64,000 nucleotides of DNA, taken from NCBI RefSeq assembly GCF_900110435.1, contig NZ_FODT01000005.1, forward strand, positions 1 to 64,000, in the 5' to 3' direction. How positions within the stretch are numbered: position 1 is the stretch's first letter; each line of letters starts with the position of its first letter. The position numbers and the translations under genes are program-made. Under the pieces are notes generated by a model that did no database searches, was not told where the DNA came from, and was given only the letters and a program-made list of their open reading frames with translations. This document shows positions 1 to 64,000 of this stretch, piece after piece. This DNA comes from Rhodopseudomonas pseudopalustris. Lineage in GTDB: Bacteria > Pseudomonadota > Alphaproteobacteria > Rhizobiales > Xanthobacteraceae.

Positions 1-110
1 TCGCCAAGGTCAAGTTGCGAGGCCGCGACCGGGTCGACGCCGCCTTCAACCTGGCGCTGGCGGCCTACAATCTGATCCGCCTACCAAAGCTCCTGAGAGC
101 AGCGGCGTGA
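1..110 (+). CDS. 3' end of an IS transposase (partial)
   Basis: Reading in frame from base 3 to the TGA at 108-110 gives 35 residues with the motif KLRGRDRVDAAFNLALAAYN followed by LIRLPKLL. This is the usual C-terminus of DDE transposases of the IS5/IS1182-like kind found in Bradyrhizobiaceae. The rest of the gene lies left of the window. The family assignment rests only on this short tail. Confidence 0.7.
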   Translation, partial: AKVKLRGRDRVDAAFNLALAAYNLIRLPKLLRAAA

Positions 111-421
111 AGCTCCCCAAGACAGCGAGGCCATCCGCACTCAAAGCTGAAGCCGTCGCATGTCGAACGACTGCAACCTTCAATCCCAATGAATGCAGGA
201 CTTCTTCAACAGTCTGCTAGCTTTGTAAGGCGTACTTCCGTTGTCTCTACAACGAGTATTGTCCAACAAGCTCAATCCCAAGCGTTTTACAGCTGCAACC
301 CGTCAGGTTACCGAACATGATATTTTGTGAATGCACCCGTCCATTGGCAAGTCCGCCACATCTCGGCATGGTCAATGTTCAGCGATGCTCGATTCAGACT
401 TATTAGAATGTGGATGGTAAA
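111..421. other. Non-coding stretch between the IS tail and the defence operon
   Basis: No convincing gene is seen here. The segment near 195-222 (a CTTCTTCAACAGTCTGCTAG-like string) resembles the outer end of IS5-type elements, so the insertion sequence probably ends near base 222. The remaining roughly 200 bases must carry the promoter of the large operon that starts at 422. It is clearly more AT-rich than the neighbouring genes. I cannot name a definite -35/-10 pair. Confidence 0.4.
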
Positions 422-3400
422 ATGGCGCGCCTAGAGGATCTTCAGCCGAGTGCATCTGTTCGCGGCATTCTCCCTAGCGGACTAGCTTCCGTTGTCAGCG
501 TGCAGTGGTTTGGATCAGAAGCGCTGGAACTGACGTACAAAGATGCGGCTGGCAAAGTCGCTAACGAATTACTCTATCGGTATGACGAGCCTCGCATCGA
601 AATCGTCGAACAAGGGCAACCCTGGAGCTTTGATGGCGATGGCGCTTTATTTCGCCTCGTTTCAGAAGCCCAACGCATCCGCTTGGCTCATCTATTTGAT
701 CCAGTGTTAGCCGTTCACACGTCCGTTGTTGATCCGCTTCCCCACCAAATCACTGCGGTCTATGAATCGATGTTGCCTAGGCAACCTCTAAGGTTCCTGC
801 TGGCCGACGATCCGGGCGCGGGCAAGACAATTATGGCTGGATTGTTGATGAAAGAGCTAATTGCGCGCGGCGATCTTCAGCGTTGTCTCGTCGTGTGCCC
901 AGGAAGTTTGGCCGAGCAATGGCAGGACGAACTGTACAAACGTTTCAATCTGCCCTTCGAGATATTGACCAACGATAAGCTTGAGGCAGCCCGCACCGGA
1001 AACTGGTTTCTTGAAACAAATCTCGTCATCGCCAGGCTCGACAAACTTTCACGAAACGAAGATGTTCAACTGAAATTGCAGGCGCCTGATTGCGGCTGGG
1101 ACCTGGTGGTCTGCGACGAGGCTCATAAGCTCTCGGCAACCTTCTTCGGCGGCGAGGTCAAATACACAAAGCGTTACCGGCTTGCTCAACTTCTTTCATC
1201 ACTGACACGGCACTTTCTGTTGATGACTGCAACTCCCCATAACGGAAAGGAAGAAGACTTCCAACTCTTTATGGCGTTGCTCGATGGGGACAGGTTTGAG
1301 GGCAAGTTTCGCGACGGTGTTCATGCTGCGGACGTATCCGATCTCATGCGCCGGATGGTGAAGGAAAACCTGCTCAAGTTCGATGCAACGCCGCTCTTTC
1401 CGGAACGCATCGCCTATACCGTTCCGTACAAGCTGTCTGATCACGAAGAGGCGCTCTATAAGGCGGTAACCGACTATGTACGTGAGGAATTCAATCGAGC
1501 TGAAGCACTTGAAAACGACAAGCGCGCCGGAACAGTTGGATTTGCACTGACCATCTTGCAGCGCCGACTAGCGTCTTCACCAGAAGCTATTTATCAATCC
1601 CTACGCCGCCGCCGCGAACGTCTCGAAAGCCGGTTGAGCGAGCTGGAAACCCTTCAGCGCGGGGGCCACGCTCTGGCGGCGATGAGCTCAAGTTCGGCAG
1701 CGCTAGATGCTGATGACGTGGAGGATCTCGAAGACGCGCCCGAGAATGAAATCGAGGAAGCCGAAGAGCAAGTTCTTGATGAGGCGACAGCAGCGCGCAG
1801 CATGGCGGAACTCCGCGTTGAGATCGAAACGCTGAAACGCCTAGAAGCAATGGCGCTCTCGATCCGGCGCAGCGGAGACGATAAGAAGTGGCGCGAGCTT
1901 TCTTCCCTCCTTACTGAAATCTTTACGACCGCCGCAATATCGAACCAGCTTGCCGAAGATCAAGAGCCTTACAATGCTGGCAGACCAGAAATTCCCAGAC
2001 CAGTTCCGTCGCCTCACCAGAAGCTAGTTATATTCACTGAGCATCGCGATACGCTGAATTATCTTGAAACGCGCATCGCCACGCTTCTTGGCCGCCGCAG
2101 CGCGATTGTTATGATCCACGGCGGAATGGGTCGCGAAGATCGCCTGAAGGCACAAGAGGCCTTTAGACACGATCCCGAGGTTCAAGTGCTTCTTGCAACA
2201 GACGCCGCAGGGGAGGGCATTAACCTTCAGCGCGCGCATCTCATGGTCAATTACGATTTGCCCTGGAATCCCAACCGGCTGGAGCAACGTTTTGGACGCA
2301 TCCACCGCATTGGTCAGACCGAGGTCTGTCACCTTTGGAACTTGGTCGCAGAAGGCACGCGCGAAGGAGACGTTTACCGGAAGCTTCTCGAAAAGCTTGA
2401 ACAGGCTAGGCAGTCCCTTGGGGGACAGGTATTCGATGTGCTCGGCAAACTCCATTTCGAGGGACGCCCGCTCAGAGAACTTCTGATTGATGCCATCCGG
2501 TACGGCGAGCAACCTGACGTGCGTGCGCGACTGAGTCGCGTTGTCGAGAACGCCTTCGACAAGGAAGCGATACAGGACATGCTGGAGGAACGCGCGCTGG
2601 CACACGATGCGATGGACGCCAGCCGAGTTTATCGTATCCGCGAAGAAATGGAGCGCGCTGAGGCTAGACGCCTCCAACCACACTACATTGAATCGTTCTT
2701 CCTGGAAGCCTTTCAGCGCCTTGGCGGCACCGTCAAGAAGCGTGAACCGAGTCGTTTTGAAATCACCAACGTGCCGGCCCCCATCAGGAACCGAGACCGG
2801 CTGATAGGCATTCGTGAGCCCGTCCTCCCAAGATATGAGCGCATCGCATTCGAAAAAGGCCTGATCGCTCCCCCCGGACAACCTCTCGCGGCCTTCATTT
2901 GCCCCGGGCACCCCTTGCTCGATGCCGCCATAGATCTGACTCTCGAACGTCACCGCGACTTGATGCGCCGTGGAACGATCCTTGTCGATGAGCGAGATTC
3001 GAGCACCACTCCGCGGGTCTTGCTCTATTTGGAGCACGCCCTTCAGGATGCCAGTCTCACCAAGAGCGGAGAGAGACGCGTTGTCTCAAAGCGGTTGCTG
3101 TTCGTTGAAATTGACCAGAGTGGTTCCGCCCGGCACTTGAACTACGCCCCTTACCTCGATTATCGCCCCCTCAACGACGGCGAGCCGGGTCTTGAAAAAA
3201 TTCTAGCGCGGCCCGAGTGCCAGTGGATTAGCCGAGATTTGGAAGTGCGCGCCCAGGGCTACGCGATCGCTCACGTTGTTCCCGAGCACGTAACAGAGGT
3301 CCGGACGCGTAAACTAGAGCTTCTCGATAAGACAGAGGCAGCCGTCAAGGACCGGCTCACCAAAGAAATCAATTACTGGGACTTTCGCGCGGAGCAACTT

Positions 3401-4009
3401 AAAGAGCAGGAAGCCGCCGGCAAGGTCAACGCACGCGTCAATTCCGGCGAAGCACGTAAGCGCGCAGATAATCTTCAGGGTCGGCTGGAGAAGCGGATGG
3501 ATGAGATCAAGCGCGAACGCCAGATTTCACCGTTGCCGCCCGTTGTGCTTGGAGGCCTATTGGTCATACCCGGCGGGCTCATTGCAGCAATGGAGGGAGC
3601 TGCAATTTCAAGGGTTTCTTCGCCTGTTGACACACAGGCTGCCGCCGCTCGGGCCCGGGAAATCATTATGGAAATCGAGCGCGGACTTGGCTTCATTCCG
3701 GTCGACCGAGAGTTTGACAAGCTTGGCTACGACATCGAAAGCGCCATTCCCAATACAGGCCGCCTCCGCTTCCTTGAAGTGAAGGGGCGCGTGTCGGGTG
3801 CCGCGACAATAACGGTTACGCGGAACGAAATTCTCTATTCTCTCAACAAGCCGGACGACTTTATCCTCGCCATCGTTGAATTCTTCGATGGTGGAACGCA
3901 CAAAGTTCACTACGTTCGCCGCCCATTTCAACGCGAGCCGGATTTCGGCGCTGCGAGCGTGAATTATGAGTTCAAGGAGCTGTTGGCCGCCGCGGAGCAC
4001 CCTAGATGA
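422..4009 (+). CDS. SNF2/DEAD-family helicase with C-terminal DUF3883
   Basis: This 1195-residue protein is a superfamily 2 ATPase. Walker A (DDPGAGKT) sits near residue 133, the DEAH box near 232, the TATPHNG motif III near 275, and the second RecA lobe ends with GEGINLQ and RFGRIHRIGQ near 625. The last 120 residues match DUF3883, with GYDIES followed by FLEVKGR, which resembles the D...ExK layout of PD-(D/E)xK nucleases. The ATG at 422 is preferred over an in-frame GTG at 410 because relatives begin MARLEDL. It is the first gene of a four-gene operon and its TGA overlaps the next ATG. Expected role is ATP-driven DNA translocation or remodelling in anti-phage defence. That role is inferred from the family and neighbours. 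Confidence 0.85.
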   Translation: MARLEDLQPSASVRGILPSGLASVVSVQWFGSEALELTYKDAAGKVANELLYRYDEPRIEIVEQGQPWSFDGDGALFRLVSEAQRIRLAHLFDPVLAVHTSVVDPLPHQITAVYESMLPRQPLRFLLADDPGAGKTIMAGLLMKELIARGDLQRCLVVCPGSLAEQWQDELYKRFNLPFEILTNDKLEAARTGNWFLETNLVIARLDKLSRNEDVQLKLQAPDCGWDLVVCDEAHKLSATFFGGEVKYTKRYRLAQLLSSLTRHFLLMTATPHNGKEEDFQLFMALLDGDRFEGKFRDGVHAADVSDLMRRMVKENLLKFDATPLFPERIAYTVPYKLSDHEEALYKAVTDYVREEFNRAEALENDKRAGTVGFALTILQRRLASSPEAIYQSLRRRRERLESRLSELETLQRGGHALAAMSSSSAALDADDVEDLEDAPENEIEEAEEQVLDEATAARSMAELRVEIETLKRLEAMALSIRRSGDDKKWRELSSLLTEIFTTAAISNQLAEDQEPYNAGRPEIPRPVPSPHQKLVIFTEHRDTLNYLETRIATLLGRRSAIVMIHGGMGREDRLKAQEAFRHDPEVQVLLATDAAGEGINLQRAHLMVNYDLPWNPNRLEQRFGRIHRIGQTEVCHLWNLVAEGTREGDVYRKLLEKLEQARQSLGGQVFDVLGKLHFEGRPLRELLIDAIRYGEQPDVRARLSRVVENAFDKEAIQDMLEERALAHDAMDASRVYRIREEMERAEARRLQPHYIESFFLEAFQRLGGTVKKREPSRFEITNVPAPIRNRDRLIGIREPVLPRYERIAFEKGLIAPPGQPLAAFICPGHPLLDAAIDLTLERHRDLMRRGTILVDERDSSTTPRVLLYLEHALQDASLTKSGERRVVSKRLLFVEIDQSGSARHLNYAPYLDYRPLNDGEPGLEKILARPECQWISRDLEVRAQGYAIAHVVPEHVTEVRTRKLELLDKTEAAVKDRLTKEINYWDFRAEQLKEQEAAGKVNARVNSGEARKRADNLQGRLEKRMDEIKRERQISPLPPVVLGGLLVIPGGLIAAMEGAAISRVSSPVDTQAAAARAREIIMEIERGLGFIPVDREFDKLGYDIESAIPNTGRLRFLEVKGRVSGAATITVTRNEILYSLNKPDDFILAIVEFFDGGTHKVHYVRRPFQREPDFGAASVNYEFKELLAAAEHPR

Positions 4010-7000
4010 GTGCGCAACCGGCTTACTTCGAGGCCATCAGAAAGAAGGCTGCAAGTCGATGGGACCAGCTAGAACAAGACCCGGAATTGGCCGGGCCGTG
4101 GTATCAGCTCTTCAGTCAGGTTCAAAGCCCTCGGCATATACTCTCTGAACTTCTCCAGAACGCCGATGACGCTGGTGCGAGCGAAGCATCCGTTCGAATT
4201 GAGGATGATGCGTTCGTTTTCGAGCACAACGGCGAGGATTTTGCGCCCGAGCATTTTGCTTCACTTTGTGGGTTTGGCTATTCCAACAAACGTGCGCTGC
4301 ACACAATCGGGTTTCGGGGGATCGGATTCAAGAGCACGTTCAGTCTCGGCGAGACTGTGGAGCTCTTTACGCCGTCTCTCGCCGTTTGTTTTCAGCGGCG
4401 GCGTTTCACCGAGCCGCACTGGCTTTTAGAGAAGGCCGCCACGGGAAATCTGACACGGATCCGGGTCAGGCTCAGCGATCAAAAGCGCAGAAAGGAAGTT
4501 GAAAAAAATCTTGATGAATGGCTCAAGAGCCCCGTCTCCCTTCTCTTCTTCCGGAACGTACGATGCATCCATATAGCGGGGAGCGAGGTCCGCTGGGGGA
4601 GCCTAGGTCCAGGCCCGATTCCCGACAGCGAGTGGATGGCCCTATACGATAAGCAAGATGACGCCTATTTGCTTGTCCGTTCGCCCGATGAACCGTTTCC
4701 TGCGGACGCGCTTGCAGAGATTCAGCAAGAGCGCATGGTTGGAAGCGGCGACAGCTCAGAGTTCCCCCCGTGCAAGGTTGAGATCGTTCTTGGAGCCAAG
4801 GGCCGACTATATGTCGTGCTCCCGACCGGAGTTGAGACCGGTTTGCCATTTGCATGCAACGCGCCCTTTATCCAGGACCCTGCTCGCGTCAAAATCAAAG
4901 ACCCTGAGATTTCACCGACCAATCGATGGCTGCTTGAACGAGCTGGCAAGCTGGCCGCTTCTGCAATGCTCACGTGGGTCAGAGATGCAGACGCATCGAT
5001 CGCCGAGCGCTCGCGTGCTTACCGCTTGCTGCCAGATGTCAATCGGGAGGATAACTCGCTTGAAGGTGTGTGCGGCACCGCTGTCGAAGAATCCTTTGCC
5101 GCGGCGATTGAGGGCGTCTCATTTCTATTGAGCGAAGATGGAAGCCTTGTACCGCAAGGCGATTGTACAGCCATTCCGGGCCCTCTCTTTGATGTCTGGT
5201 CCCCAAAGCAAGCGGTGTCTCTGCTTGATGAAACTGGCCGTCCGGTTCTCGCCCGGCATGTGGAAATCGGCGACCGGCAGAAAATGGTTCGCTGGGGTCT
5301 GGTCGAGGAAATTGACAAGCAAAAGCTTCTCACAATCCTCAAGAGCAAGCATCTGCCAAGGCCTGACACCTGGCGACAACTAATGAACCTGTGGGCCTAT
5401 ATCACACCAGATATTGCTGGTTATCGCTACTTTGCAAATCCAGAAGACGTTCGCATTGTCCCTGTTCAGGGCAAGGATGTGCTCTATGCCGCTAGTGAAG
5501 TTGTGCGCCTCGGCGAAAAGAAGCTTCTGCAGTCGGACGACGATTGGGAGTTCTTGGCGTCACATTTGCTTGTCCTGAATCAAAACTGGCCGCGCTTTCT
5601 TGCCGAAGAACGCCGCAATGCGGTGGAAAAATCGGACGCCTTGACGCGAGAAGCCGTCGAACGGACCTATAACGTCCTAAAGACAATCGGGCTCGACGAC
5701 ACCAGCGACGTGAACAGAGTAATCGATCAGGTCGCGCAGGGAGTGTTTGCCGAGAAAAGCGTTCCCCTGAAGGGCTGCGTTCAGCTGGCGCAAATTGCGG
5801 CGAAGCTTGGCACCAGCGTCACGGAGGCGTTTCGTTTCGCAACGAGAGACAGGCGGCTCAGGGCTATAAGCTCGCCAATTTACTTTGACGAAGATGGAAA
5901 GCTCGAAGATCTCCTGCCCGATGAGCAACTTGAAACAAACGTTCTCCATCCAGACTACACGTCGACATTTCATTCATGTTCGAGTGAAGACTGGCAGAGA
6001 TGGGTTGCTTCCGGCCGCGCCGGGCTGCTTACGTTCGTTCCACTGGTCCAGAGCGATATGCGCCTTTTTGGAAAACGCGCAATTGAACAAGAAGCCCGCA
6101 AACGCGGCCACCATGCCGAGATGAACTATCCATACGTTACTCATGAATTCATCATTGAAGATTGGGATTTCGAGAGTGATGTATGGAGCCATTGGCGTAA
6201 ACTTGCTTCGCAAGATGAAGTGCTGTGGTGCAAAGTTGTAGATCGCCTGATCGCGCAGCGCGATTCTTATTGGAGTTCAGCCAAGAGCGCCCGTTTCCTT
6301 CAGGTTGCAACCACGGGCCGAAGACAATCCATCACGCATCTTCAGGCTATGCCGTCATGGTGCCTTCGCCTTCGAGAGTTGCCATGCCTATCTGATAGCC
6401 GGGGTTTTCGCCGCCGACCCGACGAGCTTCTGAGACGCACGCACCAAACAGAAGCGCTGATGGATGTCGAACCATTTGTTCACGCACTCCTTGATCGGGA
6501 GACAACGCGTCCTTTGCTCGATCTGCTGGGAGTTCGGAGCACGCCGACCGGACCCGATGGGATGTTGGACCGCTTGCGCGCAATTTCTAAGGCCGAAAGG
6601 CCTCCGATCCATGAAGTCGATAAGTGGTATCGTCGCCTTGACCAGTTGATCGAAACATGCTCCTCGACGGACCTTTACAGGATTAGGCAGGCCTTCCGGA
6701 CGGAGGCGCTGATCTTCACGCAGGAAGGCGCATGGACGAGTGCCACTGCCGTTTTTCTTTCGTCCAATGATGATGACGTTCCTGAGGCCGCTGTCATACG
6801 ACAGTCGGTCACCGATCTCACGCTTTGGCGAAAGATAGGAATTGCCGAACGGCCGACAGCTGAACTCGCCATTGCATGGCTGGAGACGCTGCCTTCCGGC
6901 AAAGTACTCTCTCAAGAAGATGCACGGCGCGTGGGAGCCTTGTTGGTCCGATACCCGATCCGAATATTAGATGAATGCAAGCATTGGCTGAGCCTTGCGG

Positions 7001-8214
7001 GGGGATGGGTTCCGTTTGAACAACTGTCCTACGCGCTCACTATGCAATCCCTGACCGCCTGGAGCCATTTGCATCAATGGGTAAAGGTAAAAACGGCAGA
7101 CTTCCGCCGTTTGCCTGTGGAGGTGACCAGCAACGCTCCATTTTCTGAGCTTCCCTCTCTCGTAAGCCGCGTCGAAGAACGCCTTCACCGCGAACTGTTC
7201 CCATGCGCTGCGCCAGAGCACAAAGAATGGCTTGCCGTGCTTGGCGAAGAGTTGCTCCGGGTAGAATTGGAGCGGGACGACGAGACCCAACGGGTTCGCG
7301 CATTGGCGGTTGCCCTTGCCGAAACCCAATGGCATACGAAAGATGAATTGGAGATCATTCCCTACATCGGCGGCACGCCTGCGGGAACGCCCCGAAAGGC
7401 TGATGTGGTTTGGCTTGGTCGCGCATTGTATGTCGGTAACCAGCCGCTGGCGAAGCTCGCACGACGCGTTCCCGAAGAGGTTGGAAAAGCCTTCGGCCGT
7501 CCGGACATTAAGGCTGCTCTAGACTACAGCTTTGAACGATCTCCTCCGGATATACGCGACTACCTCCAAGAAAATTTCATTCTGGCACCCCGCGCCGCAG
7601 AGCCAGCAGATCCTGTAAACCCGTTAGACGACCAGCAGCCTGAGCGTCCAAGGCCGGACTTACATCTTGAGCCGCCTACTGAAGCCGCGAACACGAACCA
7701 GCTCGACAATGAGAACGTTATTGTTGAATTCAATGGTGGCGAGGAGCCCTTCTCAGAAAAAGAGGGCGATGCGTTGGCGAGCGACACTGTAGCGGAGACG
7801 CCTGAGTTGCGTCCGCGACACGCGCCAAAACCGGCCAGGCCGAGCCTGATTGAGCGCTTCGCTAAGGCCGAAGGGTTCAAGAAAGATGGAGAAGAGCGTT
7901 TCTTTCATGAAAACGGAAGCTGGATCGGTCGAGCCGAAGGTTCGATTTTCCCCTGGGAACTACGGAATCGCTCAGGTGACTTGGTTCGAACCTATCTCCC
8001 GATACCGTGGTGTCTTGAGCGCGACCCTTTGGAGATCAAAGCTGAAGTTTGGGGATTGCTAAATCAGCACCCAAACACTTACTCGCTGATCGCAACACGC
8101 CCTGACGACTCACCCACCGAACTCACCGGAAACGCGCTGTTGGAATTGCTCCGCGCTGGTAGGGTGAACCTGTTTCCTGCGACTTATAGGCTAGTTCATG
8201 ACGCTGCAGAATAA
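4006..8214 (+). CDS. Sacsin-like GHKL ATPase, 1402 aa
   Basis: The N-terminal 150 residues carry the Bergerat (HSP90/GHKL) ATP-binding fold: the N-box ELLQNADDAGA near residue 50, then FEHNGEDF and GFRGIGFKS, a layout typical of sacsin-like ATPases. The middle 1000 residues have no motif I recognise. A low-complexity, acidic and proline-rich linker around 1190-1275 leads to a compact C-terminal domain (about 1275-1400) rich in Trp and Arg. Its start overlaps the helicase stop by four bases (ATGA) and its end overlaps the methylase start by 17 bases, so the three are translationally coupled. Large GHKL proteins next to DUF3883 helicases are known from defence islands. The biochemical role is not established. 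Confidence 0.8.
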   Translation: MSAQPAYFEAIRKKAASRWDQLEQDPELAGPWYQLFSQVQSPRHILSELLQNADDAGASEASVRIEDDAFVFEHNGEDFAPEHFASLCGFGYSNKRALHTIGFRGIGFKSTFSLGETVELFTPSLAVCFQRRRFTEPHWLLEKAATGNLTRIRVRLSDQKRRKEVEKNLDEWLKSPVSLLFFRNVRCIHIAGSEVRWGSLGPGPIPDSEWMALYDKQDDAYLLVRSPDEPFPADALAEIQQERMVGSGDSSEFPPCKVEIVLGAKGRLYVVLPTGVETGLPFACNAPFIQDPARVKIKDPEISPTNRWLLERAGKLAASAMLTWVRDADASIAERSRAYRLLPDVNREDNSLEGVCGTAVEESFAAAIEGVSFLLSEDGSLVPQGDCTAIPGPLFDVWSPKQAVSLLDETGRPVLARHVEIGDRQKMVRWGLVEEIDKQKLLTILKSKHLPRPDTWRQLMNLWAYITPDIAGYRYFANPEDVRIVPVQGKDVLYAASEVVRLGEKKLLQSDDDWEFLASHLLVLNQNWPRFLAEERRNAVEKSDALTREAVERTYNVLKTIGLDDTSDVNRVIDQVAQGVFAEKSVPLKGCVQLAQIAAKLGTSVTEAFRFATRDRRLRAISSPIYFDEDGKLEDLLPDEQLETNVLHPDYTSTFHSCSSEDWQRWVASGRAGLLTFVPLVQSDMRLFGKRAIEQEARKRGHHAEMNYPYVTHEFIIEDWDFESDVWSHWRKLASQDEVLWCKVVDRLIAQRDSYWSSAKSARFLQVATTGRRQSITHLQAMPSWCLRLRELPCLSDSRGFRRRPDELLRRTHQTEALMDVEPFVHALLDRETTRPLLDLLGVRSTPTGPDGMLDRLRAISKAERPPIHEVDKWYRRLDQLIETCSSTDLYRIRQAFRTEALIFTQEGAWTSATAVFLSSNDDDVPEAAVIRQSVTDLTLWRKIGIAERPTAELAIAWLETLPSGKVLSQEDARRVGALLVRYPIRILDECKHWLSLAGGWVPFEQLSYALTMQSLTAWSHLHQWVKVKTADFRRLPVEVTSNAPFSELPSLVSRVEERLHRELFPCAAPEHKEWLAVLGEELLRVELERDDETQRVRALAVALAETQWHTKDELEIIPYIGGTPAGTPRKADVVWLGRALYVGNQPLAKLARRVPEEVGKAFGRPDIKAALDYSFERSPPDIRDYLQENFILAPRAAEPADPVNPLDDQQPERPRPDLHLEPPTEAANTNQLDNENVIVEFNGGEEPFSEKEGDALASDTVAETPELRPRHAPKPARPSLIERFAKAEGFKKDGEERFFHENGSWIGRAEGSIFPWELRNRSGDLVRTYLPIPWCLERDPLEIKAEVWGLLNQHPNTYSLIATRPDDSPTELTGNALLELLRAGRVNLFPATYRLVHDAAE

Positions 8215-11200
8215 GATCAATAAGAAGCTGATTGAGGTGGCATTGCCGCTTGAGGCCATCAACATAGCCTCAGCACGCGAGAAATCCATCCGGCATGGGC
8301 ACCCGTCGACGCTGCATTTATGGTGGGCGCGACGTCCGCTAGCTGCAGCCCGCGCCGTCATCTTCGCTCAAATGGTCGATGACCCAACTGCTTATGTGGA
8401 TACTCTTCTTGGAGAGCCGACAACGAAGCGTGCAGCACAACGTGAATTGAAGAAACGTTTAGAGCTTTGGCAAAAGAGAACATCCGCTTTTCAGGCTGCG
8501 ACAGGAGGGGAGGTTGTTGCGGTACCAGAGCCTGGACCGAAGCCGACACTTGAGGACTGCGCGGCTGACATCGAACGCGAGCGGCTATTCGGAATCATCG
8601 AACAATTAGTCAAATGGGAAAGTACGACGAACGAAGTTGTACTCGATCGCGCCCGCGCCGAGATCTGGCAAAGTTGGCGAAGGACGTGCGCTGCAAATGC
8701 TGATCATCCTCGCGCGAAAGAACTATTCGATCGCAATAGGTTGCCAGCATTTCATGATCCTTTTGCAGGTGGGGGAGCTTTGCCATTGGAGGCGCAAAGG
8801 CTTGGCCTGGAGAGCTATGCAACGGACCTGAATCCAGTCGCCGTAATGATCAACAAAGCTATGATCGAAGTTCCTCCAAAATTCTCCGGAAATCCCGCTG
8901 TCAACCCGGAAGCGAGGAAGGAAGCAAAGCATGGGGAGTTGCGCAACTGGCAAGGCGCACAGGGACTTGCGGAGGACGTGCGATACTATGGTCGCTGGAT
9001 GCGCGAAGAAGCAGAAAAACGGATTGGTCATCTCTATCCCAAGATTGAAGTTTCGGCAAAAATGGCGGCCGTAAGGCCCGACCTCAAGGTATTTGTAGGA
9101 AGCAAACTTACTGTAGTCGCTTGGCTTTGGGCGCGAACGGTGAAGAGTCCGAATCCGGCTTTTGCAAATATAGACGTGCCGCTTGTATCCAGTTTCATCT
9201 TGTCACCAATGACCGGGAAGGAAGTCTTCATTGAACCAGTAATTCATGGCGACAGCTACACCTTCGTAGTAAAAGTCGGAAAGCCTAAAGATGCCGACGA
9301 AACGAAGCTTGGTACAAGTGCCGGAAAGCGTGCGGCATTCCGTTGTATTATGTCAGACGTCCCAATTGGATACGATTACATTCGAGCCGAAGGCAAGGCG
9401 GGCCGAATGGGCACCCGGCTCTTAGCTGTGGTTGCGGAGGGCGACAGAGGTCGCGTCTATCTTTCCCCAACGGACGACGTAGAGGCTATCGCCCGATCGG
9501 CCGTCCCAACTTGGCGACCTGAAGTCGATTTGCCTATCAATCCCCGTGACTTCAAGACGCCAAATTACGGACTAGATACCTTTGCGGATTTGTTCACTCC
9601 ACGTCAGCTTGTCGCGCTAACGACATTTTCGGATTTGGTCCGCGAGGCACGGGCACTAGCCTTGGTTGATGCTCAAGCAGTAGCGTTGTCAGAAGACAAT
9701 AGATCGCTTGCAGAAGATGGTGTCGGCGCGGCCGCCTACGCGGACGCAATCTCCATTTATCTCGGGTTTCTCGTAAGCAAGCTCGCGGACAAAGGGTCGA
9801 CTCTTTGCACGTGGGATGCAGGTCCTTCATCCAACAAGACGGCGTCCGGTCGGTCTGCACGCGTTGCAACTGTACGTGTCACGTTCGGTCGGCAGGCTCT
9901 TCCAATGGCGTGGGATTTTGCTGAGGTCAATTTCTTCAGTGATTCCGTTGGCAGTACTGATACCGTTCTTAAAACCCTTTGCGTGCCGCTGGATTATTTT
10001 TCGCGAAGTGCGCGTGTCGGCTACGCTAACCAGGCTGATGCACAGAGGCAGCGTGTCAGTCAGTCGAAGGTAATTTCGACCGACCCCCCTTACTATGACA
10101 ACATTGGATATGCTGATCTTTCGGATTTTTTCTATCTTTGGTTACGCCGCACGCTCCAGCCTGTCTTTCCCGATCTCTTCAGCACACTTGCCGTTCCGAA
10201 AGAACAAGAGTTGGTCGCGACGCCATATCGCCACGGTAGTAAAGAAAAGGCCGAAGCGTTCTTCTTAGAGGGAATGACGCAGGCTATGAACGGGCTTTCG
10301 ACTCAGGCCCACCCAGCTTTTCCGACGACGATATATTACGCCTTCAAACAATCTGAAACAGATGGAGCTGACGGTACAGCCAGCACTGGGTGGGAGACGT
10401 TCCTCGACGCGGTGATTCGTGCCGGGTTTGAACTAACCGGTACATGGCCCGTTCGAACTGAACTCGCAAATCGAATGATTGGATCAGGCAGCAACGCGCT
10501 GGCGTCAAGCATTGTGCTCGTGTGCCGTCCGCGTTCCCTAAGTGCAACTACTGCAACCCGACGTGAGTTTATGAACGCATTGAAAGCAGAACTTCCAACT
10601 GCGTTGGCCCACCTCCAGCGCGGAAACATAGCACCCGTCGATCTAGCACAAGCATCGATCGGACCAGGCATGGCTGTCTATACGCGCTATGCGAAAGTAG
10701 TCGACGCGGAGGGTAATATTGTCACCGTGCGTGAAGCGCTCGCACTGATCAATCAAACTCTCGATGAGGTGCTTGCCGAGCAGGAAGGTGATTTTGATGC
10801 TGATAGTCGATGGGCCGTCGCGTGGTTTGAGCAGATGGGGTTTGCCGAAGGTGATTTCGGAATCGCAGATGTGCTCGCGCGAGCCAAAGTGACGGCTGTT
10901 GCCGCGCTTGCACAGGACGGGTTTGTCGTCTCCAAAGGTGGCAAAGTGAGATTGCTAAGACCTTCCGAGCTCTCAACCGATTGGGACCCTGCTACCGACG
11001 ATCGGTTAACAGTCTGGGAAATGGTTCACCACCTGATCCAAGTCTTGGAGTCGAGCGGTGAGACGGCCGCAGGAGAGCTCGTTGCGAAGCTCGGAGCAAA
11101 AGCGGAGGTTGCGCGTGAACTTGCTTATCGTCTTTACACAATATGTGAGCGAAAGAAACGGTCGCCAGAGGCGCTTGCATACAATGCCCTCGTTCAAAGC

Positions 11201-11287
11201 TGGCCAGAAATCAACCGGCTAGCGCGGGATAGTGCGGTAGCCACGGGCGAGGCCTCCGCTCAATCCGAAATGTTTGGGAGGGCCTAG
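8198..11287 (+). CDS. DUF1156 adenine-specific DNA methylase
   Basis: This 1029-residue protein starts with the DUF1156 signature, including [20 protein letters not shown], and carries the SAM-binding motif [13 protein letters not shown] near residue 187. The catalytic motif DPPYYDN near residue 628 is the (D/N)PPY form used by N6-adenine methyltransferases. The long spacing between the two motifs is normal for the COG1743 family. It probably modifies host DNA so that the helicase/ATPase partners spare it. It lies two bases upstream of the DUF499 ATPase and overlaps the previous gene. The target sequence cannot be read from the protein. Confidence 0.88.
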   Translation: [1029 protein letters not shown]

Positions 11288-11289
11288 TC

Positions 11290-14200
11290 ATGGCAGTTAC
11301 GAATCAGGAACGCGTCGGAAAGGCTCTTGATCTCCTCAAGGCGGGACTTCGGCCCTTTGTCGAACGCGAGATGAATTCGAAGTTTGGTGCAAAGTGGCCT
11401 TCGGAAGCGCAGGACATTTTGCGCGATACGCGCCTCGGCACCAGCAAGGGAGACGTGCTCCAGGACGTTTCGGTTCAGCTTGTGATCATGGATCGGAAGT
11501 GGGCGGATGTATTCCGCAACACCCTTGGGAAAGCAGAGCGCAGTCTCATCAATGAATTGATTGATATTCGCAACCGCTGGGCCCACCAACAGCCGTTTAC
11601 AAGCGATGATGCTGACCGTGCGCTCGATTCCATGGCGCGATTGCTAACGGCGATCTCTGCTCCTGAAGCCGACGAAATCGGCAAGATGAAAATGGAGCTG
11701 CGGCGACTTATCTTCGACGAGCAGATGCGCTCCGAGCGCCGCAAGGGAGCCGGGACCGCTATTGAAAGCCAGGTTACCGGCAGCCTTAAGCCATGGCGCG
11801 AGGTCGTGAATCCGCACAAGGATGTGGCCAGCGGACGTTACCAGCAAGCCGAGTTCGCCGCCGATTTGTGGCAGGTTCATATTGGCGAAGGATCGGACGA
11901 ATATCGCAACCCGGTTGAATTCTTTCGGCGGACTTATCTCACTCATAGCTTAAAGGAGCTTCTTGCAGGCGCGATGCGGCGCTTGACGGGTAATGGCGGT
12001 GACCCGGTTGTTCAGCTTCAGACAAACTTTGGTGGCGGCAAGACGCATTCAATGCTGGCGCTTTATCACCTGTTCTCGGGGACCAAGCCAGGTGACCTTG
12101 CGGGGATCGATCCGGTTCTGGCAGACGCGGGCATCGGGAAGCTGCCCGAACACGTGAAGCGCGTGGTGCTTGTCGGCAATAAGATTTCGCCGGGTAATCC
12201 GTCGGTAAAAGCGGATGGCACGATCGTCAAGACTTTGTGGGGTGAATTGGCATGGCAATTGGGCGGCAAACCTGCCTTTGATAAAGTTCGCGCTGACGAC
12301 GAGCGGGCTACCAGTCCCGGGGATACTCTCCGGGAACTGATGAATGCCTATGGCCCTTGCCTCATTTTGATTGACGAGTGGGTGGCCTACGCGCGCCAAC
12401 TTCACGACGATTCCGATCTCCCGGCCGGGAGCTTCGAAACGCATTTCTCGTTCGCACAAGCGCTGACCGAGTCCGCCAAGCTTGCCAACCACTGCCTCTT
12501 GGTTATCAGTCTGCCGTCATCGGACACCGCCATATCCCCACATGCACAAGGCGACGACGAGGAAGTTGGAGGCGCGCGCGGGCGCGCAGCACTCGCCCGC
12601 CTTCGCAATGTGATCGGGCGAGTTGAGTCGTCCTGGGCGCCAGCCAGCACCGAGGAAGGATTCGAAATTGTCCGCCGCCGGTTGTTTGAGCCTTTGATCG
12701 AAAAGGTTCAATTCGTCGCTCGTGACAGCATTGCGCGATCATTTTTTGATCTGTACCGGACGCAACATCAGGAATTCCCGCCGGAGTGCCGCGATTCAGA
12801 CTATGAGAACCGGCTGAAGGCCGCTTACCCAATTCACCCCGAAGTCTTCGACCGCCTCTATACGGATTGGTCGACCCTTGTGAAGTTTCAGCGAACACGC
12901 GGCGTCCTTCGGCTTATGGCGGCTGTCATCCACAGTCTTTGGGAAAAGGGCGATCGCAATCCCCTAATCATGCCCTCGAACATACCCATTGACGACCCAC
13001 GCGTTCGCGACGAGTTGACCCGGTACTTGCCCGATCAGTGGAAACCCATCATCGAAAAAGACGTTGACGGGCCGAATGCCTTGCCGTTGCGGATCGACGG
13101 CGAAGTACCAAACCTCGGCAAATTTGCTGCGTGCAGGCGTGTTGCGAGGACCATTTACTTAGGATCAGCCCCTACTTCAAAAGCTGCCAACCGCGGCGTC
13201 GAGGATCGGCGTATCAAGCTTGGCTGCGTGATGCCGGGTGAATCACCCGCTGTGTTTGGCGATGCCTTGCGGCGCTTGAGTTCGTCCGCGACGTTCCTAT
13301 ACCAAGATGGCGCTCGTTATTGGTATTCGACGCAGCCGACTGTGACAAAGCTGGCTGAAGATCGCGCAGAACAGCTAAAACGTAATACCGATCCGGTCGT
13401 AGCAGCGATTGAAGAGCGGCTGCGAACTGACTTACGGGTAACCGGGGATTTCCGCCGCATTCACCCCGTTCCGCACTCCGGTGCCGACGTGCCCGATGAT
13501 ATGGAGGCACGGCTTGTCGTGTTGGGGATCGATCACCCCTACAGCAAGGACGCTGCCAACAAGGCCCAAGCTGCAGCGATTGAGATCCTTCAACAGCGCG
13601 GTAGCGGACCCCGTATTTTCCAGAACTCACTGGTATTTTTGGCGATCGATCAAACTCGCCTGCAAGACCTCGATGAGTCGGTCCGGCGATATCTCGCCTG
13701 GTCCTCCGTACTCGATGAGAAGGATGGCCTCAACCTCGATCCCCACCAGGTTAAGCAGGCCGAGACACAGTTGAAAGCGGCGGACGGAGCAGTGGTCGCG
13801 CGGCTTCCCGAAGCCTATCAGTGGCTCCTCGTTCCCGTGCAGCGCACGCCGCAGGACCCATTGCAATGGCAAACCTTCCGTTTGACTGGACAGGATGGCC
13901 TTGCCGTGCGCGCAAGCAAGAAACTTCGCAGCGAGGAATTATTTGTTCCATCATTGGCAGGCACACGGCTCCGGATGGAACTCGACCGCGTTCCGCTGTG
14001 GCGGGGAAATCATGTTCCAGTGAAACAGCTAGCGGAGGACTTTACGCGCTATGTCTATCTGCCACGCCTGCGTGACCCGGCTGTCCTTACATCTGCAATT
14101 CAGGACGGGCTTGGCCTGCTTCTTTGGTACCAAGAGTCGTTCGCTTACGCGGATGGATTTGACGAAGCGACCGGGCGGTATCGTGGCTTACGTTGCGGCC

Positions 14201-14640
14201 AGCGTGTCGATGTATTTCATGATACCGGCGACGGCTTAATTGTTCGAGCAGACGTCGCGCTTAAGCAACAAGAAGCAGACGTTGCAAGCGCAAGACCCCC
14301 AACCAGCACCGGAGTGGGGGCAGCCGGAGCGCTGAACAAGGACAGGGAAGCCGATCCCGGCGTCCAAACCACAGGCGCGGGTATCTCGCCCACGATGCCT
14401 TTGAAACCGCAGCGCTATTTTGGAACTGTGGCTCTAGATGCCTCCCGGGTTGGACGAGATGCGGGTCGTATTGCTGAAGAGGTCATCGCACACCTTTCGG
14501 GGCTAGTGGGATCTGAGGTAACAGTTACTTTGGAGATTGAAGCGAGAGTGCAGGGCGGCGTCCCGGACAACGTTGTGCGAACGGTCACAGAAAACAGTCG
14601 CACATTGAAATTCAAAAACCACGGATTTGAGAGCGAATGA
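11290..14640 (+). CDS. Swt1-type HEPN plus DUF499 AAA ATPase
   Basis: The protein is 1116 residues. Residues 1-115 form a Swt1-like HEPN domain with the RNase-type motif R94-x4-H99 (RNRWAH). Then follows the DUF499 (COG1483) ATPase, with Walker A (FGGGKTHS) near residue 250 and Walker B (LILIDEW) near 360. The C-terminal part (about residues 1040-1116) resembles the small end domain seen in this family. DUF499 ATPases are recurrent partners of DUF1156 methylases. The HEPN domain could be an effector RNase or only a structural scaffold. The gene begins two bases after the methylase stop and closes the operon. Confidence 0.85.
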   Translation: MAVTNQERVGKALDLLKAGLRPFVEREMNSKFGAKWPSEAQDILRDTRLGTSKGDVLQDVSVQLVIMDRKWADVFRNTLGKAERSLINELIDIRNRWAHQQPFTSDDADRALDSMARLLTAISAPEADEIGKMKMELRRLIFDEQMRSERRKGAGTAIESQVTGSLKPWREVVNPHKDVASGRYQQAEFAADLWQVHIGEGSDEYRNPVEFFRRTYLTHSLKELLAGAMRRLTGNGGDPVVQLQTNFGGGKTHSMLALYHLFSGTKPGDLAGIDPVLADAGIGKLPEHVKRVVLVGNKISPGNPSVKADGTIVKTLWGELAWQLGGKPAFDKVRADDERATSPGDTLRELMNAYGPCLILIDEWVAYARQLHDDSDLPAGSFETHFSFAQALTESAKLANHCLLVISLPSSDTAISPHAQGDDEEVGGARGRAALARLRNVIGRVESSWAPASTEEGFEIVRRRLFEPLIEKVQFVARDSIARSFFDLYRTQHQEFPPECRDSDYENRLKAAYPIHPEVFDRLYTDWSTLVKFQRTRGVLRLMAAVIHSLWEKGDRNPLIMPSNIPIDDPRVRDELTRYLPDQWKPIIEKDVDGPNALPLRIDGEVPNLGKFAACRRVARTIYLGSAPTSKAANRGVEDRRIKLGCVMPGESPAVFGDALRRLSSSATFLYQDGARYWYSTQPTVTKLAEDRAEQLKRNTDPVVAAIEERLRTDLRVTGDFRRIHPVPHSGADVPDDMEARLVVLGIDHPYSKDAANKAQAAAIEILQQRGSGPRIFQNSLVFLAIDQTRLQDLDESVRRYLAWSSVLDEKDGLNLDPHQVKQAETQLKAADGAVVARLPEAYQWLLVPVQRTPQDPLQWQTFRLTGQDGLAVRASKKLRSEELFVPSLAGTRLRMELDRVPLWRGNHVPVKQLAEDFTRYVYLPRLRDPAVLTSAIQDGLGLLLWYQESFAYADGFDEATGRYRGLRCGQRVDVFHDTGDGLIVRADVALKQQEADVASARPPTSTGVGAAGALNKDREADPGVQTTGAGISPTMPLKPQRYFGTVALDASRVGRDAGRIAEEVIAHLSGLVGSEVTVTLEIEARVQGGVPDNVVRTVTENSRTLKFKNHGFESE

Positions 14641-14951
14641 GGCTGGCACGTCTGCCTTCAGTCTTGTGCGCCGGTCTGCTCGAAGCCGACAACCAGACGA
14701 TCTCTAGGTACGTCGGCCAAATATCAAACTTGATCGTGGGCACTGTGAAACGGTCGGCCTTCTCATGGCAACGCCCTCGTGACAAGCAGGTTTGCCATGC
14801 TTCTCTAGGAGCAAACACTTTCACTTGCGCAGAGACTTGTGCTGCAAAGAGGTCGGGATTGAGATTTGTCTCGTGAAGAGCCGCGGCGAATGTGGATGTT
14901 AGGTCGGCCTGATCTTCGATCCGTCTGCAACACCGTGGTGCGACCTGCAAT
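14641..14951. other. Stretch without a recognised gene
   Basis: A 79-codon frame (14637-14876) begins with an ATGA overlap at the DUF499 stop, and an antisense frame is also open. Neither product resembles a known protein. The stretch may be the remains of a fifth operon gene or plain intergenic DNA between two convergent units. No good terminator hairpin was seen. Confidence 0.35.
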
Positions 14952-15602
14952 TCACTCGACCGACCCGTCCTCACGCTTACCGGTCGCGATGATGCGAAGG
15001 GATGCATCGGGCAGGGGCCGTTGCAGCTTCGGGATGTCTGCCGCCGGAGCTGTGAGCCATGCGTCGATTTCGACCTCGGTGCGAAGGATGACCGGCATAG
15101 CTTTGGGATGCACCGCGCCAACCTCTGCATTTGCATCTGTGGTCAGGAAGCCAAACAACTGATGTTCGCCTTCAACCGGATTGGCCTTGGTACCACGCGT
15201 ACCGTTCCACGGCGTCCAGATTCCGGCAAAGACCGCGAGCGGACGCCTCTCGTCGAAGGCGAACCAGCTTGGCGTCTTCTTGGGTTTGGTGTCCGCGTAT
15301 TCGCAGAACGACGTGAACGGCACGACACAGCGGTTCGCCGGGTTGAGCCAGCGCCGCCAATGCAGGCTTTTGACGTTACGGATGTTCGTGACTGGCGCAC
15401 CGCCAAATTGCGGGGGACCCGGCATCCCCCATCGCGCCATCGCCAGTTCGCGTACGCCGTCGGTGGCGTTGCGCACCACCGGAGCCAGATAGTCCGGAAA
15501 TACGCCGGGGAAAACCGGAAGATTGCCAGTGATGTCCCGCATGGCGCGCGTCAGGGCAATGATCGCGGCCTGTCCCTTGGTAAGGCTGTAGAGATTGCAC
15601 AT
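14952..15602 (-). CDS. SOS response-associated peptidase (YedK/HMCES family)
   Basis: The 216-residue product starts MCNLYS, which puts the catalytic Cys2 at the N-terminus after Met removal; this fixes the start at 15602 rather than the longer frame. Other family residues are present: the Asn of TNIRN, the Glu of FCEY, and the His of AVHPKAMPVIL. HMCES proteins crosslink to abasic sites in single-stranded DNA and shield them. Such genes are common in mobile elements, where single-stranded transfer intermediates occur. A near-match to the LexA operator lies upstream at 15647-15661. Confidence 0.9.
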   Translation of the reverse strand: MCNLYSLTKGQAAIIALTRAMRDITGNLPVFPGVFPDYLAPVVRNATDGVRELAMARWGMPGPPQFGGAPVTNIRNVKSLHWRRWLNPANRCVVPFTSFCEYADTKPKKTPSWFAFDERRPLAVFAGIWTPWNGTRGTKANPVEGEHQLFGFLTTDANAEVGAVHPKAMPVILRTEVEIDAWLTAPAADIPKLQRPLPDASLRIIATGKREDGSVE

Positions 15603-15646
15603 GCGGCCATTGTAGGCGAAGCCCAAATGCTTAGGACAGCATTACC

Positions 15647-15661
15647 GTTCAAAAGCTGTCC
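15647..15661 (-). promoter_or_regulatory. Imperfect LexA-box-like site
   Basis: On the minus strand the sequence reads GGAC-N7-GAAC, one base off the alphaproteobacterial LexA operator GAAC-N7-GAAC. It lies about 45 bases upstream of the SOS-associated peptidase start. It overlaps a 7-bp inverted repeat (GGACAGC / GCTGTCC at 15634-15661), which could instead be another operator. Confidence 0.35.
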
Positions 15662-15804
15662 CCTTGCGAGGCGGAATTCTGGTTCCTATATTAACAACAA
15701 CAGCTTCGGGGGTGGGTGTCGGCGCAAATCCGACCACATGGTTTGTTGCGGTCGCCTTTCTGACAATGGTTCGCTTTTGGATCGACAACAGAAAGGAGGC
15801 CTCT

Positions 15805-15963
15805 ATGAGAACAACGAAAACTTGCCGCAAGGCGCATGTGAAACTTGGTTTACTTCGAACAATGCTCGCTTTTAGTGAAACGCTATGGGCGATCGCAACG
15901 AACGTAGTGGCTGGGTTTGTGACCCCTCCCATCCATTGGAAAGGCGCTCCCGGTAACGGTTGA
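15805..15963 (+). CDS. Small membrane-type protein, 52 aa, unknown
   Basis: A very strong ribosome-binding site (AAAGGAGG) sits five bases before the ATG at 15805. The 52-residue product has a basic N-terminus (MRTTKTCRKAHVK) and then a mainly hydrophobic stretch from LGLLRTML to VVAGFV that could span the membrane. The stop codon lies inside a hairpin that looks like a terminator. The good start signal and immediate terminator suggest a real small gene. I do not recognise the product. Size and layout would fit a small toxin or leader-like peptide, but nothing proves that. Confidence 0.5.
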   Translation: MRTTKTCRKAHVKLGLLRTMLAFSETLWAIATNVVAGFVTPPIHWKGAPGNG

Positions 15964-15971
15964 GCGCCTTT
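15940..15971. terminator. Bidirectional hairpin terminator
   Basis: AAAGGCGCTC (from 15940) pairs with GAGCGCCTTT (to 15971) around a 12-base loop, with T-runs on the plus strand and the matching A-run for the minus strand. It can end the small ORF on the plus strand and, less directly, readthrough from the TcmP gene on the minus strand. Confidence 0.7.
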
Positions 15972-16059
15972 TCCATCTTGGGCGCACGTTCTCCCCTGCG
16001 GCAGGCTGTCATGGCCGCGGCACATTTCGGTAGTCTGCCGGGCATTCGAGTAGGCAGGC

Positions 16060-17208
16060 TCAAGGCCGTTGAACCCGGTAGTCGGCCTGCGGGACCTGTT
16101 TTCGCAGCTCCCAATCTGGAAAGATGAGCTTGCCTTCCTTCCTCAGACGAGCCGTAATCCTGTTTACGTCAGTCTTCCTCACAACGCATTGCGCGAGAAT
16201 CAGCGGCCAAAGCTTCTTGTAAAGAATTGCATTGGGTGCGGTCGGAGTGAATTCCAGAAGCAGTAATTCCGCCTTGCTGCGATGCTCTGCAAGAAGTGGC
16301 GCAACTTCTTCGGAGTTCATATCGTTCAGCGACTGGAATAGTTCAGTTTGTCCAGTCTTTTGCTCAGCGTGGTCTATCTTAGTAAGCCCGCGGGTGATGG
16401 ATTGTGTCTCCAACGCCTTCACTTGGCAATCGCGGAATACTTCGAGGCCCGTCTCATGTCGCGTTGCATAGAATAGGCAATATAACGCTCGGTCCTTAAG
16501 CGGCCTTAGAATTGTGGTCTCGCAAACATGGGCATAGCCTCCCGCCTTCTTCAGGCATTCGCTGAACGTATCGGTCAGGATTGCCTTCCGTTCCTCGGCG
16601 TTATGCGCCCCGTCCAACCGGGTGCGCCAGTCGCCAGATGGGATGAGTTCATCCAATCCAGCAACGATGTTTGCATCCTTCATACTTGCAGCACGGTTGA
16701 TAAATTCAAACATAAAATTGAAAATGATTTCCGATTTCGGCCGTGTCAGCAACGGTTGCAATTTTTTTAGCGGGATGTGCCAACCTTTCGGATCAATCAG
16801 GAAGAAGGCAAACGCATCGTGCGGTATGTCTTTTAAGATAGTCGGAATTAGTTCGATGAAGTCTCCCTTGTAAGGCTTGACTGCGATTTCAGGAAATTTG
16901 GAAGGGAGCGCCTGAAGCTTGCTGAACGCGGTTGAATTACGTTCGACAAGCAGGGCCGTCATCTGAACATCTCTTCCTCTTTCTTTCCAAGAAGCTTTTG
17001 CCCTGCGCAATTTGTCAAGGGCAATGCCGAAGGATGTGTCCTTAAAATCTTCGTTCGCGCTCTGCCACGGGCCTGCAAACCCGTCTACGTAAACGATTTT
17101 CGGATATGCGCTTGCTGTCTTGTGGATCAGGGCCTCAAGATATTGCTCAAGAAGTACGTGCTTTACGTAAGATTGCTCGCGCCCTTTGTAATCTTCAAAG
17201 GAAACCAT
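16060..17208 (-). CDS. Three-Cys-motif partner protein TcmP
   Basis: This 382-residue protein matches the TcmP family: the N-terminal SFEDYKGREQ region, a Rossmann-like motif (YVDGFAGPW) near residue 50, and FFLIDPKGW near 145, which resembles an SAM-dependent methyltransferase core. The start at 17208 lies one base after the TAA of the DUF5131 gene, so the two are coupled; a longer in-frame start would overlap DUF5131 heavily. TcmP genes are nearly always paired with a three-Cys-motif protein. The pair's reaction is not known to me. The operon carries a LexA operator. Confidence 0.85.
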   Translation of the reverse strand: MVSFEDYKGREQSYVKHVLLEQYLEALIHKTASAYPKIVYVDGFAGPWQSANEDFKDTSFGIALDKLRRAKASWKERGRDVQMTALLVERNSTAFSKLQALPSKFPEIAVKPYKGDFIELIPTILKDIPHDAFAFFLIDPKGWHIPLKKLQPLLTRPKSEIIFNFMFEFINRAASMKDANIVAGLDELIPSGDWRTRLDGAHNAEERKAILTDTFSECLKKAGGYAHVCETTILRPLKDRALYCLFYATRHETGLEVFRDCQVKALETQSITRGLTKIDHAEQKTGQTELFQSLNDMNSEEVAPLLAEHRSKAELLLLEFTPTAPNAILYKKLWPLILAQCVVRKTDVNRITARLRKEGKLIFPDWELRKQVPQADYRVQRP

Positions 17209-17209
17209 G

Positions 17210-17959
17210 TTATTCCGCCGCAACGGCACAGCTTGAAGTGACTTTCGGAAACTGGTTCCACTTTCGCCCATCGAGGTTGCGGCCACCGGATTTTGGTCTA
17301 AAGCCGCCCCACTGCTTGAAAAAGAATGCGACACCGGATGCTGTGCATTGGTCGCGTATTTCGCGTACCCACTCAGCATCCATGGGCCGTGCCCGAGGGC
17401 CGCTTTCGCCGCCAACAATTACCCAGTCAATTCCTTGCAAATTGAGCTGCCCCACGGGAGCGATCAACGGTTCAAGCGACAGGAAACGCACACCGGCGGG
17501 ACTTTCCCTCAAATGATCGATGCGTGATTTCCTTGAGCCGTCTTCCACCGATACGCCAAACCACATGTGCTTTGGCCCACGCGACGACCCGTAGCGTGTG
17601 CGCAGGAATTTGCGCATGATCGAGGAGCGCTTCGTCAGGATCTGAAATGTGTGCCATTGCGCTCGCTCCATCGTGTCGAACACGCGCGAAACAAACTCGG
17701 TAGGGATCTCTTTGTGAAAGAGATCGCTCATCGAATTCACGAATATCATTCGCGGAGTTCGCCAGCGAAGCGGCTGATCCAAACGCTCCGGACGTAAAGT
17801 GAGATCGAAGCCGCTCTCGAATGGATGGCCCGGCACGTTACGGAAACGCTCGGAGAAGCGTTCCGCATAGCAGTTGTCGCAGCCAGCACTTATCTTTGTG
17901 CAACCCGTGACAGGATTCCACGTCGCGTCAGTCCACTCAATTGCAGTTGCGTCGGCCAT
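17210..17959 (-). CDS. DUF5131 (phage Gp37/Gp68-like) three-Cys protein
   Basis: The 249-residue product has the family's cysteine cluster at C20, C27 and C30 (GCxxxSAGCDNCYAERF), followed by LSLEPLIAP and the Gly-rich VIVGGESGPRARP motif. The cluster suggests an iron-sulfur or radical-SAM-like site; this is inference. The start at 17959 (MADATAIEW) is chosen because the family begins here and a LexA box lies just upstream. It heads the two-gene unit with TcmP. Relatives occur in phages and mobile islands. Confidence 0.88.
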   Translation of the reverse strand: MADATAIEWTDATWNPVTGCTKISAGCDNCYAERFSERFRNVPGHPFESGFDLTLRPERLDQPLRWRTPRMIFVNSMSDLFHKEIPTEFVSRVFDTMERAQWHTFQILTKRSSIMRKFLRTRYGSSRGPKHMWFGVSVEDGSRKSRIDHLRESPAGVRFLSLEPLIAPVGQLNLQGIDWVIVGGESGPRARPMDAEWVREIRDQCTASGVAFFFKQWGGFRPKSGGRNLDGRKWNQFPKVTSSCAVAAE

Positions 17960-17970
17960 GCCCAACTCTA

Positions 17971-17985
17971 GAACAAATAAAGAAC
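17971..17985 (-). promoter_or_regulatory. Perfect LexA (SOS) box upstream of DUF5131-tcmP
   Basis: The plus strand reads GAAC-AAATAAA-GAAC, which is GTTC-N7-GTTC on the coding strand and an exact match to the alphaproteobacterial LexA operator. It ends 11 bases upstream of the ATG at 17959. A repressor bound here would block transcription start. This predicts DNA-damage induction of DUF5131 and TcmP. Confidence 0.75.
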
Positions 17986-18133
17986 ATAGCACAGGGGAAT
18001 TTATCCCCCAAGCCAAAAATCCCAGTCGCAACGAATAGGGCAAAGGAAGCGTGGGAGAAAGGTGGGGCCTTTCGCGCTGACTTGGAGGTCTGTCCTTTAG
18101 TGAGTCCGCTGAGATAGCCTTCGAAGCCTCTTG

Positions 18134-18697
18134 TCACACAGGTGGTTCAGGCCACTGGTATCCCGGCGATCGCCTGTTGCGTTTCTTGGGAGGAGCCTCC
18201 CAGCCGACTTTTTGCCAATCGTCACCTTGCCACCAACGCCACCAAACTGAATCGGAATCGGCTCTGAACTCAGTGAAGGTATGTCCGGTCGTGGGTGGGA
18301 GGACTTTTGCCTTGCGAAGGACGAACGAAATCATGCAATCGACTGAAAACTGATCAGCCGTGCGTCCGCTTGGCAGGGTTAGACTTGGGTTGTCGAAATG
18401 GATGAGGATTTGAACCGGTTTGCCGTCATAGAGAAAGCGCGTCATGCCAGCCCGGAATTTCGGGGAAGCCCGGAAATGCCCGAGCCGATCAAAGATCGCC
18501 TCTTCGACCGCGTCGCTGATCAGCGGAAGATAGCGCGCCCGAAACAGCCCGTTGAGCCATGCCATGCGCGGCTCTCCGAAGGCCTCTTCCAGCGTCGGCA
18601 TCGCCAGTTCGCTTGCGACGGCGGGAGCATGGGGCAGGGCGGCGGTTGCCACTATTCCGCCCAGACCCGCCAGGACCTTTCGCCGTGAGATGCTCAT
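18134..18697 (-). CDS. Tat-signal protein, third member of a paralogous trio
   Basis: The 187-residue product begins MSISRRKVLAGLGG, a twin-arginine signal, followed by a hydrophobic stretch and an Ala-rich cleavage region, so it should be exported folded. The mature part has FRASPKFRAG and, near the end, WWQGDDWQKVGW. Both blocks recur in the upstream gene. The start at 18697 gives an ATGA overlap with that gene; a start seven codons earlier is possible but would break the Tat spacing. Function not recognised. Confidence 0.7.
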   Translation of the reverse strand: MSISRRKVLAGLGGIVATAALPHAPAVASELAMPTLEEAFGEPRMAWLNGLFRARYLPLISDAVEEAIFDRLGHFRASPKFRAGMTRFLYDGKPVQILIHFDNPSLTLPSGRTADQFSVDCMISFVLRKAKVLPPTTGHTFTEFRADSDSVWWRWWQGDDWQKVGWEAPPKKRNRRSPGYQWPEPPV

Positions 18698-19272
18698 GCG
18701 TTTAAATACTGGCCCCAATAGGCCAGTTTGAAGCTGTAGAGCATCGGGGAGCGAAGCCAGTACCGGTCGTCCGATGGATCATGCCAACCGGCCTTTTTCC
18801 AGTCGTCACCGCGCCACCAGCAAATCCGCCATGGGTAGGGTTCCGGGACGCTGTCTTCAAATTCAGGATCGATCATCTCAAATCGATGAAAGACCATGAT
18901 AAGGCTTTCCTCGATCTTCGCTTGAACATAGCGCTGACCGTCGGATGCCTCGATCAGGTCGTCAAAATCCACAAGCTGCTCGAATGGCGTGTCATGCAGC
19001 ACAAACTGCACCCACTTGTCCCGAAAATCCTGTGACACGCGGAAGCGGTTGTGGTCGTCCAGCAAAGCGGTCTCATTGATCGAGTTGATGATCCTGTCGT
19101 CTTGCGCCCTGAACATCTCCCGCAGCGCGACCATTCTCTTCGGGCCAAGCAAGCCTTCGACCGAAGGGCGGGATGGTCTGTAGGACGCCATGGGAGTTGC
19201 GGGCAGTGCCGTGGACAGCGCCGCCGCGCCAAGGCCGGTTAAGACGGTTCGTCTTGATAGAGCTGACATCAT
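18694..19272 (-). CDS. Tat-signal protein, second member of a paralogous trio
   Basis: The 192-residue product begins MMSALSRRTVLTGLG, a Tat signal with an h-region of Ala and Leu. The mature domain has LLGPKRMVALREMF, FRVSQDFRDK and WWRGDDWKKAGW, aligned with the downstream paralogue. It overlaps the upstream gene by four bases (ATGA) and the downstream gene by four bases. Folded export by Tat often means a cofactor or a partner that rides along, but no cofactor motif is visible. Function not recognised. Confidence 0.7.
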   Translation of the reverse strand: MMSALSRRTVLTGLGAAALSTALPATPMASYRPSRPSVEGLLGPKRMVALREMFRAQDDRIINSINETALLDDHNRFRVSQDFRDKWVQFVLHDTPFEQLVDFDDLIEASDGQRYVQAKIEESLIMVFHRFEMIDPEFEDSVPEPYPWRICWWRGDDWKKAGWHDPSDDRYWLRSPMLYSFKLAYWGQYLNA

Positions 19273-19913
19273 GGCTCCTGCCGCTGACGCGGCCCTCCTG
19301 CCAGATCGTGCAATTCCTGCATGCTGATGTAGCGGCCAACCGGCGCGGGCAGGTTTGCCGGGCGTGACGGTGCTGCGCGCACAGGGCGCATGAGCGACAG
19401 CGCCCCGCTCGGGCCAAGCATTTGGTAAGATCGAAGGGGCTCGATCACAAATTCCTTGCGCGCCAGATCCATCACCCACCAGTCACGCGTCAGCAACAGC
19501 ACAATGGGGTGGGGTGGTTTGGCCAGTTCGCCGACATAGCCTTGAACCACGGGGCCGAGGAATCTGCCGAACGCCGCTAGTAGCAGGGCGTAGGTTTGAT
19601 GGTGTTCCGGCTCCGCCGGGCACAGCGCGTCCTCGCCGTCATTGAGCAGCTTTGCCAATGCATAACGGAATGACGGAGAGAGATTGAACCGGTCGTCTTC
19701 AGTGAACAGCTGTGGCGCATGGCCCCAATCGGCGTCGGTGGCCTTTGCCCCGATCCAGCCGAGCCGCAGCCGCCGCATGACGTCCGCCGGAAATATCGCT
19801 TCGATATCAAGGGGAGGCGGCGGCAGCGCCGCTCCCAATTCCGACGTCGAGGCGGCGAACAGCGCCGCCGTTTCCCAGTTTTCAGGCGCAGTTGTTCGTG
19901 TGAGGCCCGGCAT
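19269..19913 (-). CDS. First gene of the paralogous trio, no signal peptide
   Basis: This 214-residue protein lacks a Tat signal but shares the core seen in the two genes after it: a hydrophobic-rich helix (IFPADVMRRLRLGW), then DDRFNLSPSFRYALAKLL, and later a Trp-pair (DWWVMD). It therefore looks like a diverged cytoplasmic relative. The ATG at 19913 is preferred because a run of G's sits at ribosome-binding distance; an ATG at 19925 is also possible. The ATGA overlap with the next gene indicates one transcript. Function not recognised. Confidence 0.65.
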   Translation of the reverse strand: MPGLTRTTAPENWETAALFAASTSELGAALPPPPLDIEAIFPADVMRRLRLGWIGAKATDADWGHAPQLFTEDDRFNLSPSFRYALAKLLNDGEDALCPAEPEHHQTYALLLAAFGRFLGPVVQGYVGELAKPPHPIVLLLTRDWWVMDLARKEFVIEPLRSYQMLGPSGALSLMRPVRAAPSRPANLPAPVGRYISMQELHDLAGGPRQRQEP

Positions 19914-20091
19914 ATCGCCCCCCATCCATCTGAAACAAATTGGTATTTCGAAAAATCTGCGTCGTGCGCGGCACGTCCTGCCGAATGAATCCTACAGGGC
20001 TCTGGAATCTCCCGTAAAGAGTCGAAACCGTGAACAGACTAAGAAATTCTGTTTCGTCGGTTTTGGGGTGGTAGCAGAGTCCCGAAGTTGA

Positions 20092-20559
20092 TTAGCGACG
20101 ACGCGGCGGCTCTTCGCGGTAGCGTGGCGGCATCCCATTCACCAGATTGCAGACGACGCGGTGAATCTCATAAGTGCCAACCTTCTCGAAACGCTCTGCA
20201 ATCGGCTCCGCCCAGAAACGGGCCGTGGGATAGCCCTTGTCGTGCCAGAATTTCTCCAATCGTTTGGCCAAGGCCATTGAGCCCTTGCGGCTAAGCGTGT
20301 CGGGCGCGCGGGGCTTTCCGACGGGACCAGCGACATCGGGAGCAGAATGATCGGCCTGTTCGCCGCCGCCGCCTTGTGTGGTGGACGGTGCAGCGGGAGT
20401 TTCGTCCGGCCGGGCGCTCTGACGCGCACAAGTGGCTGCGGCGCCCTCAAGACGCACTTGCTCAGGCTGCCCTAATTGACATGCCCGCCCGGCCGGTGGG
20501 AATTCCTTGGAAGCCGTGCCAGACGGCGCGTTTCCGGTGATTGTTTCGTGCTCGACCAT
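20092..20559 (-). CDS. Conserved mobile-element protein of unknown function
   Basis: The 155-residue product has a low-complexity N-terminal half and an ordered C-terminal part from LEKFWHDKGYPTARFWAEPI through VNGMPPRY. The start at 20559 (MVEHETITG) has a purine-rich GGGGAAAGG before it. The ordered part resembles small accessory proteins of rhizobial integrative elements as I remember them. No catalytic motif is visible. It is followed by the DUF2285 gene region on the same strand. Confidence 0.55.
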   Translation of the reverse strand: MVEHETITGNAPSGTASKEFPPAGRACQLGQPEQVRLEGAAATCARQSARPDETPAAPSTTQGGGGEQADHSAPDVAGPVGKPRAPDTLSRKGSMALAKRLEKFWHDKGYPTARFWAEPIAERFEKVGTYEIHRVVCNLVNGMPPRYREEPPRRR

Positions 20560-20744
20560 CACATACCTTTCCCCGCTGCTTATGCGGTTTTGAAGGGGGG
20601 TGATTGCCGACGGAACGGACCGGAGGGCTCCGTGGTCGTGGGTTTGATCTTCGTCATCTTCAGCGCAAATGCACTCCCTCACGCAAGTGAAACCGCTTTT
20701 AGAAAAAACGTTTCTGGTCTGCATCGTCATAAGTTGTTGTTTCA

Positions 20745-20814
20745 GCTAACTGCATGAATGCATCGATTGCGAAACGATCAATTGCATGAGCGTGCTATTG
20801 CATGCAGGTGGTGG
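20745..20814. promoter_or_regulatory. Cluster of GCAT palindromes (possible operator)
   Basis: Between the unknown gene and the DUF2285 gene, the octamer ATTGCATG appears twice and the hexamers TGCATG and ATGCAT appear several times within about 65 bases. The arrangement could be a repressor operator or an iteron-like site. Nothing else is seen in this gap. Confidence 0.3.
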
Positions 20815-21084
20815 TCACGGTCGCAATAGTTGCCGATAGCCAACAGCTGTCATCCATCGTGCGCGGGCCAGGTGACTCTCAAAGCTGCGTCGTGACGCGG
20901 CGGGATAGCGGTCCGGGTCGAGATGCAGGACGATCTTTGCAACTTCGCGCCAGTCAGCACCTTCGGCATCGGCATCGAGCAGCCGCAGGTAGGTGGTCAG
21001 ATGAAGCTCATCGTAGGGCGTCACCCGGTCGTGAGTGGGAGCCTCACCATCCACGTCGGGATCGAGTTCTGGCCGTAATCTCAT
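20815..21084 (-). CDS. DUF2285 domain protein
   Basis: The 89-residue product shows the DUF2285 pattern: YDELHLTTYLRLLDADAEGA, then a helical part ending SHLARARWM and GYRQLL. The family is small, alphaproteobacterial, and typical of integrative and conjugative elements; it looks like a DNA-binding helical domain. The start at 21084 is the only ATG that gives a product of family length. A regulatory role in the element is plausible but unproven. Confidence 0.8.
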   Translation of the reverse strand: MRLRPELDPDVDGEAPTHDRVTPYDELHLTTYLRLLDADAEGADWREVAKIVLHLDPDRYPAASRRSFESHLARARWMTAVGYRQLLRP

Positions 21085-21202
21085 TTGCCGCCCCTGCGGA
21101 CTATTGAAATCTGCCCCCAGCTTTGTGCCGCTTGATGGCGGTTTGTAGTCGGCAATGGGTCGCGATGAGCGAAAAGTCTCCCGTCGCGAAGGGCGAGGGC
21201 GC

Positions 21203-21260
21203 GCCCGCAAAAGAGCGGGCCGGGCTTTCGTGAACCGAGCCCCCGGCAAAGAGGCCGGGG
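21203..21260. repeat. Two adjacent GC-rich hairpins
   Basis: GCCCGC-AAAAGA-GCGGGC (21203-21220) and CCCCGGC-AAAGAG-GCCGGGG (21241-21260) are perfect inverted repeats with six-base loops. They sit between the DUF2285 gene and the first DUF2958 leader and may separate the two transcripts. Confidence 0.45.
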
Positions 21261-21552
21261 TCTCGGCCCTTCGGGCTTCAATCCCTCGCGCAATGTTGAG
21301 CATGGCTTAGGCCATGCACCTGGTTTGTTGAAGGGCTAAGGGGCGCCGCCCCTCGCGCGCGCAAGGCATCCACGCAGGCGCCGCCGCCTCCACACGTATC
21401 CCCGCACATTTTGATTTTTTGAAGAAGTGCGGGGCCCCTCGTGCGGACCCTCGGCGTCGCCAGCGCGGAGCCTCCTTGCACTTGCTACCCCCGTTCTCGC
21501 CGAAGGGCAGGGGTGCAGCAGCAGCTGCACCCCAAGCCCAAAGGAGAAGAAC
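21261..21552 (+). promoter_or_regulatory. Structured leader A upstream of DUF2958 (copy 1)
   Basis: This non-coding stretch shares blocks with the leader at 27707-27991: TCTCGGCCCTTCGGG, a near-identical block spanning 21337-21372, a GGGGCCCCTCGTGCGGA block, and CGGAGCCTCCTTGCACTTGC. It contains three predicted hairpins: AGGGGC-GCC-GCCCCT (21339-21353), CCCCGCAC with GTGCGGGG (21400-21434), and a perfect 10-bp stem GGGGTGCAGC/GCTGCACCCC (21510-21533) just before the AAGGAG of the gene. The second copy keeps the hairpins with different bases, which suggests selected RNA structure. Confidence 0.55.
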
Positions 21553-21912
21553 ATGAAACTTCTAACCAACACCCAGACCGAACAGTTACTCAACAATGGG
21601 CGCGTCAATGCTGCCCATATCGGCGTCGACGGCAAGACCGAAGACTTCAAACCCGTCGTGAAGATCTTCTGCCCGTGGACCGGAGCCACATGGCTCATCA
21701 GCGAACTGGACCCCGAAGACCCGGACCTAGCCTTCGGCCTCTGCGATCTCGGTTTCGGCTGCCCCGAACTCGGCAATGTTCGCCTTTCGGAAATTGAAGG
21801 CGTGCGCGGCCCCGGAGGCCTCACCATCGAACGCGACATTCATTTCAACGCCACCAAGACCCTGACCGAATACGCCGATGAGGCTTATCGGGCAGGCGCA
21901 ATCGTCGCCTGA
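21553..21912 (+). CDS. DUF2958 protein, copy 1
   Basis: The 119-residue product matches DUF2958: VKIFCPWTGATWLISELDP, then a block with FGLCDLGFGCPELG and VRGPGGLTIERD. The start at 21553 follows AAGGAG at good spacing. The family is found on plasmids and integrative elements, commonly beside ArdC-like genes, and its role is unknown. A second copy is at 27992. It is followed after 12 bases by the ArdC-like gene and probably cotranscribed with it. Confidence 0.85.
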   Translation: MKLLTNTQTEQLLNNGRVNAAHIGVDGKTEDFKPVVKIFCPWTGATWLISELDPEDPDLAFGLCDLGFGCPELGNVRLSEIEGVRGPGGLTIERDIHFNATKTLTEYADEAYRAGAIVA

Positions 21913-21924
21913 AGGAGTCCCAAC

Positions 21925-22824
21925 ATGCGCAAGGACCTCTATCAGAGCATCACCGACCAGATCGTCGAGCAACTGGAGCAGGGCGTGCGCCCGTGGCTCA
22001 AGCCATGGAGCGCCGCCCATCTCGCGGGGCGCGTCTCGCTTCCGTTGCGCTACAACGGCACCCCGTATCGCGGCGTCAACATCATCGCGCTGTGGATGCA
22101 AGGCATCGCCAAAGGCTACAGCGCGCCGCGCTGGATGACCTTCAAACAAGCCCTTGAGCTCGGCGGCTGCGTCCGCAAAGGCGAAAAGGGCAGTCTCACG
22201 GTTTATGCCGACACCATCACCCGCACCGAGACCGACGCCGCCAGCGGCGAGGAGACCCCCACCGAAATTCACTTCCTCAAAGGCTATACCGTTTTCAACG
22301 TCGAACAGATCGACGGCTTGCCCGATCAGTATTATGACCGGCCCGCGTTACGGTTGGAACCCTTGCCGCGCATTGCCCGTGCTGATGCATTCTTCGCTGC
22401 AACCCGCGCCGAGATCGTCCATGGCGGCAGCAACGCATGCTATATCGAGCGGCACGATCATATCCACATGCCGTGCATCGATGCATTTGAAAGCGCGGAA
22501 TCCTACTACGCCACGCTTGCGCACGAATGCACGCACTGGACCAAACACCCCTCACGCCTCGCCCGCGAATTCGGGCGCAAACGCTGGGGTGATGAAGGCT
22601 ACGCCATGGAAGAACTGGTCGCCGAACTCGGCGCGGCCTTCCTTTGCGCCGGTCTTGAACTTACGCCCGAGCTTCGCGAGGACCACGCCAGTTATCTGGC
22701 GCACTGGCTCACCGTCCTGAAGAGCGACCGCCGCGCAATTTTCACCGCCGCCGCTCACGCCCAGCGCGCCGCGGACTTCCTGCACGGGCTCCAGCCCCAG
22801 CAAGCGCAAGCGGAGGCCGCATGA
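21925..22824 (+). CDS. ardC: ArdC-like antirestriction/zincin metallopeptidase
   Basis: The 299-residue protein has the ArdC N-terminal single-strand-DNA-binding domain (DLYQSITDQIVEQLEQG, later WMTFKQALELGG and VRKGEKG) and a C-terminal zincin domain with H200-E-x-x-H204 (AHECTHW) and a downstream EELVAELGAAF helix that can supply the third zinc ligand. ArdC proteins protect incoming single-stranded plasmid DNA from host restriction. A GAAGGAG site precedes the ATG. The next gene overlaps its stop by four bases. Confidence 0.85.
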   Translation: MRKDLYQSITDQIVEQLEQGVRPWLKPWSAAHLAGRVSLPLRYNGTPYRGVNIIALWMQGIAKGYSAPRWMTFKQALELGGCVRKGEKGSLTVYADTITRTETDAASGEETPTEIHFLKGYTVFNVEQIDGLPDQYYDRPALRLEPLPRIARADAFFAATRAEIVHGGSNACYIERHDHIHMPCIDAFESAESYYATLAHECTHWTKHPSRLAREFGRKRWGDEGYAMEELVAELGAAFLCAGLELTPELREDHASYLAHWLTVLKSDRRAIFTAAAHAQRAADFLHGLQPQQAQAEAA

Positions 22825-23519
22825 CCTCCCGCACCGACCAACTGGGCTTCGGCGATCTGCTCGCCGAGGCCGAGCGCCAAAACGATTGCCAGCGCCAAGA
22901 CCGTGAGACCGCGCATCTGCCCGGCACCATGGACGAGGCCGTGCCCTACCTGCACGGCCTCATTGCCAAGCATCATGCGGCGATGCTCGCCGCTGATGCG
23001 GCCACCGCCATGGCTCTTCGCGCCGAGGCGGATTTGCTGGCCACCAAGCTGAACCGCTTCGAGCTCGGCATTCTGGCAGGTCCCGATGCGCCCGGCTGCA
23101 GGCTCGACCGGGAAACAAGGGCAAGTGATGGCACCGTGCCGCTTTGGGGGCAGGCGGGGTGCTTTGAAATCTGCGTGCTGGACATGCGCGTGCTGATCGA
23201 ACTTGAAGGCCTGTTCGGGATTTGCGCGTCGGTTTGTCCGTGGCCGGGCTTTGCGGCGCGCGCCATCGACTGGAACAGACCTTTCCTTAGCGAAACCGGC
23301 TATCGCAGCTTCCTTGGTCTGTCCGGCGACTTGCAGCCCAACCTCACGCCGGACCAGTTCGTGCGCAACGTGATAACGGCGCACATCGTCCGGGACCTCA
23401 AAGGAAAGCTCCTGCCGATCAAGCCACAATATCGAGACAGGCACCAACAGACGGCGCTGCCACCAAGCAATGCCGGGCACTGTGTCGCGGAGGAAAGCGG
23501 CGGCAAACGGGACCGGTAA
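22821..23519 (+). CDS. Conserved integrative-element protein, unknown
   Basis: The 232-residue product starts inside the ArdC stop (ATGA) after a GGAGG, so it is translated with it. It has an N-terminal helical half (MDEAVPYLHGLIAKHHAAML) and a C-terminal half with two Cys (FGICASVC) and SETGYRSFLGL. Similar proteins follow ArdC-like genes in rhizobial elements as far as I recall. No catalytic motif is visible. Confidence 0.7.
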   Translation: MTSRTDQLGFGDLLAEAERQNDCQRQDRETAHLPGTMDEAVPYLHGLIAKHHAAMLAADAATAMALRAEADLLATKLNRFELGILAGPDAPGCRLDRETRASDGTVPLWGQAGCFEICVLDMRVLIELEGLFGICASVCPWPGFAARAIDWNRPFLSETGYRSFLGLSGDLQPNLTPDQFVRNVITAHIVRDLKGKLLPIKPQYRDRHQQTALPPSNAGHCVAEESGGKRDR

Positions 23520-23721
23520 CAGAAAACCTGAATTCGGCTCCCCGGTAGTGCGATCCGCACCTGCGATATCAAGCTTAACAAGTAAGTCTTGTTGCCAACC
23601 GCTGGATTCAGAATAGCCTTAAGCACCGGGCAATTTGAGCAGGTCCGGGTCCACCATGCCAAGGCCGTCAGGCAAAAAATACTCTGCTTGGCGGCCTTGT
23701 TGAAATGCTGAACGGTCACGC

Positions 23722-23925
23722 ATGCCGGCTATTTGTTCGAAAGATATTTCCCGGTTCGAGATTGTCTGTAGGAAGTGCGGTGGACTCGGCATCGCCATTG
23801 ATGGCCGGACAAACGCTCCGTCTGACACTTCAATAAGTTGCCGCCATTGCGGTTCGCCCCGAGGCACGCTCGCGGCGCTGCGGCAGCTTTCGCTGTACGG
23901 CAAACACGACCAGTTCGAGTTCTGA
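23722..23925 (+). CDS. Small zinc-ribbon protein
   Basis: The 67-residue product contains two CxxC knuckles (CRKCGGLG and CRHCGSPRG) 27 residues apart, the layout of a single zinc ribbon, followed by a short basic helix. No strong ribosome-binding site is seen before the ATG. The cysteine pattern argues that the frame is real. It may bind nucleic acid. An overlapping antisense frame was rejected because it lacks any such pattern. Confidence 0.5.
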   Translation: MPAICSKDISRFEIVCRKCGGLGIAIDGRTNAPSDTSISCRHCGSPRGTLAALRQLSLYGKHDQFEF

Positions 23926-24028
23926 AGCTGAGGTCACTTTGCGTGTTGTGCACGATTGCCGTCCGGGCCGAAGGGGTTCGAGCAGCCTTCCTTTCATAAG
24001 TGCTTTACCTGCTACACCTGCCGTCACA

Positions 24029-24418
24029 CTAATCAGTGTTGCCGCCACGCCCATAGAATGGAAGAAACAGGGCCCTTTGGTCGGTTCCGCTCTCATCGTC
24101 AATCATTCCCGGCGCATAAGAAGCTTCGGCCAGCACCCACGTCGTGGCCGTCGGACCAAACCGGAGAGGCAAGGCAAAGAACTTTTCTTCGTCTTCCTCG
24201 ACGCACGCGCCGAAAGCGTCGTCGATCAGCCTTCCGGCCTCGCTCATCACTTTCACCTCTGCAATGAACGTTGGAAACCGGTCGATATCGCTAAGGTCAA
24301 ACTGCGCGATGAAATATCTCCCGTCTACGTCACTGATGAGAATGCTCGGCATGTGCTCGCGCATCATGTCCAACATCAACGCAGCTGATCGGATCGGCCT
24401 CCGGCTCTTTCTAAGCAT
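24029..24418 (-). CDS. Hypothetical protein, 129 aa
   Basis: The ATG at 24418 is preceded by a clean GGAGG at seven bases. The product has a mixed alpha/beta look, with ISDVDGRYFIAQFDLSDI and an acidic block (ACVEEDEEKFF). The plus-strand frames over the same bases are Arg/Ser-rich and look like shadows. Function not recognised. Confidence 0.5.
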   Translation of the reverse strand: MLRKSRRPIRSAALMLDMMREHMPSILISDVDGRYFIAQFDLSDIDRFPTFIAEVKVMSEAGRLIDDAFGACVEEDEEKFFALPLRFGPTATTWVLAEASYAPGMIDDESGTDQRALFLPFYGRGGNTD

Positions 24419-24600
24419 TGACGGCCTCCATACTCTACGCAACACCACTGGTCAGGAACGTAAATGCGCGATCCGGACTTTTTTGAGTCAGGAATGATCA
24501 GGAGCGCGCCGCCATAATTTGTTTGAAGAAGCGGGCTGTCTTGTGCGAGGGGCCGGTCTTGAGTTGTGCTGGCATGGACACTTCCAACAAAGGAGAGACC

Positions 24601-25092
24601 ATGACCGACACGTTCACCATTGGAAAACGACTGATCCCACGCAACCAGCTGGCTTTCGTTGAGCCCTACGTTCCCACCGATCCGTCGCCGATCCAGACCA
24701 GCCGCAGCTTTCAGGCTCGCGTTGTCCTACTCAATCGCGACAGTATCCTGATCGAGGACAGCGTCACCGACTTCGCCGTCGCCAATCGCTTTCTGCTCCT
24801 CCCTGAGGATCAGACCGCGATCAACCCCGCCATCCGCTTCGGCGTCGAATTGTTCGCGCCCGGCGAGGACTTTCGTCCGTCAAAGCCCTTTTGTTCGCGG
24901 CTGCGCTGGCGGGACCTCGATGGCAACGACCAGAGCAAGCTGTTGCTGACCAGCCCCGAGATGGTCCTGGAGCTGATCACCGACGGTACGCCGCTTGCCG
25001 ATGCGCCGTCTGCTGGCAGCGGCCAAGCGACGAAATCCCGGCGCAGCAAACGACCGGCACGCGGCAAGCTACCCGCAGGGCAGCCTTCGTAG
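24601..25092 (+). CDS. Conserved integrative-element protein, unknown
   Basis: The 163-residue product begins MTDTFTIGKRLIP at 24601, eight bases after AAAGGAGAGA; a longer in-frame start is unlikely. Residues 1-135 form an ordered domain with SRLRWRDLDGNDQSKLLL, followed by a basic tail (SRRSKRPARGK). Similar proteins recur in Rhizobiales mobile elements. No function is known to me. It converges with the coupling-protein gene across a shared terminator. Confidence 0.65.
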   Translation: MTDTFTIGKRLIPRNQLAFVEPYVPTDPSPIQTSRSFQARVVLLNRDSILIEDSVTDFAVANRFLLLPEDQTAINPAIRFGVELFAPGEDFRPSKPFCSRLRWRDLDGNDQSKLLLTSPEMVLELITDGTPLADAPSAGSGQATKSRRSKRPARGKLPAGQPS

Positions 25093-25129
25093 TTCTCCCG
25101 CCCACTGCGCCATCGCGCTTCTCCAATGG

Positions 25130-25158
25130 AATGCCCAAGCGTTATCGCTTTGGGCATT
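25130..25158. terminator. Bidirectional terminator between convergent genes
   Basis: AATGCCCAAGCG pairs with CGCTTTGGGCATT with a one-base bulge and a four-base loop, flanked by A/T on both sides. It lies at the stop codon of the coupling-protein gene and just after the plus-strand gene that ends at 25092. Confidence 0.7.
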
Positions 25159-27523
25159 TCAAACCTGCCTTGGCCATCACCGCCGGGTCACAAGGAACGG
25201 GTAAGCGTGGCACGACCTTGCCGGGGACAAAGAGCGGGAACGACGTGGACCACAGCACAAGAACTTCCGGATAACGGCGCAGATCAACCTCATAGGGCGC
25301 GCCAGCCGGAAAGGCGATGCGCAAACGATCGGGCGCATAGCCCCAGGGCGCAAAGGTTATGCTGTCGATAATGAAAGCTTGGGGGGCGTCCTTCTCCGGC
25401 GTGAACCCAAAATAGGCCTTCACCTTGCTTGCGCTAAATTGGTCGCTGAAGGCCAGCTCCGCGCCATCACGGCTATCCACCACCGAAATCTTCCGAGGTG
25501 CCGACGGCGCGTAAACCAGCACCATCGGCTGATTGTCGGATTGAACGAGCGCGACACGCACATCGCCCACGCCGGGCAGATCGACGCGACGCTGGACCTT
25601 CAACTTACTGACAAAACTGTCCAGAACCGTGAAGCGTGCGTCTTTAACAACGGGTGCCGGTGGCGGCGCTGTCGTGACAGGCGGCGGCGAAGGCCGCTCG
25701 GTCGATGGTCCGCCTGGCCACAGCCACCATCCGAGTAACACCAGCGCTGCCGCTCCCAGAAGAAATTTGGTTCGCAGCGACAATCCTGCAGCGGGTGCAG
25801 GCGGCTCGATTACCGGCGCGGGCGGCGGCAATAGCACAGGCTCCGGGGCAGGTGGTGGCAACAGTTTTGGCGCCATCAGCAGCCGCGCAGGCCTCCAGTG
25901 CTCAAACCGCCGCCGCTCCCAGGTGTTCGCCGGGTTGCGCCCCACCGTCCCCAGCACCTCCTTCAAGCTGAATTCCGGCAGGCTCGGAAACACGTCCCAA
26001 TAGGGCGGACGCCAGCTTTGCACCCCGTGCATCGCCCGGAAGATCATGAATTGCTCGGAGGCGGGCAGACGCCGCACCTCATCCGGCGTCCGCAACGGGC
26101 GCGCCACCTCACTGACGGACTCACTCCAGTTCTGGGACGTGGTTTCCGACTGGCTGTCGGAAAAGCCCTGCGTCATGTTGCTCGGGTACGGATTGCCGTC
26201 GCCGCCAATGCTCCTGGCATTGAAGCCACGCGAAACGCCGTGGCTGGTGCCCTGACTTTTCGACTCTCCAATACTCCGCCCGTGGCTTTCCACCGTGGCG
26301 GTGCCAAGCATCTTGGAAATGTATTCGGCGGTGAACTGGACGTTCACCGCGAACACCCTCTGGAATGAATTGTTGATGAAGCTTTCCCAACCCTCGCCAT
26401 AGACCGCCCGGAGCTGGGGGAGGTCCTGCACGGTCAGATGATACTTGACCTCGTAACCGCGGGCGATGGCCACCTCGGTCAGCAGCATGCGCATCTGGCC
26501 GAGGCTCGGGAACTCGTCGATGATGATGTGCCGCCAGCGCTTGTGAAGCGGGCGGTCGGCGGATGCCTTCACCCGCTTGAAAGCACGCGCAAAGGCCGTG
26601 ACGCACAAACGGAGCCATGCCCGGTGCGTCATCACATAGTCCGGCGGTATCACAATGAAATATTTGCCGCCGCCCCGCGCCGCCGCCCCCAAATCCAGAC
26701 TGGTCCCCCGCAGCGTCCGGGTCATGCTCGGACTGTCGATCCACGCCGTCTCACGCTCCAGAATGCTGATGATGCCGGAGCGCTCCTTGTCCTCGCGGTT
26801 CAGCATGCTCGTGAAGCTGCGCCTGATCACGCCGCCGCCCAGGTCATTCTCCATATAGCTGTAGAGCAGGGTGGAGAGGTTCTCCTTCGCCTTGCCGACA
26901 TAGGCTTTCGGCATCGCCCATGGCTGCGTCACCAGCTCGCGCAGGCGCACCAGATCGCGCTTGCCTTCCTCCGCCGGGTCCAGCGCCAGATAGAGCAGGA
27001 GGCCGGTCAGGAAGTTCCGCGCCGTGTTTTCCCAATGGCTGTCTTCCGCCCCGGATGGAATGATCATCGCATCGGCCATCGCCCGCGCATCATCCGTGCA
27101 GTTCGGATTGTCCGCCGTCAGCTGGTCAAGAAATGTCAGGACCGCCGTCTGGCCGGTGTCACAAATGTCCCAGGGATCGAGGAGATGCACCGACGGCTCG
27201 TCCTCAAAGGGCCGCTGGAAGAACGGCCCGGCGAGTTTGGCAATCTCGCCCTTGGGATCGACGACCACGACGGCCTGATCCTCAAGCCCGCTGCCCAGCA
27301 ACAGCGGCGCGATGCAAGTCGTGAACTTACCGCCGCCGATACCGCCAACGATCAGCTGATGCAGGTCGCCCTTGTAGGTAATCGGAGCGAATTCATATTC
27401 GTTTTCGTACCACCAGCCGACCAGCAGGCCTTCGGGCACCGAACCCGGCTGCCACGGCGAAAGTAGCTCGGCCGCTTCCAGCTCCTGGCGGAACGCAAAG
27501 CGCGCAGTCCCATGCACTCCCAT
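25142..27523 (-). CDS. VirD4/TraG-type coupling ATPase with C-terminal membrane anchor
   Basis: This 793-residue protein has a VirD4/TraG ATPase core: a nucleotide-binding loop GGIGGGKFTT at residues 60-69, VVVVDPKGEIAKL near 90, and Walker B IIIDEFPSLGQM near 335. Coupling proteins feed DNA and relaxase to the conjugation channel. Two points are odd. There is no N-terminal membrane segment; instead a single hydrophobic helix (FLLGAAALVLLGWWLW) lies near residue 585 after a Pro-rich linker, followed by about 190 residues that would be periplasmic. A Ser/Gln-rich insert sits near 415-465. The start at 27523 (MGVHGTARF) fits the family; an ATG at 27610 is possible. Confidence 0.82.
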   Translation of the reverse strand: MGVHGTARFAFRQELEAAELLSPWQPGSVPEGLLVGWWYENEYEFAPITYKGDLHQLIVGGIGGGKFTTCIAPLLLGSGLEDQAVVVVDPKGEIAKLAGPFFQRPFEDEPSVHLLDPWDICDTGQTAVLTFLDQLTADNPNCTDDARAMADAMIIPSGAEDSHWENTARNFLTGLLLYLALDPAEEGKRDLVRLRELVTQPWAMPKAYVGKAKENLSTLLYSYMENDLGGGVIRRSFTSMLNREDKERSGIISILERETAWIDSPSMTRTLRGTSLDLGAAARGGGKYFIVIPPDYVMTHRAWLRLCVTAFARAFKRVKASADRPLHKRWRHIIIDEFPSLGQMRMLLTEVAIARGYEVKYHLTVQDLPQLRAVYGEGWESFINNSFQRVFAVNVQFTAEYISKMLGTATVESHGRSIGESKSQGTSHGVSRGFNARSIGGDGNPYPSNMTQGFSDSQSETTSQNWSESVSEVARPLRTPDEVRRLPASEQFMIFRAMHGVQSWRPPYWDVFPSLPEFSLKEVLGTVGRNPANTWERRRFEHWRPARLLMAPKLLPPPAPEPVLLPPPAPVIEPPAPAAGLSLRTKFLLGAAALVLLGWWLWPGGPSTERPSPPPVTTAPPPAPVVKDARFTVLDSFVSKLKVQRRVDLPGVGDVRVALVQSDNQPMVLVYAPSAPRKISVVDSRDGAELAFSDQFSASKVKAYFGFTPEKDAPQAFIIDSITFAPWGYAPDRLRIAFPAGAPYEVDLRRYPEVLVLWSTSFPLFVPGKVVPRLPVPCDPAVMAKAGLKCPKR

Positions 27524-27706
27524 AGCCCCAACCCCTACCTGCCAGCCGCAGGAGTATGCCAGACGATCAGCAACCGTGCAGGGATCTGAAACAAATTCGG
27601 TGGGAGGCATCCGGCTCCGCAAAAGCTGCGCCGGACCGGGCTCTATGCCGCTACGCCTTCGGCTACGCGGCACCGAGTCTCCGGCTCCGCAAGAGCTACG
27701 CCTCCG

Positions 27707-27991
27707 TCTCGGCCCTTCGGGTAACGATCCCTTGCCCGGCATGTATACGCGCAGACGCGCGTCAGTGCTAAGGGGCGCTGCCCCTCGCGCGCGCAAGGCA
27801 TCCAGACACGTCCCGCCGCATCCACACGCATCCCCGGCACCCCTGTCGGGGTGACGGGGCCCCTCGTGCGGAGCCTCGGCGGGCCGCGTCCGGAGCCTCC
27901 TTGCACTTGCTACCCCCGGTCTCGGCGACGCCAGGGGTTCAGGCGCAGCGAAGTGCTGCGCTGAACCCCTGACCAATTAGGAGACCTCCAA
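27707..27991 (+). promoter_or_regulatory. Structured leader B upstream of DUF2958 (copy 2)
   Basis: This is the second copy of the leader described at 21261-21552. Hairpins appear in the same order: AGGGGC-GCT-GCCCCT (27770-27784), an extended CCCCG...CGGGG hairpin (27832-27859) whose inner arms differ from copy A, and a long stem AGGGGTTCAGGCGCAGC / GCTGCGCTGAACCCCT (27933-27970) directly before the AGGAG of the gene. The different bases with the same pairing argue for RNA-level function. The upstream part also lies between two divergent genes, so it must contain promoters. Confidence 0.55.
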
Positions 27992-28351
27992 ATGTTACTC
28001 TTGACCCAAGAACAAAATACCCGGCTGCGCGCCAACGGCCAGTTCAATGCAACCCGCACCTCCGAAGGCAAACCCGAAACGGACTTCATGCCCGTGGTCA
28101 AACTGTTCTGCCCATGGACGGGCGCAACGTGGCTCCTGACCGAACTCGACCCCGAAGACCCCGACATCGCCTTCGGCCTCTGCGACCTCGGCCTCGGCTT
28201 CCCCGAACTCGGCAGCGTCCGGATTTCGGAACTGGAAGCCGTGCGGGGACCGGGCGGCCTTCGCGTCGAACGCGATCTGCATTTCCGGGCCGACAAAACT
28301 CTCTCGGCCTACGCCGACGAGGCACGCCGCAACGAACGCATCGTCTGTTGA
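27992..28351 (+). CDS. DUF2958 protein, copy 2
   Basis: The 119-residue product has the same length as copy 1 and is clearly similar through VVKLFCPWTGATWLLTELDP and the VRGPGGLRVERDLHF block. The N- and C-terminal ends differ more. It follows AGGAGACC. The next gene begins ten bases after its stop, suggesting one transcript. Why the element keeps two copies, each with its own leader, is unclear. Confidence 0.85.
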   Translation: MLLLTQEQNTRLRANGQFNATRTSEGKPETDFMPVVKLFCPWTGATWLLTELDPEDPDIAFGLCDLGLGFPELGSVRISELEAVRGPGGLRVERDLHFRADKTLSAYADEARRNERIVC

Positions 28352-28361
28352 GGGGGACGCC

Positions 28362-28766
28362 ATGACCAGCACCCTCCGCGAAGAGATGCGCACCAACGCC
28401 GTGGACGTGACCCGCCGCAGGGTCCAGCGCAGCTACCAGCCTCTCTGCAAGGATATCGAGGAAGCCACCCACGAAGCCCCGGACGAGCAGGAAGCCCCAC
28501 CGGAGGAGGTGGACGAGGCATCGGAGGAGGAGGATGTTTTCGATCCCTGGATTGTCGCCTCGTTCGGAGAACTGATCCGCTCCGCCTTTACCGATGCACC
28601 GTTTGCCCTCGTCCCCTGCCGGGTCAATGGCGAGCCCTCCGCCTGTATCGCCCTCACCAAAGGACGGGGGCGGAAGCTCTGGGTGCAGCCGCTCTTCGTC
28701 GCCGTGACCGCCTCCATCGCGGTGACCGGGCGCGACGATCCGCCGGAGCCGTCCGACACCGGCTGA
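28362..28766 (+). CDS. Conserved integrative-element protein, unknown
   Basis: The 134-residue product has an acidic, Glu/Pro-rich middle (PDEQEAPPEEVDEASEEED) and an ordered C-terminal half that starts FDPWIVASFGELIRSAF and includes RVNGEPSACIAL. A GAGGGGG site precedes the ATG. It follows DUF2958 copy 2 after ten bases. No enzyme motif is visible. Confidence 0.6.
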   Translation: MTSTLREEMRTNAVDVTRRRVQRSYQPLCKDIEEATHEAPDEQEAPPEEVDEASEEEDVFDPWIVASFGELIRSAFTDAPFALVPCRVNGEPSACIALTKGRGRKLWVQPLFVAVTASIAVTGRDDPPEPSDTG

Positions 28767-29058
28767 CGCCAACGGCATCACCGGCGATCAGCAGCCTGCG
28801 GTACTCTGGCGCGGGCTGTTGTCGTCGGGGGCGGTCGCAGAGCGGGATGGCTGGCGATGGCTGACAAAGGCGCTGGTGACACAAACGGAAGACCGGGCGG
28901 GGTAGCAAAGAACGGGATCGAAGCAACAGACTAACGGCAATATCGCGGAAATATGCTAAGGTCATTTCGGGAGCGGAATTCGTTCAGGCGCACTTATGGG
29001 TTTGAAGAGGGGCGCTGATTTTTCAGGCGTTTTTTGATCGAGCAGGGGCCAGGGGTCA
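28767..29058. other. Intergenic region with oriT candidate
   Basis: No gene is supported in this gap of nearly 300 bases. Its right end, next to the MobA/MobL relaxase start, holds a nic-like sequence described separately. Several AT-rich stretches near 28925-29035 stand out from the GC-rich surroundings, as is usual for transfer origins. Confidence 0.5.
28986..28996 (-). other. Putative oriT nic core, RSF1010-like
   Basis: On the minus strand this reads TAAGTGCGCCT, preceded by CAAACCCA. The RSF1010/R1162 nic region is, from memory, AAACCGGTAAGTGCGCCCT, so ten consecutive bases agree. It lies 63 bases upstream of a MobA/MobL (MOBQ-type) relaxase gene, the expected position. The stem-loop that precedes the RSF1010 core is not evident here. 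Confidence 0.6.
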
Positions 29059-30141
29059 ATGGCGATTTTCAGCCTCAACCACAGCTTCATCGGCCGGAGC
29101 AAACACCCGCCGAGGGCCGCCAGCTTTTACGCCCGGTACATTTCTCGGCCCGAGGCCTGCACCCAACTGACAGGCGAGCGGATGCCAACCGAGCGCCAGG
29201 AGTTGATGGCCTGGCTCGATGAACAGGAGCAGGGCGATCGTAAGAACGCCCGGGTCATCGACAAGGTCATCGTCGCCCTACCGATCGAGCTCTCGCACGA
29301 AGACAACGCCAAGCTGCTTCACGATTTCTGCGACCGGATGACCGAGGGGCGAGCCTCCTGGGTCGCCGCCATTCATGACGGGCCCGGGGATGCCGACAAT
29401 CCTCACGCTCACATCATCTTCCGGGATAGAGACCCTGATACCGACAAACGCGTGATGCTCACGACGGAGAAGGGCAGCACGGGGCGCCTCCGGGAGGGCT
29501 GGGAGCAAGAGGTCAATATTGCCCTTGAGCGCGCCGGACTGGACATCTCCGTCGATCGCCGCAGCCTGGAAGAGCAGGGCATCGACCGCGAACCTCAAAT
29601 CCATGTCGGCGCCGCAGCGATGGAGCTGGCACGGCAGAATTACGAGTTCGAGAGCAATCAGAAGGAAGTCACCCGGATCATTTCCGGGGAGCCGACGACC
29701 GTCACCATCAATTATCCCGCGATCGATCAGGGGCGGACCCGGTTCGACGAAAATGAAGAGCGCATCGCTCGCAACCGTGCCCGCGAACTCCCTGCAAATG
29801 CCGAAGATGCCGACTGGACGCATCGAGGCGGAATGGTCGCTCAGCAGTGGTCTGCCATCTCATGGGTGCATAAGGCAAACGAACGTGCGGAGCTGCTCTA
29901 CGAGCGCATGAGCAATGGTCAGACAACGGATGACGCTGATCCAGCGGATGCCATGCTCGTCCGCGAACACATGACGGATAGGGCTGTCGAGCGTGTGAAT
30001 AAGGAAGCTCGACGTGAAACTACGGACTCGAAGGCTGAGATTTGGGAATCGCGAATGTCGGACATGGGGCGTGCCATGCGCGAGACGATGGAGCAGCAGC
30101 GCGAGCGCGATCACGAGCAAGGACTTGAGATCGACCGCTGA
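29059..30141 (+). CDS. mobA: MobA/MobL-family (MOBQ) relaxase
   Basis: The 360-residue protein starts MAIFSLNHSFIGRSK, like MobA/MobL relaxases, with candidate nucleophile Tyr24 or Tyr27 (SFYARY) and the histidine triad motif in DNPHAHIIF near residue 115, which binds the metal. These enzymes nick oriT and stay attached to the transferred strand. There is no primase domain, and the C-terminal half is charged and helical (LYERMSNGQTTDD and a Glu/Arg-rich end). A nic-like core lies just upstream. Confidence 0.85.
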   Translation: MAIFSLNHSFIGRSKHPPRAASFYARYISRPEACTQLTGERMPTERQELMAWLDEQEQGDRKNARVIDKVIVALPIELSHEDNAKLLHDFCDRMTEGRASWVAAIHDGPGDADNPHAHIIFRDRDPDTDKRVMLTTEKGSTGRLREGWEQEVNIALERAGLDISVDRRSLEEQGIDREPQIHVGAAAMELARQNYEFESNQKEVTRIISGEPTTVTINYPAIDQGRTRFDENEERIARNRARELPANAEDADWTHRGGMVAQQWSAISWVHKANERAELLYERMSNGQTTDDADPADAMLVREHMTDRAVERVNKEARRETTDSKAEIWESRMSDMGRAMRETMEQQRERDHEQGLEIDR

Positions 30142-30340
30142 TCAACTTTCACTCTTTAAAAAGCGAACGTGCTCACACACACGCAGCCAAATCGGTAAAA
30201 TGAAGCTGCGTTGAGTTTGAGAGCAGGCAAGCCATGCGCCGTCAGCCGTTCGCCGGATGACAGCACGCTTGGCAAGGGGCTCCGCCCCGTTGCATCCCCC
30301 GTAGGCCGCCTGCTGCACTTTTTGGCATGAAGGGCTGACT
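30142..30340. other. Intergenic region, possible second oriT
   Basis: The stretch carries a GC-rich inverted repeat (AGGGGC-TCC-GCCCC near 30276-30290), then GTTGCATCCCCC, next to the mobC-like gene. Similar strings flank mobilization genes in other elements as I remember, so this may be the transfer origin for the second relaxase. No gene is supported. Confidence 0.35.
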
Positions 30341-30721
30341 ATGAACCGAGTTGAGGGGCTCACTCGCCGGTCTCGTATCACGATCCGTCTCTCGACCGAG
30401 GAACGGAACAGGCTCGACGCAGCTGCCAACAATTCCGCCATCAGCCTGTCTGACTACGTTCGCTGCGTCCTCACGGATTTGCAGCCTCTTCCTGCCATGA
30501 AGCGGCCGACAGTGGAAATGACGTTGCTGGCCAGGGTCCTCTCCGAGCTCGGCAAGCTTGCCAGCGATCTGACGGCGGTGGCCAGGGCAGCGCGCGACCC
30601 CGAGCGCCGCGGTATGCTGACGCCGTTCCTTGAGCGCGATCTGCTTCGCGTTATCAACGATCTCAAACCGTGCCGGACGTTGTTGCTTGAGGCGCTAGGC
30701 AAGAAAGCGCTCGACCGATGA
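30341..30721 (+). CDS. mobC: MobC-like ribbon-helix-helix relaxosome protein
   Basis: The 126-residue product has an N-terminal ribbon-helix-helix signature (RITIRLSTEERNRLDAAA, then SLSDYVRCVL) and a helical C-terminal half, as in MobC relaxosome accessory proteins that bind and open oriT. AAGGG precedes the ATG. Its stop overlaps the ATG of the next relaxase by four bases, so the two are made together. Confidence 0.8.
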   Translation: MNRVEGLTRRSRITIRLSTEERNRLDAAANNSAISLSDYVRCVLTDLQPLPAMKRPTVEMTLLARVLSELGKLASDLTAVARAARDPERRGMLTPFLERDLLRVINDLKPCRTLLLEALGKKALDR

Positions 30722-31944
30722 TCATCAAGGGACGAGCAAGAGGGCGTTCGCAGCAGTTGGCTAAACATCTCCTTCGAATTGACCAGAATGAGACGGTGCG
30801 ACTGTTTGAATGCCGTGGAACGGTTTCGGATGAGGTCGCCTCGGGACTTGCCGAGATGGAAGCGCTTGGCAAGGCAGTAGCCAGCAGGCGGCCTCTCTAT
30901 CATGCCTCGATCAGTCCGGAGAAAAACGCGCCGCTGACGGATGAACAGGTGCGCATTGCCGCCGACCTTCTGGAGAGCAAGCTGGGGTTTCGTGAACAGC
31001 CACGAATGATCGTGCTTCATCGGAAAAACAGGCGCGACCACGTGCACGTCGTCTGGTCGCGGGTCGATGTGGAGAAGCGTTGTACGATTTCGGACTCCTG
31101 GAACTATCGCCGGCATGAGCAGGCGGCGCGCGAGCTGGAGGAGTTGTTCGGGCACCGCCATTTGCAAGGATCGCGGTCACAGCACACGCGCCGGCGTCGG
31201 AGCATCAAGGATTATGAGCTGCAACAGGCGGAGCGCTCGGGGGTGCCGTCGCAACAAGTGAGCAAAGAAATCTCGGCTCTTTGGCTGGCGTCACCAGATG
31301 GCGCGGGATTCCGCAAGAGGCTTGCCGATGCCGGTTATATTCTCGCTCGGGGGGATCGCCGCGTGTTTGTCGTGATCGATAGGGCCGGAGAGGTGCATTC
31401 GTTAACACGGCGAATTGAAGTTGCCGACGCCAGAACGGTCCGAGCGTCCTTGGCGGGAGTAGAGCTCAGCGAATTGCCCTCGGTATCGGAGGTCCGGAAG
31501 ACAGTTCATCGCGACAGGAAGCGGAAGACTTTTCGTATGACCTACGCAAGAGCGGCGCGCGAAGTCGGATTTCGTCCGGTGCGCCGGGAAGTCGTCGAGT
31601 TGTCACTTTCCGACGAACCAAAGGTGACCGGGAGGGGGATGTCTCCTGAAGCAGTCGTTCACTACCGGTCAATCCGTGCGATCGTTGTTGCCAGCTTCGC
31701 GGCACGAATTGCCGAGGCGTTCGAGAATGCACCTCGCGACCAACTGGCGGACATCCTCGCAGCTTTGAAGCAGGAGCGTTCCGCAGCGCTTAAGGCGATC
31801 GCACGCGACGAACGAAGCGAGGGGAGACAATCGACCCGAGAGGTGTCTCGCAAAGCCAGGTCGCGGCGGAGACAGGTATCGGTGCGGCTTGCCCGCTTCC
31901 TGGATCGAAGGACCCGACGAAAGGATGGCAAGCTGCCCGGTTAA
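30718..31944 (+). CDS. Relaxase/mobilization nuclease (VirD2-like)
   Basis: The 408-residue protein has the relaxase metal-binding motif HVHVVW (His108, His110) in a context typical of the VirD2-like family, and an Arg/Lys-rich C-terminal tail (SRKARSRRRQVSVRL). The first 60 residues, where VirD2-like enzymes usually have the attacking tyrosine, contain no Tyr; the first is Tyr61. This fits the Rhizobiales subfamily with MIxKGxxRG starts. It is coupled to mobC by an ATGA overlap. Together with the MobA/MobL gene it makes two relaxases of different families in one element. Confidence 0.8.
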   Translation: MIIKGRARGRSQQLAKHLLRIDQNETVRLFECRGTVSDEVASGLAEMEALGKAVASRRPLYHASISPEKNAPLTDEQVRIAADLLESKLGFREQPRMIVLHRKNRRDHVHVVWSRVDVEKRCTISDSWNYRRHEQAARELEELFGHRHLQGSRSQHTRRRRSIKDYELQQAERSGVPSQQVSKEISALWLASPDGAGFRKRLADAGYILARGDRRVFVVIDRAGEVHSLTRRIEVADARTVRASLAGVELSELPSVSEVRKTVHRDRKRKTFRMTYARAAREVGFRPVRREVVELSLSDEPKVTGRGMSPEAVVHYRSIRAIVVASFAARIAEAFENAPRDQLADILAALKQERSAALKAIARDERSEGRQSTREVSRKARSRRRQVSVRLARFLDRRTRRKDGKLPG

Positions 31945-32675
31945 ATGCGCCGCGGACGTGTCGCGGGCAGAAAACTCTCGGTGCGACGTCGATTCCGGGA
32001 ACACCAGACGTGAAACACATTGTAGAAGGCCGGATCTGCCTTCCGCAAATCGGCCTGCGTCATACCCTGCGCTACATGTTTCGCGTAAACACGGCGGAAG
32101 AACTGGTCGGGCGTCTCTCTTTTATTCTTTCGATCAGAATAGAGTTCGACGCTCGACGGAAACGTGAAGCCTTTCGCCCGCTCCGCGACCACAAAAGCAA
32201 TACGCGCATCAATCTCGGTCTTCAACTTGCGCAAAGTGTCAATCACGGCGCGCTTGGGTCTCCGATGATCGAAGGTTAGTGTGTCCAGCAGATCGTTGAA
32301 GTTGTCGAGATCGTCGGCCCAATTCAATCCGGCTCGCTCGCGAGCGAGTTTGACGGCAACCAGCGCGATGACTGTCGCGTACAGATCGAGCGATCTCGAC
32401 TGGGCCAACTCCCTGAGCTGATCCTTGAGCCGATCAGGTAGCTGTAACGTCGTGGCCGCGCCCTTGGGCGGCGTCATAAACAACCAGACAACTTCGTGCA
32501 GGGCCATCTGACTGAGTGTCAGATCGCGGCTTGTTACGGGAGGCAGAGGTGCAAGGCGGTCGCGGCTGGTGACAAGCTCACTGTACAGAGTGAGGGCTTG
32601 TTCGTTGAACAGTCGGTCGCCGGATATTTGCTTTTCCGATCGGCGCCCAATTACCTGAGCGGTTCTCTTCGCCAT
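31941..32675 (-). CDS. Hypothetical protein, 244 aa
   Basis: The product begins MAKRTAQVIGRRSEKQISG and has a helical central part (LPDRLKDQLRELAQSRSLDLY) and a C-terminal part with QFFRRVYAKHV and FYNVFHVWCSRN. It converges with the relaxase gene and overlaps its end by four bases, so each stop lies in the other gene. The helix pattern resembles small DNA-binding accessory proteins. I do not recognise a family. The GC-poor start region with CGGGTAG gives only a weak ribosome-binding site. Confidence 0.6.
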   Translation of the reverse strand: MAKRTAQVIGRRSEKQISGDRLFNEQALTLYSELVTSRDRLAPLPPVTSRDLTLSQMALHEVVWLFMTPPKGAATTLQLPDRLKDQLRELAQSRSLDLYATVIALVAVKLARERAGLNWADDLDNFNDLLDTLTFDHRRPKRAVIDTLRKLKTEIDARIAFVVAERAKGFTFPSSVELYSDRKNKRETPDQFFRRVYAKHVAQGMTQADLRKADPAFYNVFHVWCSRNRRRTESFLPATRPRRI

Positions 32676-32885
32676 CTACCCGAAATCCGCATCTGAGCCG
32701 GCTGTAAACGAGTTCTCCCGAACCAGCTCCCAATCTTACAGGGCGTGTCTGACAATCAAAGACGTCGGGACACGCTTCGCCCGGAAGAAAGTTGTTTTCA
32801 ACAAAGCATTCGATTGAAGCAGGGTGTCCCTATCCATTGTGATGTCCGGACCAGGTTCTGGTTCGCAAGACAACCGAGGGATGAC

Positions 32886-33212
32886 ATGGCTTCGAGGGGC
32901 GGCAAACGGCGCAGGAGGAAGGTAGCAGAAGTGCTGCATTCTGATGCGCTGTGCCACCCGGTTCACGCCGGTATCAGCGCTGTCCCAACACCCTTTCTCG
33001 ATAAAACGATCGCATTTTGGCAGCCGTACTACGGCCGACCCCTCAGTCGGGAGGATGCTCGCGAGATCATTCACAACGTCTCCGGCTTCTTTGCTGTTTT
33101 GGCTGAGTGGGAGAAATCGGAGAGGGTATTTCCAAAAGACGAGACTGCGTCTCCGGTCAAAACGCAGGCGTCACAATTGTGCCCCGTTTCGGATGATGAC
33201 GCTCAACCCTGA
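32886..33212 (+). CDS. Small conserved protein upstream of the recombinase
   Basis: The 108-residue product starts with a very basic stretch (MASRGGKRRRRK) and has the ordered block FLDKTIAFWQPYYGRPLSRE and NVSGFFAVLAEWE. I recall similar short proteins encoded upstream of large serine recombinases in Rhizobiales, so it may be a recombination directionality factor or a regulator. That role is a guess from position. The ATG at 32886 is preferred because the frame upstream of it is low in structure. Confidence 0.6.
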   Translation: MASRGGKRRRRKVAEVLHSDALCHPVHAGISAVPTPFLDKTIAFWQPYYGRPLSREDAREIIHNVSGFFAVLAEWEKSERVFPKDETASPVKTQASQLCPVSDDDAQP

Positions 33213-33278
33213 ATTTGCTTCCCCCCCGTGCACGTATTTCCTATGATTCGACCCGGCTTTTGAACGGGGAGCACAACT

Positions 33279-34859
33279 ATGACCAGCAGAAAACCGATCT
33301 CCGGTAACGTGCTTCCTGTCGCGAAGAAAGCGCTCTCCTACGCGCGCGTATCATCAAAGGAACAGGAGAAAGAAGGCTTCTCCATTCCTGCCCAGCAAAA
33401 ACTCTTGCAGGCCTACGCGGTACAGAACGGCATCGCCGTTGAACGCGAATTCGTCGATGTTGAAACGGCAAAGCAATCGGGCCGCCTGAATTTTGAGGAG
33501 ATGGTACGCTTCCTGAAGCGGCACGATAGTATTCGCATCGTGCTCGTTGAAAAAACCGATCGCCTTTACCGAAATCTGAAAGACTGGGTGACCCTTGATG
33601 AGCTCGACATCGAGATTCACCTTGTCAAGGAAGGCGTCGTCCTATCGCGGGATTCCAAGTCGTCGGAGAAGTTCGTTCACGGCATCAAGGTGCTGATGGC
33701 GAAGAACTACATCGACAATCTCTCCGAGGAAACGCGCAAGGGGCAACAGGAAAAGGCAGAGCAGGGCATCTGGCCCACGAGGGCGCCGCTCGGTTATCTC
33801 AACACGACTGGTCCGGACGGCAAGAAGATCATCGTTCCTGATCCAAAGAAGGCCGGTGCGATCACCCATCTTTTTGGGTGGTATGCGACAGGCACGCTCT
33901 CGGTAAAGGAATTGGCGAAGCAGGCGCAAAGAGCGGGCCTATGTCATGAGCGGGCGGGAAAGGCGCTTCCGCAGAGCAGCATCCATGCCGTTCTTCGCAA
34001 TCGCATTTACATGGGCGAATTCGAATGGAGGGGCCGCCTTTACAAAGGGCGGCATCAGCCTCTGGTTCCGCGGGAGCTTTGGGAGCGCGTCCAGGGCATT
34101 CTGGATGGCCGCAATGCCAAGAAGCCAAAGAGCGGTAAGCCCGAATTTGCGTTCGTGGGCCTGATCACCTGCGGGCATTGCGGGTGCGCTATGACCGCCG
34201 AGATCAAGAAGGGGCGGTACGTCTACTATCATTGCAGTGGCTGGAAGGGGAAATGCCCCGAACCCTATGTGCGGGAGGAGGTATTGTCAGAGCGGTTCTC
34301 CGCTCTCCTGACCCAACTCGACTTCGGAGAGCCTGTGGTCGACTGGCTGAGTTCCGCTCTCCTGGAGAGCCACGCCGACGAGCGGCGCGAGCACGACGCA
34401 GCCATTACTCGCCTTCAGACCGAATACGATCGGCTCCAGCACCGGATCCACGGAATCTATGTCGACAAGCTGGACGGAAAAATCGACAGCGCCTTCTTCG
34501 AGCGCATGTCTGCTGAATGGCGCTCGGAACAGGACCGCTGCCTCCGGGAAATCGGCTGGCACCAGTCGGCCGACCAGTCATACCTGCAAGAGGGCGTCCA
34601 GCTCCTGGCCATCGCCCAAAGCGCCGGGAAGCTGTTCGCCAGGCAAACCGCTCCGGAGAAGCGTCGGCTTCTCAATTTCGTAATATCGAACTCGGTCTGG
34701 AAGGAAGGGCAGCTCAACGCGACCCTCAGACAACCCTTTGACCTGATTTTGGAAACAGCCGTCGCCGTTGCCGCGCAAGGCGGCTCAAAAGGGCGGAATT
34801 TTGCTGAGAATACAGTTTGGCTCCCCGGGCCGGATTCGAACCAGCGACCAACCGGTTAA
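33279..34859 (+). CDS. Large serine recombinase (integrase) ending inside tRNA-Asn
   Basis: The 526-residue protein has an N-terminal resolvase domain with catalytic Ser25 (YARVSSKEQ), a central Recombinase domain (GYLNTTGPDG, later NRIYMGEFEWRG), a zinc ribbon (CGHCGCAM and a second Cys pair CSGWKGKC), then a coiled-coil region near 370-400 (ITRLQTEYDRLQHRIHG). The last residues (LPGPDSNQRPTG) are encoded by the 3' part of the tRNA-Asn gene, read on the opposite strand. GGGGAG precedes the ATG. It is the likely integrase of the element. Confidence 0.9.
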   Translation: MTSRKPISGNVLPVAKKALSYARVSSKEQEKEGFSIPAQQKLLQAYAVQNGIAVEREFVDVETAKQSGRLNFEEMVRFLKRHDSIRIVLVEKTDRLYRNLKDWVTLDELDIEIHLVKEGVVLSRDSKSSEKFVHGIKVLMAKNYIDNLSEETRKGQQEKAEQGIWPTRAPLGYLNTTGPDGKKIIVPDPKKAGAITHLFGWYATGTLSVKELAKQAQRAGLCHERAGKALPQSSIHAVLRNRIYMGEFEWRGRLYKGRHQPLVPRELWERVQGILDGRNAKKPKSGKPEFAFVGLITCGHCGCAMTAEIKKGRYVYYHCSGWKGKCPEPYVREEVLSERFSALLTQLDFGEPVVDWLSSALLESHADERREHDAAITRLQTEYDRLQHRIHGIYVDKLDGKIDSAFFERMSAEWRSEQDRCLREIGWHQSADQSYLQEGVQLLAIAQSAGKLFARQTAPEKRRLLNFVISNSVWKEGQLNATLRQPFDLILETAVAVAAQGGSKGRNFAENTVWLPGPDSNQRPTG

Positions 34860-34892
34860 CAGCCGGTTGCTCTACCACTGAGCTACCAGGGA
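34818..34892 (-). tRNA. tRNA-Asn (GTT), attachment site of the element
   Basis: On the minus strand the sequence runs TCCCTGGTAGCTCAGTGG... and ends CCGGGGAGCCA, folding as a 75-nt tRNA with anticodon loop CTGTTAA (GTT, Asn), T-loop TTCGAAT, and an encoded CCA. The 3' end faces the mobile element, and the recombinase reading frame ends within the tRNA, so this gene is the integration target (attB) and the tRNA is kept intact. Confidence 0.92.
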
Positions 34893-35135
34893 ACGAGCCG
34901 AAGCGAACTTCGCGGGGCAGCCTATAACAAAGCCGTCCGACAATGGAAAGCGGAAATCCGCACTTCGTGAACAATCAATGTCGCGGCTCCCGATCGCGGG
35001 GGCCGGCATCCTTTGATGTCGGCCCCCGCGATCGGGAGGCGGCGCAGACCTGGATTCTCCGGTTTCGCCGGTTGTTGCGTTTTCAACTGCATTGCATCAT
35101 GGATGGCCTCGCATCCACCTCAGCAGGGAACACCG
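34893..35135. other. Divergent promoter region with a 24-bp hairpin
   Basis: This gap separates tRNA-Asn (minus) from the pcm-like gene (plus). It contains an inverted repeat with 19 perfect pairs plus a further five (one G-U): arms from CTCCCGATCGCGGGGGCCG at 34987 to its complement ending at 35038, loop of four bases. There is no T-run, so a simple terminator is unlikely. Confidence 0.7.
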
Positions 35136-35801
35136 ATGTTGGATTTCGCGCGCGCGCGCCAGAACATGGTCGATGGTCAAATCAGGCCGAGCAGCGTGAC
35201 GGATTGGCGGATCATCGATGCGATGCGAGCGGTTCCGCGCGAGGCCTTCGTGTCCGACGCGCAGAAGGCGATGGCCTATCTCGACCTCGATCTCGATGTC
35301 GGCGGAACCGGCGCGAATCACCACTTTTTGCTGAATCCCACCTTTACGGCGCGCATGCTGCAGGCCGCCGAGATCAGTCAGGGCGACCGCGTTCTGGTCG
35401 CCGGCGGCGCCACCGGCTATGTCGCCGCGCTGGCGGCCAAGCTCGCCGAGCGTGTCGTCACCACGATCGACGACGAATCGATGGCGGCGCGGGCTACCGC
35501 GACACTGGCGGCGCTCGGCCTTCGCAACGTCGTGGTTCGGGTGGCGCAGTGCGCCGACGGGGCTGCGTCCGACGGGCCGTTCGATGCGATTATTCTCAAC
35601 GGCGCCACCGAGATAGAGCCGACCAAGCTGTACGAGCAGCTTCGAATCGGCGGCCGCCTGGTCGGCGCCTTCGCCACCACCCGGCCGCAGCGGGCCACCG
35701 TGGTTACCCGTTCGCATTGCGACTTCGGCACCCGGGTCCTGTTCGATGCTTCGGTTCCGGTGCTGCCGAGTCTGACGCGGGCGCCGGCCTTTGTCTTCTA
35801 G
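35136..35801 (+). CDS. pcm: Protein-L-isoaspartate O-methyltransferase family
   Basis: The 221-residue product begins MLDFARARQNMVDGQIRP, the alphaproteobacterial form of this family, and has GDRVLVAGGATGYVAA as the SAM motif. The enzyme family repairs isoaspartyl residues in the cytoplasm, although this subgroup is shorter and its activity is not proven. AGGGA precedes the ATG at 35136; longer in-frame starts would run into the hairpin upstream. It is followed by tolC, an arrangement common in this group. Confidence 0.8.
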   Translation: MLDFARARQNMVDGQIRPSSVTDWRIIDAMRAVPREAFVSDAQKAMAYLDLDLDVGGTGANHHFLLNPTFTARMLQAAEISQGDRVLVAGGATGYVAALAAKLAERVVTTIDDESMAARATATLAALGLRNVVVRVAQCADGAASDGPFDAIILNGATEIEPTKLYEQLRIGGRLVGAFATTRPQRATVVTRSHCDFGTRVLFDASVPVLPSLTRAPAFVF

Positions 35802-36007
35802 CGCGGTCGACCGATTTCCTGTTTCGAATCATGAGTGTGGCCCGAAGGCCCCATCGCACAAGTTTCACTCGGAGAGTGAAGCCAGGGGTTCCTTCGTTGG
35901 ATTGCGTGCCTTATTGTGCAATGGGACTCACTTCGGCTGACGCGGCTCGCTTGATATCTGCGACCGTCAGCTGGGCGACAAATCGAACTGCAAAATTGGA
36001 TGCCAGA

Positions 36008-37399
36008 ATGGATGGGGTGAAGCGGTTCTCCGGCCTTGTGACTGCCGGCATCGTTCTGGTGTGTCTGGGCCCGGCCCCGGTCTCGGCCGAAACGATCGAA
36101 TCGGCGCTGATTCGCGCCTATCAGACCAATCCGCAGCTCAACGCGCAGCGCGCTTCGGTGCGCTCGACCGACGAACAGGTTCCGCAGGCGCTCTCGGGCT
36201 ACCGGCCCAAGGTGTCGATCACCGCGAGCGGCGGCTACCAATACACCGACGTCAATTCGCTCTTCGGCGGCAACCAGATCCATCTGAGTGGCAGCAACTA
36301 TCCGCGCACCGTCGGGGCGACGGTGTCGCAGACGCTGTTCAACGGCAACCAGACTGCGAACCGGACCCGCGCTGCCGAGAGCCAGGTGTCGTCGGCGCGT
36401 GAAGGTCTGCGCGTGCTGGAACAGTCGGTGCTGTTGTCGGCTGCCACGATCTACATGGACTATCTGCGCGACTCGGCCACCGTCGAGGTGCAGAAGTCCA
36501 ACGTTCGCGTGCTCGAACAGACCTTGAAGCAGACCAATGATCGCTTCAACGTCGGCGAGGTCACCCGCACCGACGTGGCGCAGTCGCAAGCGCAGCTTGC
36601 AGCAGGCAACACCCAGCTTCTCACCGCCGAGTCCAATCTCACCACCACGCGCGCGAACTATCGCCGCATCATCGGCAGCGAGCCGACGGGGCTGGCCCCC
36701 GGGTCGCCGGTGGATCGCTTCCTGCCAGCGACGCTGGCGCAGGCTGTCGACCTCGGGCTGACCGAAAATCCGAACGTCACTGCGGCAATGTTCGGCATCG
36801 ACGTCAGCTATCTCAACGTCAAGATCAACGAAGGTGCGCTGTTCCCGACCGTCTCGCTGCAGGCCAATGCGCAGCAGGGGTACGAGCAGTCGATCACGTC
36901 GCCGAGGCAGTTCGTCGCTTCGGCGATCGCCCAGGTGTCTGTGCCGATCTTTCAGGGCGGCGCCGAATACGCGCTGATCAGACAGTCGAAGGAGTCGCTG
37001 TCTCAGCAGCGTCTCAATCTCGAACAGGTCCGCGACCAGGCCCGCGCCAGCATCGTGCAGGCCTGGGGCCAGTTGCAGGCGGGCCGGGCGCAGGTTGCCT
37101 CGGCACAATCCCAGGTCAAGGCCTCGGAGATCGCATTGAACGGCGTGCGCGAAGAGGCGAGGGCCGGGCAGCGCACCACGCTCGACGTCCTCAATGCGCA
37201 GCAGGCGCTGGTCAATGCGCGTGTGTCGTTGGTGACTGCCCAGCACGACCGCGTGGTGGCGTCTTACGCGGTGCTGAGCGCCGTCGGCCGGCTTGCGCCC
37301 CAGGTGCTCGGACTGAAGACCGACATCTATGATCCCAGCGTTCACTATCAGCAGGTCCGCGACAGCTGGGTCGGCGTTCGCACGCCAGACGGTCGCTGA
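36008..37399 (+). CDS. tolC: TolC-family outer membrane channel protein
   Basis: The 463-residue product has a signal peptide (MDGVKRFSGLVTAGIVLVC ending in VSAE) and the duplicated TolC repeat: ALIRAYQTNPQLNAQRASVR and the coiled-coil stretches near residues 150-190 and 350-390, with GEVTRTDVAQSQAQL and AGQRTTLDVLNAQQAL. It forms the outer-membrane exit duct for type I secretion and efflux pumps. An open frame continues far upstream but runs through pcm in another frame, so the ATG at 36008 is used. A hairpin terminator follows. Confidence 0.9.
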   Translation: MDGVKRFSGLVTAGIVLVCLGPAPVSAETIESALIRAYQTNPQLNAQRASVRSTDEQVPQALSGYRPKVSITASGGYQYTDVNSLFGGNQIHLSGSNYPRTVGATVSQTLFNGNQTANRTRAAESQVSSAREGLRVLEQSVLLSAATIYMDYLRDSATVEVQKSNVRVLEQTLKQTNDRFNVGEVTRTDVAQSQAQLAAGNTQLLTAESNLTTTRANYRRIIGSEPTGLAPGSPVDRFLPATLAQAVDLGLTENPNVTAAMFGIDVSYLNVKINEGALFPTVSLQANAQQGYEQSITSPRQFVASAIAQVSVPIFQGGAEYALIRQSKESLSQQRLNLEQVRDQARASIVQAWGQLQAGRAQVASAQSQVKASEIALNGVREEARAGQRTTLDVLNAQQALVNARVSLVTAQHDRVVASYAVLSAVGRLAPQVLGLKTDIYDPSVHYQQVRDSWVGVRTPDGR

Positions 37400-37414
37400 T
37401 CTCCTGCGCCTGAG

Positions 37415-37436
37415 GCGCGCCGATTTGGCGCGCTTT
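37415..37436 (+). terminator. Terminator after tolC
   Basis: GCGCGCC-GATTT-GGCGCGC (37415-37433) followed by TTT lies 16 bases past the tolC stop. The remaining 280 bases to popZ hold nothing else recognisable. Confidence 0.65.
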
Positions 37437-37716
37437 ACCGGCGATTACTTGCAATCAATTCGTCGCGTGCCGTAGCGTGTTTCGCAGGATCAGGGCGATT
37501 CGTGCCACCGATGCGGGGCGCGGCTCGCCGCGCGAGCGTCACGATGCGCAATGTGTTAGCGGCGGATGATGCGGCACTCGAGCTTGGGACGAGACTTGAG
37601 CTGGGGACAAGTCGGGCGTTCGCGGATGAAAGCCGCGCGCGCCGATCCGGAACCGGGCCATCCTGCAGAGCTTTGGTATACAACGCCGACCAGGGCGTGA
37701 TGATGTGGAGTCGGAT

Positions 37717-38514
37717 ATGACGCAGCCTGCAAAGGCCCAAGAGCCTTCCATGGAGGAGATTCTCGCGTCGATTCGTCGTATCATCGCGGATGACGAAGCC
37801 AAGCCCGCGACTGCGGCCAAACCGCCGGTCGCCGTCGCCCCGAAGCCGGAGCCGCCAAAACCGGCTCCAACGCCGAGCAAGCCCGCGGCCATGACCCCAC
37901 CTCCGCCCGCACCGAGTCCGGCTCCACAAGCTGCTGCGCCGAAGCCAGCCGCGCCACCGAAGCCGGCGCCGGCGCCCGCCGCGGCCGAGGTGAGCAACAG
38001 CCAGGACGACATCGACGCGCTGCTCGCAGGGCTCGATTCCTCGACCACCGAGCAAGAGGTGCGGCCGCCGCAGCCTGACGGCGACGTGTTCGAGTTGACC
38101 GACGAGATGGCGCTGCCCGATCCGGAGCCGGAGCCTGCTCCGCCGCCGCCGCCCCCAACCCCGACCCCGCTGCCGCAAGCAGCGTTCCAGAGGCCGATCG
38201 AGGACGATCTCGAATTCGCCGAGGCCGCTGCGCCGAAATCGCGGCCGCAGGAGCCGGCCTATCAGCCACCGCCGCCGTCCTGGTCCGCGGAGGAACCGCA
38301 GCCGCCGATCATGTCGCGCGCGACCGTCTCGGCGGTGGAATCGGCGTTCAATTCGCTCGCCAATACGGTGCTCAGCAACAACGCCCGCACCCTCGAGGAT
38401 CTCGTCAAGGAAATGCTGCGGCCGATGCTGAAATCCTGGCTCGACGACAACCTGCCGACCTTGGTCGAGCGGATCGTGCGCCAGGAAATCGAGCGGGTGT
38501 CGCGCGGACGCTAG
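37717..38514 (+). CDS. popZ: PopZ-like polar organizing protein (DUF2497)
   Basis: The 265-residue product has the three-part PopZ layout: an N-terminal helix (PSMEEILASIRRIIADDE), a long Pro/Ala/Glu-rich disordered centre (residues 25-190), and a C-terminal helical oligomerization region (NARTLEDLVKEMLRPMLKSW). PopZ forms a condensate at the cell pole that anchors ParB and signalling proteins in alphaproteobacteria. TGGAG lies six bases before the ATG. The valS gene follows after a repeat-filled gap, the usual neighbour of this gene in the group. Confidence 0.88.
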   Translation: MTQPAKAQEPSMEEILASIRRIIADDEAKPATAAKPPVAVAPKPEPPKPAPTPSKPAAMTPPPPAPSPAPQAAAPKPAAPPKPAPAPAAAEVSNSQDDIDALLAGLDSSTTEQEVRPPQPDGDVFELTDEMALPDPEPEPAPPPPPPTPTPLPQAAFQRPIEDDLEFAEAAAPKSRPQEPAYQPPPPSWSAEEPQPPIMSRATVSAVESAFNSLANTVLSNNARTLEDLVKEMLRPMLKSWLDDNLPTLVERIVRQEIERVSRGR

Positions 38515-38620
38515 AGCAATTTGGTTCTGATCGAATCAGAACCAAAGCTCCGGCTTGTTGTCTTGACGCGTTTTCTGCGGGCAAATCGGTGCCGCTTCGT
38601 TCGAAAGCGCTCAATTCCGG
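38515..38620. repeat. Dispersed palindromic repeat after popZ
   Basis: TTTGGTTCTGAT-CGA-ATCAGAACCAAA (38520-38546) is a perfect 12-bp hairpin, followed by GCGTTTTCTGCGGGCAAATC and CGCTTCGTTCGAAAGCGCTC. This composite is a familiar interspersed repeat of Bradyrhizobium/Rhodopseudomonas genomes and may also end popZ transcription. Confidence 0.65.
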
Positions 38621-38678
38621 GTGAGGATGACCGGGGCGCATACGGCGGACGCCGGTACGAACGGCTGGTCCCCCCATT

Positions 38679-38717
38679 GTTGACTTGCGGCGTTGACTTG
38701 CGCCGTTGACTTGCGGC
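38679..38717 (+). repeat. Three 13-bp tandem repeats
   Basis: GTTGACTTGCGGC, GTTGACTTGCGCC and GTTGACTTGCGGC follow each other with a period of 13. Each carries TTGACT, a -35-like hexamer, about 80-115 bases before valS. Either slippage or a promoter feature could explain them. Confidence 0.7.
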
Positions 38718-38794
38718 GCGCTGGAAGGTTTCTAGCCGCGTAACGGATGCGTGCGTTCGCCTTTGGCGAAGCGCCCTTTTTTGATTGCATGGCC

Positions 38795-41653
<2,859 letters not shown>

Positions 41654-41691
41654 CCACATCGCCGTTATCACGGTGCCCAGCCGTCATCCTG

Positions 41692-41802
41692 AGGTGCGCG
41701 CGTTGCGCGCCTCGAAGGATGACAGCTGCGGGCGTGCGGCCGATCCTTCGAGGCATGCCGGGACCTGCCAGAGCGCGGCCCGGCATGTACCTCAGGATGA
41801 CG
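41692..41802. repeat. Dispersed repeat with inverted ends
   Basis: The block begins CGTCATCCTGAGGTGCGCGC and ends CCTCAGGATGACG, with an internal CTCGAAGGATGAC ... GATCCTTCGAGG pair. It is a common mosaic palindromic repeat in Rhodopseudomonas/Bradyrhizobium intergenic DNA. Confidence 0.7.
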
Positions 41803-41908
41803 TTCCGGGATGGTAGGCAGTCGCGCTTTGCTGAGCCGCGTTGATCGGCGGCAAGGACGTCCGTGACCCGGCTGTCCTAGTTTCTGAGGCTCCACGGGAT
41901 GCCTCGCC

Positions 41909-42466
41909 ATGCTCGCCTTCTTCAAGATACTGATCTCCTTCGCACCGTGGCTGTCTTTTCTGATCATCGCCCGCGACTCGCTGCTGCGGGTGGAGATCGG
42001 ATTGTCGGTAGCACTGGCGCTGACGGTGCTGATGGGCCTGCTGCGGCTGCATCGCGGCATCATCCTGTGGGTCGGCGTGGCGTTCTTCGGCGGCGCGACG
42101 ATCGCGGTGATCGGGTTCAACGACAGCTGGACATTGCGCCATCTCGGCGTACTCGCCAATGGCGCGCTCGCGCTCGGCGCCTGGCTGACGATCGCGCTCG
42201 GCAAGCCGTTCACGCTCGACTACGCCAAGGAGCACGTCGATCCGTCGCTGTGGAACGATCCCAAATTCATCCGCATCAACGTGCTGATGACCGCTGTCTG
42301 GGCGTCGGCCTTCACCGTCAGCGCCGTGCTGGCGTTCGGCAAGATGGAGCAATTCGCATTGTCGGAGCTTGGCTACGAGCTGATCTCCTACGCGATCCTG
42401 ATTAGCACGGCGATCTTTACGGCTTGGTATCCGGAGCACCTGCGCCGCGCACGGGCTGCGTTATAA
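41909..42466 (+). CDS. Integral membrane protein, unknown
   Basis: The 185-residue product has about six hydrophobic segments (FFKILISFAPWLSFLII, ALALTVLMGLL, IILWVGVAFFGGATIAVIGF, GVLANGALALGAWLTIALG, VLMTAVWASAFTVSAVLAFG, ISYAILISTAIFTAWY) and few loops. No family signature is recognised. It stands alone between valS and a stretch of repeats and gene remnants. A membrane transport or cell-envelope role is only a guess. Confidence 0.7.
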   Translation: MLAFFKILISFAPWLSFLIIARDSLLRVEIGLSVALALTVLMGLLRLHRGIILWVGVAFFGGATIAVIGFNDSWTLRHLGVLANGALALGAWLTIALGKPFTLDYAKEHVDPSLWNDPKFIRINVLMTAVWASAFTVSAVLAFGKMEQFALSELGYELISYAILISTAIFTAWYPEHLRRARAAL

Positions 42467-42584
42467 CCGCACCGCCGTCACCCTCCGCGAAAGCGGAGAG
42501 CGCAGTACTGCAGAGCGCTTCGGTTAACAATGAATGCTCTGAAATGTTGAGTCGTCCGGTCAAGCCGGACGATGACCGCGTTCA
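42467..42584. repeat. Intergenic hairpins
   Basis: CTCCGC-GAAA-GCGGAG (42483-42498), with a GNRA loop, and TCGTCCGG-TCAAG-CCGGACGA (42552-42572) are typical dispersed hairpins of this bacterial group. The first may terminate the membrane-protein gene. Confidence 0.6.
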
Positions 42585-42800
42585 GCTTGGAAAGGCCTTG
42601 CTCAAAAACGCGAGCATTTCAGCCCATAGCGCCACGGCAGCTCGATCGCCTTGCTGATGCCGATGCGTTTGCCGGTGATGATGTCGGACTCGGTGGTCCG
42701 CCGATGGATCGCGAACGGCTCTTTATCCAACGGCGCGCCGTTGTGCGCGATCGTGATGCCGAGCGCCTGGGTGAGCTTGCCGGAGCCGGCCTGTCGCCGG
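42585..42800 (-). pseudogene. Decayed partial copy of 3-methyladenine DNA glycosylase
   Basis: This stretch is about 85-90% identical by eye to the C-terminal part of the intact glycosylase gene at 44148-44759, including [17 protein letters not shown] and [14 protein letters not shown], and also to some of its 3' flank. One base is missing near the end (about 42607), which shifts the frame, and the N-terminal two thirds of the gene are absent. It looks like a partial duplication that is no longer functional. Confidence 0.75.
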
Positions 42801-43317
42801 CATTGGTGCTTCAAGGCGTCGAGCCGTGCTGTCGTCGACGCGTTCTGGCATGCGGGCCTTACGACCGGCGGCACCGATCAGGGTGCAGCTGGCTTGCGCG
42901 ACTATCATCAAGTGACTATGCGGCGCTTCTAGCCGATCGATGGTAACCGGCTTGAGACGGTCCGCCATACGCTTGGAATGAACCCGCTGAGCTTCCACAA
43001 TCGGTGGCCGGCGCGCTGATCGTCCTTCTGTGTCAATTCCGGAAGCCCGCATCGCCGCGAGGCCGACAGGACATGCGTCCTCGTCGTTCCGCGAATGGCG
43101 CAATGGGGTGTGGCACAGGGATGAGCAGTGCTGATTGATTGGTAATCGGTGACCAGTCTCTGAAATCAGGAGCAAGCGAACTAATCATCGATAATCGGTG
43201 ACGTGCCGTTCTGTTCGCTGCTTTCTGCTAGCTTGTCGTCGGATGATCCTGTGCTAGCCTGAGCTCATCGCTGGCGGAGGCCTCGATCGCCGCAGCGGTG
43301 CTTCGGTGGAGGATTTC
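42801..43317. other. Remnant-like intergenic stretch
   Basis: Open frames here on the minus strand give no recognisable protein. An 11-base string TAATCGGTGAC occurs twice (43143 and 43192). The right end carries the promoter and GGAGG site of the gene at 43318. It may hold remains of whatever brought in the glycosylase fragment. Confidence 0.35.
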
Positions 43318-44040
43318 ATGATCAATTTGAGACTTGTGCCGCAATGCCTCGCGGCGGTTTTTGCGCTGGCGGCGCTCTGGCCCTGCAGTCCCGCCTCGGC
43401 GCAGCCGGCCAACCATGGAATTTCGGAACAGCAGGCGGAAGTGTCGCTTCGCGAGGTCGTTGCTGATTTTATCGCGAAGCAGAAAGAGCTGGCGACGAAC
43501 GACTTCAGCAGTCCGCGCGTCCGGCTCTACAATCTTGTGCGCGTCTACAATCCCAAGATCGGCTGGATTACTATCGCCGAGTTCGACGGCGCCCTGGTCT
43601 CGAAGAAATGGATGCCCGGCGAAACGCAGAAGTTCTACCACGGCATCATCAAGATCGCCGCGGACGAAAGCGGAATGCCGCAGGCGCCGGTGATCAACGA
43701 AGGGCAGGGCCTGTGGGAGAGTGAATCCAAGGTGGCGGATCTTCACAAGGAGCTCCAGGAGGATGTCGGACAATGGAGCGACTGGTCGGGCAACCCGTTA
43801 GCGCCGCCGAGCACGCCCGCCGGGACCGCTCCTGTGGTCCCGAAGGTCACGGCGCCGGGCCCACAAATCATTCCGCCGCCAGTCCCGCCGAGTCGGTCGA
43901 GTGGCGGCAACGAGGCGATCACTAAGAAATACGCCGAATTGAACGCGTTAAATGCGAGATGCCGCGATCGGAACAACCCGAATATGCAAAAGGATTGCGC
44001 CGAGTATCAGAGGCTCTATCAGGAAATGATGAAATACTGA
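43318..44040 (+). CDS. Secreted protein of unknown function, 240 aa
   Basis: The product has a signal peptide (MINLRLVPQCLAAVFALAAL to a site near ASAQPA), a globular part with SEQQAEVSLREVVADFI and GWITIAEFDGALVSKKW, a Pro-rich linker (near residues 155-190) and a short Cys-containing C-terminal helix. A GGAGG sits five bases before the ATG at 43318, favouring it over an ATG four codons earlier. No family recognised; likely periplasmic. Confidence 0.65.
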   Translation: MINLRLVPQCLAAVFALAALWPCSPASAQPANHGISEQQAEVSLREVVADFIAKQKELATNDFSSPRVRLYNLVRVYNPKIGWITIAEFDGALVSKKWMPGETQKFYHGIIKIAADESGMPQAPVINEGQGLWESESKVADLHKELQEDVGQWSDWSGNPLAPPSTPAGTAPVVPKVTAPGPQIIPPPVPPSRSSGGNEAITKKYAELNALNARCRDRNNPNMQKDCAEYQRLYQEMMKY

Positions 44041-44147
44041 GGCCCTGTGCGGGCGGCGTCGACGGGCGGCCTATGACTTGCAAAATCCCGGGCTGGAGTC
44101 TGTGTCAGACCCGGCCCTGGGTGGATCGGGAACGTCAGATTCAGCCA

Positions 44148-44759
44148 TCAACCTGGAAGGGCCTTGCTCAGAAACCGCGAGCCCTTCAGCCCATAGCGCC
44201 ACGGCAGCTCGATCGCCTTGCTGATGCCGATGCGCGGGCCGGTGACGATGTCGGGCTCGACGGTTCGCCGATGGATCGCGAACGGTTCTATATCCAGCGG
44301 CGCGCCGTTGTGGGCGATGGTGATGCCGAGCGCCTGGGTGAGCTTGCCGGGGCCTGAACAGAGACTGCGCTCGTCGTCGAGGCCGCGGTGCTTGCGCATC
44401 ACGCCGAGCCCATGGGTCGGCGCCAGCGCCCGGATCAAAACGGCGCTGGCGGAGCCTTCGGCTTCGCAGACGAAGTTCACGCACCAATGGATGCCATAGG
44501 AGCGGTAGACATAGGCAAAGCCCGGCGGCCCGAACATCACGCGATTGCGCGGGGTCTCGCCGCCATAGGAATGCGCCGCCGGGTCGGTGTGGTGATAGGC
44601 CTCGACCTCGACGATGAGGCCGCCGACGCCTGCGACCAGCAACGTCGCGCCGATCAGTTCGGGCGCGACCTCGTGGACGCTGCGGGCGAAGAAGCGGCGG
44701 CTCAGCAGCGGACCGAGCTTGGCGGGCGACGCAGCGGCCGGAACACGGGAGCGGGCCAT
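44148..44759 (-). CDS. mpg: 3-methyladenine DNA glycosylase (AAG/MPG family)
   Basis: The 203-residue enzyme removes alkylated purines from DNA. Family motifs are present: [20 protein letters not shown] with the catalytic Glu, [20 protein letters not shown], and [14 protein letters not shown]. The start at 44759 ([11 protein letters not shown]) gives the standard length; longer starts would run into lipA's promoter region. It is divergent from lipA. A decayed partial copy lies 1.6 kb away on the same strand. Confidence 0.92.
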
Positions 44760-44904
44760 CGATTCACTGGGCGGATCGGATGATGCGCGGGGCGCGTTGA
44801 TCGGAATTTCAGCATTATTCCAAGGGATAACCGCCAGCAAGCCGGGCGGGTTGCGGGACGCTGGCGGGCGGATTAGGTAGGGTTCTCGCGCAACCGGATC
44901 CAGC

Positions 44905-45864
44905 ATGGTCGTTCTCGTCGATACGGTCTCATCCACGCCCGTCCGCCCCCGGCATCCGGAGAAGGCGGCGCGCCCGGATTCGCTGTCGCCGAAGAAGCCG
45001 GACTGGATTCGCGTCCGGGCCCCGACCACCCGCGGCTACGGCGAGACGCGTTCGATCGTCAAGGAAAACGGCCTCGTTACAGTGTGCGAGGAGGCCGGCT
45101 GCCCGAATATCGGCGAGTGCTGGGACAAGAAGCACGCGACCTTCATGATCATGGGGGACACCTGCACCCGGGCTTGCGCGTTCTGCAACGTCAAGACCGG
45201 GCTCCCCGGCGCGCTCGATCCGAACGAGCCGGCCTATGTCGCCGAGGCCACCCGCAAGCTCGGCCTGGAGCATCTGGTGATCACCTCGGTCGATCGCGAC
45301 GATCTCGCCGACGGCGGCGCGGCGCATTTCGCCGCGACGATCCGGGCGGTGCGCGAGCATTGCCCAACCACCACGATCGAGATTCTGACGCCGGACTTCT
45401 TGCGCAAGGACGGCGCGCTGGACGTCGTGGTCGCCGCCAAGCCAGACGTGTTCAACCACAATCTGGAAACCGTGCCGTCGCGCTATCTCTCGGTGCGGCC
45501 CGGCGCGCGCTACTTCCATTCGATCCGGCTGCTGCAGCGGGTGAAGGAACTCGACCCCACGATCTTCACCAAATCCGGCATCATGGTCGGGCTCGGCGAG
45601 GAGCGCCACGAAGTGCTGCAGGTGATGGACGATCTGCGCTCCGCCGAGGTCGATTTCCTCACCATCGGGCAGTATCTGCAGCCGACCCGCAAGCATCACG
45701 CGGTGATGCGCTATGTCACGCCGGACGAGTTCGGCGGCTACGGCAAGACCGCCTATGCCAAGGGCTTTCTGATGGTGTCGGCGAGCCCGATGACGCGCTC
45801 CTCGCACCATGCCGGCGACGATTTCGCCAAGCTGCGGGCGGCGCGCGCGGCGCTGTCGCGCTGA
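44905..45864 (+). CDS. lipA: Lipoyl synthase
   Basis: The 319-residue radical-SAM enzyme inserts sulfur into octanoyl groups on lipoyl-dependent enzymes. The auxiliary cluster cysteines ([12 protein letters not shown]) near residue 61 and the radical-SAM motif CTRACAFC near 87 are intact, as is the C-terminal [10 protein letters not shown] with its conserved Ser. It is followed after 10 bases by a COQ10-like gene, probably in one transcript. Confidence 0.96.
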
Positions 45865-45874
45865 GTCCGGGACG

Positions 45875-46348
45875 ATGCCGCAATTTTCCAGCAAGCGCCG
45901 GGTGCCGCACAGTGCGGAACAGATGTTCGACCTCGTCGCCGACGTCGAGCGCTATCCGCTATTCGTGCCGCTGTGCAAGGCGCTGCGGATCCGCCAGCGC
46001 ACGGTGCAGGATGACGGCACCGAAGTGGTGATCGCCGACATGACGGTGTCGTTCAAGCTGGTGCAGGAGACCTTCACCAGCCGCGTCACGCTCGACCGCG
46101 CCAATCTGAAGATCCTGGTCGAGTATCTGCAGGGTCCGTTCAGCAATCTCGAAAATCGCTGGACCTTCGTGGCGAAGACCGAGCGCGCCTGCGACGTCGG
46201 CTTTTTCATCGCCTACGAGTTCAAGAGCCGGATTCTGGCGACGCTGATGGGGGCGATGTTCGATACCGCGTTCCATCGCTTCGCCGAGGCGTTCGAGACT
46301 CGCGCCGATCAGGTCTATGGCGGCGCCCCGAAGCTGTCCCGGGTTTGA
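45875..46348 (+). CDS. COQ10/RatA-like START-domain protein
   Basis: The 157-residue product fits the polyketide-cyclase/START family: it begins MPQFSSKRRVPHSAEQMFDL and has LFVPLCKALRIRQR and GPFSNLENRWTF. In mitochondria the relative binds ubiquinone; in E. coli RatA is reported to act on ribosomes. Position after lipA fits an alphaproteobacterial COQ10-like protein. The ATG at 45875 is used because longer starts lie inside lipA. Confidence 0.85.
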   Translation: MPQFSSKRRVPHSAEQMFDLVADVERYPLFVPLCKALRIRQRTVQDDGTEVVIADMTVSFKLVQETFTSRVTLDRANLKILVEYLQGPFSNLENRWTFVAKTERACDVGFFIAYEFKSRILATLMGAMFDTAFHRFAEAFETRADQVYGGAPKLSRV

Positions 46349-46363
46349 TTGATGTTTGCTCCC

Positions 46364-46441
46364 TCGTAGCGAGGAGCGAAGCCGCGGAGCAATCCAGGCT
46401 GCACACGTCGTCTCGATTGCTTTGCGCCGCTCGCAATGGCG
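46364..46441. repeat. Dispersed repeat between convergent genes
   Basis: TCGTAGCGAGGAGCGAAGC, then GGAGCAATCC and, in inverse, GATTGCTTTGCGCCGCTCGC form a mosaic palindromic repeat well known from this group. It separates the COQ10-like gene and pncC and may act as a shared terminator. Confidence 0.65.
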
Positions 46442-46456
46442 GAGGTGGTCGCCGGA

Positions 46457-47083
46457 CTACGTCTTGTCCGGCTTCGGCTTGACCGCCTTCTTCGGCTGAG
46501 GCCGTTTCGCCGCCGCGCGTCGTGGCGAGCGGGCGACGCGCTTGTGCAAGTCGGCGGCCGGCGCGCGCTTTGTTTTCGGTGCCGGCTTCGGGCCGCGGGC
46601 GACGTCCAGCAGCATCCGCAGCGCTTCCACCACCGAGCGCTGTCGCACGTTGCTGCGGCCGATCGCGCCGAATCGCTGCTCACGATGCGCGATCCTGCCG
46701 TCGCGCGCAGCGACCGCGAAATGCACCAGCCCGACCGGTTTGCCGGGGGTCGCGCCGCCTGGACCGGCGATGCCGGTGATCGACACTGCGAGATCGACGT
46801 CGGCATTCTCCAGTGCGCCGACCGCCATCGCCAGCGCGGTTTCCTTGCTGACCGCGCCGAAGGTCGCAAGCGTCGCGGTGTCGACGCCGAGCATCGCGTG
46901 TTTGGCTTCATTCGAATAGGTGACGAAGCCGCGGTCGATCACGTCCGACGAGCCGGGAATGTCGGTGAGCGCGCCGGCGACCAGGCCGCCGGTGCAGGAT
47001 TCAGCCGTCGCGATGGTGAGTTTGCGCGAGCGGCAAAGGTCGAGCAACGCGCGGGCGAGGGCACGGGCGTCGTTGCTGCTCAT
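46457..47083 (-). CDS. pncC: CinA C-terminal family nicotinamide-nucleotide amidase
   Basis: The 208-residue protein matches the CinA C-terminal domain (ATAESCTGGLVAGALTDIPG near residue 25, TGIAGPGGATPGKPVG near 105), which deamidates NMN to NaMN in pyridine nucleotide recycling. The last 45 residues are an unusual Lys/Arg/Pro-rich tail (SPRRAAAKRPQPKKAVKP), possibly nucleic-acid-binding or simply disordered. It starts one base after the ispDF stop, so the two form one transcript. Confidence 0.9.
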   Translation of the reverse strand: MSSNDARALARALLDLCRSRKLTIATAESCTGGLVAGALTDIPGSSDVIDRGFVTYSNEAKHAMLGVDTATLATFGAVSKETALAMAVGALENADVDLAVSITGIAGPGGATPGKPVGLVHFAVAARDGRIAHREQRFGAIGRSNVRQRSVVEALRMLLDVARGPKPAPKTKRAPAADLHKRVARSPRRAAAKRPQPKKAVKPKPDKT

Positions 47084-47084
47084 C

Positions 47085-48281
47085 TCAGCCGGCCAGTCCT
47101 TCGGCGCCCCAGGGCAGCCGGATGGTGGCGGACGCGGTGGCGGCGATGCCTTCCTCGCGCCCGGTGAAGCCGAGCCTTTCGCTGGTGGTGGCCTTGACCG
47201 CGATGCGCGACACGGTAAGCCCGGTGATCTCGGCGATCCTGGCGCGCATCGCCTCGCGCAGCGGGCCGATCTTCGGCCGTTCGCAGATCATCGTCACTTC
47301 GAGATTGGCGATGCGGCCGCCGCGCGCGGCGACACGCTCGACCGCGTACTTCAAGAACTTGTCGGAGGCCGCGCCCTTCCATTGCGGATCGGTCGGCGGG
47401 AAGTGCGAGCCGATGTCGCCGTCCGCCAGCGCGCCGAGGATCGCGTCGACCAGCGCGTGCAAGCCGACGTCACCATCGGAATGCGCAAGGAAGCCGCGAT
47501 TGTGCGGCACCTTCAGCCCGCACAGCCAGACGTGATCGCCGTCGCCGAAGGCGTGAACGTCGTAGCCGGTGCCCGTGCGGATGTCGCCGAGCAGCGCGGT
47601 GAGGCGACTCTCTTCGCGGATGAAATCGTCCGGCGTCGTCAGTTTCATGTTGGCAGCATCGCCTTCAAAGGTTGAGACCGTCAATCCTGCCCACTCGGCG
47701 ATCGCGGCGTCGTCGGTGAAATCGTCGCGGCCGTCGCGCGCGGCGCGGCGATGCGCATCGAGGATGACGTCGAAGCGGAACGCCTGCGGGGTCTGCGCGA
47801 TTCGCAACCGCGCGCGGTCCGGCGTCGCCTCGACGCAGCCTTCGGCGTTGATCTGCTTGACGGTGTCGTTGATCGCGACGACCGGCAGCGCGGCGCCGGT
47901 CTGACCTGCGGCGACGATCGCGCGCGAGATCAGATCGGGCGTGACAAAGGGACGCGCTGCGTCGTGGATCAGCACGATGTCAGGGTTCAACTCCGCCAGC
48001 GCCTCCAGCCCGGCGCGAACCGAGCCCTGTCGGGTCGCGCCGCCGCCGACCGCGGGACGGAAGTTCAGGCCTGTCACGGCGTCGTTGAAGATCGCGGTGT
48101 CGTCCGGGTTAGTCACCGGCTGGACCGCAAACACCTCCGGGTGAGTGCAAAACGGCTGCAAAGCACGTGCGATAACCGGTCGGCCGGCCAGCGTTCGGTA
48201 TTGCTTGGGGCCGCCCGCGCCTGCGCGGAGGCCGCGGCCGGCGGCGACGATGATGGCGGCAGTGCGGGGGGGATTCGGCAT
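47085..48281 (-). CDS. ispDF: Bifunctional IspD/IspF isoprenoid enzyme
   Basis: The 398-residue fusion carries out two steps of the MEP pathway. The IspD half (residues 1 to about 225) has IIVAAGRGLRAGAGGPKQY and IHDAARPFVTPDL. The IspF half (about 235-398) has GTGYDVHAF, LAHSDGDVGLHALVDAILG and DIGSHFPPTD, which bind the metal and MEcPP. The fusion is typical of alphaproteobacteria. It heads the short operon with pncC and is divergent from dusB. Confidence 0.95.
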   Translation of the reverse strand: MPNPPRTAAIIVAAGRGLRAGAGGPKQYRTLAGRPVIARALQPFCTHPEVFAVQPVTNPDDTAIFNDAVTGLNFRPAVGGGATRQGSVRAGLEALAELNPDIVLIHDAARPFVTPDLISRAIVAAGQTGAALPVVAINDTVKQINAEGCVEATPDRARLRIAQTPQAFRFDVILDAHRRAARDGRDDFTDDAAIAEWAGLTVSTFEGDAANMKLTTPDDFIREESRLTALLGDIRTGTGYDVHAFGDGDHVWLCGLKVPHNRGFLAHSDGDVGLHALVDAILGALADGDIGSHFPPTDPQWKGAASDKFLKYAVERVAARGGRIANLEVTMICERPKIGPLREAMRARIAEITGLTVSRIAVKATTSERLGFTGREEGIAATASATIRLPWGAEGLAG

Positions 48282-48481
48282 AGGTGTCGGGATCAGCTTA
48301 CTGAAAGTTGGAATTGGAAGCGTGGTGGACAGCCCTTACCACGACCGGCGTGGATTCAGCATGTTTCCGTCTTCTCCCACAGGAGGGAATTGCTGCAATG
48401 CACTTGCATGTCTGCAATTACTGGCTAAACTGTAGGCAATGGCATAACATGCTCAAACATTGAGCTAGGCCAGTCGCAATC

Positions 48482-49543
48482 ATGCGGTGGCGACAGAATG
48501 AGCAGCTTGTGATCCACCCAACAGTAACAGCTTTGCCGGCTTTGAGGATTGGCAATATTGCGGTGGCCAATCGGGTGCTGCTGGCGCCGATGTCCGGCAT
48601 TACCGACGCTCCTTTCCGCAAACAGGTCGCAGCTCTCGGGGCCGGATTGGTGGTGTCCGAGATGACCGCGAGCGAAGACCTTGTCCAGGGGCGCGCAATG
48701 TCGGTCCGCCGCTGCGACGCCATCGACGGTGCCCCGCACGTTGTCCAGCTCGCCGGCTGCGAACCGCACTGGATGGCGGAAGGCGCCCGGATCGCTGAGG
48801 CGGGCGGCGCCGACATCATCGACATCAATATGGGCTGCCCGGCGCGGCATGTGACCGGCGGCCAATCCGGCTCGGCGTTGATGCGTGATCTCGATCACGC
48901 ACTGACGCTGATCGAGGCCACGATCGACGCAGTGCGCGTGCCGGTGACGCTGAAGATGCGGCTCGGCTGGGATGAGCGCTCGCTCAACGCGCCGGAATTG
49001 GCGCGGCGGGCTGAGGCCGCCGGCGTCCAATTAGTGACGGTTCACGGCCGCACCCGCAGTCAGTTCTACAAAGGCGAGGCCGACTGGCGCGCGGTCCGCG
49101 CCGTTCGCGAGGCGATCAGCATTCCACTGGTCGTCAACGGCGATATTACGACGTATCACATGGCGGTCGAAGCGCTCGACCAGTCCGGCGCCGACGCGGT
49201 AATGATCGGCCGCGGTGCGCAGGGGCAGCCCTGGCTGCCGGGCCAGATCGGCCGGCGGCTGCAGACCGGGATCGCCGAGGCGATGCCGTCGCTCGCCGAA
49301 CAGTTCGACTATCTCCGCAGCCTCTATGACGGCGTGCTGAGTTTGTACGGACAACGCATTGGGCTGCGCCACGCTCGCAAGCATCTCGGCTGGTCGCTCG
49401 ACGTCGCCGCAGCGGCGAGCGGCGCGCCGCCGGCGGCGCTGAAAAGTTGGCGGGCCCAGATCCTGACCGAGGAAAATCCGGTCCGTGTGCATCGTGCGCT
49501 TGCCGATGCCTACGACGATTTCGCCTGGAGAGCCGCAGCATGA
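48482..49543 (+). CDS. dusB: tRNA-dihydrouridine synthase DusB (NifR3)
   Basis: The 353-residue flavoenzyme reduces uridine in tRNA. It shows the FMN-binding [15 protein letters not shown], the catalytic Cys of [12 protein letters not shown], and the family's [16 protein letters not shown]. It sits first in the nitrogen regulation operon, where it was first named nifR3. Its stop overlaps the ntrB start by four bases. The exact start is uncertain; later in-frame GTG codons (for example 48510) are possible. Confidence 0.92.
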
Positions 49544-50712
49544 CCGTGTTCCTTGAACAGCGCCACGCCAAGCCGACCGAAAGCGATGCGATCCTCAACG
49601 CGCTGCCCAATCCCGTGCTGCTGATCGGGCCGGACGGCAAGATCATCGATGCCAACATGGCGGCGGAATCGTTCTTCGAGATTTCGACGCAGCTCTTACG
49701 GCGGCAATCGCTGACAGAGCTGGTGCCGTTCGGCAGTCCGCTCCTGGCGCTGATTGACCAGGTCCGCAGCGGCAATTCGCCGGTCAACGAGTACAAGGTC
49801 GATCTCGGCACGCCGCGGATCGGTTCCGATCGCCAGGTCGATCTGCACGTCGCGCCGCTGAACGAGCGTCCGGGGCATATTGTCGTGATGCTGCAGGAGC
49901 GTACCATCGCGGACAAGATGGACCGGCAGCTCACCCATCGCAGCGCCGCGCGCTCGGTGATCGCGCTGGCGGCGATGCTCGCGCACGAGATCAAAAACCC
50001 GCTGTCCGGCATCCGCGGCGCGGCGCAACTGCTCGAGCAGCAGGCGTCGTCGGAAGATCGGATGCTGACGCGGCTGATCTGCGACGAGGCCGACCGCATC
50101 GTCACCCTGGTCGATCGCATGGAAGTGTTCGGCGACGACCGCCCGGTGGCGCGCGGGCCGGTCAACATTCATTCCGTGTTCGATCACGTCAAACGGCTGG
50201 CGCAGTCCGGCTTCGCACGCAACATCAAATTCGTCGAGGACTACGACCCGTCGCTGCCGCCGGTGCTCGCCAATCAGGATCAGCTGATTCAGGTGTTTCT
50301 CAACCTGGTGAAGAACGCCGCCGAAGCCGTGGTCGATCTCGGGAGCGACGCCGAGATTCATCTCACGACCGCGTTTCGTCCCGGCGTGCGGCTGTCGGTG
50401 CCGGGCAAAAAGACTCGTGTGTCACTGCCGCTGGAATTCTGCGTCAAGGACAACGGTCCCGGCGTGCCGGAAGACCTGTTGCCGAATCTGTTCGATCCGT
50501 TCGTCACCACCAAGGCGTCGGGATCCGGGCTCGGGCTCGCGCTGGTCGCCAAGATCGTCGGCGATCACGGCGGAATCATCGAGTGTGAATCGCAGCCACG
50601 CAAGACCTCGTTCCGCGTGCTGCTGCCGATGTTCAGCACGGCGAAGAACGGCAATCAAAGCAACGGCGAGGACGTGCCGGCGTCATCCCATGCCTCTCAG
50701 ACTGCAAGATGA
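49540..50712 (+). CDS. ntrB: Nitrogen-sensor histidine kinase NtrB
   Basis: The 390-residue kinase/phosphatase has a PAS domain (residues 15-125, [20 protein letters not shown]), the phospho-accepting His149 ([11 protein letters not shown]) and an HATPase domain with [20 protein letters not shown] and [12 protein letters not shown]. It has no membrane segment, as expected for a cytoplasmic sensor controlled by PII (GlnB). It starts within the dusB stop (ATGA) and is followed after nine bases by ntrC. Confidence 0.95.
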
Positions 50713-50721
50713 GGACTAGCA

Positions 50722-52164
<1,443 letters not shown>

Positions 52165-52319
52165 CCGTTCGGCGGTTTCTTTGCCTGTGGACCGCGTAGT
52201 CGCCCGAGGTGTTGTGGGCGGCACGCCGCGATATTGTCGCAATTGAGCAACAATGTTGTAGGAATGCATCACCGCTAGCTCGGCTGCGGCGGCCCGTCGC
52301 ATTCATTGATTATTGCCAG

Positions 52320-54608
52320 ATGACCAGCGCAGAGACGTCGACCCAAACCGTTGACGACCCGTCGATCGCCGAGCCGCGCACGGCGACGTGGCGTAGGCTG
52401 TTGCCGCCGATCGCCGTGGGCGTGGCGCTGCTGTCGGCGTTTCTGACGTTCGTCGTCCTGACCGGGCTGGCGCCGATCTCACCGACCCGGGACGTCGTGG
52501 TGACGTTCCTGCTGATCAACGCCGCCACTGTTCTGCTGCTGGTGGCGATCATTGCCGGCGAAGTCTGGAAAATTATCCAGGCCCGGCGTCGGGGCCGGGC
52601 AGCGGCGCGGCTGCATGTCCAGATCGTCAGCCTGTTTTCGGTGATCGCGGCGCTGCCGGCGGCGCTGGTGTCGATCGTGGCCAACGTCACGCTGGACCGC
52701 GGCCTCGACCGGCTGTTCTCCGGGCCGACCCGCGCGGTGATCCAGAACTCGCTGATCGTCGCCAACGCCTATCTGCATGAGCACGGCCAGCTGATCCGCG
52801 GCGATATTCTCGGCATGGCGAGCGACATCTCACATGCCCGACCGCTGTTCGATCAGGACCGCAAGTCGTTCCGCGAATTCCTCACCACCAATGCGGCGTC
52901 GCGCAATCTTCCCGGCGCGATGCTGATCGATAAGGACCGCAATATCCTGGAATCGGCGCAGACCGGCATCCAGCGCGATTTCGATACTCCTGCGCCCGAG
53001 TTTCTCGGCAATGTCGACGACACCGAGCCGCAGATCGCCGTGTTCATCGAGGCCAACTACGTCGCCGCGGTGATCCGGCTGAAGAGTTTCGACGACACCT
53101 TCCTTTATGTCGCCCGGCTGCTCGACCCGCGGGTGGTGGCGCAGCTGCGGCAGACCCAGGCCAGCGTCGCTGAATATGCCGAGATCGAAGCGCGCCGGCT
53201 CGGCGTGCAGGTGGCGTTCGCGCTGATGTTCACGGTGATCGCGCTGACGGTGCTGATGTCGTCGGTGCTGATCGGGTTGAACTTCGCCAATTGGCTGGTG
53301 GCGCCGATCCGCCGCCTGATGGGCGCGGCCAAGATGGTCTCGACCGGCGATCTGCACGTGCAGGTTCCGGTGTTCAAGTCCGAAGGCGATCTCTCGCAAC
53401 TCGGCGAGACCTTCAACAAGATGACCAAGGAACTGCGCACCCAGCGCGACGAGCTGGTCAGCGCCAGCGACCTGATCGACAGCCGCCGCCGTTTCATCGA
53501 GGCGGTGCTGTCGTCGGCCAGCGCCGGCATCATCGGCGTCGACGGTTCGCTCAGCATCGGCATTCTCAACCGTTCGGCGGAGAAGCTGATCGGGCATTCG
53601 GAGTCGGAAACGCTCGGCCATCCGCTGTCCGAGGTTCTTCCCGAACTCGACGAGATGATGGCGGCTGCCTGCGACGGCGCGCAACGGCTGGTGCAGGGGC
53701 AGATCACCATCACCCGCGACGGCCGCGAGCGCATCCTGTCGGTGCGGGTCACGGCCGAGCAGACCGGCCATACGCGGGACAGCTACATCATCACCCTCGA
53801 TGATATCACCGAGCTGGTCTCGGCGCAGCGGACCTCCGCCTGGGGCGATGTCGCTCGCCGGATCGCACACGAGATCAAGAACCCGCTGACGCCGATCCAG
53901 CTCTCGGCGGAGCGGATCAAGCGCAAGTTCGGCAAGGTGATCATCGAAGACAAGGGCATCTTCGAGCAGTGCACCGACACCATCGTCCGCCAGGTCGACG
54001 ACATCCGGCGCATGGTCGACGAATTCTCGCGCTTCGCGCGGATGCCGAAGCCGGTGATCGAGGGCGAGGATGTCGCCGACACCATTCGTCAAGTCGTGTT
54101 CCTGATGCGCGTCGGGCATCCCGACGTCGACATCGAAGCAGAGATCAAGGACGATCCGCTGCGGGCGCGGTTCGACCGCCGCCTGATTTCGCAGGCGCTG
54201 ACCAACATCATCAAGAACGCGACCGAAGCGATCGAGGCCGTGCCGCCCGAGGAACTCGGCAAGGGCAAGATCGAAGTGGTCGCGGCGCGCGACGGCGAAG
54301 ACGTCGTGATCGATGTGATCGACAACGGCATCGGCCTGCCCAAACAAAGCCGCTCGCGGCTGCTCGAACCCTACGTGACGACGCGCGAGAAGGGCACCGG
54401 ACTCGGGCTCGCGATCGTCGGGCGGGTGCTGGTGGATCACGGCGGGGGAATCGAACTCAACGACGCATCCGATATCAGGCCCGGGCAACGCGGCGCCTGG
54501 ATGCGATTGCGATTCGCGATGTCCGGGCAACCCGTGGCACCGCCAGCCGGTGAACCAAAAAGCAAAGTCGGCAACGAACCAAGAATAGAAGCTGCGAGCA
54601 GCGGTTGA
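52320..54608 (+). CDS. ntrY: Membrane histidine kinase NtrY
   Basis: The 762-residue kinase has two N-terminal membrane segments plus a third (residues 25-110: SAFLTFVVLTGLAP, VVTFLLINAATVLLLVAIIA), a periplasmic sensing part, another membrane helix (VAFALMFTVIALTVLMSSVL near 310), a HAMP domain, a PAS domain, then H517 ([13 protein letters not shown]) and an HATPase domain. The start ATG 52320 precedes MTSAETSTQ; longer frames overlap the intergenic region. It forms a pair with NtrX. Confidence 0.94.
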   Translation: MTSAETSTQTVDDPSIAEPRTATWRRLLPPIAVGVALLSAFLTFVVLTGLAPISPTRDVVVTFLLINAATVLLLVAIIAGEVWKIIQARRRGRAAARLHVQIVSLFSVIAALPAALVSIVANVTLDRGLDRLFSGPTRAVIQNSLIVANAYLHEHGQLIRGDILGMASDISHARPLFDQDRKSFREFLTTNAASRNLPGAMLIDKDRNILESAQTGIQRDFDTPAPEFLGNVDDTEPQIAVFIEANYVAAVIRLKSFDDTFLYVARLLDPRVVAQLRQTQASVAEYAEIEARRLGVQVAFALMFTVIALTVLMSSVLIGLNFANWLVAPIRRLMGAAKMVSTGDLHVQVPVFKSEGDLSQLGETFNKMTKELRTQRDELVSASDLIDSRRRFIEAVLSSASAGIIGVDGSLSIGILNRSAEKLIGHSESETLGHPLSEVLPELDEMMAAACDGAQRLVQGQITITRDGRERILSVRVTAEQTGHTRDSYIITLDDITELVSAQRTSAWGDVARRIAHEIKNPLTPIQLSAERIKRKFGKVIIEDKGIFEQCTDTIVRQVDDIRRMVDEFSRFARMPKPVIEGEDVADTIRQVVFLMRVGHPDVDIEAEIKDDPLRARFDRRLISQALTNIIKNATEAIEAVPPEELGKGKIEVVAARDGEDVVIDVIDNGIGLPKQSRSRLLEPYVTTREKGTGLGLAIVGRVLVDHGGGIELNDASDIRPGQRGAWMRLRFAMSGQPVAPPAGEPKSKVGNEPRIEAASSG

Positions 54609-54626
54609 CATTGACAGGCGTGACAC

Positions 54627-55994
54627 ATGGCTAATGACATCCTGATCGTTGACGACGAGGCGGACATTCGCGATCTCGTCGCCGGGATTCTCGAGGACGA
54701 AGGCTTCACCACGCGCACCGCGCGGGACAGCGATTCCGCGCTGGCGGAAATCTCGAATCGTCGTCCGAACCTGATCTTCCTCGACATCTGGCTGCAGGGC
54801 AGCAAGCTCGACGGCCTGCAGTTGCTCGAACAGATCAAGAAGGATCACGCCGAAGTTCCAGTGGTGATGATCTCCGGCCACGGCAACATCGAAACCGCGG
54901 TGGCTGCGATCAAGCGCGGCGCCTACGACTTCATCGAGAAGCCGTTCAAGTCCGACCGGCTGATCCTGGTGGCGACACGGGCGCTTGAGACTTCGCGGCT
55001 CAAACGCGAAGTGCGCGAGTTGAAGCAGCAGGCGCCGTCCGCCTCGACGCTGATGGGCCGCTCCGCCTGCATGAATCAGCTCCGCCAGACCATCGAGCGC
55101 GCCGCCAAGGCCAACAGCCGCATCCTGATCGTCGGCCCGTCAGGCGCCGGCAAGGAACTCGCCGCTCGCACGCTGCACAACGCCTCGGGCCGCACCGACG
55201 GCCCGTTCGTGGTGATCAACGCCGCCGCGATCACGCCGGAGCGAATGGAGGTCGAGCTGTTCGGCGTCGAGCCGAACGGCGAGCATCCGCGCAAGGCGGG
55301 CGCGCTGGAAGAAGCGCATGGCGGCACGCTGTTCATCGACGAAATCGCCGACATGCCGCGCGAGACCCAGAACAAGATTCTGCGTGTGCTGGTCGAGCAG
55401 ACCTTCCAGCGCTCGGGCGGCACCGCCAAGGTCAATGTCGACGTCCGTATTGTCTCGTCGACTGCGCGCAATCTCGAAGAGGAGATCGCGGAAGGACGCT
55501 TCCGCGAGGATTTGTATCATCGTCTGTCGGTGGTGCCGATCCGGGTGCCGCCGCTGTCGGAGCGGCGCGAGGATATCCCCGAATTGATCGAATACTTCAT
55601 GGAGCAGATTTCGGCGGCGACCGGCCTGCCGAAACGTCAGATCGGGCAGGACGCGATGGCGGTGCTGCAGTCGCATGTCTGGCCCGGCAACGTCCGCCAG
55701 CTCCGCAACAACGTCGAGCGCGTGATGATTCTCGCCGGCGGCGGACCCGACTCGGTGATCACTGCCGACATGCTGCCGCAAGACGTCGGCTCGATGGTGC
55801 CGACGATGCCGACCGGCAACAATGGCGAGCACATCATGGGCCTGCCGCTGCGCGAGGCCCGCGAAGTGTTCGAGCGCGATTATCTGATCGCGCAGATCAG
55901 CCGGTTCTCGGGCAACATCTCGCGCACCGCCGAGTTCGTCGGCATGGAGCGCTCGGCGCTGCATCGCAAGCTCAAGGCGCTCGGCGTCGGCTGA
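54627..55994 (+). CDS. ntrX: Response regulator NtrX
   Basis: The 455-residue regulator has a receiver domain with Asp53, an AAA+ domain with GPSGAGKE and GGTLFIDEIAD, and a C-terminal Fis-like helix-turn-helix ending in RTAEFVGMERSALHRK. The position of the sigma-54 GAFTGA loop holds an unrelated sequence (FGVEPNGEHPRKAGALEEA), as in other NtrX proteins, so it is not expected to activate sigma-54 promoters in the usual way. Confidence 0.95.
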   Translation: MANDILIVDDEADIRDLVAGILEDEGFTTRTARDSDSALAEISNRRPNLIFLDIWLQGSKLDGLQLLEQIKKDHAEVPVVMISGHGNIETAVAAIKRGAYDFIEKPFKSDRLILVATRALETSRLKREVRELKQQAPSASTLMGRSACMNQLRQTIERAAKANSRILIVGPSGAGKELAARTLHNASGRTDGPFVVINAAAITPERMEVELFGVEPNGEHPRKAGALEEAHGGTLFIDEIADMPRETQNKILRVLVEQTFQRSGGTAKVNVDVRIVSSTARNLEEEIAEGRFREDLYHRLSVVPIRVPPLSERREDIPELIEYFMEQISAATGLPKRQIGQDAMAVLQSHVWPGNVRQLRNNVERVMILAGGGPDSVITADMLPQDVGSMVPTMPTGNNGEHIMGLPLREAREVFERDYLIAQISRFSGNISRTAEFVGMERSALHRKLKALGVG

Positions 55995-56030
55995 GCATCG
56001 TCCATCTGAACGCACCACCGGATCTGTTTG

Positions 56031-56888
56031 ATGTCGCGCATCGCCTATGTGAACGGCCGTTACCAGGACATGCGCGACGCCAGCGTGAACATCGAAGACC
56101 GCGGCTATCAATTCGCCGACGGGGTTTACGAAGTCTGCGAGGTGCGGACCGGCAAGCTCGTCGACATGCCGCGGCACCTGACACGGTTGCAGCGATCACT
56201 GCGCGAACTGCGGATCGCGCTGCCGATGCCGCTGTCGTCGCTGGCGGTGATCCTGCACGAGGTGGTGCGGCGCAATCGTGTTCGTTTCGGCATCGTCTAT
56301 CTGCAGATCAGTCGTGGCGTGGCCCGACGCGATCATGGATTTCCGCTGAAGCCGGTGAGGCCGAGCGTCGTGGTGACCGCGCGGACGATCGACCCGGCCA
56401 AGGGCGCCGCCAATGCGGCGCGCGGTATCAAGGTGATCACCGTTCCGGAGAATCGCTGGCCGCGGGTCGACATCAAATCAACGGCGCTGCTGCCGAACGT
56501 GCTGGCGAAACAGGCGGCGCGCGAGGCCGGCGCCTATGAGGCGTGGTACGTCGACGGCGACGGCTTCGTGACCGAAGGCTCGTCGAGCAACGCCTGGATC
56601 GTCACCAAAGAGGGGCGTGTGGTGACGCGCCCGGACAGCTCCGGCATTTTGTCCGGGGTCACCCGAGGCGTTCTGATCGAAGCGCTGGAGGCGCTGCAGA
56701 TCCGCTTCGAGGAACGTCCGTTCACGCCGGCCGAGGCGGTTGACGCAGCGGAAGCGTTCATCACTGCGTCGAGCATGATCGTGATGCCGGTGGTCACGAT
56801 CGATGGTCATGCGATCGGAAGTGGCAAGCCGGGGCCGGTGGCTCGCCGCCTGCGCGAGCAATTCCATCGCTTTTCGGCCTTTTCCTGA
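56031..56888 (+). CDS. dat: Class IV aminotransferase (D-amino-acid transaminase type)
   Basis: The 285-residue PLP enzyme has the family's start (MSRIAYVNGRY, IEDRGYQFADGVYEV), the catalytic lysine within VDIKSTALLPNVLAKQ, and TEGSSSNAWIV for phosphate binding. It most likely converts D-Ala and alpha-ketoglutarate to pyruvate and D-Glu for cell-wall use; a branched-chain role cannot be excluded. It follows ntrX after 36 bases. Confidence 0.9.
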   Translation: MSRIAYVNGRYQDMRDASVNIEDRGYQFADGVYEVCEVRTGKLVDMPRHLTRLQRSLRELRIALPMPLSSLAVILHEVVRRNRVRFGIVYLQISRGVARRDHGFPLKPVRPSVVVTARTIDPAKGAANAARGIKVITVPENRWPRVDIKSTALLPNVLAKQAAREAGAYEAWYVDGDGFVTEGSSSNAWIVTKEGRVVTRPDSSGILSGVTRGVLIEALEALQIRFEERPFTPAEAVDAAEAFITASSMIVMPVVTIDGHAIGSGKPGPVARRLREQFHRFSAFS

Positions 56889-57067
56889 TTTTTGCAGCCA
56901 ACGCGGCACAGCTTCCGATTTAGCTGCTTGCCTAAAAAGCACGCGTGCCGTCTAATCTCTCCGTCAGTTTCCGGAGGGGGATCTCAGGGGAACTGACAAC
57001 CGAAATGGAGCTCCGCAGAGAGACGCATTTCGGCAAGAAAATACCCATTCCAATTGCGGGAATAAAA

Positions 57068-57316
57068 ATGGCGGCAGACCGCGCACAAAACCTACAAGAC
57101 ACCTTCCTGAACCATGTTCGAAAAACGAAGACTCCTCTGACGATCTTCCTGGTGAACGGAGTCAAGTTGCAAGGCATTGTCACCTGGTTCGATAATTTTT
57201 GCCTGTTACTGCGGCGCGATGGCCATTCGCAGCTGGTCTACAAGCACGCGATCTCGACGATCATGCCCGGTGCGCCGATCCAGTTGTTCGAGGGCGGCGA
57301 GGATGCACCAGCTTGA
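57068..57316 (+). CDS. hfq: RNA chaperone Hfq
   Basis: The 82-residue product is a standard Hfq: [20 protein letters not shown], then [18 protein letters not shown] (Sm1), and [10 protein letters not shown] (Sm2). It helps small RNAs pair with mRNAs. The ATG at 57068 is used because the longer frame adds an unrelated N-terminus; a GCGGGAA site lies upstream. hflX follows after 11 bases. Confidence 0.96.
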
Positions 57317-57327
57317 GACGGCACTGA

Positions 57328-58701
57328 TTGGAACCCCGGACCTTTGACGGGGGCTCCGACCGCCCGCGGTCGGCAGCAGATGGGCAAACCGGGCGAGTGA
57401 TCGTCGTCGGGCCGTACCTTCGTGTGCGCAAGACCGACCCCGATGCCGCCAGCGTCCGTGCAATTCGTGACAGCGACGCCCGCCTCGACGAGGCGGCGGG
57501 GCTCGCGCGCGCCATCGATCTGGAGATCGCCGAGGCGGTGCTGACACCGATCAGCCAGATCCGACCGGCGACCTATCTCGGCAAGGGCAAGGTCGAGGAA
57601 ATCCTCGGGATCATCAAAGGCCACGAAGCCGACCTCGTGGTGATGGATTGTGCGCTGTCGCCGATCCAGCAGCGTAATCTGGAGAAGGCCTGGAGCGCCA
57701 AGGTGCTCGATCGCACCGGGCTGATTCTGGAAATCTTCGGTCGTCGCGCCAAGACCAAGGAAGGCTCGCTGCAGGTCGAGCTGGCGCATCTGAACTATCA
57801 GCGCTCGCGGCTGGTGCGGTCGTGGACCCATCTCGAACGCCAGCGCGGCGGCTTCGGCTTCATGGGCGGCCCCGGTGAGACCCAGATCGAAGCCGACCGC
57901 CGGCTGATCGGCGATCGCATCACGCGACTCGAGAACGAGCTGAAGAAGGTGCAAGCGACACGGCGGCTGCATCGCGCCGGCCGGCAGCGCGTGCCGTATC
58001 GCGTCGTCGCTCTGGTCGGCTACACCAATGCCGGCAAATCGACGCTGTTCAATCGGCTGACCCGGGCCGACGTCCAGGCTGCCGACATGCTGTTCGCGAC
58101 GCTCGATCCGACGTTGCGCGCGCTCAGCCTTCCGCATGGCGGCAAGGCGATGCTCTCGGACACGGTTGGCTTCATCAGCAATCTGCCGACGCAGCTCGTT
58201 GCGGCGTTCCGCGCGACGCTGGAGGAAGTGCTGGAAGCGGATCTGATCCTGCACGTCCGCGACATCGCGCATGAGGACGCCGAAGCACAGGACCGCGATG
58301 TCGATGCGGTGCTGCGTCAGCTCGGCGTCGAGGCCGACAGCGGCCGGATTCTCGAAATCTGGAACAAGATCGATCGTTTCGAGCCGGAGCAGCTCGATGA
58401 GCTTCGCAACATCGCGGGGCGGCGATCGCCCGATCATCCGTGCTTCCTGGTGTCGGCGGTGAGCGGCGAGGGGGTCGACGACGTTCTGCTGGCGATCGAG
58501 CAACGGTTGGCGATGGCGCGCACGGTGCTCGATCTGACCATCGACGCCGCCGACGGCGCCGGCGTGAGCTGGCTGCATCGCAACGCCGAAGTGCTCTCCA
58601 AGGAACTCCAGGACGGCAGCTATACGATGACGGTGCGGGTCGACGAGACCAAGCGCGACATCGTCGTCGAGCGTTTCAAGGCAGTGCCGCGCGACGACTG
58701 A
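57328..58701 (+). CDS. hflX: Ribosome-associated GTPase HflX
   Basis: The 457-residue GTPase has the HflX N-terminal domain (TYLGKGKVEEI), GFGFMGGPGETQIEADRR, and the G domain with VALVGYTNAGKSTLFNRL (G1), SDTVGFISNLP (G3) and WNKID (G4). It splits stalled ribosomes under stress. The start at 57328 is a TTG; no ATG precedes it in frame and downstream ATGs would remove conserved residues, so TTG is the best choice. It is cotranscribed with hfq. Confidence 0.93.
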   Translation: MEPRTFDGGSDRPRSAADGQTGRVIVVGPYLRVRKTDPDAASVRAIRDSDARLDEAAGLARAIDLEIAEAVLTPISQIRPATYLGKGKVEEILGIIKGHEADLVVMDCALSPIQQRNLEKAWSAKVLDRTGLILEIFGRRAKTKEGSLQVELAHLNYQRSRLVRSWTHLERQRGGFGFMGGPGETQIEADRRLIGDRITRLENELKKVQATRRLHRAGRQRVPYRVVALVGYTNAGKSTLFNRLTRADVQAADMLFATLDPTLRALSLPHGGKAMLSDTVGFISNLPTQLVAAFRATLEEVLEADLILHVRDIAHEDAEAQDRDVDAVLRQLGVEADSGRILEIWNKIDRFEPEQLDELRNIAGRRSPDHPCFLVSAVSGEGVDDVLLAIEQRLAMARTVLDLTIDAADGAGVSWLHRNAEVLSKELQDGSYTMTVRVDETKRDIVVERFKAVPRDD

Positions 58702-58849
58702 GCAGGCCGCGCGGCCGGCGTTTCCGGCGGCTCCGCGAGAGCGGACGAGGCCTCCCTCGAAACCCCGGTTAAGTCATTGGAAAATAGGCGGGAAAAAGCC
58801 GCGAAAAGGGGCGGGCGAGGGTGGCTTGCGCGACCTCGATGCGCTATAT

Positions 58850-58865
58850 GATTCTTATCAGAATC
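58850..58865. promoter_or_regulatory. Inverted repeat upstream of gyrA
   Basis: GATTCT-TATC-AGAATC is a perfect palindrome with a four-base loop just before the gyrA start. It could be an operator or a leader hairpin; nothing identifies a binding protein. Confidence 0.35.
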
Positions 58866-58881
58866 TGACCGGAAACCACCC

Positions 58882-61635
58882 TTGTCCGACAAAGACGACG
58901 AGAAGCCCGGGGAGCCCAAGGCGCCCTCGGATATCCGCCCCATATCCATTCTCGACGAGATGAAGCGCAGCTATCTCGATTACGCGATGAGCGTGATCGT
59001 AGCGCGTGCGCTGCCGGATGCGCGTGACGGATTGAAGCCGGTGCATCGCCGGATTCTGTTCGGTATGTACGAGAACGGGTTCGAGTGGAATAAGCCGTAC
59101 CGGAAGTCGGCGCGCACCGTCGGCGACGTCATCGGTAAGTATCACCCGCACGGCGACCAGTCGGTCTACGACGCGATGGTGCGCATGGCGCAAGACTTTT
59201 CCATGCGCGTGCCGCTGATCGACGGTCAGGGCAATTTCGGCTCCGTCGACGGCGACGCGCCGGCCGCGATGCGATACACCGAATCGCGGTTGACCAAGAT
59301 CGCGCAATTGCTGCTCGACGATCTCGACAAGGATACGGTCGACTACCAGGACAACTACGACGGCTCGTTCCGCGAGCCGCGGGTTCTACCGGCGAAGTTC
59401 CCCAACCTTCTCGTCAACGGCGCCGGCGGCATCGCCGTCGGCATGGCGACCAACATTCCGCCGCACAATCTCGGCGAAGTGATCGACGCCTGCATCGCGC
59501 TGATCGAAGATCCGGCGCTCGGCATTGACGATCTGATCAACATCATTCCGGGACCGGACTTCCCGACCGGCGGCATCATTCTCGGCCGGGCCGGCATCCG
59601 TCTCGCCTACCACAGCGGCCGCGGTTCGATCGTGATGCGCGGCAAGGTCGAGATCGAGACCGTCCGTAAGGACCGCGAGGCGATCATCGTTTCGGAGATC
59701 CCGTACCAGGTGAACAAGGCCACCATGGTCGAGCGGATCGCCGAGCTGGTGCGCGAGAAGAAGATCGAGGGCATCTCCGATCTGCGTGACGAGTCCGACC
59801 GCGACGGTTTCCGGGTCGTGATCGAACTGCGGCGCGACGCGGTGCCGGACGTGGTGTTGAATCAGCTCTACCGCTTCACGCCGCTGCAGACCAATTTCGG
59901 CGCCAATATGGTGGCGCTGGATGCCGGCCGTCCGCATTTGATGAACCTCAGGGATCTGCTGACGCTGTTCGTCGCGTTCCGCGAACAGGTGGTGACCCGG
60001 CGGACCAAATATCTCCTCGGCAAGGCGCGCGACCGCGCCCATATCCTTGTCGGTCTCGCGATCGCGGTGGCGAATATCGACGAGATGATCCGCGTCATCC
60101 GCAATTCGCCCGATCCGAACACGGCGCGCGAAACCCTGATGTCGCGCGACTGGCCGGCGGCCGACGTCGCGGCGATGATCACGCTGATCGATGATCCGCG
60201 GCACAAGCTCAATGAAGACGGCACCGCGCGGCTGTCGTTCGAGCAGGCCAAGGCGATTCTCGATCTGCGGCTGCAGCGCCTGACGGCGCTGGGCCGCGAG
60301 GAAATCTCCGAAGAGCTCGACAAGCTCGCCCTCGAGATCGCCGACTATCTCGACATCCTGCGTTCGCGGGCGCGGGTGCAGACCATCGTCAAGGATGAAC
60401 TGATCGCGGTGAAGACGGAATTCGCCACGCCGCGCAAGACCATGATCATCGAGCAGGAAGGCGAGGTCGAAGACGAGGACCTGATTCAGCGCGAGGACAT
60501 GGTGGTGACGGTGTCGCACGCCGGCTACGTCAAGCGCGTGCCGCTCTCGACCTACCGCGCTCAACGCCGCGGCGGCAAAGGCCGCTCCGGCATGGCGACC
60601 CGCGAGGAGGATTTCGTCAGCCGCCTGTTCGTCGCCTCGACGCACACGCCGGTGCTGTTCTTCTCGTCGCGCGGCCAGGTCTACAAGGAAAAGGTCTGGC
60701 GGCTGCCGATCGCGCCGCCGAACGGCCGCGGCAAGGCGCTGATCAACATTCTGCCGCTGGAGCAGGGCGAGCGCATCACCACGATCATGCCGTTGCCCGA
60801 GGATGAACAGTCCTGGGCCGCGCTCGACGTGATGTTCGCGACCACCGGCGGCAATGTTCGCCGCAACAAGCTGTCCGACTTCGTCGATGTGCGCCGCTCT
60901 GGCATCATCGCGATGAAGCTCGACGACGGCGAGGCGATCGTCGACGTCCAGATCTGTACCGAGCGCGACGACGTGCTGCTGACCGCCGCCGGCGGCCAGT
61001 GCATCCGCTTCCCGGTGCCCGACGTCCGGGTGTTCACGGGCCGCACCTCGATGGGTGTTCGCGGCATTGCGTTGGCTTCCGGCGACAAGGTGATTTCGCT
61101 CTGTATCCTGCGCCATTTCGAGGCGACGCCAGCGGAGCGCACGACCTATCTCAAGCAATCCGGCGCGTTCCGACGCGCTGCGATCGGGGAGGATACCGAT
61201 GTGTCCGAGGTCTCCGAGGTGACGGCGGAGGCCGAGAGCGAGGAGGCGGAGGGCCTGACTGCGCTGTCGTCGGATCGCTACGCCGAGATGTCGGCGTCCG
61301 AGCAGTTCGTGTTGACGATCTCCGAGAACGGCTACGGCAAGCGCACGTCGTCGTTCGAGTACCGCACAACAGGCCGCGGCGGCAAAGGCATCGGCGCGAT
61401 GTCGGTCAACAACCGCAACGGCAAGCTGGTGGCGTCCTTCCCGGTCGAGGATTCGGACCAGATCATGCTGGTGACCGATAACGGTCAATTGATCCGCTGC
61501 CCGGTCGAGGGCATCCGCGTTGCCGGCCGCTCGACCCAGGGCGTGATCGTGTTCGACACCGCCGATGACGAAAAAGTGGTCTCGGTCGAGCACATTCCGG
61601 AGGCTGAGGAGGCCGAAAACGGCAACGGCGGCTGA
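58882..61635 (+). CDS. gyrA: DNA gyrase subunit A
   Basis: The 917-residue subunit cuts and rejoins DNA during supercoiling. Catalytic Tyr132 (AMRYTES) and the C-terminal GyrA box region ([13 protein letters not shown]) are present. The quinolone pocket reads [10 protein letters not shown], so the position matching E. coli Ser83 is Gln93. An acidic insert ([12 protein letters not shown]) precedes the last beta-pinwheel blade. The start at 58882 is a TTG, with a palindrome 17 bases upstream. A strong terminator follows. Confidence 0.95.
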
Positions 61636-61668
61636 TTGGCCGCCGGGAAACTCGCTTCCACGAATCGA

Positions 61669-61698
61669 AAGGCCCCCGGCGGGCACACCGGGGGCCTT
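61669..61698 (+). terminator. Terminator after gyrA
   Basis: AAGGCCCCCGG pairs with CCGGGGGCCTT around eight bases, beginning 34 bases after the gyrA stop. The symmetrical A/T ends let it serve the minus-strand gene on its right as well. Confidence 0.8.
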
Positions 61699-61757
61699 CG
61701 AAGAGCGCTCCTGGAGGGATAGCGCTTGGGTGGTTCTGAGATGCTAACGCAAAAACC

Positions 61758-62015
61758 TTACGGACGTTCCGCGGTGACCAAGCGGGCTTGGCGCACCGGG
61801 GCTTTGCGACTTTCCGCGTTCCGCAGGCAGGACGGCTCGAAGTTCGGCCAGGCCTGTTCCGAGCAATTGGAGCCGAGCGCGCGGATGTCCAGCCGGTCAG
61901 CCTTGGCGAGCGCGACCGGAACGCTGGCTTCGACCCGCGGGGCAAAACCCGGGAGAATGGTGAGGGCAGCAGCCACGAACGCGGCAATGGCAACTGCGGA
62001 AAGAGCCTTGATCAT
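61758..62015 (-). CDS. Small secreted protein, conserved in the group
   Basis: The 85-residue product has a signal peptide (MIKALSAVAIAAFVAAALTI to near VEASV) and a mature part KADRLDIRALGSNCSEQAWP with two cysteines (NCSEQ and SCLRN) that can form a disulfide. Similar short secreted proteins occur across Bradyrhizobiaceae. AGGGG precedes the ATG. Function unknown. Confidence 0.75.
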   Translation of the reverse strand: MIKALSAVAIAAFVAAALTILPGFAPRVEASVPVALAKADRLDIRALGSNCSEQAWPNFEPSCLRNAESRKAPVRQARLVTAERP

Positions 62016-62324
62016 GACGGACCCCTGTCGGCGGGCCTTTTGACCCGGTTATTGTCGCTTCCCAATGTCGCGGGTTTACCCAAGCCTGGTTTCAGAATGT
62101 CTTCTTCCCGCCTAATTCAGGTTTCGTCGCTGAGGGGGTTTGTTTCTCCGGCAAAGTTCCGTGAAACAATTCGCTAAAAACCATCATGTTTTCAGCGGCT
62201 CAGCTCTCCTGAGACAGACGCGCCAACCCCGCTTTCGGTTCGATCCGTCCAGTGAAATAAAATGCCGGATCCGGCTGGAACCAGATCGGCTTGCGGCCGT
62301 CCTGCCGCCGCGCTAGACGGAAGT
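62016..62324. other. Intergenic stretch, nothing specific seen
   Basis: This gap of 309 bases between the small secreted protein (minus) and coaD (plus) must hold two divergent promoters. I see no clear hairpin or RNA gene in it. Confidence 0.5.
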
Positions 62325-62822
62325 ATGTCCCGTATCGCGCTGTATCCCGGTTCCTTCGACCCCGTCACCAACGGCCACCTCGACGTCGTCCGCCACGCGG
62401 TCGCGTTGTGCGACAGGCTGGTGGTCGCGATCGGAATTCATCCAGGCAAAAAGCCGCTGTTCACGACGGAGGAGCGGCTGATGATGGTAAAATCGGTGTT
62501 CGAGCCGGTCGCGAATGCGGCCGGCTGTGCGTTCGATTGCACCACTTACGACAATCTCACGGTCACCTCGGCGCAGCAGGTCGGCGCCACCCTCATGATC
62601 CGCGGCCTTCGCGACGGCACTGATCTCGACTACGAAATGCAGATCGCCGGCATGAACGAGACGATGGCGCCGGAGATCCACACCGTGTTTGTGCCGGCCT
62701 CGGTCGGGGTACGCCCGATCACCGCCACACTGGTACGGCAAATCGCTGCCATGGGCGGCGACGTCTCCGCCTTCGTGCCGCCGGACGTCGCGGCGAGCCT
62801 GAAATCCAAATTCGCCGGCTAG
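62325..62822 (+). CDS. coaD: Phosphopantetheine adenylyltransferase
   Basis: The 165-residue enzyme joins ATP and 4'-phosphopantetheine on the way to coenzyme A. The family motif [14 protein letters not shown] and the later [14 protein letters not shown] are intact, as is AATLVRQ-type sequence ([10 protein letters not shown]). The start at 62325 yields the standard length. The periplasmic cyclophilin gene follows after 25 bases. Confidence 0.95.
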
Positions 62823-62847
62823 CCGGCTTTTCCAATTCGGAGTTTCC

Positions 62848-63411
62848 ATGATCCGTTTGATGGGCATCATCGCCGCGCTGGTGTTCGCGCTGCCCGCGCT
62901 GGCGCAGCCGCTTCCCGCCAGCCTCGACAAGCAGAACGCCATCGTCATCGACAGCACCAAGGGTCGCATCGTGATCCAGCTCCGGCCGGACATCGCTCCG
63001 CAGCACGCCGAGCGGATCAAGCAGCTCGCCCGCGACGGCTTTTACAACAACGTGCCGTTCCACCGCGTAATGGCCGGCTTCATGGCGCAAACCGGGGACG
63101 GCCAGAACTTCAACGGCACCGGCGGTTCGAAATATCCGAATCTGAAGCAGGAGTTTTCCAAGGTGCCGTTCAAGCGCGGCATCGTCGGCATGGCCCGCCG
63201 CGGCGACAGCGTCGACACCGCCAACGCGCAGTTCTTCATCATGTTCGACGACGGCCCGAGCCTGAATGGGCAGTACACGGTGATCGGCGAAGTGGTGTCC
63301 GGCATGGACGTCGTCGACAAGCTGAAGAAGGCCTCGGCTGGCTCGCCCGGCGGCTCGGTGACCGACCCCGACAAGATGGTCAAGGTCCAGGTCGCCGCTG
63401 ACGCAAAGTAA
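62848..63411 (+). CDS. Periplasmic cyclophilin-type peptidyl-prolyl isomerase
   Basis: The 187-residue product has a signal peptide (MIRLMGIIAALVFALPALAQ) and a cyclophilin domain with FYNNVPFHRVMAGFMAQTGD and NAQFFIMFDD. It speeds up proline isomerization of envelope proteins. It lies between coaD and a small secreted protein. A second, cytoplasmic cyclophilin begins at 63840. Confidence 0.92.
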   Translation: MIRLMGIIAALVFALPALAQPLPASLDKQNAIVIDSTKGRIVIQLRPDIAPQHAERIKQLARDGFYNNVPFHRVMAGFMAQTGDGQNFNGTGGSKYPNLKQEFSKVPFKRGIVGMARRGDSVDTANAQFFIMFDDGPSLNGQYTVIGEVVSGMDVVDKLKKASAGSPGGSVTDPDKMVKVQVAADAK

Positions 63412-63420
63412 CCGGCCACA

Positions 63421-63864
63421 ATGCCGCCGCGCCGACAGGTTGCTGTCGCGGCGGTGTTGATCGCTGTCGCGATCGGCCTATCGAGCCGGGTTGCGCTTGC
63501 GCAGGCTACGCCGATCGACAATCTGAACGAGTTATTCGCGGCGCTGAAACAATGCTGGCGTCCGCCTCAGCTCACGCCGGGCGATCCCGGCATGCAGATC
63601 ACGGTGCTGGTGAGCTTCAAGCGCGACGGCGAGATCCTCGGCAAGCCGCGGATCACCTTCGAGAGTGCGAATACGCCGGGGGCCGACAGTCTTGTCTATC
63701 GGATCGCGGTGATGGAAACTTTGCAACGGTGCACGCCCTTGCCATTCACGAAGAGCATGGGCAACGCCGTCGCCGGACGCCCCTTCACGCTGCGGTTCGA
63801 CGATCGCAGAACACTTCCCAAACCAAACGAGAAGAGAGCATGGCTGACAACGAGAACATCCTGA
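63421..63864 (+). CDS. Small secreted protein with TonB-C-like look
   Basis: The 147-residue product begins MPPRRQVAVAAVLIAVAIGL, a signal peptide cleaved near ALAQA, and has a small domain with CWRPPQLTPGDPGMQITVLV and the sequence SLVYRIAVMETLQRCTPLPF, the pattern of TonB C-terminal-like proteins seen next to tolB-like or ppi genes. It overlaps the following cyclophilin gene by 25 bases. Function unknown. Confidence 0.7.
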   Translation: MPPRRQVAVAAVLIAVAIGLSSRVALAQATPIDNLNELFAALKQCWRPPQLTPGDPGMQITVLVSFKRDGEILGKPRITFESANTPGADSLVYRIAVMETLQRCTPLPFTKSMGNAVAGRPFTLRFDDRRTLPKPNEKRAWLTTRTS

Positions 63865-64000
63865 TCCTCGAAACCACGCAGGGCGCCGTCAAGATCGAGC
63901 TTCGCCCCGATCTGGCGCCGAACCACGTCGCCCGCATCAAGGAACTGGTGCGCGAGGGCTTTTACGACGGCATCGTGTTTCATCGGGTGATCGAGGGCTT
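63840..64000 (+). CDS. ppiB: Cytoplasmic cyclophilin peptidyl-prolyl isomerase (5' part)
   Basis: The frame starts MADNENILILETTQGAVKIE and continues with GFYDGIVFHRVIEG, the start of a PpiB-type cyclophilin without signal peptide. It runs off the right edge. It begins inside the upstream gene, so translation is probably coupled. Confidence 0.88.
   Translation, partial: MADNENILILETTQGAVKIELRPDLAPNHVARIKELVREGFYDGIVFHRVIEG

Follow-up and report, generated by a model that had tools for sequence, protein, structure and literature searches.

A sacsin-like GHKL ATPase gene in the variable hmaA-hmaB slot of an Hma-type operon in Rhodopseudomonas pseudopalustris

The 64,000-nucleotide stretch of Rhodopseudomonas pseudopalustris DNA analyzed here (hereafter, the window) carries four intact open reading frames on the forward strand, as established by gene calling on the window. 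The original prediction of four large same-strand genes, with overlaps of 4 and 17 bases and a gap of 2 bases, agrees exactly with the gene coordinates, the gap being that between hmaB and hmaC (11287 to 11290). The operon and its principal features are:

422..4009, +: hmaA, SNF2 helicase with a C-terminal NOV_C/DUF3883 nuclease domain of the PD-(D/E)XK type (HmaA profile, Pfam)
3650..3913, +: NOV_C (DUF3883) domain of HmaA, residues 1081-1168, with the D...ExK motif (Pfam)
4006..4009, +: 4-base overlap of hmaA and the GHKL gene (gene coordinates)
4006..8214, +: sacsin-like GHKL ATPase gene, 1402 aa, in the hmaA-hmaB slot (P_loop_sacsin, TmtA, orthologues)
4147..4173, +: GHKL N-box ELLQNADDA, unchanged in 14 of 15 aligned rows, L019 being without that end
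4309..4335, +: GHKL G2 motif GFRGIGFKS, in 14 of 15 aligned rows with one I/V change in L020, L019 being without that end
7843..8205, +: GHKL C-terminal alpha/beta domain, approximately residues 1280-1400 (predicted model)
8198..8214, +: 17-base overlap of the GHKL gene and hmaB (gene coordinates)
8198..11287, +: hmaB, DUF1156 DNA methylase, 1029 aa (HmaB profile, Pfam)
11290..14640, +: hmaC, Swt1-type HEPN fused to a DUF499 ATPase, 1116 aa (HmaC profile, Pfam)
11320..11658, +: HEPN_Swt1 domain of HmaC with the R-x4-H motif RNRWAH (Pfam, motif)
14952..34859, no strand: remainder of the mobile element (Pfam, tRNA, G+C)

The hmaA gene might start at GTG 410 (1199 aa) or ATG 422 (1195 aa), of which the latter is likelier because the match to the HmaA profile starts at residue 5 if translation is taken from the GTG. 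Three of the products are named by PADLOC, namely HmaA (PDLC00659, 1718 bits, a full-length match), HmaB (PDLC00660, 1516 bits) and HmaC (PDLC00662, 1160 bits), which bears out the predicted Hma-type restriction-like system. The predicted domains are likewise recovered by Pfam, with SNF2-rel_dom, Helicase_C and NOV_C in HmaA, DUF1156 in HmaB, and HEPN_Swt1 and DUF499 in HmaC; the sacsin-like character of the remaining protein is recovered by NCBIfam. HmaA displays the motifs DDPGAGKT, DEAH, RFGRIHRIGQ and GYDIES...LEVKG. The ExK of its NOV_C domain is present in 39 of 39 aligned rows and the preceding D in 38, the exception being a GHKL-bearing locus (L052), which has G in its place. HmaB carries DPFAGGG (residue 187) and TDPPYYDN (residue 628), with a middle region that is hypervariable among relatives, and HmaC shows FGGGKTHS and LIDEW. 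A sequence search against solved structures returned none for HmaB, HmaC or the GHKL protein.

The operon lies on a mobile element, as had been proposed. The Pfam matches in the remainder of the element include SRAP, DUF5131, ArdC, a TraG-type coupling protein, MobA/L and a second relaxase, and a serine recombinase is found at the end of the element, which finishes in a tRNA-Asn (34818-34892, minus strand). The G+C content is 0.52-0.58 at 1-18 kb as against 0.61-0.67 beyond 34 kb. A genome-wide search allowing up to 2 mismatches found no further copy of the tRNA-Asn end, by which the element's opposite boundary might have been recognized.

HmaA, HmaB and HmaC constitute the known part of the system, and the 1402-residue sacsin-like GHKL protein the new one. 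This protein is recognized by the NCBIfam model P_loop_sacsin (74.7 bits, cut-off 50) and falls just under the cut-off of Pfam SACS (29.1 vs 32.8), with no ubiquitin-like or DnaJ domain among its Pfam matches. Hsp90/TRAP1 structures rank highest among the fold matches for residues 1-1000, which also include sacsin SR1 (rank 21) and MutL. The models are poor (pLDDT 58-60); the predicted C-terminal domain has pLDDT 74-91 in most 10-residue blocks. That domain had no significant fold or profile match (Foldseek, best E 0.05), and its weak Foldseek matches are largely endonuclease-like folds. A hidden NOV_C-like nuclease at this end was considered and discarded, since comparing its profile with that of HmaA's NOV_C region gave a probability of 0.3%. 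Finally, the TmtA model PDLC03968, from a library that gives no curated cut-off for this match, aligns in a co-linear fashion in two stretches, GHKL residues 41-372 with model positions 74-409 and approximately 784-965 with 828-1015 of 1486, for a total of 183 bits, 55 of them from the second stretch. We take the TmtA models in PADLOC to represent Tiamat, a single-gene system regarded as self-sufficient. By its sequence, the GHKL protein appears to be distantly related to Tiamat, in a co-linear manner.

Orthologues of the GHKL protein, with 46-59% identity, occur in 16 distinct loci including the window. Thirteen of these are full length, and those in L016, L019 and L055 are cut short or decayed; judged from record titles, the hosts are mostly Alphaproteobacteria, along with one Acidobacteria MAG. 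The co-occurrence of the four genes elsewhere, which the original prediction had set as its test, is evident in that hmaA lies upstream in all 15 loci with upstream sequence and hmaB downstream in 14 of the 16; as the arrangement recurs at this degree of protein divergence, it goes beyond chance. The overlap of hmaA and the GHKL gene is identical in L012, L014, L015, L016, L018 and L055, and the 17-base overlap with hmaB is unchanged in 11 of the 14 loci having both genes. Since all 16 orthologues found are located in Hma loci or in what remains of such loci, the GHKL gene looks dedicated to Hma, in searches that favored close relatives of a protein whose distant relatives do exist outside Hma. 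In a sample of the phylum, 7 of 299 genomes had a GHKL match, the only orthologues being the window's own and one other (G139). Among plasmids, 10 records match the GHKL protein, all of which were examined except H7, and 179 match HmaB, 63 of them across 80% of its length; nine of these 63, hand-chosen for variety, were examined. L054 and L073 represent one replicon, their operon DNA being identical. The viral contigs searched yielded no relative, and a single phage record of 50,697 gave a match, which is N-terminal and of 26% identity.

The hmaA-hmaB junction itself is variable. All 23 genomes with HmaB above 500 bits, drawn from two partly overlapping samples, were considered; three in which hmaA lies off the contig (G392, G714 and G947) were left out of the count. 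The 20 readable junctions of the window's class comprise 4 with the GHKL gene, 5 that are empty, 1 with a 188-base remnant and 10 with other sequence, including Septu and HEC-07. The slot houses PtuAB (Septu) in L056, HEC-07 in L062 and a PARIS-like AriA/AriB pair in L085, as well as DUF4917 and several unnamed genes; wherever the contents elsewhere can be named, they match defence models. Moreover, most of the Hma loci examined are without the GHKL gene, their proteins being equally large. The slot can thus be filled in several ways, of which the GHKL gene is one; this gene is dispensable for Hma, and the original proposal that it is a core component of the system is not right. In keeping with this, GHKL-bearing loci are scattered on the HmaA tree, with 7 changes, which implies that the remaining Hma genes function in its absence. 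That tree was built by a quick method with a long-branch warning, which also applies to the join of L014 and L020 in the GHKL tree, and it leaves out fragments, contig-cut loci, the duplicates L053 and L073, and the distant or broken loci L068, L070, L080 and L088.

AU tests indicate that the GHKL gene has moved between Hma backbones; one locus retains a broken hmaB start beside it. Its dN/dS of 0.09-0.19 in five pairs points to purifying selection over approximately 1400 codons. Its dS values (0.06-0.92) are similar to those of hmaA and hmaC, and those of hmaB in the same comparisons are 1.5-2.7 or not estimable. As judged from these divergences, the GHKL gene has evolved together with hmaA and hmaC, whereas hmaB undergoes exchange. 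In the pairs L011/L015 and L011/L063, HmaA, GHKL and HmaC are 94-99% identical and the middle windows of HmaB drop to 28-68%, suggesting exchange of the recognition part. The HEPN motif is present in all 12 GHKL-bearing loci with a readable HmaC N-terminus. A link between the two is weak, as HEPN also occurs in 19 of 30 GHKL-free rows, and 6 of the 11 HEPN-free rows belong to one HmaA clade (the other 5 are not in the tree); with such non-independent rows, a statistical association (12/12 vs 19/30) was dropped.

More distant sacsin-type GHKL proteins are found in a two-gene operon (L091, L092 and L094), in which the GHKL gene overlaps by 4 bases a gene for an SNF2 helicase carrying HEPN_Swt1, assigned by Pfam in L091 and L094 and by similarity in L092. 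These GHKL proteins share approximately 25-37% identity with the window's over the ATPase end (the L094 frame has 325 aa), and the methylase and DUF499 are absent from this operon. It is sparse, its GHKL protein being detected in 3 of 78 genomes of that order. Among six examined plasmid loci with weak GHKL matches, three have a helicase gene directly upstream.

With moderate confidence, we posit that the locus encodes an Hma (Type-1 BR) restriction-modification-like system with a dedicated accessory GHKL ATPase, which would work with the helicase-nuclease and the HEPN arm. Going by the literature and the conserved motifs, HmaB would mark host DNA, probably at N6-adenine, and HmaA would attack unmarked DNA, with HmaC, whose DUF499 ATPase is related to BrxC, perhaps active in assembly or scanning, and its HEPN domain serving as a fallback RNase. 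The GHKL protein might act as an ATP-gated clamp or switch, comparable to Hsp90, MutL and MORC, and its likely partners would be the effector arm's HmaA and HmaC HEPN domain, not the parts that recognize the target. Gene order and common history suggest that it may contact HmaA. It might link recognition to cleavage; alternatively, it might detect that an attack is blocked or failing and set off a backup response. In favor of this reading, besides the HmaA/B/C matches, the fixed position and the history in common with hmaA and hmaC, are the helicase-GHKL gene pairs outside Hma, the defence genes that occupy the slot elsewhere and a Shedu protein whose GHKL domain is proposed to control its nuclease (PMC12137116); the co-linear TmtA match, the scatter of the gene on the HmaA tree and the L052 substitution count against it.

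The main rival to this accessory role is that the GHKL protein is an independent single-gene system of the Tiamat kind, nested in Hma as cargo much like Septu and acting alone. The co-linear TmtA match in two stretches, the stand-alone systems (PtuAB, HEC-07, PARIS-like) housed in the same slot and the movement of the gene between backbones all speak for it. Nevertheless, we consider it somewhat unlikely, given that, in searches favoring close relatives, 0 of 16 orthologues lie outside Hma loci or their remains, and that the gene has a history in common with hmaA and hmaC and overlaps hmaB by a fixed length. A chaperone-like role, whereby the protein would be a client-specific assembly factor for the large Hma proteins or would hold HEPN inactive with no part in the attack, would accord with the Hsp90/TRAP1 and sacsin SR1 fold matches, with the confinement of orthologues to the vicinity of Hma genes, and with the union of ATPase modules and HEPN described for animal sacsin (PMC3710099). 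However, equally large Hma proteins mostly do without it, and GHKL ATPases also act as DNA clamps (MutL is among the matches), so the fold does not decide the question; we judge this role decidedly improbable. That the gene is a useless passenger, retained only through close linkage, might be read from the two decayed orthologues, L055, a 490-residue in-frame deletion form, and the truncated L016. In both, however, hmaB and hmaC are likewise truncated or not found, and the dN/dS values elsewhere nearly refute this reading, which leaves it a very slim chance.

Speculatively, and with a rather small likelihood, the sacsin-type ATPase and the HEPN RNase would form an old, recurring defence pair that bacteria join to helicase-nucleases of the SNF2 type. 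Within Hma, the slot's ATPase would gate the passage from blocked attack to HEPN shutdown, and animal sacsin would be a domesticated form of this pair. The two-gene operon resembles the window's operon in having the GHKL gene directly 3' of an SNF2 helicase gene with a 4-base overlap and in the presence of HEPN_Swt1, but differs in lacking the methylase and DUF499.

Among described systems, the closest is Hma (PADLOC 2021, PMC8565338), which is the Type-1 DUF499-centered BREX-related (BR) system (NAR 2026, PMC12839542). The window has its helicase, DUF1156 methylase and DUF499 ATPase on one strand, all matching the HmaA/B/C models, with a C-terminal PD-(D/E)XK domain predicted to be active on the SNF2 helicase (NOV_C, D...ExK), a DPPY-type motif and variable recognition region in the methylase, and the HEPN-DUF499 fusion, which is found in 1370 of 2446 Type-1 BR taxa (PMC12839542). 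That survey also cites a study of a related helicase-nuclease (PMC11232893). Unlike these systems, the window has a gene for a sacsin-like GHKL protein of 1402 residues in the hmaA-hmaB slot. In its main text, PMC12839542 does not use the words GHKL, sacsin, HSP90, MORC or chaperone; hence the expectation of a version differing from those described holds with respect to the survey texts, and Hma/Type-1 BR gains a fourth, dedicated protein of a class unreported for it there. It also gains, in the hmaA-hmaB junction, a slot where whole modules replace one another, with the methylase exchanged separately. Other assignments were dropped: Type-2 BR and BREX, as a separate DUF3780 gene and PglZ/BrxZ are absent among the Pfam matches of the four operon proteins, and DISARM, whose suggested kinship stands as a distant one, given that NCBIfam DISARM_DrmD scores 358 bits vs a cut-off of 610. 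None of drmA, drmB or drmC is found among the four proteins, HmaA's DrmA match (216 bits) being far under its HmaA score.

The GHKL protein resembles Tiamat as a very large sacsin-type GHKL ATPase, co-linear in two stretches, but is found in Hma loci or their remains in 16 of 16 cases rather than as a lone gene. The MORC/paraMORC proteins of restriction-modification systems are also GHKL ATPases, with genes that accompany those for an SF2 helicase, a nuclease and a methylase, and a proposed role in forming DNA loops from the recognition site to the cleavage site (PMC2292703); sacsin has no occurrence in the available text of that paper. As described in the accessible part of PMC12137116, the Shedu protein VcSduA similarly places an N-terminal GHKL ATPase within phage defence, with a proposed control over the attached nuclease, but it is a single protein with its own nuclease domain, and Hma genes go unmentioned there. 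Finally, animal sacsin combines such ATPase modules with HEPN in one chain as opposed to the two proteins here, and the window's GHKL protein is without the ubiquitin-like or DnaJ domain. The recurrence of the sacsin-type ATPase with HEPN also offers a way to approach, in bacteria, the protein that underlies a human ataxia.

The window contains a real and intact Hma operon, and its gene calls reproduce exactly the four-gene layout described in the original prediction:

422-4009, forward strand: hmaA, with SNF2 helicase and NOV_C domains (Pfam)
4006-8214, forward strand: sacsin-type GHKL gene
8198-11287, forward strand: hmaB, with DUF1156 (Pfam)
11290-14640, forward strand: hmaC, with HEPN_Swt1 and DUF499 (Pfam)

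The PADLOC models are matched by HmaA with 1718 bits (whole model covered), by HmaB with 1516 bits and by HmaC with 1160 bits, and the catalytic motifs that were checked are intact in all four proteins. We take the DPPY-type motif of HmaB to favor an N6-adenine enzyme over an m5C enzyme. The product of the second gene, 1402 residues long, has an ATPase end of the sacsin GHKL type (NCBIfam 74.7 bits; cut-off 50), and its residues 1-1000 match Hsp90/TRAP1, MutL and sacsin SR1 in fold (E values of about 1e-4 or below, from models that are weak overall, pLDDT 58-60). It is co-linear with the Tiamat model TmtA over residues 41-372 and again over about 784-965; because of this second stretch, it appears to be a distant Tiamat relative with a likeness reaching beyond the ATPase.

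Hma was named in 2021 by PADLOC from 1,638 three-gene loci, with Septu as a frequent companion (PMC8565338). A HEPN-DUF499 fusion adjoining a SNF2-DUF3883 helicase had been reported in 2013 (PMC3710099), the methylase-DUF499-helicase set was reported once more, from archaea, in 2020 (PMC7641849), and a 2026 survey renamed the system Type-1 BR, counting 2446 taxa, 1370 of them with HEPN (PMC12839542). HmaB is an m5C enzyme according to PADLOC (PMC8565338) but an N6-adenine enzyme according to that survey, which also records PD-(D/E)XK, HNH, HKD, TOPRIM/OLD, HEPN, PIN and Schlafen nucleases in or beside BREX/BR loci; its main text has zero occurrences of GHKL, sacsin, HSP90, MORC or chaperone (PMC12839542). 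Sacsin is named once in PMC8195603, as a fusion partner of the TRADD-N domain, and DUF499, DUF1156, SNF2, sacsin and HEPN are all absent from PMC8011034. A full-text literature search, with supplements and most subscription papers outside its scope, returned a sacsin-like gene in Hma in no title or abstract start.

The GHKL gene is closely linked to Hma. Relatives of its product turned up at 11 loci when 84,980 species genomes were scanned with a pattern, a plasmid search added those of Bradyrhizobium barranii (two records, one strain) and Niveispirillum, and genome searches added one further genome (G497) and a decayed copy in another (G139). Orthologues occupy 16 distinct loci including the window and are full-length in 13, the incomplete copies being truncated (locus L016), cut by the contig (L019) or internally deleted (L055). 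Upstream lies hmaA in all 15 loci with sequence there, with small genes intervening in L013, L052 and L054; downstream lies hmaB in 14 of the 16. L014 shows no hmaB in the 2.9 kb up to the contig end, and in L016 hmaB is missing along with the GHKL end and most of hmaC. Eleven of these 14 loci share an overlap of exactly 17 bases from the hmaB start to the GHKL stop; of the other three, L020 has 16 bases between the two genes, and L063 and L021 have another gene there, in gaps of 500 and 950 bases, respectively. HmaA is nearly or fully identical in L012, L016 and L018 (Sphingomonas, Sphingobium and a MAG), likely through recent transfer.

Hma itself is not tied to GHKL. Among sampled sets of 397 genomes of the window's order and 385 of its class, 23 have an HmaB above 500 bits, and the hmaA-hmaB junction, which we call the slot, is readable in 20. 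It holds GHKL in four (one decayed), is empty in five (-29 to +17 bases), retains in one (L065) a 188-base remnant that by eye resembles a slot gene known from another locus, and carries other sequence of 594-2013 bases in ten. No hmaB-hmaC junction exceeds 20 bases in the 17 sampled loci with both genes intact; extra genes lie there in plasmid loci L082, L085 and L089, which are outside the 20 junctions. One genome of the class sample (G815) has an operon identical to that of the Niveispirillum plasmid, from which we take the sampled class to be Alphaproteobacteria.

Slot contents of individual loci
L056: PtuA and PtuB (Septu)
L062: HEC-07
L064: DUF4917/PDC-S21
L072 and plasmid locus L083: similar ATPase-HNH pairs (L083 from annotation, L072 by eye)
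L085, 6196-8572: PARIS-like AriA/AriB pair, inside the Hma operon of a Gloeocapsa plasmid

A Pfam scan of slot proteins gave no match for seven of ten in one set (HEC-07 among them) and five of ten in another. Small slot genes occur at L013 8503-9483, L052 13606-14974, L060 7699-8532, L064 7713-8687, L054 11471-11962 and L063 8852-9352; they include an ASCH-like protein (one weak Pfam match, under the cut-off) and a family of about 163 residues without any match (FAILAPVPLEHL...), both of which are possibly readers of modified bases.

The slot content moves between Hma backbones. In a quick-method HmaA tree of 37 rows, the sister of the window (support 90) is L056, of the same family but with Septu in the slot, followed by L020, with GHKL, and L081, with a 37-base gap; the GHKL label changes seven times against a shuffled mean of 11.6, at least four changes being forced by well-supported branches. 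The GHKL tree places L014 and L020 apart from the window and the copies of the Alphaproteobacteria (100/100; L014 and L020 drew a warning about long branches). AU tests reject the grouping of the window with L020 on the GHKL data (p = 4.8e-4) and with the alphaproteobacteria on the HmaA data (p = 1.8e-5). Directly after hmaA in L020, at 9726-9900 and before GHKL, lies a frameshifted 142-base copy of the hmaB start, about 89% identical (127/142 alignment columns) to the complete hmaB ~4.6 kb downstream. We read this stretch as a scar of slot insertion and infer that in the L020 lineage GHKL entered an operon where hmaB directly followed hmaA.

The mobile element proposed as carrier of the window operon is supported by mobility genes, by the overlap of a recombinase with tRNA-Asn and by a contrast in G+C (0.52-0.58 over the first 18 kb, 0.61-0.67 beyond 34 kb). 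Downstream of the operon lie genes for SRAP, DUF5131, ArdC, a TraG-type coupling protein, two relaxases and a serine recombinase. The window starts at the contig end, and the upstream regulator of the operon is beyond view; the hmaA genes of the alphaproteobacterial clade are immediately preceded by a WYL regulator gene, whether or not GHKL is present. The genome has no second copy of the tRNA-Asn end, and the far end of the element was not found.

1-110, directly upstream of hmaA: reads by eye like a transposase tail
16060-18043, reverse strand: DUF5131 gene, overlapped by a gene that matches PADLOC PDC-M30A weakly (46 bits)
21925-22824, forward strand: ArdC-type anti-restriction gene, sharing the element with a restriction-like operon
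33279-34892: serine recombinase, its end overlapping tRNA-Asn

Within the operon, the GHKL gene evolves in step with hmaA (helicase) and hmaC (DUF499 protein) and not with recognition. In the locus pairs L011/L015 and L011/L063, the products of hmaA, hmaC and the GHKL gene share 94-99% identity, and HmaB only 59% and 75%, respectively, with middle windows down to 28-68%. Over five pairs, dS is 0.06-0.92 for GHKL, 0.04-0.74 for hmaA and 0.07-0.80 for hmaC, as against 1.5-2.7 or not estimable for hmaB. Given this departure in identity and dS, recombination appears to have swapped HmaB alleles, as one would predict if recognition resides in HmaB. Swapped alleles, varying mid-protein, are seen among the otherwise near-identical operons L011, L015, L017 and L063. 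The dN/dS of GHKL is 0.09-0.19 (five pairs); the protein is therefore in use.

More distant GHKL relatives occur outside Hma in five genomes of a phylum sample, and seven plasmid records give weak matches covering 8-26% of the protein. DUF1156 and DUF499 annotation is absent from all six of these records that were inspected, and a helicase gene lies directly upstream in three of the six loci. One arrangement is a two-gene operon without a methylase, in which the gene of a SNF2 helicase with N-terminal HEPN_Swt1 comes first and a sacsin-type GHKL gene second, the two overlapping by 4 bases:

L091, 20-6837: HEPN_Swt1 by Pfam; DrmD-like helicase
L092, 3038-9702: HEPN_Swt1 by 64% identity there to L091
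L094, 372-4939: HEPN_Swt1 by Pfam; GHKL frame of 325 residues only

On Rhizobium/Ensifer plasmids a distant sacsin-type GHKL gene (about 1040 residues) directly follows a helicase gene (L098 1696-8036, L100 1767-8087), with no DUF1156 or DUF499 annotation near the pair. At L095 5185-11193 a UvrD-PD-(D/E)XK helicase-nuclease has as its neighbor a sacsin-type GHKL protein that carries NOV_C at its C-terminus.

We somewhat favor the reading of the GHKL gene as a mobile, apparently dedicated sacsin-like accessory of Hma, with a putative function. Its kinship to Tiamat speaks for the rival, which we consider rather unlikely, that it is a nested Tiamat-like system whose protein defends alone; the second TmtA stretch took our confidence in a dedicated accessory down a little, from a clearer preference, and made the rival slightly less improbable than before. 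As a dedicated accessory, it would join a system in which HmaB marks DNA and HmaA attacks, the literature's reading of both families, which fits the motifs. In that case we propose that the GHKL protein acts on the HmaA/HEPN arm as an ATP-gated switch, because it shares its history with hmaA and hmaC, because the slot otherwise holds defense modules where these can be named, because the HEPN motif is present in all 12 readable loci with GHKL, and because distant GHKL genes overlap a HEPN_Swt1-SNF2 helicase gene by 4 bases without a methylase. Besides the kinship to Tiamat, three points weigh against this proposal: 19 of the 30 rows that lack GHKL have HEPN as well, the two-gene operon is sparse (GHKL protein in 3 of 78 genomes of that order), and the L094 frame is short. 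The nearest published models are the DNA-looping role, between recognition and cleavage, proposed in 2008 for MORC-type GHKL proteins of restriction systems (PMC2292703), and the 2025 proposal, accompanying the description of a GHKL-Shedu fusion, that the GHKL domain controls the Shedu nuclease (PMC12137116).
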